DNA of 64,000 nucleotides from Gordius sp. MW1. Its lineage: Eukaryota; Nematomorpha; Gordioida; Gordea; Gordiidae. Where the stretch lies: assembly GCA_964036665.1 (NCBI GenBank), contig OZ038528.1:6392501-6456500 (forward strand), written 5' to 3'. The notes beneath the pieces are model-generated. The model was not told where the DNA came from and made no database searches. It saw only the letters and a list, made by a program, of their open reading frames with translations. Both the position numbers and the translations under genes were made by a program. Below, piece after piece: positions 1 through 64,000 of the stretch (its first letter is position 1; each line of letters begins with the position of its first letter).

Positions 1-119
1 CTTGTATATAATTTTACATTGTGATATAGCAGAGGATCTGGAGGAAGTAAGAATTAAAATAACACTTTTATTTGTCGATTTAATTGTACACGCCGCAATT
101 TTCGCGCTCGAAAGTCATT

Positions 120-311
120 TGTTTTAATAATTTTTCGGGTCGGGTTCGGGCTGAAGTTTTTAAAATGCTTTTGGGTCGGGTCGGGTTCGGGTAGAAAATT
201 TGAAAAAGATTTCGGGTCGGGTCGGGTCCGGGTGGAAAATTTGAAAATGATTTTGGGTCGGGTCGGGTTCGGGTTGAAAAAAGTAACTTTGCAGTTCTCT
301 AGTCTAGGATA
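120..311. repeat. TCGGG-rich minisatellite ending in a short inverted terminus
   Basis: Roughly 45-bp units of TCGGGTCGGGTTCGGGT followed by an AAAATTTGAAAATGA-like tail repeat about four times. The block stops at TTTGCAGTTCTCTA near 311. The same array in the opposite orientation, starting TAGAGAACTGCACGGG, lies at 36653-36850, so this is probably one end of a transposon family with TAGAGAACTGCA termini. The long minus-strand ORF across it (Arg/Pro/Thr-rich) is a by-product of the repeat. Confidence 0.7.
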
Positions 312-1026
312 TATATAGTTCAAATTAGTCTCTAATTAAAATCACCAATAGATGGCGCTAATTAAGGTAAACTCTTAAGTTAATTGCGGCACTCCTGAAA
401 GGGGTTATTATTATCTTCTGATTATTATCAATAAACCCGCAATTCATTTACTTATTTCCAATATAGATATTTCTTCATTAAATATTAAAATTATTCTTTA
501 GATCATAGTAGTTTATTACGCCTTTTATTCGATGTTTCAAATGAATTTTTAATATTATCCGGGGGAATAACATCTATAAAGTCACGTTCAAAGCTCAATA
601 AAGCTAAGGAAGATAATATCTTGTCCAATTGTGGAACGAAGATACTTTGAAAAGGTTTTGTCGCATAAACATGAAGTTATTGGGATAGTTAAAATTATTT
701 TAATACAAATCATAAAATTTAGAAACTTGTTGAGGGTAAAATTTTAATAAGCGGAAAAATATCATGTCAATATATTTTATTCGAAGGTAAAGATTCATAA
801 TATATTACAGAATTTTTTGTCATTATTATTTCGGCATCTTGCAGTTTTAACTCATAATGGTCAATTACTTCTGATAACAGATATTTTTCGCAAAAAAGTG
901 GATGAAGGGTTTAAACCTTCTAAAGAAATATATAAAATACAATTAATTTCAGGAAATCTTATGTTTAATTCTGCTATTATTCTATCGATGATAGGATAGT
1001 ACTTCTTAATTAAGATAATATTTAAA
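312..1026. other. AT-rich intergenic DNA, no gene seen
   Basis: No frame shows a recognisable domain. The 60-codon plus-strand ORF near 817-999 has no domain and I do not support it as a gene. Confidence 0.5.
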
Positions 1027-1150
1027 AAAAATTGCTTAAGGGGCGGAAAGGTCCAAGATTTTTCCCTTGGGGTAGGGCCTTGAGGCCCGGTTTTTGCTCT
1101 TGGAAGACCTTGGCCCCACGTCCCCCTTTAGCTACGCTACTGCTTTAAAC
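1027..1150. repeat. GC-rich hairpin-forming patch
   Basis: An island of GGGGCGG, CTTGGGGTAGGGCC, GGCCCGG and CTTGGCCCC inside AT-rich DNA with imperfect internal complementarity (CCAAG/CTTGG, GGGCC/GGCCC). It is probably a remnant of a GC-rich MITE. The flanks to 1678 hold no recognisable gene. Confidence 0.4.
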
Positions 1151-1679
1151 ATTTTACACTTGAAAAATTTAAAATAAATGGGATTTTAGATGACATTAGG
1201 TTACATTAGGTGATTGTTAGGCTGACCGGTTGTAATTTGACATGAAAGGGGCTATCACCATGTCATTACAACCTAATAACATTGATTTATAAAACAAAGT
1301 AAATAATATCGATGCAAAAATTGATTATGCCAAAGAGGAAGTTACATTATATGGCAGTCTATGGACAAAAACAGGTGTCTTGCAATGTCTTGTTCTTAGG
1401 GTTACCAAAATCTTGGTTTCTTATAAAAAAAAGAGATTTTGAGATATATCAAAAAAGCAGCAGCTAAGTTATTCATCCAGAACAAGAAAAAATACATCTT
1501 TAAATTTATGTGAACGCATAGCTTGCCAAATTAGAATGCAAAGTCAAAATGACAAATACAATCGGTCTGAAATTCAACTAGTAAAGAGAGTGGAAATTTA
1601 AAAAAATAGGATGAAAATGCATGAAAGTAATTTTTTTAGTATAATAAAAATTAATTCAAACATTGTGTTGATTATAGCG

Positions 1680-1831
1680 TGGGCGTAGCCAGGGGGTCGC
1701 AGGGACGGACGAATGCTCCCCTCTAAATCTAAAAAATTGCACACAAATATTGATCAAAATTCAAAAAAATATTATTTTGCCCCCCCCTAATTCATTATTG
1801 CCCCCCTCTAAGTCCAATCCTGGCACGTAGA
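1680..1831 (+). mobile_element. GGGCGTAGCC short element (MITE-like), type B copy
   Basis: The left end is GGGCGTAGCCAGGGGG and the right end is a decayed CCTGGCACG. The internal part (CCCCTCTAAATCTAAAAAATT, then an AT stretch, then CCCCCCCTAATTCATTATTGCCCCCC) matches the copies at 56990-57165 and 63855-64000. The mirrored GTAGCCAGG/CCTGG ends suggest a non-autonomous inverted-terminus element, or a conserved hairpin repeat. Confidence 0.65.
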
Positions 1832-2984
1832 TTATTGTAATGACTACAGTCATCATATTATTTATTAAAAATTAATTTTTTGAAAGTGGGGATTTCGCCT
1901 TCTACGGTAGGAATAGGTACAAGTAAAATATGTCGTGAGGAGTGTTAAATAACTATGTAGAAATCAATTGCGATTGTTGAACCTTAATGTAATTTTTTAT
2001 TCTCAAAAGTATATTGCCAAGGGTGTATATTCACAGCATTTGCACTATCGAATGTGCCTATGTGATTAATAACAAAACTCGACTTTACTTTTAATTTATT
2101 ACACGGTTATTAAATTTTTAAAATTCCTTTTAATTCAAATAGCACTGTTATCTCTAAAAATGTATAAGTCCCATTTGGTAAAAACCCCAAAATCGTTGAT
2201 TGTTGCTGTTCGTGTTGAATTTAACCTTGTATCTGTCTCGGTCGTTGATAGTTTATAAGTTGGAAACTTGATACAACCATTTATATAACTTACGTAGTAA
2301 ATGATTAAACTTTTTAACAGCAGGTGCATAACGATACCTGAGTAATCTCTAAAATTTAGTTTAAGTGTATATCACATGAACAATTTTTAATCCCATTAAG
2401 TTTATGATAATATCAAGCTACGATAGGTTAATTGTTTATAAACAAAATTGCATGTCGATCATGAGTCAAAAAATTTTTAGAGATCTGACAAAGCCTCATG
2501 CAAAATTCAGAATTTTTAACACCGCGATATCCAAAAAATTTAGTTTCCCTGCAAATAATCATGAAAAAAATTACGTAATATTTTAGAACCATTTTAAAAA
2601 CCTTTAATTGTTTTTATTTCTGAAAACTATAATGTTAGTAATTATTCAAATTATCCTATCTTATGCTCTAAAGCCTCTAAATATGCCATTTCCCAAAATT
2701 ATTTGAACCATTGGTCAAATGTGGATGATTATTGCAGAACAATTAAGTATTTTAATTGTATATTTTGGTAATTTTAAATAGGTTTTAAGAAATTGTCATT
2801 AAATTTAAAAGAATATCATCGTATCAATTATAAAATGATTTATCCGTTTTGGGGAAATCGTCGTTAATTTTATGAAATTATTGCTACTTTAATTAGAATG
2901 GGTGATGGCAACAAACACTGCAGAATTAAATATTGCATTATTAATTGTAAAAAATAAAACGCATATTTTTCCATGATGCAAAGA
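1832..2984. other. AT-rich intergenic DNA, no gene seen
   Basis: There are short ORFs on both strands (near 2135-2329 and 2404-2586) but no domains, no convincing exon chain and no array. Nothing is supported here. Confidence 0.5.
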
Positions 2985-3845
2985 GTTTTAAGGCTACTAG
3001 AGCCTGAGGTAGCCCGAGGCCCCACCAGGTTACCCGCCCACGGGCCGGACCTGCACGTGTAGATCTGTATATTTGAGGTTACTCAGTTAAATTTTTTGCG
3101 ATTTAATAAAACAACATTTATCATTATAATTAATTCATTTATTTAAAGAATCGATTTCAATAAAAATCACAAGTGTTAGAGGTATTAATTAGTAAGGACA
3201 TATCATAGCTAAGCCAAATGACCAAAGTTAAATTTAGAAAAAATGTACCTACCTTTTATGAGTTTGCTAAAAGCCATTTCTTAATTAAAAATTAATTTAT
3301 AAAAATTTAAATAATTAAACAAAGAAAATTTTAAAACGAAATTTCTAAAAAAAATTTAGGGTAGTAAATTAAAAGTAAAACTTACTTATGTTGAAAAATC
3401 AAGAAGCTACTATATTAAATTATTTAAAGAAAAAATAAATTTTAAATAAATAAAAAAAATATGTTTTATTCAAATTTGGAGGAATTAATTTAAACTATAT
3501 TTTACACAAAAAATCAAATGAATTATTTCTTAAGCGCGTTCGTGAGAAGTTTATAATTAGTAGAATTCTAAGATCGCTTATATAATTATAGGTCCGTGTG
3601 AGTCCTTTCTTATAATTTGAGGCCCGCTGGAGCCCCTGTAAAATCTTCAGTCCCGTTCGAGCCCTTTTATAAATATTTCAGGCCCGTCCAACCCTGCCCA
3701 TAGTTTTTTAAGCACTTCAGGCCCGTCCGTATTTTTGAAAACTTCTAGGCTCGCCCGAGCCCGTCCCTAATCTTTTTTACGCACCTTAGGCCGGGCCCTA
3801 CCCAGACGCGGATCAGGCCTGCCCGTGCAGATCTCTAGCCCGAAC
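2985..3845. repeat. GCCCG-island repeats with CTGCACG termini
   Basis: Two GC islands in AT-rich DNA. The first (about 2995-3070) contains GTAGCCCGAGGCCCC and ends CCTGCACGTGTAGATCTG. The second (about 3590-3840) holds five imperfect units of GGCCCGTCCGAGCCC plus AT filler and ends GCCCGTGCAGATCTCTAG. The TAGAGATCTGCACGGGC-type terminus recurs at 36653 and 40494, so these look like ends of one transposon family with GC-rich subterminal repeats. Confidence 0.5.
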
Positions 3846-4814
3846 TGAAGTAAACCCTTGTCAACAAACTTAAAAAATGTTTTTAAAATAAACTCAAATT
3901 TATTGAATAAAATAGGGTAAATAATTTAGCTCAAAACTTATACCAGCCTCTACTCCCTGCCAACAATTTATACAAGTATAAAATTCAAAAAAAATATTTT
4001 AAACATTTAAATTTAAATTACTATTGCTGGAGTTAGATCATCATACTTAAGAATTTATTATTAGTAGCTATATAATTGAATTTAATACTTTTTGTTCTAA
4101 ATTATTTTCATGTTCTAATATGTATGGTAAAATATATTTTAATAAATGGGTCAAAAATGGCGATTTAAAAAATATGTTGTGGCATGAACTAGAGTCGCAT
4201 AAAACAATTTAAAAAAACTAGGGCTAGGGCCGCTAACCGTCTTATCATTGATAACCCTATATTTTAACCAAAAATTTACTATTTATAGACATTAGCTACC
4301 CTTACCTATACGTGCTAGAAAGTCAAAATGATTTAAGTTTTTAAGATATTTAGCCAATGGCAGGCTTATTAGAATAGGCCTTTATTTAATTAATATAAAA
4401 TTGTTTAAGATAAATTTAATTACAGTGGCTTAGGGAAGGGGGGGACCCCCTATTTAAAAAAAAACAGATTTTTTCTTCAATACGGAAAAATTCAATGATA
4501 GTAATAAGAGTCTTGTTAGTGTTGCGCATATAGAAATAATCAATTATCATAAATTAATTTCATATTTAGTTTTAGATGAAATCAACTAATTCAAACACTA
4601 TTTATACCGAAATTTTCTGTCCCGAGCGCGTGTTTTCTATTAGGAAGAAACTTAATTCTTAATTATTATCTAAAAAACTTTCTCAACCTCAAAAAGACAA
4701 TATTTTGAAAGAGATGTTAGAACTATTAAGAAAAATGATTTGTGATAATGGCAATAATTTTAGAAATTGTGCGTGCTAATTTTACAGTAAAAATTGATGT
4801 GAAAATTTAACTAT
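3846..4814. other. AT-rich intergenic DNA, no gene seen
   Basis: No frame carries a recognisable domain. Short GC patches occur near 4216-4240 and a G/C run near 4430-4450. I see no confident structure. Confidence 0.4.
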
Positions 4815-5700
4815 ATGTGGCATAAGGCCAATTTTTGGTATATTGAACTAATCCATCCCCCCTGCACCCGCTTATTTCTAGTTTTATCCGCTTATTTCTA
4901 GTTTTATTAAATATCTATTTTCCCCCCCCCTCCCCTTTTATTTGAATATTTTTTTGGCGATTTTATAACGAGGGAAAAAGCGATTTTGGTAGAGTGGATT
5001 ATATTATGGCGAGGGGAATGTCAATTTTTGTTGAAACTTGAAGTATGATATTAATTTTGTTTGCGAAAAATGCCAGAGATTTGTTTAGAAGTTAACGCTA
5101 CTGATAAGGTGACGGTGTCTAAAAATGAACCTATATCCTTGAATTTTGAGGCTCTGAACTCTTTGAGTTATCCTCGGGTTAATGAGGTGGATAAAAAATC
5201 CGTATCCTCAGCTTCTATGAGTAGTGTTAGTAATAAATTTAAATTGTGGCATGATTGAATTAAAATGATCAAAAGGAAAGATGTCGATTAAGTGATATTT
5301 TGTTTCTGTAAGAGTCAAGCTTATTTTGGGAAAAGGGTAAGGTGTGGCAAAAGGCCAATTTTTGGTATATTGAACTAATCTAAACTCTTCCCCCCTGCCC
5401 CCGCTTATTTCTAGTTTTATCCGCTTATTTCTAGTTTTATTAAATATCTATTTTTTCCCCTCCCCTTTCTAGTTTTATTACTCTTCAAGTTTTAAAATAG
5501 TTTATTGCTTGTCACGCAGTTCTCATCATTGTTATTGTATCACCGCGCTGTGCGCTATTATTATTATTTACATCTTCATCATTATTATTGTATCATCGCG
5601 CTGTGCGCTATTATTATTATTTACATCAACCATCATCATCATTATTCCTACTATTTAAAGTACGAATTGTTTGTAAAGAGTCAGTTATATTAAAGTCATA
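4815..5700 (+). repeat. Copy 1 of a dispersed repeat of unknown type, with internal ~120-bp direct repeats
   Basis: A segment starting GGCCAATTTTTGGTATATTG and containing CCGCTTATTTCTAGTTTTAT twice is present at 4817-4930 and again at 5345-5465, flanking a short ORF. The whole block from about 4920 is repeated in inverted orientation at about 7690-9100 and in part at 9830-10033. The tail (5529-5640) holds a roughly 50-bp tandem duplication around TCGCGCTGTGCGCTATTATT. It could be a decayed retroelement with short repeats at its ends. No enzyme domain is visible. Confidence 0.6.
5070..5258 (+). pseudogene. Short ORF of the dispersed repeat, unknown function
   Basis: About 62 residues from the ATG at 5070, polar and Ser/Asn-rich, ending KFKLWHD. 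Near-identical coding text lies on the minus strand around 8010-8205, where an in-frame stop interrupts it. It is therefore a repeated, decaying element ORF, not a host gene. No domain is recognised. Confidence 0.4.
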
Positions 5701-5754
5701 TACCTTATTTATTGTGTTACTGTTAATAGAAGGAAATAGTGTTAATAAATCCTA

Positions 5755-5955
5755 GTGTCGGAGTCTTAATAAATTCCGTCCTCCCTTATTGAGGGAGGAC
5801 TAGATCAGAAAAAGAAATAATATTTATCAAATAATATAAGGGATCTCAGGGAATATAGAATTACAAGTTTTATTCTATTTATTTATTATTTTTGAATTGA
5901 TGGAGTTGGTCCTCCCCCCAAAAAGGGAGGACTTATACTAGATCTTCCGGTACTA
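5755..5955. repeat. Short palindromes built on CCTCCC/GGGAGG
   Basis: CCTCCCTTATTGAGGGAGG near 5779 and CCTCCCCCCAAAAAGGGAGG near 5912 are two local hairpins. Both are followed by a CTAGATC box. The second, with its flank TACTAAGCTTTATTAATAT, recurs almost exactly at 9590-9700, so it belongs to a dispersed element. Confidence 0.55.
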
Positions 5956-6260
5956 AGCTTTATTAATATATGACTACCATAGACTAATAATAAACATAGA
6001 CTGCCGAACAGCTGTTTTTCTGTATCTAAATAGCTTGCGCTAAATTCAGCCAATTTTAACGCTTCGTCCGCCATTTTAAAATATGAAAGTATATCAAGTA
6101 ATATATCCATTGCAACATTGATATAAGGAATACGTCATCTAAGCTACGTCCCACTTTTTATAACCAGCTACCACCAGCCATTTTTCAAGTTAGTTACGTT
6201 TAATTAGATTTTCTCATTATATTTAACAATAATTTATCCCCATGTTTTACATATAAATAG

Positions 6261-6595
6261 ATGAAGCATTGCAGTCTATGCCATTTGTATATAGGATCTA
6301 GTCGAAACATAGGATTTCACAAGTGATATATTGTTTTAATATTAATTTTTAATTTAGATTTCCTGTGAAGAATAAAAATTTGGTAGAAAAATGGATACAA
6401 GTTATGGGTCCACAATTTATTTTAAAGAAGAACTCCCTTATATGCTCAAAACATTTCGAGCAGAAAGACTATTATCTTTCGAAGTTAAATAATAGGCTTC
6501 GGGAGACGGCTGTCCCCAAAATTCATGTAAATAGCAAAACTTCAGCAAAACTCTTCAAGATATTACAAACACCCATAATACCCAAAATAAGGTAA
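6261..6595 (+). CDS. THAP-domain zinc-finger protein (two exons, short)
   Basis: THAP domains are C2CH zinc-binding DNA-binding modules found in animal regulators and P-element-type transposases. Exon 1 runs 6261-6322 and exon 2 6358-6595, across a 35-bp intron with GTGATA and TTTTAATTTAG borders. The join restores a full THAP: MKHCSLC gives Cys4 and Cys7, GFHKFP spans the junction, Trp33 follows, then CSKHF gives Cys50 and His53, and AVPKI closes the domain. The spliced ORF is 99 aa. Exon 2 ends in AAG/GTAATA, a plausible donor, so a longer transcript is possible, but the next acceptors I tried run into stops. It sits between inverted copies of a repeat, so it may be a transposon-derived fragment rather than a host gene. 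The domain call is strong; gene status is uncertain. Confidence 0.75.
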
Positions 6596-6624
6596 TATTG
6601 CTTTATCCATATGCAAATATGATT

Positions 6625-6795
6625 TAATAACATGCCTTCTTAAAACCTTTTTAGAGGATAAGACCATCACCTCGCCCACAACCAACCACCACCAGCCGTA
6701 TGTCAGGTTAGTTATGTTCAATATAATCTTCTCTGTGTTTTCAAGATTGCTTAACATGCCTTCTTAAAACCTTTTTAGAGGAAAAACCATCTAGG
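6625..6795. repeat. Direct duplication after the THAP exon
   Basis: A segment of about 37 bp (AACATGCCTTCTTAAAACC then TTTTTAGAGGA) occurs at 6628-6660 and again at 6753-6785. Each contains a pyrimidine tract plus TTTTTAG that resembles a splice acceptor. This is probably a local duplication. Confidence 0.5.
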
Positions 6796-7560
6796 TAGAT
6801 TTATTACACCTTCTCTACTAAATCTGTAATTAAAAAAATTGTAAAGTTTTTTGTTATATTTTCAAATAAAAGATTAGTTCCTGGAAATTTCTATCATATT
6901 ATATTTATATACATAGACAATGGGAAACATATACAAAGACCATCCATGGCAATTATTTTTACAGGTTAATAAAGGATAAGATTCCATTCAATTAGTGTTT
7001 TAATACGATCTTATATATATTGTGCAATATTTATAAACGTTATATACTGTATTTTTGAATAAACTTATTGTTTAATTTACAATTCAGATGTAGCAGGGAC
7101 CTTTTTATTTTTTACTTTTTATGAATATAGACCTTTTTTTGCTCTATAACAGGATCTTTTTTATTCATGTTAAAAGTTTTAAAAAATTTAAATACGTCCC
7201 TTTCCCTTTTTTAAAATACTTCCCACAGATAAGTTCCTGAAAAAAACTTTGCCTTAAAAATGCTCAAGCATTATCACTATAAATTTGAAATTCACATGTA
7301 ATATAGATGGCGCTAAATTTATAGTTCTATTTGTTCACATTACATATTAAATTGTTAGTAATTAGTCTTTAAACTTAAATTTTATCTATTTTAAGCTTTT
7401 ATAAATTGAAACAATTTTTGTATGTCCTAATTAACCCCCAAAAAATTTAATTTTCTTGATTTATTTATAAATTTGAGCTCATTTCATTAGATTTATATAT
7501 AGGGCGATTTGCTCTGATTGTACTCTCATGGCTGCCTTCTTACTGTCTTACAAAAAAACA
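6796..7560. other. AT-rich intergenic DNA, no gene seen
   Basis: No domain in any frame. The pyrimidine-rich 7100-7260 stretch and the text near 7440 hold no recognisable structure. Confidence 0.4.
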
Positions 7561-9110
7561 GTTGTTCGGCAGTCTATGTTTATTATTAGTCTATACACTA
7601 CAATCAGATCAAAAATATATATGACTACCAATAATAACAATCAGAATGAGAATAATGATTTTTACCGACAAGCGTTCTTTTTATAGTGGGTAAACAATAA
7701 TGATGGGAGATAAAAATATTTAAACAATACCATCACGATCGGGGAGGGGGATTATAATAAACAAACGCGATCACCGTATAGCGCACTGGTAACAATAATA
7801 AAGATGGGGGGATTAGGACTGCGTGGCAATAAATTTGAAGAGTCATACAATTAGCAAGGGGAGGGGGAAAATAACAATTGAAACTAGTCAGCCATAACCG
7901 GCTAAAACCAGAAATAAGCTTTTTGGCGTTATGCAACACCTTACCCTTTACCCAAAATAAACTTGACCTTCACAGAAACAAAATAACACTTAATCGACAT
8001 ATCTCCTTTTATCATTTTAATCCTATTATGCCACAATTTAAATTTATAACTAACACTACTCATAAACACCGAGGTTTCGGATTTCTAATCCACCTCATTA
8101 ACACGAGGATAACTCATAGAGTCCAGAGCCTCAAAATTCAAGGATATAGGTTCTTTTACAGACACCGTCACCTTATCAGTAGCGTTAACTTTTAAACAAA
8201 TCACTGGCATTTTTCGTAACAACAATCAATATAACTAGAGATGCACCGATACCAAGTATCGGCATGGTATCGGCGCCGATACCTTGCCAAAAGAATCGGC
8301 CCGATACTTTGCTAGTATCGGCAATTACCAAGCCGATACCTTTTTCAATATGAAACTCAAAAAATAATATTTATAGTATCTCCTACCATTAAAAAATAGA
8401 GGACTTTTTAAATTTTTTGAAAATTGTTTCATTTGATTGGCTATAAATATTTCTATGTGGAGTATAATAAACTCATTGACCATCTGTTCCGAATAACTGC
8501 ACTTTTAAGTAAATATTGTTTTATTTTAAAAATTATTATATATTAAGCCTTAGATGGATTCTTTAGATACACTATGGAGTTATTTTGTTGTGTCAGCAGT
8601 TATAAAATAAATTTATGTATTAATAAAATATAAAGTGTACCATAATAAAATTTAAATTTCTTTTTTGATCTATTAATCACAATACTTTTGAATTAATTAA
8701 TAACAAAATTTATTATTATAAATTAATATTATATTATAAATTATAATTACAATTGTTTTATCGTCAAAATTTTGATCTACCAAAATTTGGATGTGACTTA
8801 ATTTATAATATTTAATTTGCATATATTTTAGTATAAAAATTTTTTTGATTATAAGTATCGGCATGGTATCGGTATCGGCAAAAAAATCTTAAGTATCGGC
8901 TGGTATCGGTATCGGCATAAAATAGTGGTATCGGTGCATCTCTAAATATAACCCATATTACAAGTTCCAACAAAAAATAGACATTTTCCTTATTACAAGT
9001 TCCAACAAAAATAGACCTTTTCCTCGCCATACTTTACTAAAAAAACTGCTTTTCCCTCGACATAAAATCGCCAAAAATTATTTAAATAAAAGGGGGGGTT
9101 TATACAATAT
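7561..9110 (-). repeat. Copy 2 of the dispersed repeat, inverted and interrupted by a hAT MITE
   Basis: Read on the minus strand, about 9100 to 7690 follows the same order as 4920-5690: CCCC run, TTTTTGGCGATTTTAT, the short ORF, GTGTTGCATAACGCC, CCTCCCCTTG, then GCGCTATACGGTGATCGCG. A MITE at 8236-8944 splits it. The flank 7606-8000 is also directly repeated at 9700-10033. Copies 1 and 2 face each other around the THAP exons. Confidence 0.65.
8236..8944. mobile_element. hAT-type MITE with perfect 8-bp target duplication
   Basis: A 709-bp element with inverted ends TAGAGATGCACCGATACC and GGTATCGGTGCATCTCTA, flanked by the 8-bp direct repeat AATATAAC (8228-8235 and 8945-8952). Subterminal GTATCGGC/GCCGATAC motifs recur many times at both ends, as expected for hAT transposase binding sites. 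The interior is AT-rich and non-coding. It lies in a repeat whose other copy near 5045 is uninterrupted, giving a natural empty site. Confidence 0.9.
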
Positions 9111-9575
9111 CGAAAAATAACAATATAATAATCATATTTAAATAACACAATAAGGATTAGGCTTCTTTTAGATCATTTATTTCCAGTGGTTACATACCCT
9201 CCATAAAAATTGCCATTAGAATTCTCAGAATTCCTTCATTGAATATTCTCCTTTCTTCGGATTCCTTCGGAATTTTTCTTTGTTACATCCGATGATTAAT
9301 GTGCGGCGTGATTTTATTTCCACGTTTTCTGACAACTCAGACATTGGAAAATTTTGTATTTGGATCATAATAATATTTTAGTGGCACATTCAGAATTTGG
9401 CCGCCATCTGTGTACCGACATCTTGGAATTTCCATTGTATTAAGTTTGCGGTTAAAATTGGGTAGCCAATTGTTCTAATGAATTGAGTAACGAAAACAAG
9501 GAATTAATTAGAAATCTCATCTTTAATTCACGACTGGTTCGGGATTCGCCGACGGTTCAATTATCCACGTATCTG
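9111..9575. other. Intergenic DNA of unknown nature
   Basis: Slightly less AT-rich than its surroundings (9180-9560), with no domain seen in any frame. It could be eroded transposon sequence. Confidence 0.35.
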
Positions 9576-10033
9576 ACACCAATATAGAATTACAAGTTTT
9601 AATTCTATTTATTTATTATTTTTGAATTGAGGGAGTTGGTCCTCCCCCCAAAAAGGGAGGACTTATACTAGATCTCTCCGGTACTAAGCTTTATTAATAT
9701 ATGACTACAATCAGATCAAAAATATATATGACTACGAATAATAACAATCAGAATGAGAATAATAATTTTTACCGACAAGCGTTGTAAACAATAATGATGG
9801 GAGATAAAATTATGTAAACAATACCATCACGATCGGGGAGGGGAATTATAACAAACAAACGCGATCACCGTATAGCGCACTAGTAACAATAATAAAGATG
9901 GGGGGATTAGGACTGCGTGACAATAAATTTGAAGAGTCATACAACTAGCAAGGGGAGGGGGAAAATAACTATTAAAACTAGTCAGCCATAACCGGCTAAA
10001 GCCAGAAATAAGCTTTTAGGCGTTATGCAACAC
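9576..10033 (-). repeat. Copy 3 (partial) of the dispersed repeats
   Basis: 9590-9700 repeats the CCTCCCCCC palindrome unit of 5870-5970. 9700-10033 repeats 7606-7940 in the same orientation, including GATCGGGGAGGGG, the GCGATCACCGTATAGCGCAC box and GTCAGCCATAACCGGCTAAA. The repeat ends abruptly at GTTATGCAACAC, where the retroelement relic starts. Confidence 0.65.
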
Positions 10034-10745
10034 TATAAATTAGATATATCATTCCGTCAAGAGTACACCCCATAGCAAAATCACACCGCCACTTAGCACT
10101 GGAGGTCATTGTATTCCGAGAAAATCCTCGAACCATACCATCATCCATATTTTTCATTCCGAAGTCGGATGGCAGCCCAAGACTAATCGTGGGAACAGTC
10201 AGCAAGAACTTTATCAAATACCCTTTGTCACTTAAATCCATTCCGCTGATCACGTCATCCCTCAGAGAAGCGAACTTTGCCACCAAAATTGACAGGAACT
10301 CCGCCTTCTTCTCGATTTCTTTGGATACTTCGATTGCTCATCTCTTTGGGTTCAAGCTAAGGCGACGAAAATATTGCTATAAATTTCTACACATGGGTGC
10401 GAGCTTCTCGTCATATGTCTTTCAACAAGTCATCCTCGACCTTTGTCAAAAATCTGTCAAGAAGTGTAGATATAACGTCTATTTAGATTATATCCTTATT
10501 TATTGTAGAAGCAAGGAGACAGTTTAAGCGGACACTAGTAGCTTCCTCAAACTATGTCATAAATGAAATCTATCAGTGAACCGCCGTAAATCATTAATAC
10601 AACCCGTACAATCACTTTCATACCTGGGAATAAAGACCTAAGATGGCATGCACTACTGATCAACGACAAATTGTTTTCAAAAATTGACCCAGCAGTTCAA
10701 ATTATGCCTAATTATACGACAACTAGAGAAAAACCACACCCCTTA

Positions 10746-11093
10746 GGGCTTGTCTTAATATCGGGTTTAGTTGCGCAGCAAAAATCGTAGCACGGTTTAT
10801 AATATAGCTGTGCCTTAACCTCGAATTCACAACAGATTTACATTTCAAAGCATAACATAATAGCGATTTTGTAAGATGTCCTAAGCTTAAATGTTTTAAG
10901 TTCTTAAATTTTTAAGTATAAGTAAAGTTTAGATTCAATCTCAAGAGTTGAAATAAACAAAAAAAACAATTTTAACAATCAAAAAACAAATACTAATAAA
11001 TTAAAACCGAGTTTGACCTATGAAATTGAATCGAACGTTTAGACAAAGATAAATTCGCAAGATTTGAATCTGAATCCGATATTAAGACAAGCC
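10746..11093. mobile_element. MITE inside the retroelement relic
   Basis: Inverted ends GGGCTTGTCTTAATATCGG and CCGATATTAAGACAAGCCC bound 348 bp of AT-rich non-coding DNA. It separates two segments of the retroelement. A target duplication is not obvious. Confidence 0.7.
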
Positions 11094-11213
11094 CTCGATA
11101 GGACAGGTATGCCTGGGCATTTTCACGCATTCATCTATATAATCACTGGAAGGTCACGTTTCTTATATCCATGGTACAACCTTTTTCTGGGTAATGCCCC
11201 ACCGAACTTTAAC

Positions 11214-11650
11214 AAACGATGGCTCATCATAAAACTATTAGAGCTACAAGAGGTCCTACTTTCCCTTTCCCATTGACCATCATATACAGCCACATTGCTG
11301 CAGCTGACGCATCTACCCTTTACAATGCCATCTCATTCAGGGGCCAAAACATATCAATATCGAAATCGGATGTCATGTCGGCTTTCAAACACCATGACCT
11401 CTTCCCCAGGAATTCTATTAGAGATGCTAGCAATTCCCCAAGCCTTTTTACGAGTAATTATAGAATTCTCTAACATGAATCCTAAGATACACGGACTTCA
11501 GAACGGCCTTTTATATCTTCAAGAAGGGATCGGCTCACGCCTTCCACCTGGAAAAAGCCTTCGACAAATTCCTACAGGCCATTGGCATGGACCGTGTTTT
11601 TGCCATCAAAAATGGACTCGAGTAGGTGCCTACCGATAGCAACCCAACGG
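11214..11650 (+). repeat. Copy A of a ~430-bp direct duplication in the retroelement relic
   Basis: It starts at CGATGGCTCATCATAAAACT and ends near GCCATCAAAAATGGACT. Copy B is at 12571-12985 with scattered substitutions and small indels. Both share the frame reading YSHIAAADASTLY followed by MSAFK, conserved enough to have been coding before decay. The function is not recognised. Confidence 0.6.
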
Positions 11651-12570
11651 ATTTCTAGAAATTGGTGCCCAACACTAAACGAATCTCTGCCAGTTTGTAT
11701 TACCCCACAATTTTTGTACCCCTATTACTCCAAAATACTTTTATGCTTCGTGGTGAGAAGAAAATGATTACTACTAAACCGTTATTTTCTTTCCTCACTA
11801 ATTTCCCAGCCCTCACCCATTCCACTGCCCAAACCATTCCCTCCTCCCAAATCATATCGACGTCGGATATATTCACCCATACGTTATTTTTTAGAGCATA
11901 AAATGTTCCAACCGGGACAGCAAGAAGTTCTGCCAAGTGAGGGCACAGATATCTACACTGAGCAAATTATCTCCCTCTGAAGTCAATGCAAGAGCCCAGC
12001 GCGCTACCATCACAAGCCCAATCCGTGCTTACAGGTTGGGTCAGTAAGTGAACAGTATTGAAGCGCTCCTTGAATCGAGACTTCCCGGGTTGCAGGCGCC
12101 TTCGAGAGAAGCAAGACGTCAAGAACCTCCTCGAAGAGACATTACCTCTTCTCCCCCAATATAGGAATCTGCGGAAAACACCATTCATTGGGGACCGAGC
12201 CCACCGAAAAAAGTACATACACTCATTGACACTGAGCTTCGTAGGATTATTGAACAGAAAAAAGCTGTAGCACCTTCCCCTGAACCAACTAACCTCGAAA
12301 GGTCTTAAGGAAGCCTTTGATAAAAACCAATCAATCCCATTATATCAAAAGCACGAAGCTGAATTCCTGTTATCAGTCGGTGAGACTTTTGAAAATTTCG
12401 ACACCACCGTAAATAAATTCTCAGAAAGGGTGAAAACAATAGCGATTGCAACTTACTATGGTTGGCAAGCTGTCACGGAAAAATCCAAGGATTGGACAGC
12501 CCAAAATGGTTTTGGCTACTACACACAGCCGGTCAATACTTTTCGTGCTTTTAATCGCTTCCCAAAAGAA

Positions 12571-12985
12571 GATGGCTCACCATAAAACTATTAGAGCTAC
12601 AACGGTCCTTACTTTCCCTTTCCCAATGACCATCACATACAGCCACATTGCTGCAGCTGACGCATCTACCCTTTACATTGGCATCTCATTCAAAGGCCAA
12701 AACATGTCAATATCGAAAGCAGATGTCATGTCGGCTTTCAAATGTCATAACTTCATCCCCAGCCCCACGATAAATCTGCTCGAGATGCTAGCAATCCCCC
12801 TGGCCTTTTTACGAGTAATTCCAGTCCCTAACATGACTCCTAAGATATGCACGGACTCCAGAACGGCCTTCTATATCTTCAAGAAGGGAACGGCTCACGC
12901 TGCCCACCTGGAAGAAGCCTTCGACAAAATCATACAGGCCATTGTCATGGACCGTGTTCTTGCCATCAAAAATAGACTTAAGTAA
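12571..12985 (+). repeat. Copy B of the ~430-bp direct duplication
   Basis: The partner of 11214-11650, with the longer surviving reading frame (open for about 179 codons from 12446). The pair suggests either an internal duplication or two nested insertions of the same element. Confidence 0.6.
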
Positions 12986-13230
12986 GTACCTATCGATAGA
13001 ACCCAGCGGATTGTAAGAAATCGGTTCCCAAACTACCCGGCTTGGTCAGGAATAGGTGGACTGATGTTCCAGAGCCAAATTTTTGAGCATTACGGACAGG
13101 ATTGCAACCGGTTTGCCGTGGCAGAATACCGTAGATTAGTTTTGAAATCTTACTATATCTCATAACCCTATTTTTCCGTACTTTATCTTGCTTCTCTCTC
13201 ACTAAACGAATCTCTGCCAGTTTGTATTAC

Positions 13231-13584
13231 CCCATAATTTCGCTCATATTTACATATCAGACTTATAATACTCGTTTTACCTTTATGTTTATCAATGTGA
13301 AATATAAGAATTATCCCATTCATTATTTAAAGTTTACTATTTAATGATCATGATATAGCTAACTTTATTAAAGCAATTACCACCAAAGTCAAGCATGGAT
13401 GGGCTTTTGTTAAAAATTGCGGGTTGGGCTTGGACGAGCGTTATAGTAATGAAACGTGCTCAGGCCGGGCCTATCCATTAGTAGGTGCAAAACCTTTATA
13501 TTTTAATACATAAAAATGGTGTTTTTTAAGATGTTCATCAAATTTTATTATTATTTAACATTACAATATAATTAAATCAATATT
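13231..13584. other. Intergenic DNA, no gene seen
   Basis: AT-rich. 13390-13490 has a GCCGGGCC-type patch (GGGTTGGGCTTGGACGAGCG) reminiscent of the GCCCG islands elsewhere. Confidence 0.35.
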
Positions 13585-13742
13585 CGTGGGCGTAGCCAGG
13601 TTTTAAATTGGGGCGGGGGGAGGTAAAACGTTTAAAAGTTCAATTAGGGGGGGGGGGGGGCAAAACATAAAATTTTTAATTTTTAAGAGGTTTTGCACTA
13701 AAAAATTTCCTTCCCTCCCCCCCATCCTGGCTACGCCCATGT
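13585..13742 (+). mobile_element. GGGCGTAGCC MITE, type A copy
   Basis: Ends GTGGGCGTAGCCAGGTTTT and ATCCTGGCTACGCCCAT. The inside has the diagnostic CAAAACATAAAATTTTTAAT with two G runs, followed by a C run after AAAAATTTCCTTCC. Same family as 16858-17030, 35215-35365, 35965-36095 and 57751-57913. Confidence 0.75.
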
Positions 13743-14394
13743 CCATATTAATTTTCGTTTGTTATTTATTCATAGAACTTGTGATTTTTAAATGAGTGGA
13801 TTACAAAAGTTTTTATTTTTTAATAAGGGGATCGTGAGAAAGTAACATAGATATATTTAGTTATATAAAATTAACCTTGCATAGAATTTTAATAATTTTT
13901 TGGTTTTATGCAGCTTCAAATGCTACTAGTGAAAATTTAACGGCGCGTTACTTTTGGAAGAAACAAAAGCCTGTTTGAGACTGATATATTTAACATGTAT
14001 GGAACATTGTCGACATATAAATAAATGATTCTTTTAGTTTTGACATAAAATGGTTAAAAAGCCGCGAATTATATAATAATTTTTTTGGGAAGGTGTAGGC
14101 TGGACCTGTGCTTTGCAAAAAAACAGCGAGCGAACTCGGGCTTGTAATTTTATTTTAATGGTCCCGAGGCGGGACAATTTTTGATATTGTTGGGTAAATT
14201 AAGCCAAAAAGATTTATGCAAGGTTTAGTCCAAACAATGGCTCTAATTAGCGCAAACAGAAAAATTTGATGGAGCTCTCTGCAATTTGCGTCTCTGAAGA
14301 TATTATTAATGCATTTTTTACCAAAAACCCATAGTAAATATTAAGTTTATATAACTTTAATTAGTTTTTGTTTAATCGAAATTCATTGACACAA

Positions 14395-14545
14395 AATTTA
14401 CCCCCCCCCCCACTTGATTAAATAATCCTGCCTTCGCCACTACTATATATAAGCTTAAGAAAATTTTGTTTAATAGTAGTATTATCAGATTTTTTTGAAA
14501 ACTCCCCCTTCCCTTAAGGCAATTCTGGCTACGCCTATGTTTAAT
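14395..14545. mobile_element. Decayed GGGCGTAGCC-family relic
   Basis: A C run at 14400, CCTGCCTTCGCCACTAC, then CTCCCCCTTCCCTTAAGG and a right end TTCTGGCTACGCCTATG. It is too eroded for a clean boundary. Confidence 0.4.
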
Positions 14546-14659
14546 TATAAATATTTATTAAAAAGTTAGGCATATGTTTACCAAGTATTAAATAAATTGA
14601 CCATTTTTATGTGCTAATACAAAATTTGATATTAAAAAAATAATATATTGTTTTTTTAA

Positions 14660-14995
14660 ATTTAAAAAAATTCGGATCGGCCAAGACCACGCTTCTCGTC
14701 TCGCCTCTACGAACACCTCCCGCAAGGCTCTTAGCCCACTATTTATAGTCTCGCCCACTATCGCCAGCTCTCGTAAGCGGTCTCATTTGATATCGTTACC
14801 TGATAACAGTCTTGCCTATAAGTCTCTATAATGAATTGGTCCGCCATTCTCTTTTGCAATTCTTTGATTCCGAAGTTGCAGATGTTGCAGCCTTGAGCAT
14901 ATTCGCGTACACGTATATCGTTTCTCAAACCTTTTGTCGAACCTTTGAGAATTCACATCTCTTTGTCATAACACATTCAAGTACTATCAAATAAT
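14660..14995. other. GC-richer transposon remnant, unidentified
   Basis: The base composition rises sharply over 14675-14960 (CCAAGACCACGCTTCTCG, CGCCTCTACGAACACCTCC). Both strands read through long stretches with few stops but no domain I recognise. It is likely an eroded retroelement or LINE tail. Confidence 0.35.
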
Positions 14996-15339
14996 TTTCT
15001 TATCTGTTTTTTCGCTTCTTCGTATAAAATTCCTTTAAGATCTTGTGGTCTTTAGTCCTCTAACATCAATTGGAAGGTCTCCTTTAGGCTGCTTAATAGC
15101 ATAGCGGCTTTACTGTCGTCAGTAGGTGGTTTTAGTTCGCTCCTTAGGAATATTTTTTTGTGGTTTTATCTATTGTTATAAGCATTTTTTCGTTTATTCT
15201 ACCAAATATACTGGGAGAAATATCTAACATTTTTTTGTGTAGCAGATGTTTATTCACATTCTAAGTTTAAAGATGTGGGAGAGTTTCATTAATCATCGCG
15301 AGTAAGATCAAAAGGGGTAAGTGGTACATTGGCCGCTAG

Positions 15340-15680
15340 TGCCTAGGTAATAATAAAAAATACGCGATGTTATAATTTATATATAAAGGGAGAGGGGGGA
15401 AATCGGATAAGTATATATGAGATACGCGGTATTAAAATGTGTATAGAGATCTGGGAATCCGTATATATCACTATAGCGATAGGGGGAGAAAATCCTATAG
15501 ACGACTATAGGGAGAGGGGGAGAATCTGTATATAAAACAAGTTTATATTGCGTTAGAAATATATTCATGTTATTTGCGTTAATACTTCTGCATCACCGCG
15601 TCGCGACGCCACTGTGGCGCACGTTATAACATTATAACCACCTATAAAAGGGGTATAGCGATCTATAAAACGTAGGGAAT
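15340..15680. repeat. Imperfect GGGAGAGGGGG / TATATAA tandem region
   Basis: Blocks of AAAGGGAGAGGGGGGAAAT, TAGGGGGAGAAAATCC and TAGGGAGAGGGGGAGAAT alternate with TATATA spacers and GATCT. They look like degenerate tandem units upstream of the Star-like gene. No function can be read. Confidence 0.4.
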
Positions 15681-15919
15681 GGTAACCGTGTATACAGAAA
15701 CGATGCTATACGTTAAAAATAATACGGTAATTTAATTGTCACTCAAGGTATTCCCACTAACTCATTACAGTTCTGTAATTTACTTAACACCAGAGGCCCT
15801 AAGTACTACTATTACCTCTCTACAGTAACAACAGATTTGTCGGTTGAGACGAAAGTTGAGATTGGATGACAACATAAAAGATTTGCATACCATTTTTGTG
15901 TGCTACCATTTGAACAAAT

Positions 15920-16790
15920 ATGGTTCTTAAACTTACGAAATTTAAAAGTAAACTTTTTGCGAAGAAGAAGGTCCAATGTCTATTTGTTTTTTTATTTATT
16001 ACCCTTTTTTATTACTATTTCAAAGACACTTTAGCATTTTTAAATGAGTCGGTGTTATTTGAAAATGCTGATACAATTGATTCTATGCTAGCAAAAAATC
16101 CGAAAGAAGACGATCAAAAAATTATATTTTATATAATTCAAAATTATCTCCACAGAGTACACAATCACTTTTTGTATTTATTTTTAAAAGCCAAACTATA
16201 TAGATACCTATAATTTAATGGACCCTCTAAAATCTGATTATTCAATGGGTCAAAGTTTCATTATAAAAAAGTTAATGGATGCTGATCCTGATAATAATTC
16301 ATCAAACACTAAATTTTTTATTGAGTGTGGTGCCTATGATGGTGAAATAAGATCAAATACATTGTACTTTGAAAAACATGGTTGGTCAGGTCTTTTGATT
16401 GAACCTGACCCCAATAACTTCCTAAAACTTTTGACTAAAAATAGAAAAAGTTATGCTGTAAATGCATGTCTTTGTCCCAATACCTCACAACCAAGAATGG
16501 TAATTAAATCTACATATATTAATTTTTTAAATTGCTTTTAGGTAACCTTTATTCCTTTTTCTAATCGTGGTCATATTCAGCAATACGCCAATGAAAAACA
16601 TAAAAGTTGGAATATCAAAACTATGAGTGATCCTTCCCAATACCCTTGCTTCTCTTTGTACACCTTAATGCTTACTATTAAAAAACTGATGCCTTCATTT
16701 CCATTAATTATAGATTATTTTTCTTTGGATATTGAAGGTGCAGAGCTTGATGTGTTGAAAACCATCCCATTCCATAATATTTATATCAAG
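15920..16790 (+). CDS. Star-like FkbM-domain membrane protein, exons 1-3
   Basis: Exons 15920-16156, 16191-16499 and 16542-16790; the last exon is at 33394-33594, giving 331 aa. Introns 1 and 2 are only 34 and 42 bp, with GT...AG borders, and the joins keep frame. Residues 18-34 (VQCLFVFLFITLFYYYF) form a signal-anchor after a basic N-terminus, so the domain should be lumenal. FFIECGAYDG near residues 121-130 is the SAM-binding motif I of FkbM methyltransferases; GWSGLLIEPDP and YFSLDIEGAELDVL complete the fold. Drosophila Star has this architecture and helps EGF-ligand export from the ER; whether this protein is an enzyme or a trafficking factor is unknown. The ATG at 15920 precedes the anchor. 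The long last intron carries the giant inverted repeat. Confidence 0.88.
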
Positions 16791-16857
16791 GTAATTATTC
16801 AATTATTTAACTTTGTAAATGGCTGCCTGTTAGCTACATTAAATTGCACAGTATTGG

Positions 16858-17030
16858 CATGGGCATAGCCAGGTTTTGGATTAGGGGGGGGGGGGGGGGT
16901 GAAGCGTTTAAAAGTTAGATTGGGGGGGGGGGGGGGCAAAACATAATTTTTTTTAATTTTTAAGGGTTTTTTTTATATAAATTTTTTTTCGTCATTTAGG
17001 GGGGGGGGGGGGTGCGGCCCATGGCTACGC
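16858..17030 (+). mobile_element. GGGCGTAGCC MITE, type A copy at the border of the giant inverted repeat
   Basis: Starts ATGGGCATAGCCAGG, contains three long G runs and CAAAACATAATTTTTTTT, and ends CCCATGGCTACGC. Its right end directly abuts the left end of the 16.3-kb inverted repeat, masking any target duplication there. Confidence 0.7.
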
Positions 17031-18350
17031 GAATCCCATTCACAATGCCAATCATCCACAATGCCAATGACTGTAACAAACTAGACACAAAAACTAAAAA
17101 CTATAATTTAAATGGCAAAATTGTAATATATTAAAAAATTACTAAATATAAAGCTATTAATAAAAAAATAAATAACATATGCATAGGCTTTTAATTTGTA
17201 GTTATTTGCACATAAACTAATGAATACTTATAGAGATTAAGGTGCACACGACCTTTTATAAGCTTACGTATTTTAAATGATAAGTCATATGTTATTATTT
17301 TTAAGTAATAGGTCACTATACAGTTAATTTTATTATAATGATTATCATATATCTATGTGTACTTATAATGTTATTAAACAACAGTAGAATAATGACTATG
17401 TTTTAAATTAATTTTGCATTTTGTATATAAATACATTTACATTTGTATTACAATTATGGCTTGTTATAGACTAATATATATTTACTTTATACCAAAATGC
17501 ATAAGTTAATGATACTTATATATAGTTGGATATTAGCAAATTAATTATAAATTGAAAATTTTACATCTGATTAATGTAGATTTTTGGATTTAATTACATT
17601 ATCTAAATATGTAAACTTTCTTATAATTATACTATATATTATTTGTTGACAAATAGATTAGTATTGAAACATCTCTGGGATAATATTGATAAAACATAGA
17701 TTTTTATGATTTGCATATTATTGCTATCAAATAAATTTTATAGTAATTGTTGCCTTTTCTATTTTCTAATATTGATAAATAAATTGGTATTAAATGGACA
17801 TTAGCCTTATAATTTAAAAAATATAAACAATATGAAAAATAGAGATATACATGGCATTGCTATAAAAAAGGACAATAGTTTAATTTTAAGAATAAAAATA
17901 ATATTTTAGGTCTATATGTATATGTTACTAATTTAAACAAAGGTCATAAGGTAATGATATTATAACACATTAACCAATGTCCAAATACTAAAATTCCTAA
18001 GTAAAATAAAACTTGAAATTTTTTTATATGAAACTCTTAATTTTAATTTTCAACATTGACTTTTATCATTGATTTAAGTGAGTGAGATTAAATAAATTTG
18101 CCAGATTTTAATTACAATGATTAAACTTTATTATAATTAATGTTTATTTTATAGAAACAAGTGAACTTTATAATTTTTTCTGTTTATCAAAGATATAAAT
18201 GTTGTTAAATATGACAAACATTAAGTGATTTTACAATTTGAGATACGGGGAACACAACAACGTTATACTTTATGATAAAATTGTGTTAATTTTGGAAATC
18301 ACGTTTGACTTGGTTTGTTAACGTGAGTTTGCTTCGGGGGGTTAGTGGCT
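17031..18350. repeat. Left arm, outer AT-rich segment
   Basis: Non-coding, very AT-rich. It begins with two CAATGCCAAT boxes (17043-17072) and ends near GTTAGTGGCTCATCAGCCC. It is mirrored at 32030-33350. A similar CATTGGCATT box recurs in the loop at the centre. Confidence 0.7.
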
Positions 18351-18713
18351 CATCAGCCCAAAACTTGCTGATAATCCATTCACATCAAGCTGATTTCTCT
18401 GGACAAATTCGGTAAAAAAAATCGAATAAAAACATGATGAAATGCTAAATGTTAGGGACTAGTTTTTAGGAATGCGTAAATTAATTGCATTGTCTTGTAT
18501 TCGCCTCTCCTGTCCAATTCGCAATTTATGGCTGTGGACTTATGCTTCTTTAAAAAATTTTTTTGCTTTCACAAAAAGATCAGCTAATTAATGTGTTGTT
18601 TTAAGTTTTTCGGCCTCGCCCGAGGTCAAATTCCATTAAGGCTTATGGGCGCGATTGATTACCGTTATGTATAAATTCCTTTTGGCGATTTGTCTACGTA
18701 TGACCTTTTTTTC

Positions 18714-20433
18714 CTATAGCTGTTTGTCACATTTAGTGGCCAGCTCCTTTAAGTAGGTTCTCCATGTATTCCTGCACTTACACCAGCTTCGCTTTAGCTC
18801 GTACCTTCTCAAGTCCATATCAATTTTATGCTTCCATGTCAGTTTAGGCCTCCCTCTCTTTCGCTTACCTTCGATTCGCACTTTCTTTATACGATTTGCC
18901 AAGTGACTTTCCTCCCGTCTCTCCAAATGGCCATACCATCTCAATCTTCTTACCACCAACTTTCTCTGAATCGGAACTACATTTAGTTTGTTCTTTATGT
19001 CTTGATTCCTTATATGATCCTTTTTGCTTATTCCCAAGATCCATCTCAACATTCGCATCTCCATTGTAGCCAAGCTTTGCTCCTTTTTTGCCTTTATTTC
19101 CCAGCTTTCCGCTCCATACAATACCGTGGGTACAATAACGGTGTTATATAACCGTCCTTTCAATTTGAGTGGTATGTGCTTGTCACATAGCACACCACTC
19201 AACTCCCTGAATTTTAGCCAGCCTGCGTTTATTCTTGCCTTAATTTCGTTTTCCACACCTCCATCACATTGTACCCTAGAACCAAGATATTTGAATTCTT
19301 TCCTGCTGCTTAAACACAAGTCATCGATTTGCAAGTGTGTTTCTTTGTATTCATTCCCCAACTCCAAGCATACATATTCCGTTTTATCTCGGCGTTTCTA
19401 TACATATCCTTTATTAACATTATATAAGCCTCAGGTACACCATTGGAACTCAGGCTATCCCATATCAACTGCCTTGGCCACTTTATCGAAAGCTTTCTCA
19501 AGATCGATAAAACACATATGAAGATCCTTTTGTTTTTCCTTATATACTTCCATAAGTCTCCTAAGACCATGTATTGCATCTGAAGTCGACTTTCCAGGCA
19601 TGAACCCAAATTGTCGTTCATCTATTGATATTATTTTTCGGAGTCTAGCTTCTATAACCTTTTCCCACACCTTCATTACGTGGCTCGTTAACTTTATCCC
19701 TCGATAGTCGTTGCATTCTTGTACATCTCCCTTCATTTTATAGATAGATATAACATAGCTTTCCCTCCACTCATCAGGCACCATACCACTTGCAAGTATT
19801 TTGTTAAACAGCTTTGCAAGTAGATGTACACCTAAGGGTCCTAGCATTTTGAAAGCTTCCATAGGTATATTATCAGGTCCCACCGCTCTACCCATGGTCA
19901 TCTTTTTGAGCACCTTATCAAGCTCTTCTTCTGTCACTTCTAACTCTGGGTCATATTCATAGTTCTTGCTTTCGCAGTGGTCCGAAAACCCATTTTAATT
20001 GTTTAATAATTCTTTATAATATTCTTCCCAACGATCTATGATTTGATGGTCCAGAGTTAGAGTGATGCCATCTTTGCTCTTTATGGTTTTCACGTTTACC
20101 ACATCCTTTGAGTTCCTTGCCCTAGTCTTTGCGATTTTGTAGATCATTCTTTCCCCTTCTTTACTGGTTAACTTGGCATTCAAATTATCGTAGACCTGTT
20201 TTAGCCTTGGCTACACAACGTTTTGCCTCATTTTTAGCTTTCACATATGCCAATCGTGTTTCCTCATTTCTGTTTCCTGACCATAATTTGTAAAGCTTTC
20301 TTTTCAATTTGACCCGGCGTTGCACGTCTTCGTTCCACCACCATGTCTCCTTATCTTTTTGTATACCTGGTTTACCTTCTCCTAGAACACATCTCGCTAC
20401 TGATCGTACCGTGTTAGCTATGTTATTCCACAT
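18714..20433 (-). pseudogene. RTE-like LINE fragment, left arm (dead)
   Basis: Reading 20433 down to 18714, broken ORFs give a linker (DKETWWWNEDVQRRVKLKR), reverse transcriptase motifs (VGPDNIPMEAFK, ECNDYRGIKLTSHVMKVWEK, RQFGFMPGKSTSDAI, MCFIDLEKAFDKV), then the post-RT region (EFKYLGSRVQCDGG, VLYGAESWEIK, RRLRWYGHLERR). These fit RTE-type non-LTR elements. The endonuclease is missing, and an internal deletion near 19370-19400 removes the palm segment with the catalytic YxDD, so it cannot work. The right arm has the same breaks, so the damage came before the inverted duplication. Confidence 0.85.
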
Positions 20434-21023
20434 ATCGTTAGCATTGACTTTATAACGGATAATTGGAAAAATGGCTAAAAAATTCCCTGCAAATCAATGA
20501 TGACCGTTGCTTACTCCTAATTTGTCTGTCCCTTAACTGAAGTCAATATCCTTGTTAATTACCTTTTGTCTTTGCTATTTATTTTCGTAAATCTTACCTT
20601 GAAACTCGTCCCACATTTACAATTTCTAACCCCAAATATATACTAATGTAATGACCTCTGTTTACATTTAATTTGTCGGACCCCGGCCAGAGGCTAAAAT
20701 CAATTCTAATATTTGTGCCAGCAGCTTTTGACCATTTGGTACCTTGATTTCAAAGATACATTTTCCCATCAAAAAAATATTTGTTCTTTTTCTGAATTTC
20801 ACTTGATTATTAGACTTTTTTTTTGTAAATTTGTCAATTTCGTTGCTTTAGGTTATAAACTTACTTGTTTCTCTGACCCCCTGCTTAGATTTTGCCCATT
20901 GCCAATCCAATTTCTCCCCCTTCCTTTGCCCCTCTTAGTATAAATAAGAGATTAATGATAGACCGCACTGAAACGGTTTAACTTTAACCTCTACACAGTT
21001 CACAAGAAAATTAATAATAAATT
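20434..21023. other. Left-arm spacer between LINE fragment and transposase
   Basis: Non-coding DNA with no domain; it includes the 3' flank of the transposase. It is mirrored at 29355-29944 with rare substitutions. Confidence 0.5.
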
Positions 21024-22651
21024 TTATTCAGGGTCACTAGTGTCTGAAAAGTCACTAGTGTCCCTGTCATCTGAAATATTCGAATCATTATTAGCAAACG
21101 AATGCAATATAACAGTATTAGAATAATTCCAAAATCGCGAGTCAAAATCAAGAGATATCAATTTCGCGACGTTATCTACATAATTAAAAATATCAGTATA
21201 ACGCGAAGTATCAGAATATAAAGCGTGTAAAGTGTTAAGGTGAGCATTTTTCATGCGAACGCATTTATTAATCGAATATAAAGTCTGGCCTTGATCAATC
21301 TGCATGAGATTGATCTCAGTCTTTTCATTATTTTCAAGTAAAAAAGCAATACAGGTATAAATATCTGGATGCGGTTGCCCAATTAAGGACTTTAGTCCAT
21401 TGTGGTAGCCTTCGAGGTGGTTGTTGGTCCTAGGACCAACAGCCTCGTACCTCTGCCACATTGAATAAGGGAATGTGGCAGAGGGGCTAATCCAACTACT
21501 TAAAATATAATCAAAAAAAGATCGTAGTTTTGCATGTTGGGAGACAAAAGGGTCGTCCCAACATGCTCTCCAAACAGTGAAGACATCTTGAAACCGCAAA
21601 AAAGGGAGACCCGAGACTCTCCTAATTAATTTTCGTATGGTGGGATTTCTAGAGTATTCCTTTTTAAATTCAAGTTTATCCATCCGTCTCAAGATAGCCC
21701 TTGAAAAATGGAAGAGACATCCTTAAAAACATATTAGCGCTACAAATTAATTATTACCTTTTACTACGGCATTGGGAAAGCATGTTCGAAGAGCGCTCTT
21801 TGCAGAGCGCTCAAAATCAATTTGGATATAAGTCGGGTCCAATCGCAAACCTAAAGCCAAACATATGTCCTTTAATTTTTGGAAGACCTTGCAATATGTT
21901 TCGCGCTTTCTATTAGGCATAAATACATAGACCGCGGGGATCATATGTTCCTTGTAGTAGGCGTGAATAGTATAAAGCTAAAATTATCGATATATAAATA
22001 CATAAAATTAATAATTTACTTGATGAAATAAGGTAGGGCAGACTTTAAATGTACCATCCATTATGGATGGTACCTGGCACAAAATCCTTAAAATAGAGGG
22101 TGTCCCAAAAATGATGAGATTGTTGTCATCATTCCACAGCAAGAACGACTCATTATTTGGGGTTAATGTTTGGACTTCGGTCAAACGAATTTGACTTCTG
22201 TCCGCGGGAACAAGTTGCCTATTGGGGATGGCCCTTTTTAGCGTCAACCTCACGGATTTCAAGGAAGGCGTTGCCAATGGGAATTCCGGTAGTTCGGGGA
22301 CCTCACGAAGTCTTGACGCCATGGTTTGATGATATATCCTGCTAATTTTGGTAGCAGGATTCGCTGCTACAGCATCTTTTAGCCTCATCCTAGTAACCAA
22401 CGCCTCATACTCTTCCCTCGGTGGTAAATGATTATGTTGTCGCTTGGCAACAACATGTCCATTAAATTCCGAGGCAATTGCTGAGCAGGACGAGTTTCTA
22501 CACGAGTAATATGTTTTGCCTCTAACTGTAATTTTTTTCCTATAGAGGTAGGAAGAAAAATACAAGTGGAATCCACCCTTTTGCGATCTTAAATACTCTG
22601 GAGATGCCTCTATGGGTTGAGATGTTTCCAAAATAGAGTTTGCAGAAGCAC
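21024..22651 (-). CDS. FLYWCH + MULE transposase, left arm (catalytic residues present)
   Basis: Exons on the minus strand: 22651-22020, 21977-21758 and 21721-21024, with introns of 42 and 36 bp. The first exon has a FLYWCH zinc finger (SQKGGFHLYF, YYSCRNSSCSA, then QHNH), which binds DNA. The MULE DDE core follows: SIMDGTFKVCP (first Asp), IQIDFERSAKSAL (second acid), the exon 2/3 junction restoring KGCLFHFSRAI (CxxH), and TNNHLEGYHNG (final Glu). The tail is acidic with repeated DTSD. Recognised coding length is about 515 aa, right for Phantom-type MULEs. No ATG is evident: the frame enters through an acceptor (GTGTTTTAG) at the edge of the satellite array, so a further 5' exon is needed. 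Transcription would have to come from within the array. It lies antisense to the host gene. Confidence 0.85.
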
Positions 22652-25110
22652 CTAAAACACATAAGTAATTAGTATACAATTCAGAAATCTACTTGGTGGC
22701 CTTATAATTCTAAATTGAGGAATGGGTTGAGATGTTGCCAAAAAAGAGTTTGCAGAAACATCTAAAACACCTAAGTAATTAGTACAAAATTCAGAAATCT
22801 ACTTGATGGCATTGTAATTCTAAATTGAGCAATGGGTTGAGAAGTTCTAAATTGAGGAATGGGTTGAGAAGTTCTAAATTGAGGAATGGGTTGAGATGTT
22901 GCCAAAAAAGAGTTTGCAGAAACATCTAAAACACCTAAGTAATTAGTCAAAATTCAGAAATCTACTTGGTGGCCTTATAATTCTAAATTGAGAAATGGGT
23001 TGAGATGTTTCCAAAATAGAGTTTGCAGAAGCACCTAAAATACCTAAGTAATTAGTATACAATTCAGAAATCTACTTGGTGGCCTTATACTTCTAAATTG
23101 AGCAATGGGTTGAGAAGTTTCCAAAATAGAGTTTGCAGAAGCACCTAAAACACCTAAGTAATTAGTACAAAATTCAGAAATCTACTTGGTGGCCTTATAA
23201 TTCTAAATTGAGCAATGGGTTGAGAAGTTCTAAATTGAGGAATGGGTTGAGAAGTTCTAAATTGAGGAATGGGTTGAGATGTTGCCAAAAAAGAGTTTGC
23301 AGAAACATCTAAAACACCTAAGTAATTAGTACAAAATTCAGAAATCTACTTGGTGGCCTTATAATTCTAAATTGAAAAATGGGTTGAGATGTTTCCAAAA
23401 TAGAGTTTGCAGAAGCACCTAAAACACCTAAGTAATTAGTATACAATTCAGAAATCTACTTGGTGGCCTTATAATTCTAAATTGAGGAATGGGTTGAGAT
23501 GTTGCCAAAAAAGAGTTTGCAGAAACATCTAAAACACCTAAGTAATTAGTACAAAATTCAGAAATCTACTTGGTGGCCTTATAATTCTAAATTGAGAAAT
23601 GGGTTGAGATGTTTCCAAAATAGAGTTTGCAGAAGCACCTAAAACACCTAAGTAATTAGTATACAATTCAGAAATCTACTTGGTGGCCTTATAATTCTAA
23701 ATTGAGGAATGGGTTGAGATGTTGCCAAAAAAGAGTTTGCAGAAACATCTAAAACACCTAAGTAATTAGTACAAAATTCAGAAATCTACTTGATGGCATT
23801 GTAATTCTAAATTGAGCAATGGGTTGAGAAGTTCTAAATTGAGGAATGGGTTGAGAAGTTCTAAATTGAGGAATGGGTTGAGATGTTGCCAAAAAAGAGT
23901 TTGCAGAAACATCTAAAACACCTAAGTAATTAGTACAAAATTCAGAAATCTACTTGGTGGCCTTATAATTCTAAATTGAGAAATGGGTTGAGATGTTTCC
24001 AAAATAGAGTTTGCAGAAGCACCTAAAACACCTAAGTAATTAGTATACAATTCAGAAATCTACTTGGTGGCCTTATAATTCTAAATTGAGGAACGGGTTG
24101 AGATGTTGCCAAAAAAGAGTTTGCAGAAACATCTAAAACATCTAAGTAATTAGTACAAAATTCAGAAATCTACTTGATGGCCTTATAATTCTAAATTGAG
24201 CAATGGGTTGAGAAGTTCTAAATTGAGGAATGGGTTGAGAAGTTCTAAATTGAGGAATGGGTTGAGATGTTGCCAAAAAAGAGTTTGCAGAAACATCTAA
24301 AACATCTAAGTAATTAGTACAAAATTCAGAAATCTACTTGATGGCCTTATAATTCTAAATTGAGCAATGGGTTGTGAAGTTCTAAATTGAGGAATGGGTT
24401 GAGAAGTTCTAAATTGAGGAATGGGTTGAGATGTTGCCAAAAAAGAGTTTGCAGAAACATCTAAAACACCTAAGTAATTAGTACAAAATTCAGAAATCTA
24501 CTTGATGGCCTTATAATTCTAAATTGAGCAATGGGTTGAGAAGTTCTAAATTGAGGAATGGGTTGAGAAGTTCTAAATTGAGGAATGGGTTGAGATGTTG
24601 CCAAAAAAGAGTTTGCAGAAACATCTAAAACATCTAAGTAATTAGTACAAAATTCAGAAATCTACTTGATGGCCTTATAATTCTAAATTGAGCAATGGGT
24701 TGAGAAGTTCTAAATTGAGGAATGGGTTGAGAAGTTCTAAATTGAGGAATGGGTTGAGATGTTGCCAAAAAAGAGTTTGCAGAAACATCTAAAACACCTA
24801 AGTAATTAGTACAAAATTCAGAAATCTACTTGATGGCCTTATAATTCTAAGTTGAGCAATGGGTTGAGAAGTTCTAAATTGAGGAATGGGTTGAGATGTT
24901 GCCAAAATAGAGTTTGCAGAAGCACCTAAAACACCTAAGTAATTAGTACAAATTCAGAAATCTACTTGATGGCCTTATAATTCTAAATTGAGGAATGGGT
25001 TGAGATGTTTCCAAAATAGAATTTGCAGAAACACCTAAGTAATTAGTATACAATTCAGAAATTTACTTGGTGGCCTTATAATTCTAAATTGAGGAATGGG
25101 TTCAGAAGTT
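22652..25110. repeat. Left-arm satellite array derived from the transposase 5' exon
   Basis: About 19 units, counted by CAGAAATCTACTT. Each has an 83-85-bp block (GTTGCCAAAAAAGAGTTTGC to GGCCTTATAA) plus one to three copies of a 27-bp block (TTCTAAATTGAGGAATGGG TTGAGAAG), giving periods near 110, 137 and 164 bp. Read on the minus strand, the block contains the same acceptor (GTGTTTTAG) and coding start as transposase exon A (ASANSILETSQPI); identity stops just after CAACCCAT. The array therefore amplified the edge of the gene. Confidence 0.85.
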
Positions 25111-25268
25111 GATAAAACAGGCATTTTAGAGTTTGCAGTTAGATCTTAAAAATTAATCATACAATTCCAAAATTAGGACGGAAGCGCTGATTTAGGATAA
25201 ATCTGTGCGGGAGATACGTTCAAATTGGAATTTCGCCACTATTTAATTGGTTATCAATATTAGACGTT
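25111..25268. repeat. Left half of the central palindrome
   Basis: Unique-looking 158-bp sequence including GGACGGAAGCGCTGATTTAG and GGGAGATACGTTCAAATTGG, matched in inverse at 25345-25502. Nothing coding is seen. Confidence 0.8.
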
Positions 25269-25344
25269 ATGTTACATACCTCTAAAACTTTGGTAACTTT
25301 TGATTGGTTTGGCCATTGGCATTCTGAAGCATTGGCAATATGGA
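25269..25344. other. 76-bp loop at the centre of the giant inverted repeat
   Basis: The only unpaired sequence between the arms. It contains CCATTGGCATTCTGAAGCATTGGCAATATGG, shown here as two CATTGGCA boxes, which resemble the two CATTGGCATTG / GATTGGCATTG boxes at the outer ends of the arms. It may be a relic of an element terminus at the junction where the two copies met. Confidence 0.7.
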
Positions 25345-25502
25345 AACGTCTAATATTGATAACCAATTAAATAGTGGCGAAATTCCAATTTGAACGTATC
25401 TCCCGCACAGATTTATCCTAAATCAGCGCTTCCGTCCTAATTTTGGAATTGTATGATTAATTTTTAAGATCTAACTGCAAACTCTAAAATGCCTGTTTTA
25501 TC
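25345..25502. repeat. Right half of the central palindrome
   Basis: Inverse of 25111-25268; starts AACGTCTAATATTGATAACC. Confidence 0.8.
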
Positions 25503-27742
25503 AACTTCTGAACCCATTCCTCAATTTAGAATTATAAGGCCACCAAGTAAATTTCTGAATTGTATACTAATTACTTAGGTGTTTCTGCAAATTCTATTTT
25601 GGAAACATCTCAACCCATTCCTCAATTTAGAATTATAAGGCCATCAAGTAGATTTCTGAATTTGTACTAATTACTTAGGTGTTTTAGGTGCTTCTGCAAA
25701 CTCTATTTTGGCAACATCTCAACCCATTCCTCAATTTAGAACTTCTCAACCCATTGCTCAACTTAGAATTATAAGGCCATCAAGTAGATTTCTGAATTTT
25801 GTACTAATTACTTAGGTGTTTTAGATGTTTCTGCAAACTCTTTTTTGGCAACATCTCAACCCATTCCTCAATTTAGAATTATAAGGCCACCAAGTAGATT
25901 TCTGAATTGTATACTAATTACTTAGGTGTTTTAGGTGCTTCTGCAAACTCTTTTTTGGCAACATCTCAACCCATTCCTCAATTTAGAACTTCTCAACCCA
26001 TTCCTCAATTTAGAACTTCTCAACCCATTGCTCAATTTAGAATTATAAGGCCATCAAGTAGATTTCTGAATTTTGCACTAATTACTTAGGTGTTTTAGAT
26101 GTTTCTGCAAACTCTTTTTTGGCAACATCTCAACCCATTCCTCAATTTAGAACTTCTCAACCCATTCCTCAATTTAGAACTTCTCAACCCATTGCTCAAT
26201 TTAGAATTATAAGGCCATCAAGTAGATTTCTGAATTTTGTACTAATTACTTAGATGTTTTAGATGTTTCTGCAAACTCTTTTTTGGCAACATCTCAACCC
26301 ATTCCTCAATTTAGAACTTCTCAACCCATTCCTCAATTTAGAACTTCTCAACCCATTGCTCAATTTAGAATTATAAGGCCATCAAGTAGATTTCTGAATT
26401 TTGTACTAATTACTTAGATGTTTTAGATGTTTCTGCAAACTCTTTTTTGGCAACATCTCAACCCATTCCTCAATTTAGAACTTCTCAACCCATTCCTCAA
26501 TTTGGAACTTCTCAACCCATTGCTCAATTTAGAATTATAAGGCCATCAAGTAGATTTCTGAATTTTGTACTAATTACTTAGGTGTTTTAGATGTTTCTGC
26601 AAACTCTTTTTTGGCAACATCTCAACCCATTCCTCAATTTAGAACTTCTCAACCCATTCCTCAATTTAGAACTTCTCAACCCATTGCTCAATTTAGAATT
26701 ATAAGGCCATCAAGTAGATTTCTGAATTTTGTACTAATTACTTAGGTGTTTTAGATGTTTCTGCAAACTCTTTTTTGGCAACATCTCAACCCATTCCTCA
26801 ATTTAGAATTATAAGGCCACCAAGTAGATTTCTGAATTGTATACTAATTACTTAGGTGTTTTAGGTGCTTCTGCAAACTCTATTTTGGAAACATCTCAAC
26901 CCATTTCTCAATTTAGAATTATAAGGCCACCAAGTAGATTTCTGAATTTTGTACTAATTACTTAGGTGTTTTAGATGTTTCTGCAAACTCTTTTTTGGCA
27001 ACATCTCAACCCATTCCTCAATTTAGAACTTCTCAACCCATTCCTCAATTTAGAACTTCTCAACCCATTGCTCAATTTAGAATTACAATGCCATCAAGTA
27101 GATTTCTGAATTTTGTACTAATTACTTAGGTGTTTTAGATGTTTCTGCAAACTCTTTTTTGGCAACATCTCAACCCATTCCTCAATTTAGAATTATAAGG
27201 CCACCAAGTAGATTTCTGAATTGTATACTAATTACTTAGGTGTTTTAGATGTTTCTGCAAACTCTTTTTTGGCAACATCTCAACCCATTCCTCAATTTAG
27301 AATTATAAGGCCACCAAGTAGATTTCTGAATTGTATACTAATTACTTAGGTGTTTTAGGTGCTTCTGCAAACTCTATTTTGGAAACATCTCAACCCATTT
27401 CTCAATTTAGAATTATAAGGCCACCAAGTAGATTTCTGAATTTTGTACTAATTACTTAGGTGTTTTAGATGTTTCTGCAAACTCTTTTTTGGCAACATCT
27501 CAACCCATTCCTCAATTTAGAACTTCTCAACCCATTCCTCAATTTAGAACTTCTCAACCCATTGCTCAATTTAGAATTATAAGGCCACCAAGTAGATTTC
27601 TGAATTTTGTACTAATTACTTAGGTGTTTTAGGTGCTTCTGCAAACTCTATTTTGGAAACTTCTCAACCCATTGCTCAATTTAGAAGTATAAGGCCACCA
27701 AGTAGATTTCTGAATTGTATACTAATTACTTATGTGTTTTAG
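25503..27742. repeat. Right-arm satellite array
   Basis: Mirror of the left array but with about 17 rather than 19 AAGTAGATTTCTG units, and with a different order of 110/137/164-bp periods near the centre (an extra 112-bp unit around 25890). Unequal exchange or slippage since the inverted duplication would explain this. An ORF at 25907-26089 (repeated TSQPIPQFR) is a by-product of the exon-derived repeat. Confidence 0.85.
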
Positions 27743-29354
27743 GTGCTTCTGTAAACTCTATTTTGGAAACATCTCAACCCATAGAGGCATCTCCAGAGTA
27801 TTTAAGATCGCAAAAGGGTGGATTCCACTTGTATTTTTCTTCCTACCTCTATAGGAAAAAAATTACAGTTAGAGGCAAAACATATTACTCGTGTAGAAAC
27901 TCGTCCTGCTCAGCAATTGCCTCGGAATTTAATGGACATGTTGTTGCCAAGCGACAACATAATCATTTACCACCGAGGGAAGAGTATGAGGCGTTGGTTA
28001 CTAGGATGAGGCTAAAAGATGCTGTAGCAGCGAATCCTGCTACCAAAATTAGCAGGATATATCATCAAACCATGGCGTCAAGACTTCGTGAGGTCCCCGA
28101 ACTACCGGAATTCCCATTGGCAACGCCTTCCTTGAAATCCGTGAGGTTGACGCTAAAAAGGGCCATCCCCAATAGGCAACTTGTTCCCGCGGACAGAAGT
28201 CAAATTCGTTTGACCGAAGTCCAAACATTAACCCCAAATAATGAGTCGTTCTTGCTGTGGAATGATGACAACAATCTCATCATTTTTGGGACACCCTCTA
28301 TTTTAAGGATTTTGTGCCAGGTAGGTACATTTAAAGTCTGCCCTACCTTATTTCATCAAGTAAATTATTAATTTTATGTATTTATATATCGATAATTTTA
28401 GCTTTATACTATTCACGCCTACTACAAGGAACATATGATCCCCGCGGTCTATGTATTTATGCCTAATAGAAAGCGCGAAACATATTGCAAGGTCTTCCAA
28501 AAATTAAAGGACATATGTTTGGCTTTAGGTTTGCGATTGGACCCGACTTATATCCAAATTGATTTTGAGCGCTCTGCAAAGAGCGCTCTTCGAACATGCT
28601 TTCCCAATGCCGTAGTAAAAGGTAATAATAATTTGTAGCGCTAATATGTTTTTAAGGATGTCTCTTCCATTTTTCAAGGGCTATCTTGAGACGGATGGAT
28701 AAACTTGAATTTAAAAAGGAATACTCTAGAAATCCCACCATACGAAAATTAATTAGGAGAGTCTCGGGTCTCCCTTTTTTGCGGTTTCAAGATGTCTTCA
28801 CTGTTTGGAGAGCATGTTGGGACGACCCTTTTGTCTCCCAACATGCAAAACTACGATCTTTTTTTGATTATATTTTAAGTAGTTGGATTAGCCCCTCTGC
28901 CACATTCCCTTATTCAATGTGGCAGAGGTACGAGGCTGTTGGTCCTAGGACCAACAACCACCTCGAAGGCTACCACAATGGACTAAAGTCCTTAATTGGG
29001 CAACCGCATCCAGATATTTATACCTGTATTGCTTTTTTACTTGAAAATAATGAAAAGACTGAGATCAATCTCATGCAGATTGATCAAGGCCAGACTTTAT
29101 ATTCGATTAATAAATGCGTTCGCATGAAAAATGCTCACCTTAACACTTTACACGCTTTATATTCTGATACTTCGCGTTATACTGATATTTTTAATTATGT
29201 AGATAACGTCGCGAAATTGATATCTCTTGATTTTGACTCGCGATTTTGGAATTATTCTAATACTGTTATATTGCATTCGTTTGCTAATAATGATTCGAAT
29301 ATTTCAGATGACAGGGACACTAGTGACTTTTCAGACACTAGTGACCCTGAATAA
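27743..29354 (+). pseudogene. FLYWCH + MULE transposase, right arm (first catalytic Asp deleted)
   Basis: Exons 27743-28359, 28402-28621 and 28657-29354, mirrored from the left arm with introns of 42 and 35 bp. FLYWCH, the IDFE box, CxxH and NHLEGYH are kept, but a 15-bp in-frame deletion at about 28322 removes the residues around MDG, including the first acid of the DDE triad (CQVGTFKVCP instead of SIMDGTFKVCP). The left arm has there an imperfect palindrome, GTACCATCCA TTA TGGATGGTAC, whose loop and one side are gone here, the mark of slippage at a hairpin. The reading frame survives, so a catalytically dead DNA-binding protein could still be made. Sense to the host gene. Confidence 0.85.
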
Positions 29355-29944
29355 AATTTATTATTAATTTTCTTGTGAACTGTGTAGAGGTTAAAGTTAA
29401 ACCGTTTCAGTGCGGTCTATCATTAATCTCTTATTTATACTAAGAGGGGCAAAGGAAGGGGGAGAAATTGGATTGGCAATGGGCAAAATCTAAGCAGGGG
29501 GTCAGAGAAACAAGTACGTTTATAACCTAAAGCAACGAAATTGACAAATTTACAAAAAAAAAGTCTAATAATCAAGTGAGATTCAGAAAAAGAACAAATA
29601 TTTTTTTGATGGGAAAATGTATCTTTGAAATCAAGGTACCAAATGGTCAAAAGCTGCTGGCACAAATATTAGAATTGATTTTAGCCTCTGGCCGGGGTCC
29701 GACAAATTAAATGTAAACAGAGGTCATTACATTAGTATATATTTGGGGTTAGAAATTGTAAATGTGGGACGAGTTTCAAGGTAAGATTTACGAAAATAAA
29801 TAGCAAAGACAAAAGGTAATTAACAAGGATATTGACCTCAGTTAAGGGACAGACAAATTAGGAGTAAGCAACGGTCATCATTGATTTGCAGGGAATTTTT
29901 TAGCCATTTTTCCAATTATCCGTTATAAAGTCAATGCTAACGAT
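29355..29944. other. Right-arm spacer between transposase and LINE fragment
   Basis: Mirror of 20434-21023, with isolated changes such as one Phe/Ser codon difference in an overlapping open frame. No gene. Confidence 0.5.
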
Positions 29945-31664
29945 ATGTGGAATAACATAGCTAACACGGTACGATCAGTAGCGAGATGTGTTCTAGGAGA
30001 AGGTAAACCAGGTATACAAAAAGATAAGGAGACATGGTGGTGGAACGAAGACGTGCAACGCCGGGTCAAATTGAAAAGAAAGCTTTACAAATTATGGTCA
30101 GGAAACAGAAATGAGGAAACACGATTGGCATATGTGAAAGCTAAAAATGAGGCAAAACGTTGTGTAGCCAAGGCTAAAACAGGTCTACGATAATTTGAAT
30201 GCCAAGTTAACCAGTAAAGAAGGGGAAAGAATGATCTACAAAATCGCAAAGACTAGGGCAAGGAACTCAAAGGATGTGGTAAACGTGAAAACCATAAAGA
30301 GCAAAGATGGCATCACTCTAACTCTGGACCATCAAATCATAGATCGTTGGGAAGAATATTATAAAGAATTATTAAACAATTAAAATGGGTTTTCGGACCA
30401 CTGCGAAAGCAAGAACTATGAATATGACCCAGAGTTAGAAGTGACAGAAGAAGAGCTTGATAAGGTGCTCAAAAAGATGACCATGGGTAGAGCGGTGGGA
30501 CCTGATAATATACCTATGGAAGCTTTCAAAATGCTAGGACCCTTAGGTGTACATCTACTTGCAAAGCTGTTTAACAAAATACTTGCAAGTGGTATGGTGC
30601 CTGATGAGTGGAGGGAAAGCTATGTTATATCTATCTATAAAATGAAGGGAGATGTACAAGAATGCAACGACTATCGAGGGATAAAGTTAACGAGCCACGT
30701 AATGAAGGTGTGGGAAAAGGTTATAGAAGCTAGACTCCGAAAAATAATATCAATAGATGAACGACAATTTGGGTTCATGCCTGGAAAGTCGACTTCAGAT
30801 GCAATACATGGTCTTAGGAGACTTATGGAAGTATATAAGGAAAAACAAAAGGATCTTCATATGTGTTTTATCGATCTTGAGAAAGCTTTCGATAAAGTGG
30901 CCAAGGCAGTTGATATGGGATAGCCTGAGTTCCAATGGTGTACCTGAGGCTTATATAATGTTAATAAAGGATATGTATAGAAACGCCGAGATAAAACGGA
31001 ATATGTATGCTTGGAGTCGGGGAATGAATACAAAGAAACACACTTGCAAATCGATGACTTGTGTTTAAGCAGCAGGAAAGAATTCAAATATCTTGGTTCT
31101 AGGGTACAATGTGATGGAGGTGTGGAAAACGAAATTAAGGCAAGAATAAACGCAGGCTGGCTAAAATTCAGGGAGTTGAGTGGTGTGCTATGTGACAAGC
31201 ACATACCACTCAAATTGAAAGGACGGTTATATAACACCGTTATTGTACCCACGGTATTGTATGGAGCGGAAAGCTGGGAAATAAAGGCAAAAAAGGAGCA
31301 AAGCTTGGCTACAATGGAGATGCGAATGTTGAGATGGATCTTGGGAATAAGCAAAAAGGATCATATAAGGAATCAAGACATAAGGAACAAACTAAATGTA
31401 GTTCCGATTCAGAGAAAGTTGGTGGTAAGAAGATTGAGATGGTATGGCCATTTGGAGAGACGGGAGGAAAGTCACTTGGCAAATCGTATAAAGAAAGTGC
31501 GAATCGAAGGTAAGCGAAAGAGAGGGAGGCCTAAACTGACATGGAAGCATAAAATTGATATGGACTTGAGAAGGTACGAGCTAAAGCGAAGCTGGTGTAA
31601 GTGCAGGAATACATGGAGAACCTACTTAAAGGAGCTGGCCACTAAATGTGACAAACAGCTATAG
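29945..31664 (+). pseudogene. RTE-like LINE fragment, right arm (dead)
   Basis: Same broken order as the left copy, with the same missing endonuclease and YxDD segment. Only isolated changes are visible between copies (for instance MELGNEY versus MESGNEY, and IKNKL versus IRNKL). Confidence 0.85.
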
Positions 31665-33350
31665 GAAAAAAAGGTCATACGTAGACAAATCGCCAAAAGG
31701 AATTTATACATAACGGTAATCAATCGCGCCCATAAGCCTTAATGGAATTTGACCTCGGGCGAGGCCGAAAAACTTAAAACAACACATTAATTAGCTGATC
31801 TTTTTGTGAAAGCAAAAAAATTTTTTAAAGAAGCATAAGTCCACAGCCATAAATTGCGAATTGGACAGGAGAGGCGAATACAAGACAATGCAATTAATTT
31901 ACGCATTCCTAAAAACTAGTCCCTAACATTTAGCATTTCATCATGTTTTTATTCGATTTTTTTTACCGAATTTGTCCAGAGAAATCAGCTTGATGTGAAT
32001 GGATTATCAGCAAGTTTTGGGCTGATGAGCCACTAACCCCCCGAAGCAAACTCACGTTAACAAACCAAGTCAAACGTGATTTACAAAATTAACACAATTT
32101 TATCATAAAGTATAACGTTGTTACGGTGTTCCCCGTATCTCAAATTGTAAAATCACTTAATGTTTGTCATATTTAACAACATTTATATCTTTGATAAACA
32201 GAAAAAATTATAAAGTTCACTTGTTTCTATAAAATAAACATTAATTATAATAAAGTTTAATCATTGTAATTAAAATCTGGCAAATTTATTTAATCTCACT
32301 CACTTAAATCAATGATAAAAGTCAATGTTGAAAATTAAAATTAAGAGTTTCATATAAAAAAATTTCAAGTTTTATTTTACTTAGGAATTTTAGTATTTGG
32401 ACATTGGTTAATGTGTTATAATATCATTACCTTATGACCTTTGTTTAAATTAGTAACATATACATATAGACCTAAAATATTATTTTTATTCTTAAAATTA
32501 AACTATTGTCCTTTTTTATAGCAATGCCATGTATATCTCTATTTTTCATATTGTTTATATTTTTTAAATTATAAGGCTAATGTCCATTTAATACCAATTT
32601 ATTTATCAATATTAGAAAATAGAAAAGGCAACAATTACTATAAAATTTATTTGATAGCAATAATATGCAAATCATAAAAATCTATGTTTTATCAATATTA
32701 TCCCAGAGATGTTTCAATACTAATCTATTTGTCAACAAATAATATATAGTATAATTATAAGAAAGTTTACATATTTAGATAATGTAATTAAATCCAAAAA
32801 TCTACATTAATCAGATGTAAAATTTTCAATTTATAATTAATTTGCTAATATCCAACTATATATAAGTATCATTAACTTATGCATTTTGGTATAAAGTAAA
32901 TATATATTAGTCTATAACAAGCCATAATTGTAATACAAATGTAAATGTATTTATATACAAAATGCAAAATTAATTTAAAACATAGTCATTATTCTACTGT
33001 TGTTTAATAACATTATAAGTACACATAGATATATGATAATCATTATAATAAAATTAACTGTATAGTGACCTATTACTTAAAAATAATAACATATGACTTA
33101 TCATTTAAAATACGTAAGCTTATAAAAGGTCGTGTGCACCTTAATCTCTATAAGTATTCATTAGTTTATGTGCAAATAACTACAAATTAAAAGCCTATGC
33201 ATATGTTATTTATTTTTTTATTAATAGCTTTGTATTTAGTAATTTTTTAATATATTACAATTTTGCCATTTAAATTATAGTTTTTAGTTTTTGTGTCTAG
33301 TTTGTTACAGTCATTGGCATTGTGGATGATTGGCATTGTGAATGGGATTC
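31665..33350. repeat. Right arm, outer segment
   Basis: Mirror of 17031-18713; non-coding, AT-rich, ending in two GATTGGCATTGTG-type boxes. Beyond 33350 the host intron resumes for 43 bp before exon 4. Confidence 0.7.
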
Positions 33351-33393
33351 ATAAATATGCTTGCTTTATCAAAGTTCTTAAATTAAATAAAAG

Positions 33394-33594
33394 ACTATGT
33401 CGGTTGAATTTACGCACGTTTCTGGAGGAAAGTATGCCCTGATCGAGTTCATGTCAAAACACAATTTTGTCGCAGTCGATAGCGTGGAACGTGAAGATAA
33501 CTTAGCCAACGATATTATATTTGCCAATAGGAGGCATTTTACACCGTCCGTTCTCAACAAAATAATGAATCATAATATCGCACTCGAAAAATAA
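33394..33594 (+). CDS. Star-like FkbM-domain protein, exon 4 (C-terminus)
   Basis: The acceptor AAATAAAAG/ACT at 33393 joins in phase 0 to the donor ATCAAG/GTAATT at 16790, giving YIK-TMSVEFTHV, the expected beta-strand after the SLDIEGAE motif in FkbM/Star proteins. The 66 residues end in NHNIALEK. An AATAAA lies at 33680-33685. The fit in phase and fold shows that the 16.6-kb stretch between 16791 and 33393 is a true intron, unless the assembly is wrong. Exon 4 converges with the minus-strand gene at 33818-34288. Confidence 0.85.
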   Translation, partial: TMSVEFTHVSGGKYALIEFMSKHNFVAVDSVEREDNLANDIIFANRRHFTPSVLNKIMNHNIALEK

Positions 33595-33817
33595 ATGCCA
33601 AATTGATTATTATCAATCATATGTAAAATTTATTGTATTAATATCATTTGTATTGTACCTCATAAGTAATTTTAATAGAAATAAATCATATGTGGTTATC
33701 ATTATTAATTATAGACATTTAGCAAAAACTGCACAAAAGTAATTATATGGAGAAGATTACTGTTGTGATAATAGAGGTGCCGATACCTTCCATTACAATG
33801 TGATGGGTTATGGTAAA

Positions 33818-34288
33818 TTAGGGTTCTCTATTGATTTTCTTTTGTTGGGATAGTGTGAGAACTTGGGCTTTGATGCCAGAATCGGGGATTTGTTTCACGC
33901 TTTCAACCGCTGTGAAATTGGAATCTACCTTAATATCCGTGACGCAGTGTTCAAACGGGATTTCCATGGAATTTTTGGGGGGTTTTGCCTTTTTAACGCT
34001 CTCCGACTGGTTAGCAAACTTGGAGGTGGGTGCAATAGTTGGTGGAAACTTTTCATTTTCTAACGAACATGCTGGACTTTCTACTGATTCGGATCGGTCT
34101 GATCCTGACGGGGAGGCCCCTTGACTACCCCCAGACATGTGAGAGGAAAGTCCGTCGCTAGGGTCGGCGATTTCTTCAGGGATTGCCACCGGAGGGGGTG
34201 GAACTGCCGGGGGAACTTTCCCCCCCTTGGCATTAGCCCCTGCTGGTTTGGGAGCCGGTTTTTTGAAACATCTCATACAATTACCCAT
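33818..34288 (-). CDS. Predicted N-myristoylated, palmitoylated small protein, unknown function
   Basis: An intact single-exon ORF of 156 aa starting MGNCMRCFKKPAPKP. Gly2 with Asn3 and a following basic patch fits the N-myristoylation signal, and Cys4/Cys7 suit palmitoylation, so membrane attachment on the cytoplasmic side is likely. The rest is low-complexity: PPAVPPPPVAIPEE, a Ser/Gly-rich stretch (SHMSGGSQGASPSGSDRSES), then a Lys-rich tail. No folded domain is visible and I do not recognise a family. It converges with the Star-like gene; their stops lie about 220 bp apart. The composition is less AT-rich than the surroundings, which supports real coding. It may be one exon of a longer gene. 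Confidence 0.65.
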   Translation of the reverse strand: MGNCMRCFKKPAPKPAGANAKGGKVPPAVPPPPVAIPEEIADPSDGLSSHMSGGSQGASPSGSDRSESVESPACSLENEKFPPTIAPTSKFANQSESVKKAKPPKNSMEIPFEHCVTDIKVDSNFTAVESVKQIPDSGIKAQVLTLSQQKKINREP

Positions 34289-35214
34289 GTGATTGTCAAT
34301 TCAATGAGACTGGGTCACAAAACGACTATTACATCGATCGTCGTTGGTACAATATGAAAACATTAGGCATGGAAATGATTTGAGAGATATTTACGCATTA
34401 GTTGTTATGTGATTACGTCAGTTATTGTTCAATTTGCGAAAGATGTATTAATTGTTGCATTGCAGTGATGACGTTATAGTTTTGTCAAATGTACAGCTTT
34501 GAATGTTATTTTGCGCTAATGAATATAGAAAATTGATAAAAATGTCATTCAATATATAACACCCAGTCATGATTTGTTAACCTAATTATATCTTAAATTT
34601 GAGATCGCTACAGTTTTTATATCGCTTAAATTATGGGGTAATACCAAATAAGAATAGTTTGTTGCAAGCACCAGCATTTAAGTACAAATTTCATTGTTTA
34701 AAATTATCTGATGTTAAAACGCTTGCCCAGATTTAGTGATGGGAAAACGCTTAGCACTAGCGCGCTTAGCACCTCCCCGCTGATGGGAATAGCCCATTAA
34801 ATACGCTATGTCTACTAGCACATAGTCACTTTAAGTGCTATAAGCTATAGGAGATGGGAGGTTTGAGGTGCTATGGGAGATAGGAGGTTTGAGGCGCTAG
34901 AGCTATGGGAGGTTTGAGGTGCTATGAGCTATAGGAGATGGGAGGTTTGAGGTGCTATGAGCTATAGGATATGGGAGGTTTGAGGCGCTAAAGCTATAGC
35001 CGATAGCACTTAAATGCGCTACTCCTATAGCACGGCGCTAACACTGGAAATAATTTTTTTAATTGTTTATTTATTAGATATTAAATATGTAAAAATATAA
35101 GTTTTTTGCCCTATCTCACCATCTAACTACGACTTATTTTAAGATAAATTTTATTAAGTGTATGACTTTAATTTAAATATTTTGCATTGCTTCTACATTT
35201 ATTTTATTAATAGC

Positions 35215-35365
35215 TCGCCCTTCCCCCCCCCCCCTCTGAATGACGAAAAAAAAATTTCCAATGTAAAAAAACCCTTTCAAATTAATAATTTTTTTTATTG
35301 TGCCCCTCCCAAATTGAACTTTTAACCGTTTTGCCCCCTTGATCCAAAACCTGGTTATGCCCTAG
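35215..35365 (-). mobile_element. GGGCGTAGCC MITE inside the left foldback arm
   Basis: C run, GACGAAAAAAAAATTTCC, TTGAACTTTTAACCGTTTTGCC and AACCTGGTTATGCCCTA: a type A copy in minus orientation, present as a mirror in the other arm, so it was captured before the arms formed. Confidence 0.65.
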
Positions 35366-35964
35366 GAATCGACATCAATAATTAACAAAATATTTGCCTG
35401 TTTTAATATATTTATATATATAACTAATATATATATATATAATGCGAAATGGTCGAAAATAAAATTATCGTAGTTTGTGATTTTTAACAAGTGTATTATC
35501 ATATAGACATTGATAAAGATATCTCACTTGGGAAATCTTTTATAATATTTACCAAATTTAGTATAAAATAAGTACTTTAACCGGCTGAAATAAAACACAT
35601 TGGAAAATATTACACTTAAAGATTAAATTTGTTATTTAAGTCGGATTTATATTGTTTATTAATTAGTAAGTTTTATGTTAAGGTGACCGGGGCAGTCGTA
35701 GCCAGGGAATAATTTATTTTTCATAAAATTTATGATATTTTTTATGTTCAGTTGAAGAAAACGAGAAAGACATTAAATAAGAGAGCGAAAAATTAATTTT
35801 CTTTTTATACAAATCAATAAATAAAATAACATAACATGAGTGAGTACGCATAAGTTCACTCTATTGTTTTCCTTTTCATTGAAACATAATCGCCCTAATG
35901 GGATATGGATTAACTTACAGGGGGGATGGGGGGGGGGGAGTTTAATTTTTTTTATTCTCAAAAA

Positions 35965-36095
35965 CATGGGCGTAGGGCATAACCAGGTTTTGGATTAGGG
36001 GGGAGGGGGGGGGGGGGGTGAAACTGTTAAAAGTTCAATTTGGGAGAGGCAAAACAAAAAAAATAATTAATTTGTAAGGGGGGGGGGGGGGGGAA
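35965..36095 (+). mobile_element. GGGCGTAGCC MITE inside the right foldback arm
   Basis: Starts ACATGGGCGTAGGGCATAACC; the extra GGGCATA is a small duplication not seen in other copies. Contains AAAAGTTCAATTTGGG. Mirror of 35215-35365. Confidence 0.65.
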
Positions 36096-36652
36096 GGGCG
36101 AGTTATTAATAAAATAAATGTAGAAGCAATGCAAAATATTTAAATTAAAGTCATACACTTAGTAAAATTTATATTAAAGTAGATGGTAAGATAGGGCAAA
36201 AAACTTATATTTTTACATATTTAATAAATAAACAATTAAAAAAATTATTCCCAGTGTTAGCGCCGTGCTATAAGAGTAGCGCATTTAAGTGCTATCGGCT
36301 ATAGCTTTAGCGCCTCAAACCTTCCATCTCCTATAGCTCATAGCACCTCAGACCTCCCATAGCTCTAGCGCCTCAAATCTCCCATCTCCTATACCTCTAG
36401 CACCTCAAACCTCCCATCTCCCATAGCTCATAGCACCTCAAACCTCCCATCTCCCATAGCTCTAGCGCCTCAAACCTCACATCCTATAGCTTATAGCACC
36501 TCAAACCTCCCATCTCCCATAGCTCTAGCGCCTCAAACCTCCCATAGCTCTAGCGCCTCAAACCTCCCATCTCCTATAGCTTATAGCACTTAAAGTGACT
36601 ATGTGCTATAGCTTTAGCTCTTTAAAAACGCTATTTCCCCATCACTCCAGAT

Positions 36653-36855
36653 TAGAGAACTGCACGGGTGACCCGAGACCCGACCCGGACCCGACCTCGG
36701 GTTCGGGTAGAAAATTTGAAAATAAGTTCGGGTCGGGTCCAGGTAGAAAATTTGAAAATGAGTTCGGGTCGGGTCGAGTTCGGGTTGAAAATTTGAAAAT
36801 GATTTCGGGTCGGGTCTAATTTAAAGAGTCGGGTCCAAGGTTTATACATTGTAAA
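36653..36855. repeat. TCGGG minisatellite with TAGAGAACTGCACGGG end
   Basis: About four units of GTTCGGGTCGGGT plus AAAATTTGAAAATGA. It starts immediately after the foldback target duplication with TTAGAGAACTGCACGGGTG. Same family as 120-311, opposite orientation. Confidence 0.65.
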
Positions 36856-37591
36856 AAACACGCGAGACCTATTTTTTAAATTAATGTTAATTGCTAAGCA
36901 AAGAGTGGTTTTAAATATCGAAATGTATCATTAATTTGGAACATTCATTCATTATAGTCTCTTCCTCTTCCTCTGTTTTTAAATTTAAACTCCGAACTTT
37001 GAAGTGCTAGCTAGCTAATTCTCATCACTAATTCAAACTACAGAAATTACTCCTGTTTTTAATTTGACTATTGAAAGGTAATTATTTCAATAAAGTTATA
37101 TTTTAAATTTTTTAGGTTAACCGTGAAGTTTAGCTAAACATCGTTAATTTAAATTACATTTACATTACATATTCAATAGCCAACCAACCAAAAAGTAAGT
37201 TCTAATTTTATATTTCATAAATTTAACTTATGTTAAATTGCACTTATCTTTATGGAAAAGGTTTTTGAGGTAACATCTAGAATAAGCACCTTAAGTGATT
37301 AAAAAACTTCTGAAAATATTTATATTTTTTATCAGTTAGATTAATAGATATTGAAAGTTCTAAGTTTTTAATGGGTATTGAGGAATCTAAGGAATATGAT
37401 GAGAAAACTACATATTGTTTTTAAAAGATCTTTTGTCAGATACCAAATCCCTTGATATTGAAAATCACCAATGTATTTAAATTACATAAATAAATATTCA
37501 TAAAGCAACATAAAAATATTTAAATAAATGAATATGAAATATTATTAATTGTTGTAAATAACTGTTACTCTATTTATTATCATTATAGTGA
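36856..37591. other. AT-rich intergenic DNA, no gene seen
   Basis: No domain in any frame. It may hold upstream exons of the BED fragment, but none could be chained convincingly. Confidence 0.35.
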
Positions 37592-37795
37592 ATGAGGATA
37601 TTGAATATAATAAGATTAAAAAAAAGATTGAAACAAATGAATAGAGTAGAAAAAAACAGAACTGGGAAATCACAGGTGTGGGACCTGTTTGATTTAATAT
37701 TTGATGAAAAAAATAAGAAATTGAATTTTGTAAGTTGTAGTGGATGTCAAGCAATTTATTCTTACAATGCATCTTCTACAGTACTGTTATGTTAA
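37592..37795 (+). pseudogene. BED-type zinc finger fragment (hAT-like)
   Basis: A 67-aa ORF. KSQVWDLFDLIFDEKNKKLNFVSCSGCQAIYSY, quoted here in pieces as KSQVWDLFDLIFDE and FVSCSGCQAIYSY, matches the start of a BED finger: the aromatic VW..F, then the C-x2-C pair. The frame then stops at LLC before the second ligand pair (H-x-C/H), so the finger is incomplete. BED fingers occur at the N-terminus of hAT transposases and in genes derived from them. No transposase core follows. Probably a hAT remnant; an exon of a spliced gene is possible, because the stop follows soon after the C-x2-C. Confidence 0.6.
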
Positions 37796-38465
37796 TAATA
37801 AATTATTTGTAATATTTATAAATATAGCTAACAAAATCAACGTCTATTTACCGTATAGACTACTTTCATGAAAAGCGGTTGATCAGGTCCGTAAACAGGA
37901 TTAACCTAACAAAGGCATGGGTTGTCTATTTTACGTATTTCTTACAAATAAAATTCTAACATTTTTTGTTTAAACCTTATTACAAAACGAACTCACATAA
38001 ACGTGAAATCTAGTTAATACACGATCAGGCAGGGCCTCGAACCCGAAACACCAATAAAACTTATGAGAGATTTAGAAATTCTTTTTAATAAATATCATAA
38101 TTTAATCATTGAATTAATACAAAGACCCCTTTAACATCCAAATCACAGATTTTTTAAGCTGACCAATAAATTAAAAGCATTTCTCAAAATATTTTTTGCT
38201 ATCTTTTAAAAGTCGCCACTCTAAATATTTTCTAAACGTTTTAAAATTTGATGGAAAAGCAACAACCCATAAATTGTAACAAACTTAAAAAAGCTTTTCC
38301 ATAATAACGATTTTTCATTGAATAAACTCATTATTGATTGGCTAGGACATCAACAATTTTTACGAGGTTTATTTTGTATAGTTAAAAATAACTTTTTAAT
38401 TCATTCTATCAGCCATTGTAGCTTTATTTTAAAACATACAACAAACTAAATTAAATAATATGATA
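37796..38465. other. Intergenic DNA with a box-B-like motif
   Basis: AT-rich with no ORF of note. GGGTTCGAGGCCCTGCCTG on the minus strand near 38024-38042 resembles a tRNA T-arm / Pol III box B and could be a SINE trace; no box A was found upstream. Confidence 0.35.
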
Positions 38466-38523
38466 TTTATTTTATGCATTCCGTGTAAATTTTGGTAATT
38501 GGGTAATTTTAAGGTAAAAGCGA

Positions 38524-39317
38524 TTATTTAACACTTTTCTTCAGTTTTTCTACAAATTCTTTATCTTTTGCTACTGTAACCTGATCCATAACATTCCACA
38601 AAGCATTCTAAAAATAAATCATGTCGAAAACGTAATTATAAAGCTATACCAAAAAGTTGTTGTTGGCCTTGATTACTAAAAAAAGGTAATTTTTCACCTT
38701 ATTTTCCTCCATATTTAAAGACTTCAAAAAGTCACAATCGGGAGAGTGAAGTTTGTGTTCTGTCCTAAAAAAACAATGTGGATCTATGTAATGGTGTTGT
38801 AAAAAGGGTTCGGTTTTGTTTTGTCGCCCTTTCGTTTTAGTCGACTAAAAATAAAGAGACCAATGATTTTTTTGGTATGTTTTTCTTAGTCGACCTCTAG
38901 GCTTGGTCGAAATTTGAGAAAGGGACCAGAAGCGACCGTTAGTCTTAGTAAAACCAAAGGTGGCCCAAACAAAACCCAGCCGTTTTTGCAACACTACTAT
39001 GCAAGATCATGAACTTACATTGGATCGTCATTTGGATCCCAGTTGGCTAATTCTTTCCAACAAATAATACACACAGCATTATCCACAAATTCTGGGCTAG
39101 GGACATAAATAAACCCAGCCGAAGCCATCTATAAATGATAAAATAAAGGGAAATAAGTTTATTTATAAATATTTACTACCTTTTTACTATTACACTTTAC
39201 TCTTGATCGATATGGCCAATTTTTGAATGTTGCCAACCTGGAATTATAGTCAAAATAGCTATCGATGTTATTGATAATAGGTGCGTAATTCTTTTCAAAA
39301 TTTTTGATATCAGCCAT
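38524..39317 (-). CDS. Survivin-like single-BIR protein, four exons
   Basis: Exons on the minus strand: 39317-39180, 39128-39019, 38764-38698, 38607-38524 (132 aa; human survivin has 142). Introns are 51, 254 and 90 bp with GT...AG borders and all joins keep frame. The BIR domain starts RLATFKNWPY (residues 27-36) and has GFIYVPSPEFVDNAVC, then the zinc ligands Cys66, Cys69, His86, Cys93 with the family spacing C-x2-C-x16-H-x6-C. The C-terminal part (ALWNVMDQVTVAKDKEFVEK) is the predicted helix that in survivin joins the chromosomal passenger complex with borealin and INCENP. It should therefore act in chromosome segregation and cytokinesis. An AATAAA on the minus strand lies at about 38471-38466. 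No exon exceeds 46 codons. Intron 2 carries a MITE. Confidence 0.92.
38792..38996. mobile_element. hAT-like MITE in survivin intron 2
   Basis: Ends TGGTGTTGTAAAAAGGG..GGTTTTGTTT and its imperfect inverse AAACAAAACC..CGTTTTTGCAACACTA bound 205 bp, flanked by CTATGTAA (38784-38791) and CTATGCAA (38997-39004), an 8-bp target duplication with one change. Internal AGTCGACTA / TAGTCGAC motifs are inverted too. It accounts for most of the 254-bp intron. Confidence 0.75.
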
Positions 39318-39889
39318 GGCTCGTGAAATTTACGGGATTTAATAATTGAAATCGTTTTGTTCGTGATGTCGAATTTCTTCTAAAAAATAACAATTACCTA
39401 ATAATTAAGTGAGTTTTTATTAAAAAATGTTAGTATACATTACTTTATTGATTATATATTTGACGGAATTTGCTTTCGGTGTTTTTCTAAAAAGGAGTGA
39501 CCGAGTGAAGCGGGGGGAGGGGTGGAGAACCCAGTTTTTCTGATTAAAAATTATAATATCTCTTAAATTAACACATCGATCAATGATTATTATTTCAATT
39601 GAAAAAAAATCACAATACAGCCCGCCTACTATTAGATATGAATTTATATATTTTATTCAAACAAAGATGTAACCAATAATGAAAAACTTAGACTTGGCAA
39701 TTTATAATGGACGAATGGTTTTGTACGTTAAAAATACAATAATATCAGGCGATTAACGAAAATTGAGGGAAACAAGGTTAATTAAATCAAACAAAAATAT
39801 ATGTTAAAAGTCGGCTTAATCCTCAAAGTAGGCGAACAAAATGGATGAAGAAAACGCGCTTTCAATATTTTTGTTTCAAATTGTTTATT
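39318..39889. other. Upstream region of the survivin-like gene
   Basis: Probable 5' UTR and promoter near 39318-39420, then AT-rich DNA with a G-rich patch at 39515-39530 (GCGGGGGGAGGGG). No further gene seen. Confidence 0.4.
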
Positions 39890-40339
39890 AGACTAGATAG
39901 ACTGCTCATGCCATATGTTGCATATGGTTAATTGTGTGTCAAATTTTCCTCCATTTTGGAGAGGGCAACTGGTGCATTTTTACCATATAATTTTGCCCTA
40001 TAACAGTCAATTTACCTTCCTCACTAGTTTATAAATTAAAACGAACGTCAATAAATTAATATTATACAAAATAGCAATTAATATTGATGGCACTATATTA
40101 TTAAACAAACTTTAATCGCAGTTTTTACATTTTTAATTTTTATGTATTGTGTAAATGATATTTATTTTAAAATGCTGTTATTGATACCTACCCAATTCAA
40201 TTTTTTTTATTACCTTTTTAAGATTATTTAATTTGCGAAAATTACGAATTTCTATAAGATCACCACTTTACCATGTTCACATCAAAATGGTGGGTAAAGG
40301 AGACACATTTTGTGCGTTGGTGAGCAGTCTATTCAGTCT
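39890..40339. mobile_element. MITE-like element with TGAGCAGTCTAT ends
   Basis: AGACTAGATAGACTGCTCA at 39890-39908 and TGAGCAGTCTATTCAGTCT at 40321-40339 are inverted copies with two mismatches, bounding about 450 bp of AT-rich non-coding DNA. No clear target duplication. Confidence 0.5.
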
Positions 40340-40396
40340 ATGTATATACCATCACAACGCTGATTGCCAGAGTTAAACAAATATCTATCCACCTAT

Positions 40397-40472
40397 AGAT
40401 GTCGAATCCACAAAATGGGTGAAAGTTCCATAAATAAATGAACCTATTTCAAGTTATATGGATTCGACATCA
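40397..40472. repeat. Short hairpin GATGTCGAATCCA
   Basis: GATGTCGAATCCA and TGGATTCGACATC are perfect 13-bp inverted repeats about 48 bp apart; a possible solo MITE or hairpin. Confidence 0.5.
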
Positions 40473-40489
40473 CAAGTGGGCCGGTACTA

Positions 40490-42175
40490 GAGACCTGCAC
40501 GGGCGGCCCGAAGCCCGGCCCCGGGAAATTCCGCGCCGGGCTTAGGCCTTAAATATCAAAGGCTTAAAATTCGGGGCCTTTATAAATAATAGGACCGGCC
40601 CGGCAAAATTGAAAAGCACTAATTCATTCAGTTTTAAAAACAATAAATCATATTATAAAAAAAATTAATTGAAAAAGGTTAATGTCATATCCCCACGGAA
40701 CCCTAAATACCTCACCCTGCTCCTAAATACCTCACCCCACCCCTTAATTGCACCTGCCTTACGAGGAAAAGTTAATTACTGATTAATGGGCGTATTTAAA
40801 ATTCTAGTTTATTGTCTCCTTGAGAATTAGGCACAGATGTATCAAAAGTTGGGAATGGCATAACAGGGGATAGAATAAGGCCTACTTTTAATTGTTTATT
40901 ACCAAGATATCTAAAGAGGGGAAGAATGCTCTAGGTGGGGTAGCTGTCAAAATTAGAATAGGGGAATGATGTTCTAGTAGGGATAAAAGTTAAGATTAAT
41001 GGGCATAGGTAAGGTTGGGGATGTTCAGCATAAGTGGCAATTAAGATCAGTGTACTGGGAAAGGAGTGGGATGAATAGTTTAGTATGGGGGTATGGAAGA
41101 TGGGAATGCGTACGGGTATTAACATTAAGATTAATGGGTTAGGAAATAAGTTGGGATGAGTTTAAAATAAGGTCGGGGTTGTTTTAATAGTTATTCCCCT
41201 TTTGTAAGATAGAAAATAAACAAATGGAACATCGAACCCCCGAGGTTAAAAAACTTTATCCCTATAAGAGCCCATGTATACGGTGAAAGATATTTAATTA
41301 ATTTTCTTCGTTATTTCTCCCACGTTGAGTGCATTACTATTTTTCCCCCACAACCTCACGAACCAATACTCCAACGTTTTCCTAACCCCTTCAATTGTAT
41401 ATACCGATATTAACTGAAACCCTGTTCCCGCTGAAACGTTTTGTTACCTGTTTTGATCAAGGATTGAATCAAATTCCTATATATTGTCCAGCGTGATATT
41501 AACAAAATAAAATCCTCATTTACACCTTTTATCAACCTAACCGCAATATAAATAACCACGTAAACCCGGACTACCGACGTAACAATTGACCGACAACCTT
41601 TCCTCTTTCCCCCCAAAACACCCTTCCTCCTTCGATACCGGACTTAACAGTTAATAAGTTTGTTCAACATTCATTCAATCTTTTCGCGCTAGCCTTCATC
41701 TACAACCAATTTTGTGTTAAACGGAACAAAAAAAATAAACCTATCACTTAGAGCTCAAAGAATACAAATGGAAATTATACATGGATTAGGCTGGTGGTAA
41801 GTAATCTAAGCCAGACTATGCATTTGTGTGCTGAAACAAGATGGAATAGCCGTCCCAAAATGTTTTAATCATATAGCGAAATATAAATTATACATCTTAT
41901 ATCAAAACAAAATGAGATCAACGAATTAAATGTTAGAAGGTAATCACATTTTTAAAAAAAATTTCATCTATAACTTTGTGTAATGCGTCAAAATATCCAA
42001 TAAAAAACTTTAATAACAAATATGTTTTATTAAGGTTATTTTTAGATTTCTATGAATATTGTTTGAGGTCGGGCCCTATATTAAAATATGTAAAAATCTG
42101 GGCCCCTAATTTTTTTAATTTAAAATTCCGAGCCCACGCCAGGCTTTAGAAAAATAGATTTTGCAGGTCTTTACT
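40490..42175. mobile_element. Candidate 1.7-kb element with GCCCG-rich ends
   Basis: The left end TAGAGACCTGCACGGGCGG leads into GCCCGAAGCCCGGCCCCGGG; the right side has GGTCGGGCCC, GGGCCCC, GAGCCCACGCCAGGC and ends TTTTGCAGGTCT near 42173. The AGACCTGCA/TGCAGGTCT termini and GC-rich subterminal boxes match the family at 3-3.8 kb and 36.65 kb. The interior, including a G/T-rich 40.85-41.2 kb stretch and a C-rich 41.3-41.65 kb stretch, codes for nothing I recognise. Confidence 0.45.
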
Positions 42176-43080
42176 GGTACACACACCCAAGAATGTTTTT
42201 CTCAGTGGATAAAATCCTGCAAGAAATCCATTTAGCCAATTGAACTATGCATGAGGAATATGAAAATAAGTCTGTTTAGAATTAATGGACAAAAATAATA
42301 TTTAATATATAATTTGACTTAAATAAACATATTGTGACAAAAAGTCAACAAAGTTGTATATTTAATATAATTAGGTAGAGAAATCTTTAATTACATCCAT
42401 GTCAAAGAGAATTTTAACAACATGTGCTCACTTTTAATTTGCAAAGTACATGGCCAGCAAAAATCTTTATCATTTGGCTATAATTATTATGTTAATTTAG
42501 ATGCGTAAGTAATAATTAATGATATTAAACAAGCCTTAAAATATAAGGGATGCTATAATACAAAAACTTCCTACAAATTAAAAGTCTTGAAGTATATTAA
42601 TAAGTTATATTTTACCATCATGTTATACCCATAACTAATTTTTGAGAAATATAAATCTTATAATATTTATGCATATGTTGATAATTTGTAAGCAAATTTA
42701 TGATAATTTAAGTTAGAAAAATAAAAAATAGATTTTTATTGCATAACTAGGATAGGAAAAGGTAAAATCAAGAGGTTACCCACAAAATTACAAAAAGAAG
42801 AGTCATAGATAATAAAAGATATTATCAGGATTTAAAATTTGATTCATTCAACAGATGACCTTTATATAAATATGCAAAATAATCCCACTAGCTTAAATGC
42901 ATTTAAGAATGTGATTAAAACTTTAACTTACACTTTTTGTTATAGCATACGGATCGAATTAATAGAAATTTTGTGTAATGTCATGTTTCCTATATGAATA
43001 TATAATTTTAGGCAAAATACTAACAGTAATTAATATTAGCTATTAAAAAAACATTATTACCTATAATTTATCACTTGCAG
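42176..43080. other. AT-rich intergenic DNA, no gene seen
   Basis: No domain and no repeat structure recognised. Confidence 0.4.
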
Positions 43081-43084
43081 CTCA

Positions 43085-44665
43085 TTTTAAAAATTGCGGG
43101 CATAAGAATCAGGCCTAGGCTATGTATTCTCGGTTCAAAGTGATAAATAACAAATCGTAAAAACGCATTTCTTAAATGTTCCATTCCCGAGCGCAAACAT
43201 CGCGTTCGTTAATTTGTGTGTTATTGTTTACAAATAATAACACGCCTTGCACTTTAATTTTTAAATTCGCCATTTTTGAACTTTCATATTACTTTCAGGT
43301 TAGACGAATCATTAATATTATTACCTCAAAATAAATAAATTATTTATTTTTTAGACTAGTTAAAAATATAAAACCAAGAATGATGGCAAAAAAGTAAAAA
43401 AGACTTTACTACTAAGGGGTACCTATTCCAAGGGGAAGTAAAAATGTTCTTCTTTAAAAAATGTATGTGGAAGATTTGTTTCATTTAAAATAAACCACAT
43501 AATGTTTTATGAGAACCATAACCATTTAAATCATTTGTTATAAAGTTTTAAAAGTTTAGGTAAACTAAATGAAGCTGAAGCAGTTGGTAGCAGTGAAATG
43601 CAGTGCAACATGAAAAAACTTCAAAATCTCTTAAAGAAAAACCTAAATGTGGTTCTAAAGAATTTACAACATACATCTAATAGGTTATTTTGATGAAGTT
43701 GTAAACCTTATTTGTTATCCGTGTAATACAATACACCTTGTGTTGTTGCTCATATTATTGTTAGTGTTATATTCAACATATTAATACTATTTGTGAGTCA
43801 GGAAGAGTTACAATTATATTGGTAAGAATGGCCATATAAGTATTTTATCAAATTTATAATATGATTTTCATTAGAAATTATTAGTATAACAATAAAATTT
43901 ACAATTTTGCATACATATTTTTACAAATCCTTAAAGATTAGTTTGTAAAAATCTAAATTCATTTATACATCATTAAGAGTCACATAATATAAGTGCTGTT
44001 TTATTTTAAGAGTTAATTGGTAGTATCGGAATTGTGTATGTTCTAAAAGTACAAAAGCTTTATGCATGTTACCAACAATTTATTTCTACTATTTTCAAAA
44101 CTTATATTTTACATGATGTTATAATCTAAAAGTTACTCAAGATAGTTACCAACAATCTTCTATTTCATTTTTTATAAAGTGCACATATAAAAATGACAAA
44201 GGCATTTTGAAATCTAATTTTTTATAACATGCTATCTTAAAAAATAGAGTTTATTTAAATTTGAGCCAAATTCAGCAAAACTTTTAGGAAATTTATTGAA
44301 TAAAAAACAATACTCAAATTTATGGCTTAGCAGCTTCTTTGGAAAAAATGAGTTAAATTATATAGCATAATAAACGAATGTCAGCTGCACTTTTTCATTT
44401 GTAAACAATAATATACAAATTAACGAACGCGATATGTCCGCTCGGGAATGGAACATTTAAGAAATGCGTTTTTACGATTTGTTATTTATCACTTGGAATA
44501 GAGTATACATAGCCTAGGCCTAAGAGTCAGGCTAAACATTCTCCATTCCTGGTGTATATTGCATATCGTAAAAACGCGTTGCTTAGACGTTCCATTTCCG
44601 AGCGAAAGAAAACAACGCTTCCGCATTCGTTAATTTATGCTTCTTTATTTAAAAATAAACAAACA
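43085..44665. repeat. Inverted repeat with AACGAACGCGAT / CCCGAGCG boxes
   Basis: 43120-43235 (CTAGGCTATGTATTCTC, AAAAACGCATTTCTTAAATG, TTCCATTCCCGAGCG, GCGTTCGTTAATTTG) is mirrored at 44405-44522. A third, diverged copy in the first orientation follows at 44523-44640 (AAAAACGCGTTGCTTAGACG, TTCCATTTCCGAGCG). The enclosed 1.2 kb is AT-rich; a GAAGCTGAAGC-type motif at 43570 recurs at 45136, so the unit may itself be duplicated. No coding recognised. Confidence 0.6.
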
Positions 44666-46745
44666 TCAGTGAGCCATTTTTACTTCATTATTTCTTGATA
44701 ATTTTATTAAAATTTTTCTAGTCATTTTGTGCCAATTTTTATACATAATAAATTTTTCTCGATAAAAATTGGGTAAAATACTTCAAATTATTATATGAAT
44801 TACTACTCGCAAAGAAACTATATGAAGATACCGTTTATTCAAATTATTATTGGGCAAATATTCATACTCAGGTTCTCATTTTTAGTGTAAATTTATTACA
44901 TTTAGTTGTAAAAGAGAAGAGAAAAAATTTCTAACTCTTTCTAAGGGCCAACGAACATATTCTACACAAAGAGTTGGGTGTGGAAATGTGTCTTTTCAAA
45001 TTACGACAAATCTTGATTCCTTTTCATTAGTTATGTATAAATTTTACGAGAATCATAAATGTAAATTTATTATTTTAATGTAATATAGTACTAAAGGTTT
45101 AGCAATATCTAAATATCTGCCATAGCAACGATAACTAAATGAAGCTGAAACTGAATTAGCAGATAGTAGCATTGGTATCAATTACAGCATGAAAATGTTG
45201 CAAACCTTTTGATGTAGAGTGGATAATTGTGTTAATTAAAATTTTACACATCTTAGAACAATTAACAAACTTAATGTAAGTAAAAATCACTTTGTTGATA
45301 CACTCACTACACTTTTTAGTGACGGTGATGGAAATGTGGATGTGCCAGATGTACAGAATAAATATTCAGGGATTTTTTTTTCTAACTAAAAAACAACAAA
45401 TCATATTTGCAACATTTCTATAGGTTTTATTTGTGGATGTTACCTACAAACTTAATGTATTAAAATTTCCGGTTTTTTATTGCTAGTCAGATAATTATGG
45501 CATCAGTAGGGTTGTGGGAACATTTTTATTTGAATCCGAAAATCTATCACAAGTTCTATATTTTTTATTGTTTTCACAAATTTTAATCCATAGTGGACAT
45601 CTATTCAGACAATTATTAGTCATAAATCGCGTCCAAATAGAAAGGCTTTCAGCATAGCATTTCCTCGTTACAAAGTCGAATTATGCATTTTCCATTTATT
45701 CCAAATATTTAAGAGGGAAATCACACTTAAAGAAGTGCGATGTTCCATAGTCCAAAAACTTTTAAACCATTGGTATATGCCAAATCCCCCACTCACTAAG
45801 ATGACTTTCTTTTTTTAAACAATTTATTTGTCAGAAGTTACAACCTATGTTAACAGTTCTTGCCATAATATTACAGAAGAATGGTCATTGGCATTTAGGA
45901 GGTCAAATTTGAATTTTTTAAATATTATTAACGATCGCATTAAATTACACAACAGAATTCTAAAGACCATTTTTAAAAGTATTCTTCATTAAAAGATATT
46001 TTTAGAAATTTTATATTTTGTATCAATTCCCTGGATATTGAGAAGGAGCATAAGATAATAATGGAGATGGACTCTAAAAGTACACAGGTATTTTTGCATG
46101 AGAGTTCGGAATTGCCATTCAGGGAGGTATTAACAAATTATGCATTTAATTTAGTATTAATCAAATTAAAAGTAAAAATGAAATTTTATAAGTCATTCAA
46201 ATCATAATTTTTCAACTCATCTCGCAGCGACAACGCTTTGCCTACAATTCGGCTTTGATATATTTTTTATGAATGAATTAATGTTAAAATATTAGAGCTG
46301 TTAAGAGAGAAAGTAATTCAGTATGTATTTTTCATATAATAAATACTAATTTTAAAATTTGCCCCAAGTTTCAAAATCTCCTCTATCGATATTATCCAAC
46401 TGAACAGTTTAAAACTCAGCAGATAACCTATTCGCTTATTTTCTTACCCTGAGCCAAAATTAAATTAGGCATGCATAAATTGGATCTAAGATTAGTATTA
46501 GGGTTAGAGTTTGGGTTGAAGAAGGGTTGAAGTTAAAGTTTGACTGACTTTTATTGCTTGCATGAGACACTATTATTAACCATTAGCATTATAAAATTTA
46601 GGCAAATTTTTGGTGTTTCAAAAATAAAATGTGTTTTAATATAAATTAAATAACTTATTTTGCCAAATCTCAATAAATACTTTATTTTCTGTGAATTATT
46701 TACTAAATGATTACAGTAATACATTATTATATGTAATAATAATAA
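44666..46745. other. AT-rich region, no gene recognised
   Basis: Broken ORFs and possible transposon remnants, for example the 45120-45200 segment resembling 43560-43640. No domain could be named. Confidence 0.35.
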
Positions 46746-47094
46746 ATTGGTAGACCGATGTTCAAAGTTGAATCATTTATTGGTTGAAATAGCTTGGTTT
46801 GGGTTATGGTTTAATTTTTTCTATCAACATTTTTGGGCACAACTCTTTATATTAATTGCTATGCAATTTATGGGCTCGTTTTTGGTTGTCCGTTGTCCGT
46901 TGATGTCCGTTGTCCGTTGTCCTCCCTATCTATTTGCATTGGGTATATTAGGTTATCGATTTTTTAAATTAATGCATGAGAAAGAGGTGCCCCACCACTC
47001 ATCTCTATCTCCCTCGCTGTGTTATTTTTTAAATTAATGCATAAGAGGTGCCCCACCCCTCATCTCTATCTCCCTCGGTGATAAGATTTGTTAA

Positions 47095-47430
47095 ATTATC
47101 TATTATATAATAAACATAAATAAAAGTTGTTTACTTTTAATTGCTACTTTTAATTGCTATGCAATTTAACTAGTTATATAATAAACATAAATAAAAGTTG
47201 TTTACTTTTAATTGCTACTTTTAATTGCTATGCAATTTAACTAGTTATATAATAAACATAAATAAAAGTTGTTTACTTTTAATTGCTATGCAATTTAACT
47301 AGTTTTTGTTATATAATAAACATAGATAAAAGTTGTTTACTTTTAATGCTATGCAATTTTACTAGTTATATAATAAACATAAATAAAAGTTGTTTACTTT
47401 TTAATTGCTATGCAATTTAACTAGTTTTGG
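47095..47430. repeat. ~60-bp tandem repeat
   Basis: Five units of TTATATAATAAACATAAATA AAAGTTGTTTACTTTTAATTG CTATGCAATTTAACTAG, some with a GCTACTTTTAATT duplication. Further single units sit among the satellites (47652-47712) and five inverted units lie at 62468-62990. Confidence 0.8.
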
Positions 47431-47439
47431 GGTTAGAAT

Positions 47440-48440
47440 CCCAGTTTTTTTGACTCTTATGATTGTTCTTGTTATTATCATTGATAATAAGAATTTTTGG
47501 CCGTCCGCTGGCTGCTGACCAATGAAAAAAATGACCATTGACCAAAATGTGAATATAAATTATTTTTTTCGTTTTTTTTTACTATTATGATTGTTCCTGT
47601 TTCTACCATTGCTATTATGACTTTTCGGCCGTCCGCTGGCTGCTGACCAATGTTATATAATAAACATAAATAAAAGTTGTTTACTTTTAATTGCTATGCA
47701 ATTTAACTAGTTTTTGGGTTAGAATCCCGGAGTTTTTTTTGACTCTTATGATTGTTCTTGTTACTATCATTGATAATAAGACTTTTTGGCCGTCCGCTGG
47801 CTGCTGACCAATGAAAAAAATGACCATTGGCCAAAATGTGAATCCGAGTTTATTTTTTCGTTTTTTTTACTATTATGATTGTTCCTGTTACTACCATTGC
47901 TATTATGACTTTTTGGCCGTCCGCTGGCTCCTGACCGATTGAAAAAATGACCATTGGCCAAAATGTGAATCGAAATTATTTTTTTCGTTTTTTTTGACTA
48001 TTATGATTGTTCCTATTCCTACCATTGCAATTATGACTTTTTGCCGTCCGCTGGCTGCTGACTAATGGAATAAAATGACCATTGGCCAAAATGTAATTCG
48101 AAAACTTTTTTTCCGTTTTTTTTTTGACTATTATGAATTTATATCCACTTTTACCGTGTCCTGGCTGCTGACCAATGGAAAAAAATGACCATTGGCCAAA
48201 ATGTGATTCGAAAATTTTTTTTTCGTTTTTTTTACTCTTATGAATTTATATCCACTTTTACCGTGTGCTGGCTGCTGACCAATGGAAAAAAATGACCATT
48301 GACCAAAGTGAGCATCAAAATTTTTTTTTCCGTTTTTTTGGCTATCATTGACTTATAGAGTATCTGTTGGTACTGACCAATAGAGAAAAAGTGACCATTG
48401 GCCAAATTTTTGATTTTTTTAATTAAAAATTGTTCAAATT
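47440..48440. repeat. ~105-130-bp satellite with CCAAT palindrome, block 1
   Basis: Eight or so units of GGCCGTCCGCTGGCTGCTGACC, AATGGAAAAAATGACCATTGG, CCAAAATGTGAATCG and TTTTTTTCGTTTTTTTT, then TGACTATTATGATTGTTCC. Each unit carries the hairpin CCAATGG..CCATTGG. Two variants alternate: one with TACTACCATTGCTATTATGAC and one with GAATTTATATCCACTTTTACC. Several units start after GGGTTAGAATCCCGG, a box-B-like motif, followed by a T run. Confidence 0.8.
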
Positions 48441-48759
48441 TTACAAAAAATTTCTCCCAACAATTCTGAAAATTCTTAACATTGTGTTGTTTTATAATAT
48501 AATGTTTGTTAGACCCATAATCACTAAAGGCCATAAAAACTAATGTAATACGCAACTAGATGCAAACACTAAATCTAACCCTAACCCTTGCCTATATTAC
48601 ATTTTGCCTTTATTACATTTTGCCTATAATGGAAAATTGTATAAATAATTAATTAATCATTAGGCATTTATTACCCCCCTATAGGCATTCTCGCCCCTTC
48701 CCACCTTTCTCGCCCATAAATTGCATAGCAAATATGATACATTTATACGAAGTACAGAT

Positions 48760-48835
48760 GAGTCGTCCCCCCTTCCCTTCCCCTCTTCCCTTCCCTTCTC
48801 CCCCTTCCCACGAGGGCCGAAGGCCCGAGTTTTTT
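48760..48835. repeat. Pyrimidine tract with CGAGGGCCGAAGGCCCGAG
   Basis: CCCTTCCCCTCTTCCC runs end at CACGAGGGCCGAAGGCCCG, a short hairpin. The same block, with the same TATAGGCATTCTCGCCCC left flank, appears at 50278-50485 and inverted at 60422-60600. Confidence 0.75.
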
Positions 48836-49199
48836 TTAATTGCTATGCAATTTATGGGCTCGTTTTTGATTTTTCGTTGTCCGTTACCCTTTACTGTTTT
48901 TTATCGATTTTTTAAATTAATGCATAAGAGGTGCCCCACCCCTCATCTCTATCTCCCTCGCTGTGTTAGAATAGTAATACATACGCGTGTCTCCTCCCCA
49001 CATCATCTCTCTCTCGTTATCGATTTTTCGGGCGGGGTCGGGTTTTAATATTATTAATTGCTATGCAATTTATGGGCTCGCTTTCCATCGAAGTCCGCAC
49101 CGAACGTGTCTAGTCACGCTCTTTCGTGTCTTTCCGTCGTGTTTATGTTTACCACTGAGACTGCTTGGAATTCGAATATATGGTTGTTAATTGATTTAA

Positions 49200-50250
49200 C
49201 TAGTTTTTGGGTTCGAATCCCGGGTTTTTTTTTTACTCTTATGATTGTTCTTGTTACTACCATTGATAATAAAACTTTTTGGCCGTCCGTTGGGTGCTAA
49301 CCAATGAAAAAAATGACCATGGGCCAAAATGTGAATCCAAGTTTTTTTTTCTCGTTTTTTTTACTATTATGATGGTTCCTTTATTACCATTGCTATTATG
49401 ACTTTTTGGCCGTCCGCTGGCTGCTGACCGATGGAAGAAAATGATCATTAGCCAAAATGTGAATCGAAATTAGTTTTTTCGTTTTTTTTGGCTAACATTG
49501 ACAATTACCCTATGCCCTCCCCTAGCAGAGCCTATGCCTCTACTGATATGGGTCCCTGTGCCCCCCCCTCCACAAAAGCCTATGCCTCTCCTGATGTGGG
49601 TTCGAATCCCGGAGAGGCCAAATTTTTTTTTTTTTGTTTAAATTAATATATTGTTCTTGTTAGTACCATTGATAATAAGACTTTTTGGCCGTCCGTTGGC
49701 TGCTGACCAATGGAATGAAATGACCATTGGCCAAAATGTGAATCGAAAATTTTTTTTTTGACTATTATGATTGTTCTTGTTAATACCATTGATAATATGG
49801 CTTTTTGGCCGTCCGTTGGCTGCTGACCAATGGAAAAAATGACCATTAGCCAAAATGTGAATCAAAAATCTTTTTTCGTTTTTTTTTGACTCTTATGAAT
49901 TTATATCCACTTTTACCATTTCCTGGCTGCTGACCAATAGAAAAAATGACCATTGGCCAAAATGTGAATCAAAAAATTTTTTTTCGTTTTTTTTTGACTA
50001 CTATGATTTTCTTGTTAGTACCATTAATTATACGGCTTTTTGGCCGTCCGTTGGCTGCTGACCAATGGAAAAAAAAGACCATTAGCCAAAATGTGAATCA
50101 AAAATTTTTTTTTCGTCTTTTTTGACTCTTATGAATTTATATCCACTTTTAACGTATCCTGGCTGCTGACCAATAAAAAAATGACCATTGGCTAAACTGT
50201 GAAACGAAGTTTTTTTTCGTTTTTTTTACTCTTTTTGTATAATTAATTAA
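49200..50250. repeat. ~105-130-bp satellite, block 2
   Basis: Same satellite as 47440-48440, including the PolIII-like GGGTTCGAATCCCGG at 49210 and GGGTTCGAATCCCGGAG at 49597, each followed by ten or more T. 49500-49620 has a different, partly duplicated insert (AGCCTATGCCTCTCCTGATG twice). Confidence 0.8.
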
Positions 50251-50349
50251 CTAATCATTTTGCATTTAATACCCCGCTATAGGCATTCTCGCCCCTTCCC
50301 ACCTTTCTCGCCCATAAATTGCATAGCAAATATGCTACTTTTGTACAGA

Positions 50350-50470
50350 GTATAGAAGAGTTCGCCCTTCCCCTCTTCCCTTCCCCCCTTCCCTTCCCCC
50401 CTTTCCTTTCCCCCTTCCCTTCCCCCCTTCCCTTCCCCCCTTCCCTTCCCCCCTTCCCCTTCCCACGAGG
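50350..50470. repeat. 120-bp polypyrimidine mirror tract
   Basis: Nearly pure CCCTTCCC repeats, an unbroken pyrimidine strand of about 100 bases able to form triplex (H-DNA). Ends CACGAGGGCCAAAGGCCCGAG. Confidence 0.8.
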
Positions 50471-50500
50471 GCCAAAGGCCCGAGTTATAAACATCAGTCA

Positions 50501-51286
50501 ATTATTTATGTTTTTTATATTTCGGTAATACTCAAAAGATATCGGCTGTATATGATACTTGTTTGACAGCATTTGTCTTTGCTTAAATGGGTCACTATTT
50601 AAATTTTGACACCTATTATTGCTGTTTTAATTAAACCTATCGGATATATTACCTTATTTTAAATATAATTTTATCATAATATCCATTTTATTCAAAAAAA
50701 ATATGTTAACTATACTAGTTAATTCTAGAATGAAAAATTGGACCTGTATTACAAACGATGTTGAGTCTTTAGATCCCAACTAATCTAAGTAGACGCCTCC
50801 AGAATTTGTAAAAGTCCTTAAAAGCTATAGGATTATTTGTCAAATAAAATATTTCGATAATAAATAAGGCTTAAAAAAGTCTTTCAGTTGACTATGTGTT
50901 ATCCTTTATTTATAGTTGCATATATGGCCCTTATGTCTGGTATCAAATTTTCAGTCTTAAGTTATCATACAAAATCTTTATAAGTTAGTACCAAAACTCT
51001 ATACAATTTGAATTGAACTCAATTACGTGTGACTTTTTAGCTCACTTCCCATAAGACATAAATTGACATCTCAATGTGGTTATTCCATTATATCCTTCAT
51101 TTGTTTTAACGCCTCTAATGTATGTCTAATGTAAAAACTTGTCAAAGTTATGTATATTTAATATCAAGTGTTTTATTAGTTTATCAGTATTTGTCTAGAA
51201 TCCATCTCAAACTGGTATATTTTAATTAATCATTTTTAATAAGACATGTTAACTTTAATACTAAAGCGCTCATTAAACAGTATTTC
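50501..51286. other. AT-rich DNA at the start of the interior
   Basis: No gene seen. AATAAA on the minus strand (TTTATT at 51172-51177) is a plausible poly(A) signal for the gene at 51287-51976. Confidence 0.4.
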
Positions 51287-51976
51287 TTAGGCATGAGCGC
51301 GTTTTCTTTTACGCCTTCGCTTTGAACCTACTTTCTTTTTTAATATTAAATTCAACGTTATTGTCGATGATGCACTAGAAAGGTTTTCACTGAAGTTAGA
51401 AATATTTTTTCTCCTTCTCTCTTTAACTCTTTCGCTTTTAGCACGATAACATTTCCTATTTACCTTGGGTAAGAATAGGTAATTATCGTAAATGTCTTTT
51501 TCTGTGATGCCTTTCGAATCCGGGTAGGGAGCTTTTGGGGGTGTGAATCTATAAGGTAATATTGATTTGCCAACTTTTGAAACTTTGGCTGGCACACTTC
51601 TATTGAAGCCGCTATTATTTATATTGATCATTTGCAGATCCCGAATGTCAATTAATTCGTTTAATAAGTCTTCAAAATTTCGTGATGTATAAAGATTCGA
51701 CAAATGATTTATGTAATTTATCATTTCATTAATATCTCTTACGACATGATTAATTTGTTGGAGACAAATATCTAACATTTTCATCAAAGCAATCAGATCT
51801 TGGCATAACTCGGATATTAGAAGTGAATAAAAAATTACCCTCTTTAAATTATTTCTCTCCATATCTTCAAATGCATCGAGGGTAATGGAGAATCTGGTTT
51901 TAGCCGTTATTGGATATGATTTAGCAACTAAATCTGCATAACGTTTTAAATCATGTAAATTAACGTAAACATTCAT
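51287..51976 (-). CDS. Intact 229-aa basic protein, function unknown
   Basis: Uninterrupted from ATG (51976) to stop with no need for splicing, inside a region otherwise full of broken ORFs, so selection on it is plausible. Residues 1-125 look helical, with leucine/isoleucine-rich stretches (VIFYSLLISELCQDLIALMK, INHVVRDINEMINYINHLSN) that could form coiled coils. Residues about 145-175 are proline-rich (LPYRFTPPKAPYPDSKG). The C-terminus is very basic (KKKVGSKRRRKRKRAHA), a likely nuclear localisation or nucleic-acid-binding tail. No known domain is recognised. It lies between the arms of the second giant inverted repeat, either as host DNA that was flanked or as cargo. Confidence 0.65.
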   Translation of the reverse strand: MNVYVNLHDLKRYADLVAKSYPITAKTRFSITLDAFEDMERNNLKRVIFYSLLISELCQDLIALMKMLDICLQQINHVVRDINEMINYINHLSNLYTSRNFEDLLNELIDIRDLQMININNSGFNRSVPAKVSKVGKSILPYRFTPPKAPYPDSKGITEKDIYDNYLFLPKVNRKCYRAKSERVKERRRKNISNFSENLSSASSTITLNLILKKKVGSKRRRKRKRAHA

Positions 51977-53150
51977 TTAATTAAATTATTTATAACCTAT
52001 CACATAAGTTATATAAAATTATGTGCACAACAATGGTAAATTTATAGAATACGAAGCAAATTGCTTATCTCATTTCGCAAATTTATTTTTGATACATCGC
52101 TTATAATGTAGCCAAAGAGCGGGTGCCCCTGCCTCCCCTCTCTTAGATGAAACATCAAAAAAGGGTAATTTTGCCAATACCTAAACTATTACCAAACTTT
52201 TGGCACCTTAAATCTAAACCACGGCAACGCCCATGCTTTTTGGTATATCTATCAATTAAAAGCTGGTAGTAATAAAGTTTTGCATGGGTGGTTTCCCATG
52301 AAGATAGCGATAAAAGTTACCCCAACCTCCCCCCCCCCCCAAAAAAAAAATTAATAATGTTTCAAAATTTATATCTTACGTTTATTTTGTTTTTGCCCTT
52401 CTTGACTATGGCCATGTGGTTGGGGCAGAATATTTAGAAAGGGTAGGGATAGGTTTAATACCATTATTAAAAGTAAATGCGTCTAATTTCATTAAAGATT
52501 GAACGATTTTTTGATATTTATTTTACCCTCGAGACTACTTGTGAAATCTAAAACCTGAAGTGTAAATCGAACCCCATTTAATTATTCATAACTTTAACAC
52601 AAATAAAGGAACGCTTCTTAATTTTTAAATATAAGTTTATTAAAGCCTTTTATCGGTTTGTGTAAAAAAATTTTGATTATAAATTCGCAACCGAGCCAGA
52701 AATACCTTCTAGTGGTGGTTAAGCTTGTGTACTTTCGTGATCCAAGAAGCGATCCCTTTGGTAGTTAAAAACAATTGTGTTTGTATCTGGTGGGGTCACC
52801 TTATTGGCAATGTTCTTGGTGACTGGTCAGACTACAATTTCTGCGATTTTGAGGGGGTCCTAATGAAATGAAAGTGCTAGATTGACCTATCAATACGAGT
52901 TAGTCTAAACAAAGTTAAACTCTGCAAGATGCTGGCATCATAGCTTATTAAGTACCAAGCGCCCAAATCTATCATAGTTCCGTCAAGCTTGAAAAAGCGA
53001 TCAATACTCTTCCATATAAATTAAAATGTTTACTACTACGAAGAAAAGGCATGAAAACCAAGATGGGGCATTCCCCTTAAGCGCCGCGCGCATTTTTCGG
53101 GCAGAAATGTATGGGAAATAAACGAAGGCTGCCGCCCTCTCTACAAACGG
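51977..53150. other. Upstream region, no gene recognised
   Basis: Includes a C run with A run at 52330-52350 and the stretch 52100-52240 resembling decayed GGGCGTAGCC-type sequence (GGTGCCCCTGCCTCCCC). Nothing firm. Confidence 0.35.
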
Positions 53151-53159
53151 AAGCGGATA

Positions 53160-56110
53160 AAGACATTAGTTTGCGCAGGATCAGGTTGGTCATGGAATAT
53201 CGGTACTATGACAAGTAAGAGTAGAAAATCAGCTGACGTTCTAAGAAGGAGAAAAATCGATATACAGTCAAAACCGTTTAATTGCAAAGCCTTGGGCCTA
53301 ATTTTTTTTCGCGATTAACCGATATTTCGCGATTAAACGATGGAAATAAAAGTATTTGTACATTATATTAGTTATTCATTTCTTACGCTTCGCAATAAAA
53401 CGATATTTTATATAATTATCTGGTTGATTTAAGGACTCGAAAATGTTTGTGAATATCCGATATTGTACTATTTAGCGATTTGTCAATAAACAATGTTTTT
53501 GTTAATATTATCGTTTAAAAAAAACAAAATGGTGGTTAATTTCGCGATTAAAAGATTTTCGTGATAATTCGATTTAGATTAAGAAGTTTTGACTGTAGCT
53601 TGTATACAAGAGACCAAATGGAAGGGCCAAATTGCAAAATATATCGGTGACGGTTACAATTATATTTTAACGGCACAGAATAGCATCAGAATGGCGCTGG
53701 TATTGTTATCGAATAAATTTAAACAAACTATCGTAATCACATAATTAAGGCGATACAGCTTTGTTTCAAATCCATTATGATTAACTTTATATCAACATAC
53801 GCTCCTCAAAGTGGTAGATCAGATGAGAAAAAAAATTGTTTTCGAATGAAGCTTGAAGACACGCTATCTCAATTTGGTAAAGATGATTCATAGTTATTGG
53901 AGCGGACCTCAATCAACACATGGGTAAAATAATAGGAGGATTTAAAAGAAATCACGGTGGTCGGGTTACGGCTTAAGAAATGAAGGATGTAGGCTAGAAA
54001 TTGCTTAAGTTTTTGACCTAGCTATAGGAAATACATTCTTCAAAAAGAGACAGGAACACCTTATAAGTTATAACGTACAAAAGCGGCAGTCGTACGACTA
54101 TGATAGATTTCTTTCTCGTCGACAGAACGCACTTAAAGAATGTTTAAAGTGTAAAGGTAATACCGAGTGAAAGAACTTTATATTAATGGGCCTTAAAGGC
54201 AAAAAGAGTAGCGGCTACAATAAAATGGAGGAGATTAAAGGAGAATAATTAACAATTTCGGAAAGAAGTAATGAGACATGCTGAATGTAAGGAAAATACA
54301 TCGTATGCGGATCAGTGAAATGGTATAGCCTGAACAATGCGGAAAAGGGACGATCAAATTAGGTGAAAGCAAGTCCACTAAAGAATTTTTAGGAAGTCAT
54401 GGTGATGGAATGAAGAAGTACAAAAATGTCTCAAATATAGGAAGAGATTGTACAAAGTTTGGTTTAAAAGCAAGGATAGTTAAGAATATACAATCTAACC
54501 AAAGGAGAAAGATTGATCAACAAAATCCCAAAGTCAAGGGCCCGAAACAGAGATTGCATAGAATGCCGGCTAATCAAGGGACAAAATGGAGAAATACTAA
54601 CACACAACAGCCATAATTACAAAGATGGTACAAGTTTAATAGTAATTTATCAATTGAAAAGGGGCCCTTAGTCGAATATCAAAACCACAAAAGTATGAGA
54701 ATTAGACCCAGCGGATTGGATCACGGAAACGGAGGTCAAAATAGCTATGGGTAAACTAAAGTCAGGAAAAGCTCTCAGAATTTTAATAGAAGACTTTAAT
54801 GCGTTTGACAATACTGATGTTCGAATCCGCGCCAAACTTTTCAACAATGAAAACGGATAAAATGCATAACGAGTGGAGGGATAGCTATATGATACCGATA
54901 CACAAGATGAAGGGGGATATTTAGGATTAAACAACTACATAGATAAAGCTTATGAGTCACACTTTCAAGGTGTGGGAAATAGTGATTAAAAAACGTCGGA
55001 GTTTAGTAAATATTTGAGACAACCAATTCGGATTTATGCGAGAGGGCTACAGCATATTTCCTGGACAGTGTTAGAGAGTTAATGGAAAGGTCTAGAAAAA
55101 AGGAGGAGGATATGCTCATGTGTTTCATCAATCTAGAAAAAGCGTTTGGTACTAGGACATTAGTTTTGAATGTCTTATGGAAAACAATGTGCAGAATTAT
55201 ACGCCAGAGTCACAAAAGACACGTACAAGGGAAATAGAACGTAGGTTGAGGACTACAAAGGGTTTTGCCACCAACACTTGAGTCCATCAAGGTTCAGCGC
55301 TTAGTTCCTTCTTATTTATATTGATAATGGATATTATTACAAAGGATTTGGGCGAGTAAGCTCCTTGGGCAATGATCTTGCAGATTATATAATCCTCTGT
55401 GCCAAAAGTGAACAAGAATTAGCTAATACTGTAAATAGATGGGTAAATGCAATAGAAGAAAGTGGTTTCAGGGTAAATCGAAAGAAAAAGAATAAACCAA
55501 GACAAAGTTTAAATCCGATAAAAATCAACAATGTGCATCTTACTTTAGGCGAATGGGAAATTACAAGCGTAGATTCCTTTAAATATAAATAATCAATATT
55601 TGAAGCAGATGGTGGAATGGATAAAGAAATCCACGCAAGGATAAATTTCGGATAGCTCAAATGGAGACATTTAACAGGCGTTCTGTGAGAAAAAAATCCC
55701 AAGAAGACTTAACGGTACACTTAGGTTCATAAAACAGCCAACAGTCCTGTATAGCGGAATCATGGGCTATACATAAGAGTGAAGAGCAATGCCTAGCGTC
55801 CATGGAGATGATGCTAAGATGGATGCTAGGAGTAAGCAAAAAGGAACATAAACGAAGTGAATATATATGGAGAAGTCTGGATACAACATCTTGGAAGATA
55901 AAGCTCGTAACATACAGACTAAGGTGGTATGGCCATATAAGAGAAGGGACGATAGCAACGTCGGAAAGAAAATGAGAAGAAAAATTTCGCAGCAAAACGA
56001 AAAAGAAGACGACCCAAGCTTACGTGGACCATAAAATAAGAAAGATCTACGTAAATTTAGAGAAAAATGGAAATTATTTAAGGGACTAACCACCAGCCTT
56101 GGTGATAAAC
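53160..56110 (+). pseudogene. RTE-like LINE, long but decayed copy
   Basis: From 53170 the text reads SWNIGTMTSKSRKSADVL, RRRKIDI (then a MITE), CIQETKWKG and GADLNQHMGK: the APE-type endonuclease with its QET and D-x-N motifs. From about 54640 the reverse transcriptase follows in pieces: PHTFV.., MCFINLEKAFG (near 55117), NDLADYIIL in place of the FADD box, VNRKKKNK, then WLKWRHLTGV and the C-terminal region up to 56100. The frames shift many times. The motifs match those in the dead LINE of the giant inverted repeat, so this is the same or a sister family and shows the missing endonuclease half. Confidence 0.7.
53265..53595. mobile_element. pogo/Tc1-like MITE inside the LINE endonuclease
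   Basis: Ends CAGTCAAAACCGTTTAAT and AAGAAGTTTTGACTG, 331 bp, flanked by TA on both sides (53263-53264, 53596-53597). Taking the element and one TA out mentally leaves the LINE frame continuous across IDI and CIQETKW. Inside, CGATTAAACGAT-type boxes recur. The TA target and CAGT start fit the pogo/Tigger branch of Tc1/mariner. Confidence 0.88.
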
Positions 56111-56985
56111 AGTGATAGAAAGAAGTTTATAAATGATTCCCAAAGAATATTTATGAAAATCAAATGATGTGTTTTATTTTTGTCAATCACACCATTCAAC
56201 TATTAACAATTTTAAAAAGCAAATGCTTTTTATTATCGAAGTTTAAAAAAAATAAAAAAAAACATGCATTTACAATAATATAATTTTACCGAAAAAAATA
56301 GAAAGATTTAAATAATGGTCATATTTTAGGCTAGGCTTGTTACTAACTATAAAAGGACCCTTCGACTGAGAGCCTGCATATCTAAGTTATAATTATAAAA
56401 AAAATTGCACCTACAAGAAAATGAATTCTGAGGCCTTATTTGTTAGGCTTGTTTGAAATATATTGCCTATAGGTCTGATAGAAGGAACCATAAATTAAAG
56501 TATATTCATAACAGCTTATTACAATACTGAAAATAGCTCCACAAAAGTATCAAAAGCTGTAAAATTTAAAAAATATAGTAGCAATAATCATATCAAATGT
56601 TATATACTTGCTTAAATTACTATTTTTAAGGGAAAAAATTAAAATAAAATTGTGAGAATTAGAAAAAAAAATTTTTTAACCGACCTTAAAAACATTGGGG
56701 CAAATTCCATAAAATCAGGTAATATAGCTTTTGATAAATTATTAAAATACTGAAAAAAAAGTTTTAAATGTAAACATAAAATATATTAACACTTTCGTGA
56801 ACCTCTCAGACCCCACAAATACTCCCGAGATAAAGATATAATGAAGTGGACTATTACTAAAATTACAATAATTAAAAATGAGACTATTTCAGATATCTGA
56901 GGCAAATATACTGTAACAAAAAAGTTGTAGGATTTTTATTTAAAAAATGTTTATGTGTAAGATTTTATATTTTTATAATGATAAA
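56111..56985. other. AT-rich intergenic DNA, no gene seen
   Basis: No domain or repeat structure recognised. Confidence 0.4.
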
Positions 56986-56989
56986 ACCA

Positions 56990-57165
56990 TGGGCGTATCC
57001 ATCATTTGAATTAGAGGGGGGGGGGCAAAAATAATTTAGGGAAGGGCAAAATGATCATTTTTTGAAATTTTTGTCATAATTTTAATAAATTTCAACAAAT
57101 TTTTGGATTTCAAAGGGGGCATTCGCTTCTCCCTGCCCTCCCCCCTTGGCTGCGCCCATGGATAC
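56990..57165 (+). mobile_element. GGGCGTAGCC-family element, type B copy
   Basis: Starts CCATGGGCGTATCCATC and ends CCTTGGCTGCGCCCATGG; inner AAATTTTTGTCATAATTTT matches the copy at 63900-63960. Confidence 0.75.
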
Positions 57166-57281
57166 AACTTTGAGAAGAAAAAGAAATTAGAGAACAACCG
57201 AATTAATTTTTATCATAAAAGACTTTATTTTATAACCCCCTAACTCGATCCAACGGAAATGAGGATTTAAATTTAAACTAA

Positions 57282-57509
57282 TTAATAATCCACAAACCTT
57301 AGATTAGTAGCCAGGGGACATTTTGAATAAAACACTTGCTTGTATTTGGTTGTTTTTGGGGCAAAATAAGACATATTTTGTTTGTCCTTCCCATTCAATT
57401 CTTGATAGAAGTAGTTTAATATATTCAAATTTATTTCCTCTTTAAATTGATTATAATTCAGACAACCAATTACTTCAATAATCACATTCTGATTAAAAAC
57501 AAAATTAAA
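57282..57509 (-). CDS. Hypothetical short ORF or terminal exon
   Basis: A 78-codon ORF on the minus strand ending RFVDY, with mid-part NILNYFYQELNGKDKQ and FYSKCPLATNL. Just after the ATG lies TTTTTAATCAG/AATGTG, a plausible acceptor, so it may be the last exon of a spliced gene starting at higher coordinates. I could not find a convincing upstream exon and do not recognise the family. The composition looks more protein-like than neighbouring AT-rich ORFs. Confidence 0.3.
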   Translation of the reverse strand, partial: FNFVFNQNVIIEVIGCLNYNQFKEEINLNILNYFYQELNGKDKQNMSYFAPKTTKYKQVFYSKCPLATNLRFVDY

Positions 57510-57750
57510 ATAAATCATGTTATTATGAAGGATTTGCCATTAGGGCGTAAAATGATCATATATCAAAATTTATATCACACTCAAATGGACCTCAACCATT
57601 AATCAAAATTACCCCAATCGTGCCATTCAAATTTACGTGGCTTAAATAAGATATCATTTAAGCACTAAATAAAAATTATGTGTAAAATAACTATAAATCT
57701 ATACCAAATAAATTTAAATTATAAGTTTCATATATATCAGCTTGCCCCAT

Positions 57751-57913
57751 GGGCGTAGCCAAGTTTTGGATTTGGGGGGGGGGACAAAACGTTTAAAAGT
57801 TTAATTAGGGAGGGGCAAAACATTAATTTTTTTAATTTTTAAGGGTTTTTGCATTGAAATTTTTTTTTCTCGTCATTCAGGGGGGCCTGCTCCCCCCCTG
57901 GCTGCGCCCATGG
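57751..57913 (+). mobile_element. GGGCGTAGCC MITE, type A copy with candidate target duplication
   Basis: The best-preserved copy in the window: CCATGGGCGTAGCCAAG to TGGCTGCGCCCATGG, with CTTGCC immediately outside both ends (57743-57748 and 57914-57919), which may be a 6-bp target duplication. Inner AAAACGTTTAAAAGTTTAAT and CGTCATTCAGGGGGGCC. Confidence 0.75.
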
Positions 57914-57919
57914 CTTGCC

Positions 57920-60410
57920 CTAACCTTATGTAGGTATATAAAAATTTCAAGCTATAAACTTCAAATACAATGTATGGAATCTGATGCTTTAGCTTTAGTA
58001 ACAAAGTATTATAGTTTTATGAGTATTAAACTTTATTTAATTTATTTAAATTAACTTAAAACACCTGGGCCGTCAAGTTTCCGAATTTTCTTATCATAAT
58101 CTTGTTCATCATTTGTTACAAATAAATACTAAGCCAAAAATTGAGTTCGTTAAATTTAAATATATACGTTTTGCGTTTGACATCCTCTATCTTATTTTAA
58201 AATCTAGGCAACTAAATTATAAATTACTTATTTGACGCAATTTTTTTTACAAATTAAATTAAAATTTTAGACATTTCATTATTTGTAAAGCGAATTAAGC
58301 ACTTCAATTCTCCATTCATTCGTAAATTTTAATGTCGTTATACCATCAACCAAGTAAAGGGGCTATGTGTTTTCACTTCTAATTTAAAAAAAAATTTGTG
58401 ACAAAAAAACATAAGACAAACGAAATTTTTGCTCGCGAAGTTCAAGATCCTCATGCTATTTTATTAATTTATCATGATTAACATCCAGCCCTGTTGTAGG
58501 ATCATTAATAAAGTGGGATTATCCGTTAAAGGCTTAAACATCGCATGAATGGTGAACAAAATTGAATTAAATTAAAACTAACGTGTTAGGTCACTATTAA
58601 AAAATGCTTGATTTAGGACGTAAAAAGAAAGAATTGAAATTGGATTTGTTTCTTTAAATTAATTTTTAAAGATCCCTTAAATCTTCTGATCGGTTTGAAA
58701 CCATCGTTGCTTTAAATAAAATTAAAAATCCGTTTTTAGATTTAAGGCTATTCTCCTATCACCACTTAATCTGAATACAGGCTGCGTTTGCCAATAAACT
58801 TTTAATCGCACTTGATAAATTTATAGAATTTTATGAATCTTGATATGTTTACCTATTTATTTCATTAAAAGTATCATAAATATAGCACATTTTGTTTGTT
58901 AAACGCTATGCAAGAGCTAATAAAGTTAACTTGTTTTTTTTTTAAAACAAACGTTTTGGTAAAGAGAGCAGCCTAAATTTATTAGGTCCTAGATCAAATC
59001 GTACCACCTTTAACAATGTAAGTTTGCCCAAAATTGTTGTAGTTCAAATATATCTTTTAATCTATGGCATTTTGGGTTAAGGGAGTTTGCTAAATGCTAA
59101 AACACAATTTAATGTAATTAGTAAATAAAGTTTGTTGTGCAACACCGTCCAGTCCTTCTCCTACCCTCTAAAATAAAATTAAAAAATTTTAAAACAACAA
59201 AGAGGGGGTTTGAAAATTGACAATTAGAAGCTTTAAAATAGTAGCAGAACAGAACTTTTGCCAATCAATCATCGTTCGCTGTATAGGATTATTATATATA
59301 AACATAGACATCTTTGGCCTATCGATTTAATATCTCCTTTATGACGTGTGCTTGTGGCGAGGACGTCCCGCTGATACCAACATCTAAGAAACAGTTGTTT
59401 GTAATTTATAAATCATATATTTTTCAAAAACAGCCGCTGGTCACCTACCTCCTGTCCTGTCATTTATAAAATAAAATGTATATACAGCGGCTTTGTTATA
59501 TTAATATTTCCAAAGGATCGATTAGGATTTAACCAAGAGAATTATTAAAAATTTAAAAAAGTCCCTAAATCCCTTCTGTTCAACTCTAGGTGTGCGGCAC
59601 ATTATATAGTGCCATGTTAAAGAAACAAATTCTTGTGATCAAAGGATTGCTTAGGCTAGTTAACCGCAAGAAATCTTAGATCTTATTCCCCCATATTTTC
59701 CCACCATTTAACTTCCTCTATTTATTAATAAATATAATATGCTGGCATAAAAATCGGCTTAGTGGTTACAAGTTATAAGGAATTTTATAGCATTTAAATA
59801 TTGTATAGACAGCTTTTCATAAAATTTTCTGTTAGTGTTAAAATATGTTGGACATACAGACTCTTGTTAAGAATCAGGCAATCTAATGGGAAATCAAGGA
59901 TCCAATAAAGGGGCAAGGCTTGAAATTTTTTCAATTTTAAAATATTAAAGAGGGTGGTAGGATTATGAGCTTAAATTATATTATATCATCTACTTTGTTT
60001 TTATTCATATATTTATTAACGACATTTAAAAAAGAATCAACCTTTTGTAAATTCTTTATACTATGTTTGAGATAAACACAAATAATGCTTAATTACTTTT
60101 GCCCAGAGTTACAAGTGTCTTTTTTACGGTAATCATCCGACACCTTTTAGCAAGATTATCTTATTAATAACAATAGCTTGGCCCCGACACTAGCCACTAT
60201 CTATTAGTCGTCTATAAAGGTGTTAAAGCATACATTGTATTCCACAAACAAATTACAAAATCAAAATGTGTTTATAATCGTTTATAACTCTATTTTAGTA
60301 AAAAAAAAGCGAAAAGTTGTATTTTAAACATTATTTACAGTTGCGTGTTGAATTAAGAGCGGTAAATTAGGTATTGAATTATTAAGGACAGGTATGATGC
60401 AAAATTTTGA
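57920..60410. other. AT-rich DNA, no gene recognised
   Basis: Many short ORFs without domains. A less AT-rich patch at 59340-59470 reads a few dozen codons (CACGEDVPLIPTSKKQ) but no family is recognised. Confidence 0.35.
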
Positions 60411-60439
60411 AAATTCATCAAAAAACTCGGGCCTTCGGC

Positions 60440-60515
60440 CCTCGTGGGAAGGGGGAGAAGGGAAGGGGAGTAGGGGAAGGGAAGAGGGGAAGGGAAGAGG
60501 GGAAGGGGGAACTCT
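60440..60515. repeat. Polypurine tract
   Basis: GGGAAGGGGG / AGAGGGGAAGGG repeats, the mirror of the pyrimidine tracts at 48760 and 50350. Confidence 0.75.
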
Positions 60516-60649
60516 TCTATACTCCGTATAAACGTAGCATATTTGCTATGCAATTTATGGGCGAGAAAGGTGGGAAGGGGCGAGAATGCCTATAGGGGGT
60601 ATTAGATGCAAAATAATTAGTTAATTAGTTATAGGCCCTTGTAGGGGAG

Positions 60650-62740
60650 GACATAGGGTAATTATCAATGTTAACCAATTCAAAAACGAAAAAAAATTTC
60701 GATTTATTTGGCCAATGGTCATTTTTTTATTGGTCAGTAGCCAGCGGACGGTCAAAAATTTATATTATCATTGGTATTAACATGAACAAATATTAATTTA
60801 ATTTAAAAAAATTAAAAAAAAAATTTGTCCACTCCCTGACTTGAACCCCACACCTCCGGTTCACAAGCCGGCGCTATAACCACTATACCATGCTGGCTTT
60901 AAAATAGTAGAAGTTATTATGTTATTTATATATGATGAAATAATAAAGTTGTGTTTTATGTTTAGAAAATCAATATATTTCGTCGGTCAGTAGCCAGCGG
61001 ACGGTCAAAAAGTCATATTATCAATGGTATTAACAAAAACAAAATATTAATTTAATGTAAAAAAAAAATTAAAAAAAAAGTTTTTTTTTAGTTTTAAAAA
61101 AGGGCTAAATTCTTAAACTACCAGCCCGATTCGCTCGAAACTTTACCCGTAGGTGCCCAGGGCGGCCGGGGGTAAAATAACCTTTTCAGATTCCTAAAAT
61201 ACCTTTTCATTTTAAAAATATCGGACATTTCCCTGCCACACGTGCGGTGTAATATCTATGACACGTAGAAAAATTTTACTAATTATATAAACTTACGCGC
61301 GCCATCTAATAAAGTACAATTCGTGTCTGAGTTTAATAGTAGATTCAATTTAATTAGAAATAACGGGCTATGCTTATACCTTTGAAGGAGGTTTCGAATT
61401 TTGTGTTAGTTTCTATCGATATATTTTATCGTAAATTAGAATCTAATACCTATATTATTTTTTTAAATATTACTTTTTAGGTTTTCTATGAAATCACAAT
61501 CTAATTAAATGAAATATATTAACCCAATAAAAAAATATATATGCATTTATAAGGTTAAAAATATATATTACATAGTTGGCTGTCTGTTAGACCATTTATA
61601 ATAAATTTTTAGGTTATATATAAAATTTGGCCAATGGTCATTTTTTTCATTGGTAAGCAGCCAGGACACGGTAAAAGTGGATATAAATTCATAAGTCAAA
61701 AAAAAACGAGAAAAAAAAATTTCGAATCACATTTTGGCCAATGGTCATTTTTTCCATCGGTCAGGAGCCAGCGGACGGCCAAAAAGTCATAATATCAATG
61801 GTAGTAACAGGAACAATCATAATAGTCAAAAAAAACGAAAAAATAAACTCGGATTCACATTTTGGCCAATGGTCATTTTTTTCCATTGGTCAGCAGCCAG
61901 CACACGGTAAAAGTGGATATAAATTCACAAGAGCAAAAAAAACGAAAAAACAATTTTCGAATCACATTTTGGCCAATGGTCATTTTTTTCCATTGGTCAG
62001 CAGCCAGGACACAATAAAAGTGGATATAAATTCATAATAGTCAAAAAAAAACGAAATAAAAGTTTTCGAATCACATTTTGGCCAATGGTCATTTTATTCC
62101 ATTGGTCAGCAGCCAGCGGACGGCCAAAAAGTCATAATAGCAATGGTAGGAACAGGAACAATCATAATAGTCAAAAAAAACGAAAAAAATAATTTCGATT
62201 CACATTTTGGCCAATGGTCATTTTTTCCATCGGTCAGGAGCCAGCGGACGGCCAAAAAGTCATAATAGCAATGGTAGTAACAGGAACAATCATAATAGTC
62301 AAAAAAAAACGAAAAAATAAACTCGGATTCACATTTTGGCCAATGGTCATTTTTTTCATTGGTCAGCAGCCAACGGACGGCCAAAAAGTCTTATTATCAA
62401 TGATAGTAACAAGAACAATCATAAAAGTCAAAAAAAACTCCGGGATTCTAACCCAAAAACTAGTTGAATTGCATAGCAATTAAAAGTAAACAACTTTTAT
62501 TTATGTTTATTATATAACATTGGTCAGCAGCCAGCGGACGGCCAAAAAGTCATAATAGCAATGGTAGAAACAGGAACAATTATAGTAGTCAAAAAAAACG
62601 AAAAAAATAATTTCGATTCACATTTTGGCCAATGGTCATTTTTTTCATTGGTCAGCAGCCAGCGGACGGCCAAAAATTCTTATTATCAATGATAGTAACA
62701 AGAACAATCATAAGAGTCAAAAAAAACTCCGGGATTCCAA
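60650..62740. repeat. ~105-130-bp satellite, right arm (inverted)
   Basis: About twelve units reading CCAATGGTCATTTTTT.CCATTGGTCAGCAGCCAGCGGACGG, shown in the two parts CCAATGGTCATTTTTT and GGTCAGCAGCCAGCGGACGG, with the same two variant tails as the left arm (GTGGATATAAATTCATAA and CAATGGTAGTAACAGGAAC). 60900-61600 is interrupted by unrelated AT-rich sequence including GGGCGGCCGGGGG near 61160. Confidence 0.8.
60828..60897 (-). other. tRNA-derived sequence (SINE head or tRNA pseudogene, His-like GTG)
   Basis: On the minus strand the sequence reads GCCAGCA, box A TGGTATAGTGGTTATAGC, anticodon-loop-like GGCTTGTGAACCGG with GTG in the middle, then box B GGGTTCAAGTCAGG. Acceptor and T stems do not pair and the anticodon stem is off by one, so it is not a working tRNA. 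The following T run on the same strand suits a Pol III unit or SINE. It lies inside the satellite arm, which elsewhere has box-B-like motifs. Confidence 0.55.
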
Positions 62741-62990
62741 CCCCAAAACTAGTTAAATTGCATAGCAATTAAAAAGTAAACAACTTTTATTTATGTTTAT
62801 TTATAACTAGTTAAATTGCATAGCATTAAAAGTAAACAACTTTTATCTATATTTATTATATAACCAAAACTAGTTAAATTGCATAGCAATTAAAAGTAAA
62901 CAACTTTTATTTATGTTTATTATATAACTAGTTAAATTGCATAGCACAACTTTTATCTATGTTTATTATATAATAGATAATTTAACAAAT
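62740..62990. repeat. ~60-bp tandem repeat, right arm
   Basis: Four to five units of ACTAGTTAAATTGCATAGCA, then AAAAGTAAACAACTTTTAT, inverse of 47095-47430. Confidence 0.8.
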
Positions 62991-63235
62991 CTTATATATA
63001 ACACACCGAGGGAGATAGAGATGAGGGGTGGGGCACCTCTTATGCATTAATTTAAAAAATAACACAGCGAGGGAGATAGAGATGAGGGGTGGGGCACCTC
63101 TTTCTCATCCATTAATTTAAAAAAGCGATAACCTAATATACCCAATGCAAATAGATAGGGTAACGGACGACGGACGACGGACGACGGACACCAAAAAACG
63201 ATCCCATAAATTGCATAGCAATTAAAATAGCGTTA

Positions 63236-63844
63236 ATATAAGAGTTTTTGGATTTGGAGGGAAGGGCGCATCGCATTTGCCGTTTTCTGCCTCCACCAGG
63301 CTATCCCTACGTATTAAGATGAGATCTTTATGATTGAAGATGAGTTCGAAATCGTACAAAACTTAATTTAGATAAATTCGTAGGCTTATAGTTATAGTTA
63401 CTGCCTTAATATCAACATGAATATCTATCTATAGAAATTGTGGTGCGAAAGTTTATATGAACTTTAAGAAATTCTAGTCTTATACGGGCGGAAAAGTTAA
63501 TGATTTATTAATTGAGATCACATGTGAGGTGGAAGAAGCCAAGTTTAATTGATTTATGACTTGATGCTGATGATAATTAATCCGTTATCGCCATGTGAAA
63601 CATAATTTTACCCACGTGAATTTTTCCCCCAACCATGTATAAAATATAAACCATGCGAGAAGACCCATAAATTAAACGAAATGCGCCTGCCCAACAACTG
63701 GAAGTTGTGTATCAATTTATGTGTTTGTTCTATAAAAAATGCCTGCTGCATTATAAGAAACTAATTAAAATGAATACCCATGTTTTTGCCTTGTAAAATG
63801 CGTTCTAATTTTCTTGTTTGAAAGGGGTGCCCCATGGACCAAAC
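63236..63844. other. Flanking DNA, no gene seen
   Basis: Intergenic sequence of ordinary composition; no domain recognised. Confidence 0.4.
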
Positions 63845-63851
63845 CAAAGTT

Positions 63852-64000
63852 GTAGCCAAGGGGGGGGGGGGGGGGCAGGGAGAAGCGGCTGCCCCCCTCT
63901 AAATCCAAAAATTCTTTGAAATTTATTAAATTTATGGCAAAAATTTTAAAAATTGATCATTTTGACCCTCCCTAAATTATTATTGCCGCCCAATGCTGGC
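63852..64000 (+). mobile_element. GGGCGTAGCC-family element, type B, cut by the window end
   Basis: GTAGCCAAGGGG and a long G run, CTGCCCCCCTCTAAATCC, ATTTATGGCAAAAATTTT, CCCTCCCTAAATTATTATTG. Matches 1680-1831 and 56990-57165. Confidence 0.65.

Follow-up and report, generated by a model that had tools for sequence, protein, structure and literature searches.

A 16.3-kb intronic palindrome in a Star-like gene and the tail-to-tail pairs of a MULE transposon

A palindrome within a host intron

The window analysed here, a 64,000-nucleotide stretch of Gordius sp. MW1 contig OZ038528.1, contains a plus-strand gene whose exons flank a palindrome of approximately 16.3 kb (17031..33350) on both sides, with their order kept. 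Exon 1 (15920..16156), proposed from its open frame and splice signals, starts with ATG and encodes an N-terminal hydrophobic stretch noted by eye. Exons 2 (16191..16499) and 3 (16542..16790) encode the first and second parts of an FkbM domain (PF05050), with E values of 3.7e-6 for the ORF at 16188-16538 and of 0.00061, below the cut-off, for the ORF of exon 3 alone; exon 4 (33394..33594) contains the stop codon. Once joined, these exons form an open frame of 331 aa in which all introns have GT/AG borders and PF05050 is recognized with an E value of 6.8e-14, as originally predicted for an in-frame host gene with the inverted arms in its last intron. The closest relative of the protein is an unnamed Gordionus protein, and several other relatives are named Star. 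The last intron (16791-33393) is 16,603 bp long and would measure 283 bp if the insert were removed.

In a self-comparison of the window, in which the best 70 of 630 self-matches were considered, arms 17031-23229 and 33350-27164 were 99.2% identical over 6.2 kb. The tandem-array stretch of the arms pairs further inward, to 25268/25345, with more frequent gaps. Both outer borders, 17031 and 33350, coincide with the exact left end of an approximately 8-kb FLYWCH/MULE (Phantom-type) transposon, whose left terminus is located at 17031..17068 (plus strand, two 16-bp repeats) in the left copy, e1, and at 33313..33350 (minus strand) in the right copy, e2. Compared with full single copies elsewhere in the genome, e1 (17031..25344, plus strand) lacks approximately the last 25 bp of the right end, while e2, which is inverted (25345..33350, minus strand), has lost approximately 100 bp of it. 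The loop of approximately 76 bp anticipated in the original prediction is located at 25269..25344; it consists of right-end sequence of e1, recognizable from the single copies, whose partner is deleted in e2. Arrays of 110/27-bp tandem units occupy 22612..25110 in e1 and 25493..27782 in e2. Neither Rfam families nor tRNAs were detected when the window was scanned.

The palindrome is real. Long palindromes are difficult to assemble, but an assembly or library fold-back artefact is highly improbable as its source, since both borders fall exactly on transposon ends, the flanking sequences are unlike each other with the host exons in order, and the arms differ from each other in arrays, SNPs and indels.

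The transposon and its family

The transposase is encoded by three exons that run outward from the centre of the palindrome in both arms. In e1, exon 1 (22020..22688, minus strand; provisional 5′ start) encodes the FLYWCH finger and the first catalytic Asp, exon 2 (21756..21977, minus strand) the motif IQIDFE, which presumably contains the second catalytic Asp, and exon 3 (21024..21719, minus strand) the motif NNHLEGYH, which we take to be the catalytic Glu region. The corresponding exons of e2 are located at 27706..28359, 28402..28623 and 28659..29354 on the plus strand, and the host strand thus crosses the transposase first in antisense and then in sense. FLYWCH (PF04500, E = 6.5e-6) and MULE (PF10551, E = 3.3e-14) domains were found in one transposase when the exons of S1, a single copy elsewhere in the genome, were joined; the PF10551 match comes from this copy and not from the window arms. 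Together with the alignment of the arms, these domains confirm the predicted pair of inverted arms of approximately 8 kb, each with a FLYWCH/MULE transposase. A LINE fragment with a reverse transcriptase domain (RVT_1, PF00078) is present in e1 (18709..20443, minus strand) and mirrored in e2 (29935..31669, plus strand). The LINE of the original prediction, provisionally called RTE-like there, was correctly seen in both arms; it is not a separate neighbour, but is carried inside each near-complete transposon. The fragment is absent from the older relatives O1 and O2, and LINE relatives with up to 96% identity occur elsewhere in the genome.

By its domains and duplications, the element is a recently mobile Phantom-type MULE. 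It combines a FLYWCH finger with a MULE transposase, and target-site duplications, within the 8-10-bp range of Phantom-type MULEs, were present in seven of nine two-ended singles (8 bp in five, 9 bp in two, none in two), a count that excludes S10, which has no left end, and S11, in which no right end was found. By eye, its left and right ends have only a short, imperfect similarity.

Based on the best 40 of 171 and the best 40 of 106 candidates, two sets that both extend to approximately 70% identity and thus give a lower bound, near-identical arms number at least 25 in the genome and occupy 18 loci, namely 11 singles and seven tail-to-tail inverted pairs. Neither direct nor head-to-head pairs were seen among the 18 loci. 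By chance, approximately 0.0007 close pairs (≤250 bp) would be expected, versus the seven found. The centres of the seven pairs are all different, and none of the seven has a direct duplication across its outer flanks. A related family also contains an inverted tail-to-tail pair, with 97.8% identity.

Two pairs retain intact centres. At the C7 pair, with a spacer of 27 bp, the 8-bp flank of the left end of that pair's e1 recurs at the right end of its e2, and vice versa; at the C3:21.12M pair, with a spacer of 186 bp, one of the two cross-matched duplications is present and the second is missing. Such a pattern is what two integrations with inversion of the spacer would leave behind. Outside the lesion site described below, three of the four SNPs exclusive to two copies fall within pairs, a value reached in 18 of 20,000 permutations. 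Additionally, one pair has identical 45-marker arrays, and a 188-bp deletion is common to both arms of another. The window arms share no exclusive SNP and differ by 7 SNPs (range over pairs, 4-11), and the mean SNP distance within pairs, 7.1, is only slightly smaller than that between loci, 9.3.

A small related element lies 13 bp from the e1 of the C7 pair and has an 8-bp duplication of its own, which overlaps the target of that e1. A family-like inverted right end was noted by eye 12 bp from the older copy O1. In a search with exact 11-base ends, which misses degraded ends, right ends facing each other within 30 bp were found only at C7, as were left ends, and right-to-left combinations gave three matches, all in one array with 254-bp spacing.

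A further recurrent feature of the family is a 26-bp palindrome that spans the codon of the first catalytic Asp. It has indels in 17 of 25 arms, forming 12 alleles, while approximately 0.15 events would be expected there from the 32 events outside the site. These 32 were counted from 36 indel rows, after removal of three that stem from the lacking left end of S10 and of one that extends another row. Relative to the commonest allele, kept in 8 of 25 arms, the site is 3 bp shorter in e1 (22051..22073, minus strand) and 18 bp shorter in e2 (28314..28329, plus strand), where the catalytic Asp codon is lost. Hairpin breakage at a constant rate is disfavoured because the older copy O1 keeps the site intact. 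The excision scar of a nested element was also rejected, as no copy split at this position was found among the best 40 of 43 candidates and the commonest allele persists in 8 of 25 arms, although an 8-bp tandem duplication in one allele leaves some room for it. By eye, the site has a CATCCA core in common with the transposon ends, a likeness too weak to be used. This hotspot, at which most copies of the burst are damaged but an older relative is not, poses a testable puzzle of its own.

Origin of the tail-to-tail pairs

The origin of Mu killer and other inverted transposon duplications is difficult to infer from a single example with a damaged centre. One genome with seven young pairs, two of them with intact centres, makes the two integrations, the spacer inversion and the loss of the centre readable. 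We propose, with a probability of approximately 0.7, that the locus is a tail-to-tail MULE pair produced as a recurrent by-product of transposition, the centre of which was later trimmed; a transposition by-product is the most likely reading of the window palindrome. Since the pairing recurs at 7 of 18 loci, it would reflect how the element transposes, and the lack of a duplication at the outer flanks of all seven pairs shows that they were not mobilized as units. Two copies would have integrated close to each other into the approximately 283-bp last intron of the Star-like gene, in opposite orientations and with their right ends facing. End joining would then have trimmed the centre, leaving the 16.3-kb palindrome with its 76-bp loop; because of this loss, the two integrations of the window pair are unreadable from duplications.

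The mechanism that we favour is one in which two copies synapse their ends crosswise, the left end of one with the right end of the other. The two synapses, being tethered, would integrate at a distance of tens to hundreds of bases from each other, so that the copies end up inverted on either side of an equally inverted target segment. Nevertheless, this model predicts head-to-head pairs equally often, and none was seen. The second cross-match is missing in the C3:21.12M pair, and the small gap between the within-pair and between-loci SNP distances, with no exclusive SNP shared by the window arms, also speaks against it.

Alternatively, and rather less probably, independent insertions may have been drawn to sites beside existing ends of the family, with recombination between the inverted copies then flipping the spacer and evening out the arms. 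Recombination between inverted repeats is expected to flip the intervening spacer, so the crosswise model is not alone in accounting for the inversion. The small element beside e1 at C7 suggests target preference as another way in which copies may come together, and the inverted right end near O1 points the same way. However, general self-targeting was rejected, considering that exact facing ends within 30 bp were restricted to C7 (right-right and left-left) and to one array (right-to-left). Independent insertion also leaves the tail-to-tail arrangement of all seven pairs unexplained, and it accounts for the SNPs shared exclusively within pairs only if copying was local. It is very unlikely that the palindrome as a whole is mobile, a Foldback-type element with 8-kb inverted ends, as the seven palindromes with inverted, similar outer ends and tandem arrays inside might suggest, since outer direct duplications are found at 0/7 palindromes versus 7/9 two-ended singles and the seven centres are unlike each other.

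Possible silencing and comparison with known systems

A full-length host pre-mRNA would hold the transposase in antisense and then in sense, and its intron, if folded, could yield siRNAs by dicing; a Mu-killer-like hairpin at the window locus is thus possible. Under the stronger form of this idea, small RNAs from the hairpin silence the MULE and the LINE, which would be why the locus persists. This is unlikely in our view, although the geometry, the host strand across both arms and the close LINE relatives elsewhere in the genome are consistent with it. The genome also contains a Dicer_dimer domain (PF03368) at two places and 22 exon matches to the Piwi domain (PF02171), forming five clusters; the PF05183 profile had no genome match, but its control was silent too. 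With the transposases facing away from the centre, a hairpin would form only in read-through RNA and not in transcripts made by the element itself. The window arms are no better conserved than those of other pairs. With six further pairs built alike, no special retention needs to be invoked, and this shape by itself indicates a transposition by-product, of which silencing would be a side effect and not the reason for the palindrome. The maize precedent itself cuts both ways: plants that silenced had antisense transcripts driven by an internal Mu killer promoter, whereas read-through sense transcripts from the flanking gene accompanied failure to silence (Skibbe et al. 2012, PMC3440606). The architecture is supported, and silencing is a candidate effect; the seven pair loci and eleven single-copy controls allow asking whether a hairpin allele silences its family.

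A broader proposal, which we consider quite doubtful, is that an active MULE limits itself at the DNA level and possibly at the RNA level. Crosswise synapsis would produce inverted pairs, as potential Mu-killer hairpins, and breakage of the element's own catalytic-codon palindrome would cost about half of the copies the codon or the frame.

Drosophila hpRNA/endo-siRNA loci are long inverted repeats that fold into a Dicer substrate if transcribed. The window locus shares the long inverted repeat with them, but its arms are near-complete transposon copies. In Mu killer, the mudrA halves reportedly start at the outer ends and run toward the inversion point, while the transposase exons run outward in both arms here. 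The original comparison with Mu killer stands for the inverted MULE duplication, the outer ends from the same transposon end and the host gene across it, and not for the direction of the transposases; the locus is also one of seven pairs. Mu killer, a MuDR derivative beside host genes, consists of an autonomous MULE with an internal deletion, duplicated in inverted orientation, and both its outer ends derive from the same transposon end (PMC3440606), as with the left terminus at both borders here. It has approximately 1.3 kb of mudrA per half and a centre that was not sequenced (PMC3440606), in contrast to the near full-length arms of the window. Silencing is established for Mu killer and hypothetical here, where the genome holds seven such loci.

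Phantom-type MULEs, including Tm1 of root-knot nematodes, Muta1 of Aedes and Phantom, are described as having 8-10-bp target duplications, a FLYWCH finger (Phantom and Tm1) and, in several cases, tandem repeats in or near their ends (PMC3169594, PMC5225508, PMC6446971). The present element shares the MULE transposase and these three features. Unlike them, its ends are short imperfect repeats, its large array lies on one side only and it has a LINE fragment inside; some Phantoms lack terminal inverted repeats (PMC6446971). The excerpted descriptions make no mention of tail-to-tail pairs (PMC3169594, PMC5225508, PMC6446971), and among the titles and abstract beginnings searched, there was no report of recurrent tail-to-tail MULE pairs or of a lesion hotspot at a catalytic codon. 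A further related system is alternative transposition of maize Ac/Ds, in which the ends of two separate elements are used and the flanks are rearranged (PMC4270019). In that system, the elements are already close, and deletions, duplications and composite insertions result (PMC4270019), whereas the product here is an inverted pair.

The inverted repeat and its host gene

Self-comparison of the window, which belongs to an assembly of 211.8 Mb in 12 contigs, confirmed the inverted arms of the original prediction at 17031-33350. The outer 6.2 kb of the arms are 99.2% identical, and pairing extends inward across a tandem-repeat array, where most differences between the arms lie, up to a loop of ~76 bases (25269-25344). 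Excluding the lesion site described below, seven substitutions separate the outer 5.56 kb of the arms. From outside to inside, each arm comprises the left end of the transposon, a LINE fragment bearing a reverse-transcriptase domain, the transposase gene, the tandem array and the right end.

The repeat had also been correctly placed in the last intron of a host gene, with exons on both sides in one open frame. The four plus-strand exons (15920-16156, 16191-16499, 16542-16790 and 33394-33594) have GT/AG at all borders and, when joined, encode 331 aa without interruption; the protein has an FkbM methyltransferase domain (PF05050, E 6.8e-14). Its closest match is a protein of the horsehair worm Gordionus (47% identical), followed mainly by arthropod proteins, several of which bear the name Star. 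Without the insert, the last intron would measure 283 bp. Next to the palindrome on its downstream side, a 160-aa open frame (33821-34300, minus) runs in the opposite direction to the Star-like gene; it has MGNCMRCF close to its start and no Pfam matches.

The window also contains a second inverted repeat (47226-48348 / 61819-62946; 1.1 kb arms, 95.8%, 13.5 kb apart) with repeated FWPMVIFSIGQQPADGQK-like frames around it, perhaps a second long-ended element; a weak MULE-domain remnant (45594-45815, plus; PF10551, E 1.6e-4, under the curated cut-off); and a THAP zinc-finger domain (6353-6592, plus; E 6.8e-11), possibly a piece of a transposon-derived gene.

The transposon family

Using the left end and the transposase as whole-genome queries, we found at least 25 arms, 98-100% alike, at 18 or more places; the arm count is a lower bound, with 40 of 171 left-end and 40 of 106 transposase candidates scored. 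Among the 18 places found, 11 hold a single copy and seven, the window included, an inverted pair, and the right ends face each other in all seven pairs. Full single copies start with G-AATCCCATTC and finish with GAACAGAAGCG. Seven of the nine singles with both ends are flanked by target duplications, of 8 bp (n = 5) or 9 bp (n = 2), and two have none; the remaining two singles lack one end. The transposase, whose closest relative is from Gordionus (37%), carries FLYWCH and MULE domains. Based on these domains and the 8/9-bp duplications, the element belongs to the Phantom-type MULEs by the published criteria applied here (PMC3169594 and PMC6446971).

The burst is young and star-like, with a mean of 4.2 private SNPs per arm per 5.56 kb. 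The older relatives O1 and O2 both lack the LINE part; thus, its insertion probably predates the spread of this subfamily. LINE relatives occur elsewhere in the genome at 84-96% (among 40 of 906 candidates scored). A related family (~72% identical) also includes a tail-to-tail inverted pair, whose arms (97.8%) are alike to the edges of the fetched stretch. Two related MULE copies on contig C8 (G000:C8:31162936-31169467 / 31235729-31242260) lie ~70 kb apart, inverted relative to each other, and share 99.7% identity over 6.5 kb. At G000:C5:17669385-17669922, right-end/left-end joins recur every 254 bp with an identical 8-bp spacer; a small family element together with its target duplication may form a tandem array there.

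A lesion hotspot in the transposase gene

All 25 arms contain, at arm coordinates 5023-5048, the 26-bp palindrome GTACCATCCAT-GTAA-ATGGATGGTAC or its remnants. This site covers the codons of the first aspartate of the transposase (VPSIYMDGTFK), which we take to be catalytic from the MULE family. In the left window copy, e1, it is 3 bp shorter and in frame (22051-22073, minus), and in the right copy, e2, it is 18 bp shorter and lacks the aspartate codon (28314-28329, plus). The commonest allele occurs in eight of the 25 arms; the site has indels in 17, with 12 distinct alleles. Judged by length, eleven of these 17 arms have a frameshift; the aspartate codon is lost in frame in one, a stop is gained in another, and the remaining four retain the aspartate in frame. 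By eye, one of the alleles resembles a templated inverted insertion, and another consists of a tandem duplication of 8 bp. Outside the site, the same arms show 32 indel events in ~5.5 kb, i.e., ~0.15 expected per 26 bp.

Among the relatives, O4, O5, L041 and L044 retain the perfect palindrome intact, and O1 retains a version that is shorter by one base pair. The site carries deletions in L047 and in each arm of the O3 pair; L046, L048, L049 and L050 have gaps near it, none at the centre. Perfect sites are broken in 20 of 33 cases, a count that includes the 25 arms and assumes deleted copies to have been perfect beforehand, versus 0 of 8 imperfect sites (Fisher 0.003; copies not independent). 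Allowing a middle of 0-12 bp, the palindrome pattern was found at 21 genome places, versus none for the control, and all 21 lie inside matches to this MULE transposase, among the matches listed.

Of the six short hairpins found in the arm, the lesion palindrome ranks first in stability (-10.3 kcal/mol). The second (-10.0) has one 16-bp deletion, which starts at its centre, in single copy S3, and no deletion affects the four weaker hairpins; this pattern favours hairpin cleavage and end joining as the origin of the lesions. Since O1 has kept the site at ~8% divergence, the breakage rate was not constant in time, and breakage seems linked to the element's active phase. Alleles at the site are alike between the arms of pairs P1, P3 and P6 and unlike in P2, P4, P5 and P7; if the arms of a pair share one ancestor copy, breakage continued after pairing.

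Origin of the inverted pairs and their possible RNA

Pairs no more than 250 bp apart have a chance expectation of 0.0007 for 25 arms. The C7 pair has retained both right ends intact, with a 27-bp spacer between them; the 8 bases preceding the e1 left end reappear beside the e2 right end, and the 8 preceding the e2 left end reappear beside the e1 right end. The C3:21.12M pair (186-bp spacer) has one of the two cross-matches; the other was not found. Such cross-matched duplications are the expected trace of two integrations in which the spacer was inverted. The window pair and those on C1, C3:21.98M, C4 and C8 have one right end, or both, cut back to differing points, as expected from breakage and rejoining of a palindrome centre. 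The C1 pair (G000:C1:18487956-18519000, L009-L012) spans 29.8 kb because the tandem array of one arm has expanded beyond 10 kb, possibly the start of a satellite.

Two routes could lead to this arrangement. In one, the ends of two sister copies would synapse crosswise, and the two tethered synapses would integrate as neighbouring inverted copies around an inverted spacer; one step would account for closeness, orientation and spacer inversion. Variants shared within pairs fit this route: three of four exclusive two-copy SNPs fall on the two arms of a pair (reached in 18 of 20,000 permutations), one pair has identical 45-marker arrays, and another shares a 188-bp deletion. However, it predicts equally common head-to-head pairs, and none was seen among the seven; no exclusive SNP is common to the two arms in the window; the mean within-pair distance is 7.1 SNPs versus 9.3 between loci; and gene conversion inside a palindrome could mimic sister origin. 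In the other route, independent insertions close by would be followed by recombination between inverted copies, which also leaves cross-matched duplications with an inverted spacer. Another family member, a small element flanked by an 8-bp duplication of its own, AGAGTAGT (G000:C7:6430644-6430902), ends 13 bp before the C7 e1, and the duplications of the two overlap; these three family insertions in ~32 bp of target hint at target preference and speak against crosswise synapsis. Movement of the pairs as units is ruled out by the lack of a direct duplication across the outer flanks (0/7). The best reading is that inverted pairs are a recurrent by-product of transposition, with a putative silencing potential.

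A full-length host pre-mRNA would carry the transposase first antisense and then sense; thus, a hairpin RNA from the intron is possible from the sequence. Because both transposases are oriented outward, a transcript started at a promoter of the elements themselves would not fold. Our genome search matched Dicer_dimer at two sites and found five clusters of Piwi-domain exons; RdRP had no matches in this genome, nor in the control genomes. We judge the chances of small-RNA production from the putative hairpin to be roughly even, and a biologically relevant silencing role to be rather unlikely. The original prediction, modelled on maize Mu killer, holds for the shape and the possible RNA, whereas the special locus it implied is one of seven such pairs in the genome. 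In maize, as described in PMC3440606, silencing accompanied antisense transcripts arising within Mu killer rather than read-through from the flanking gene.
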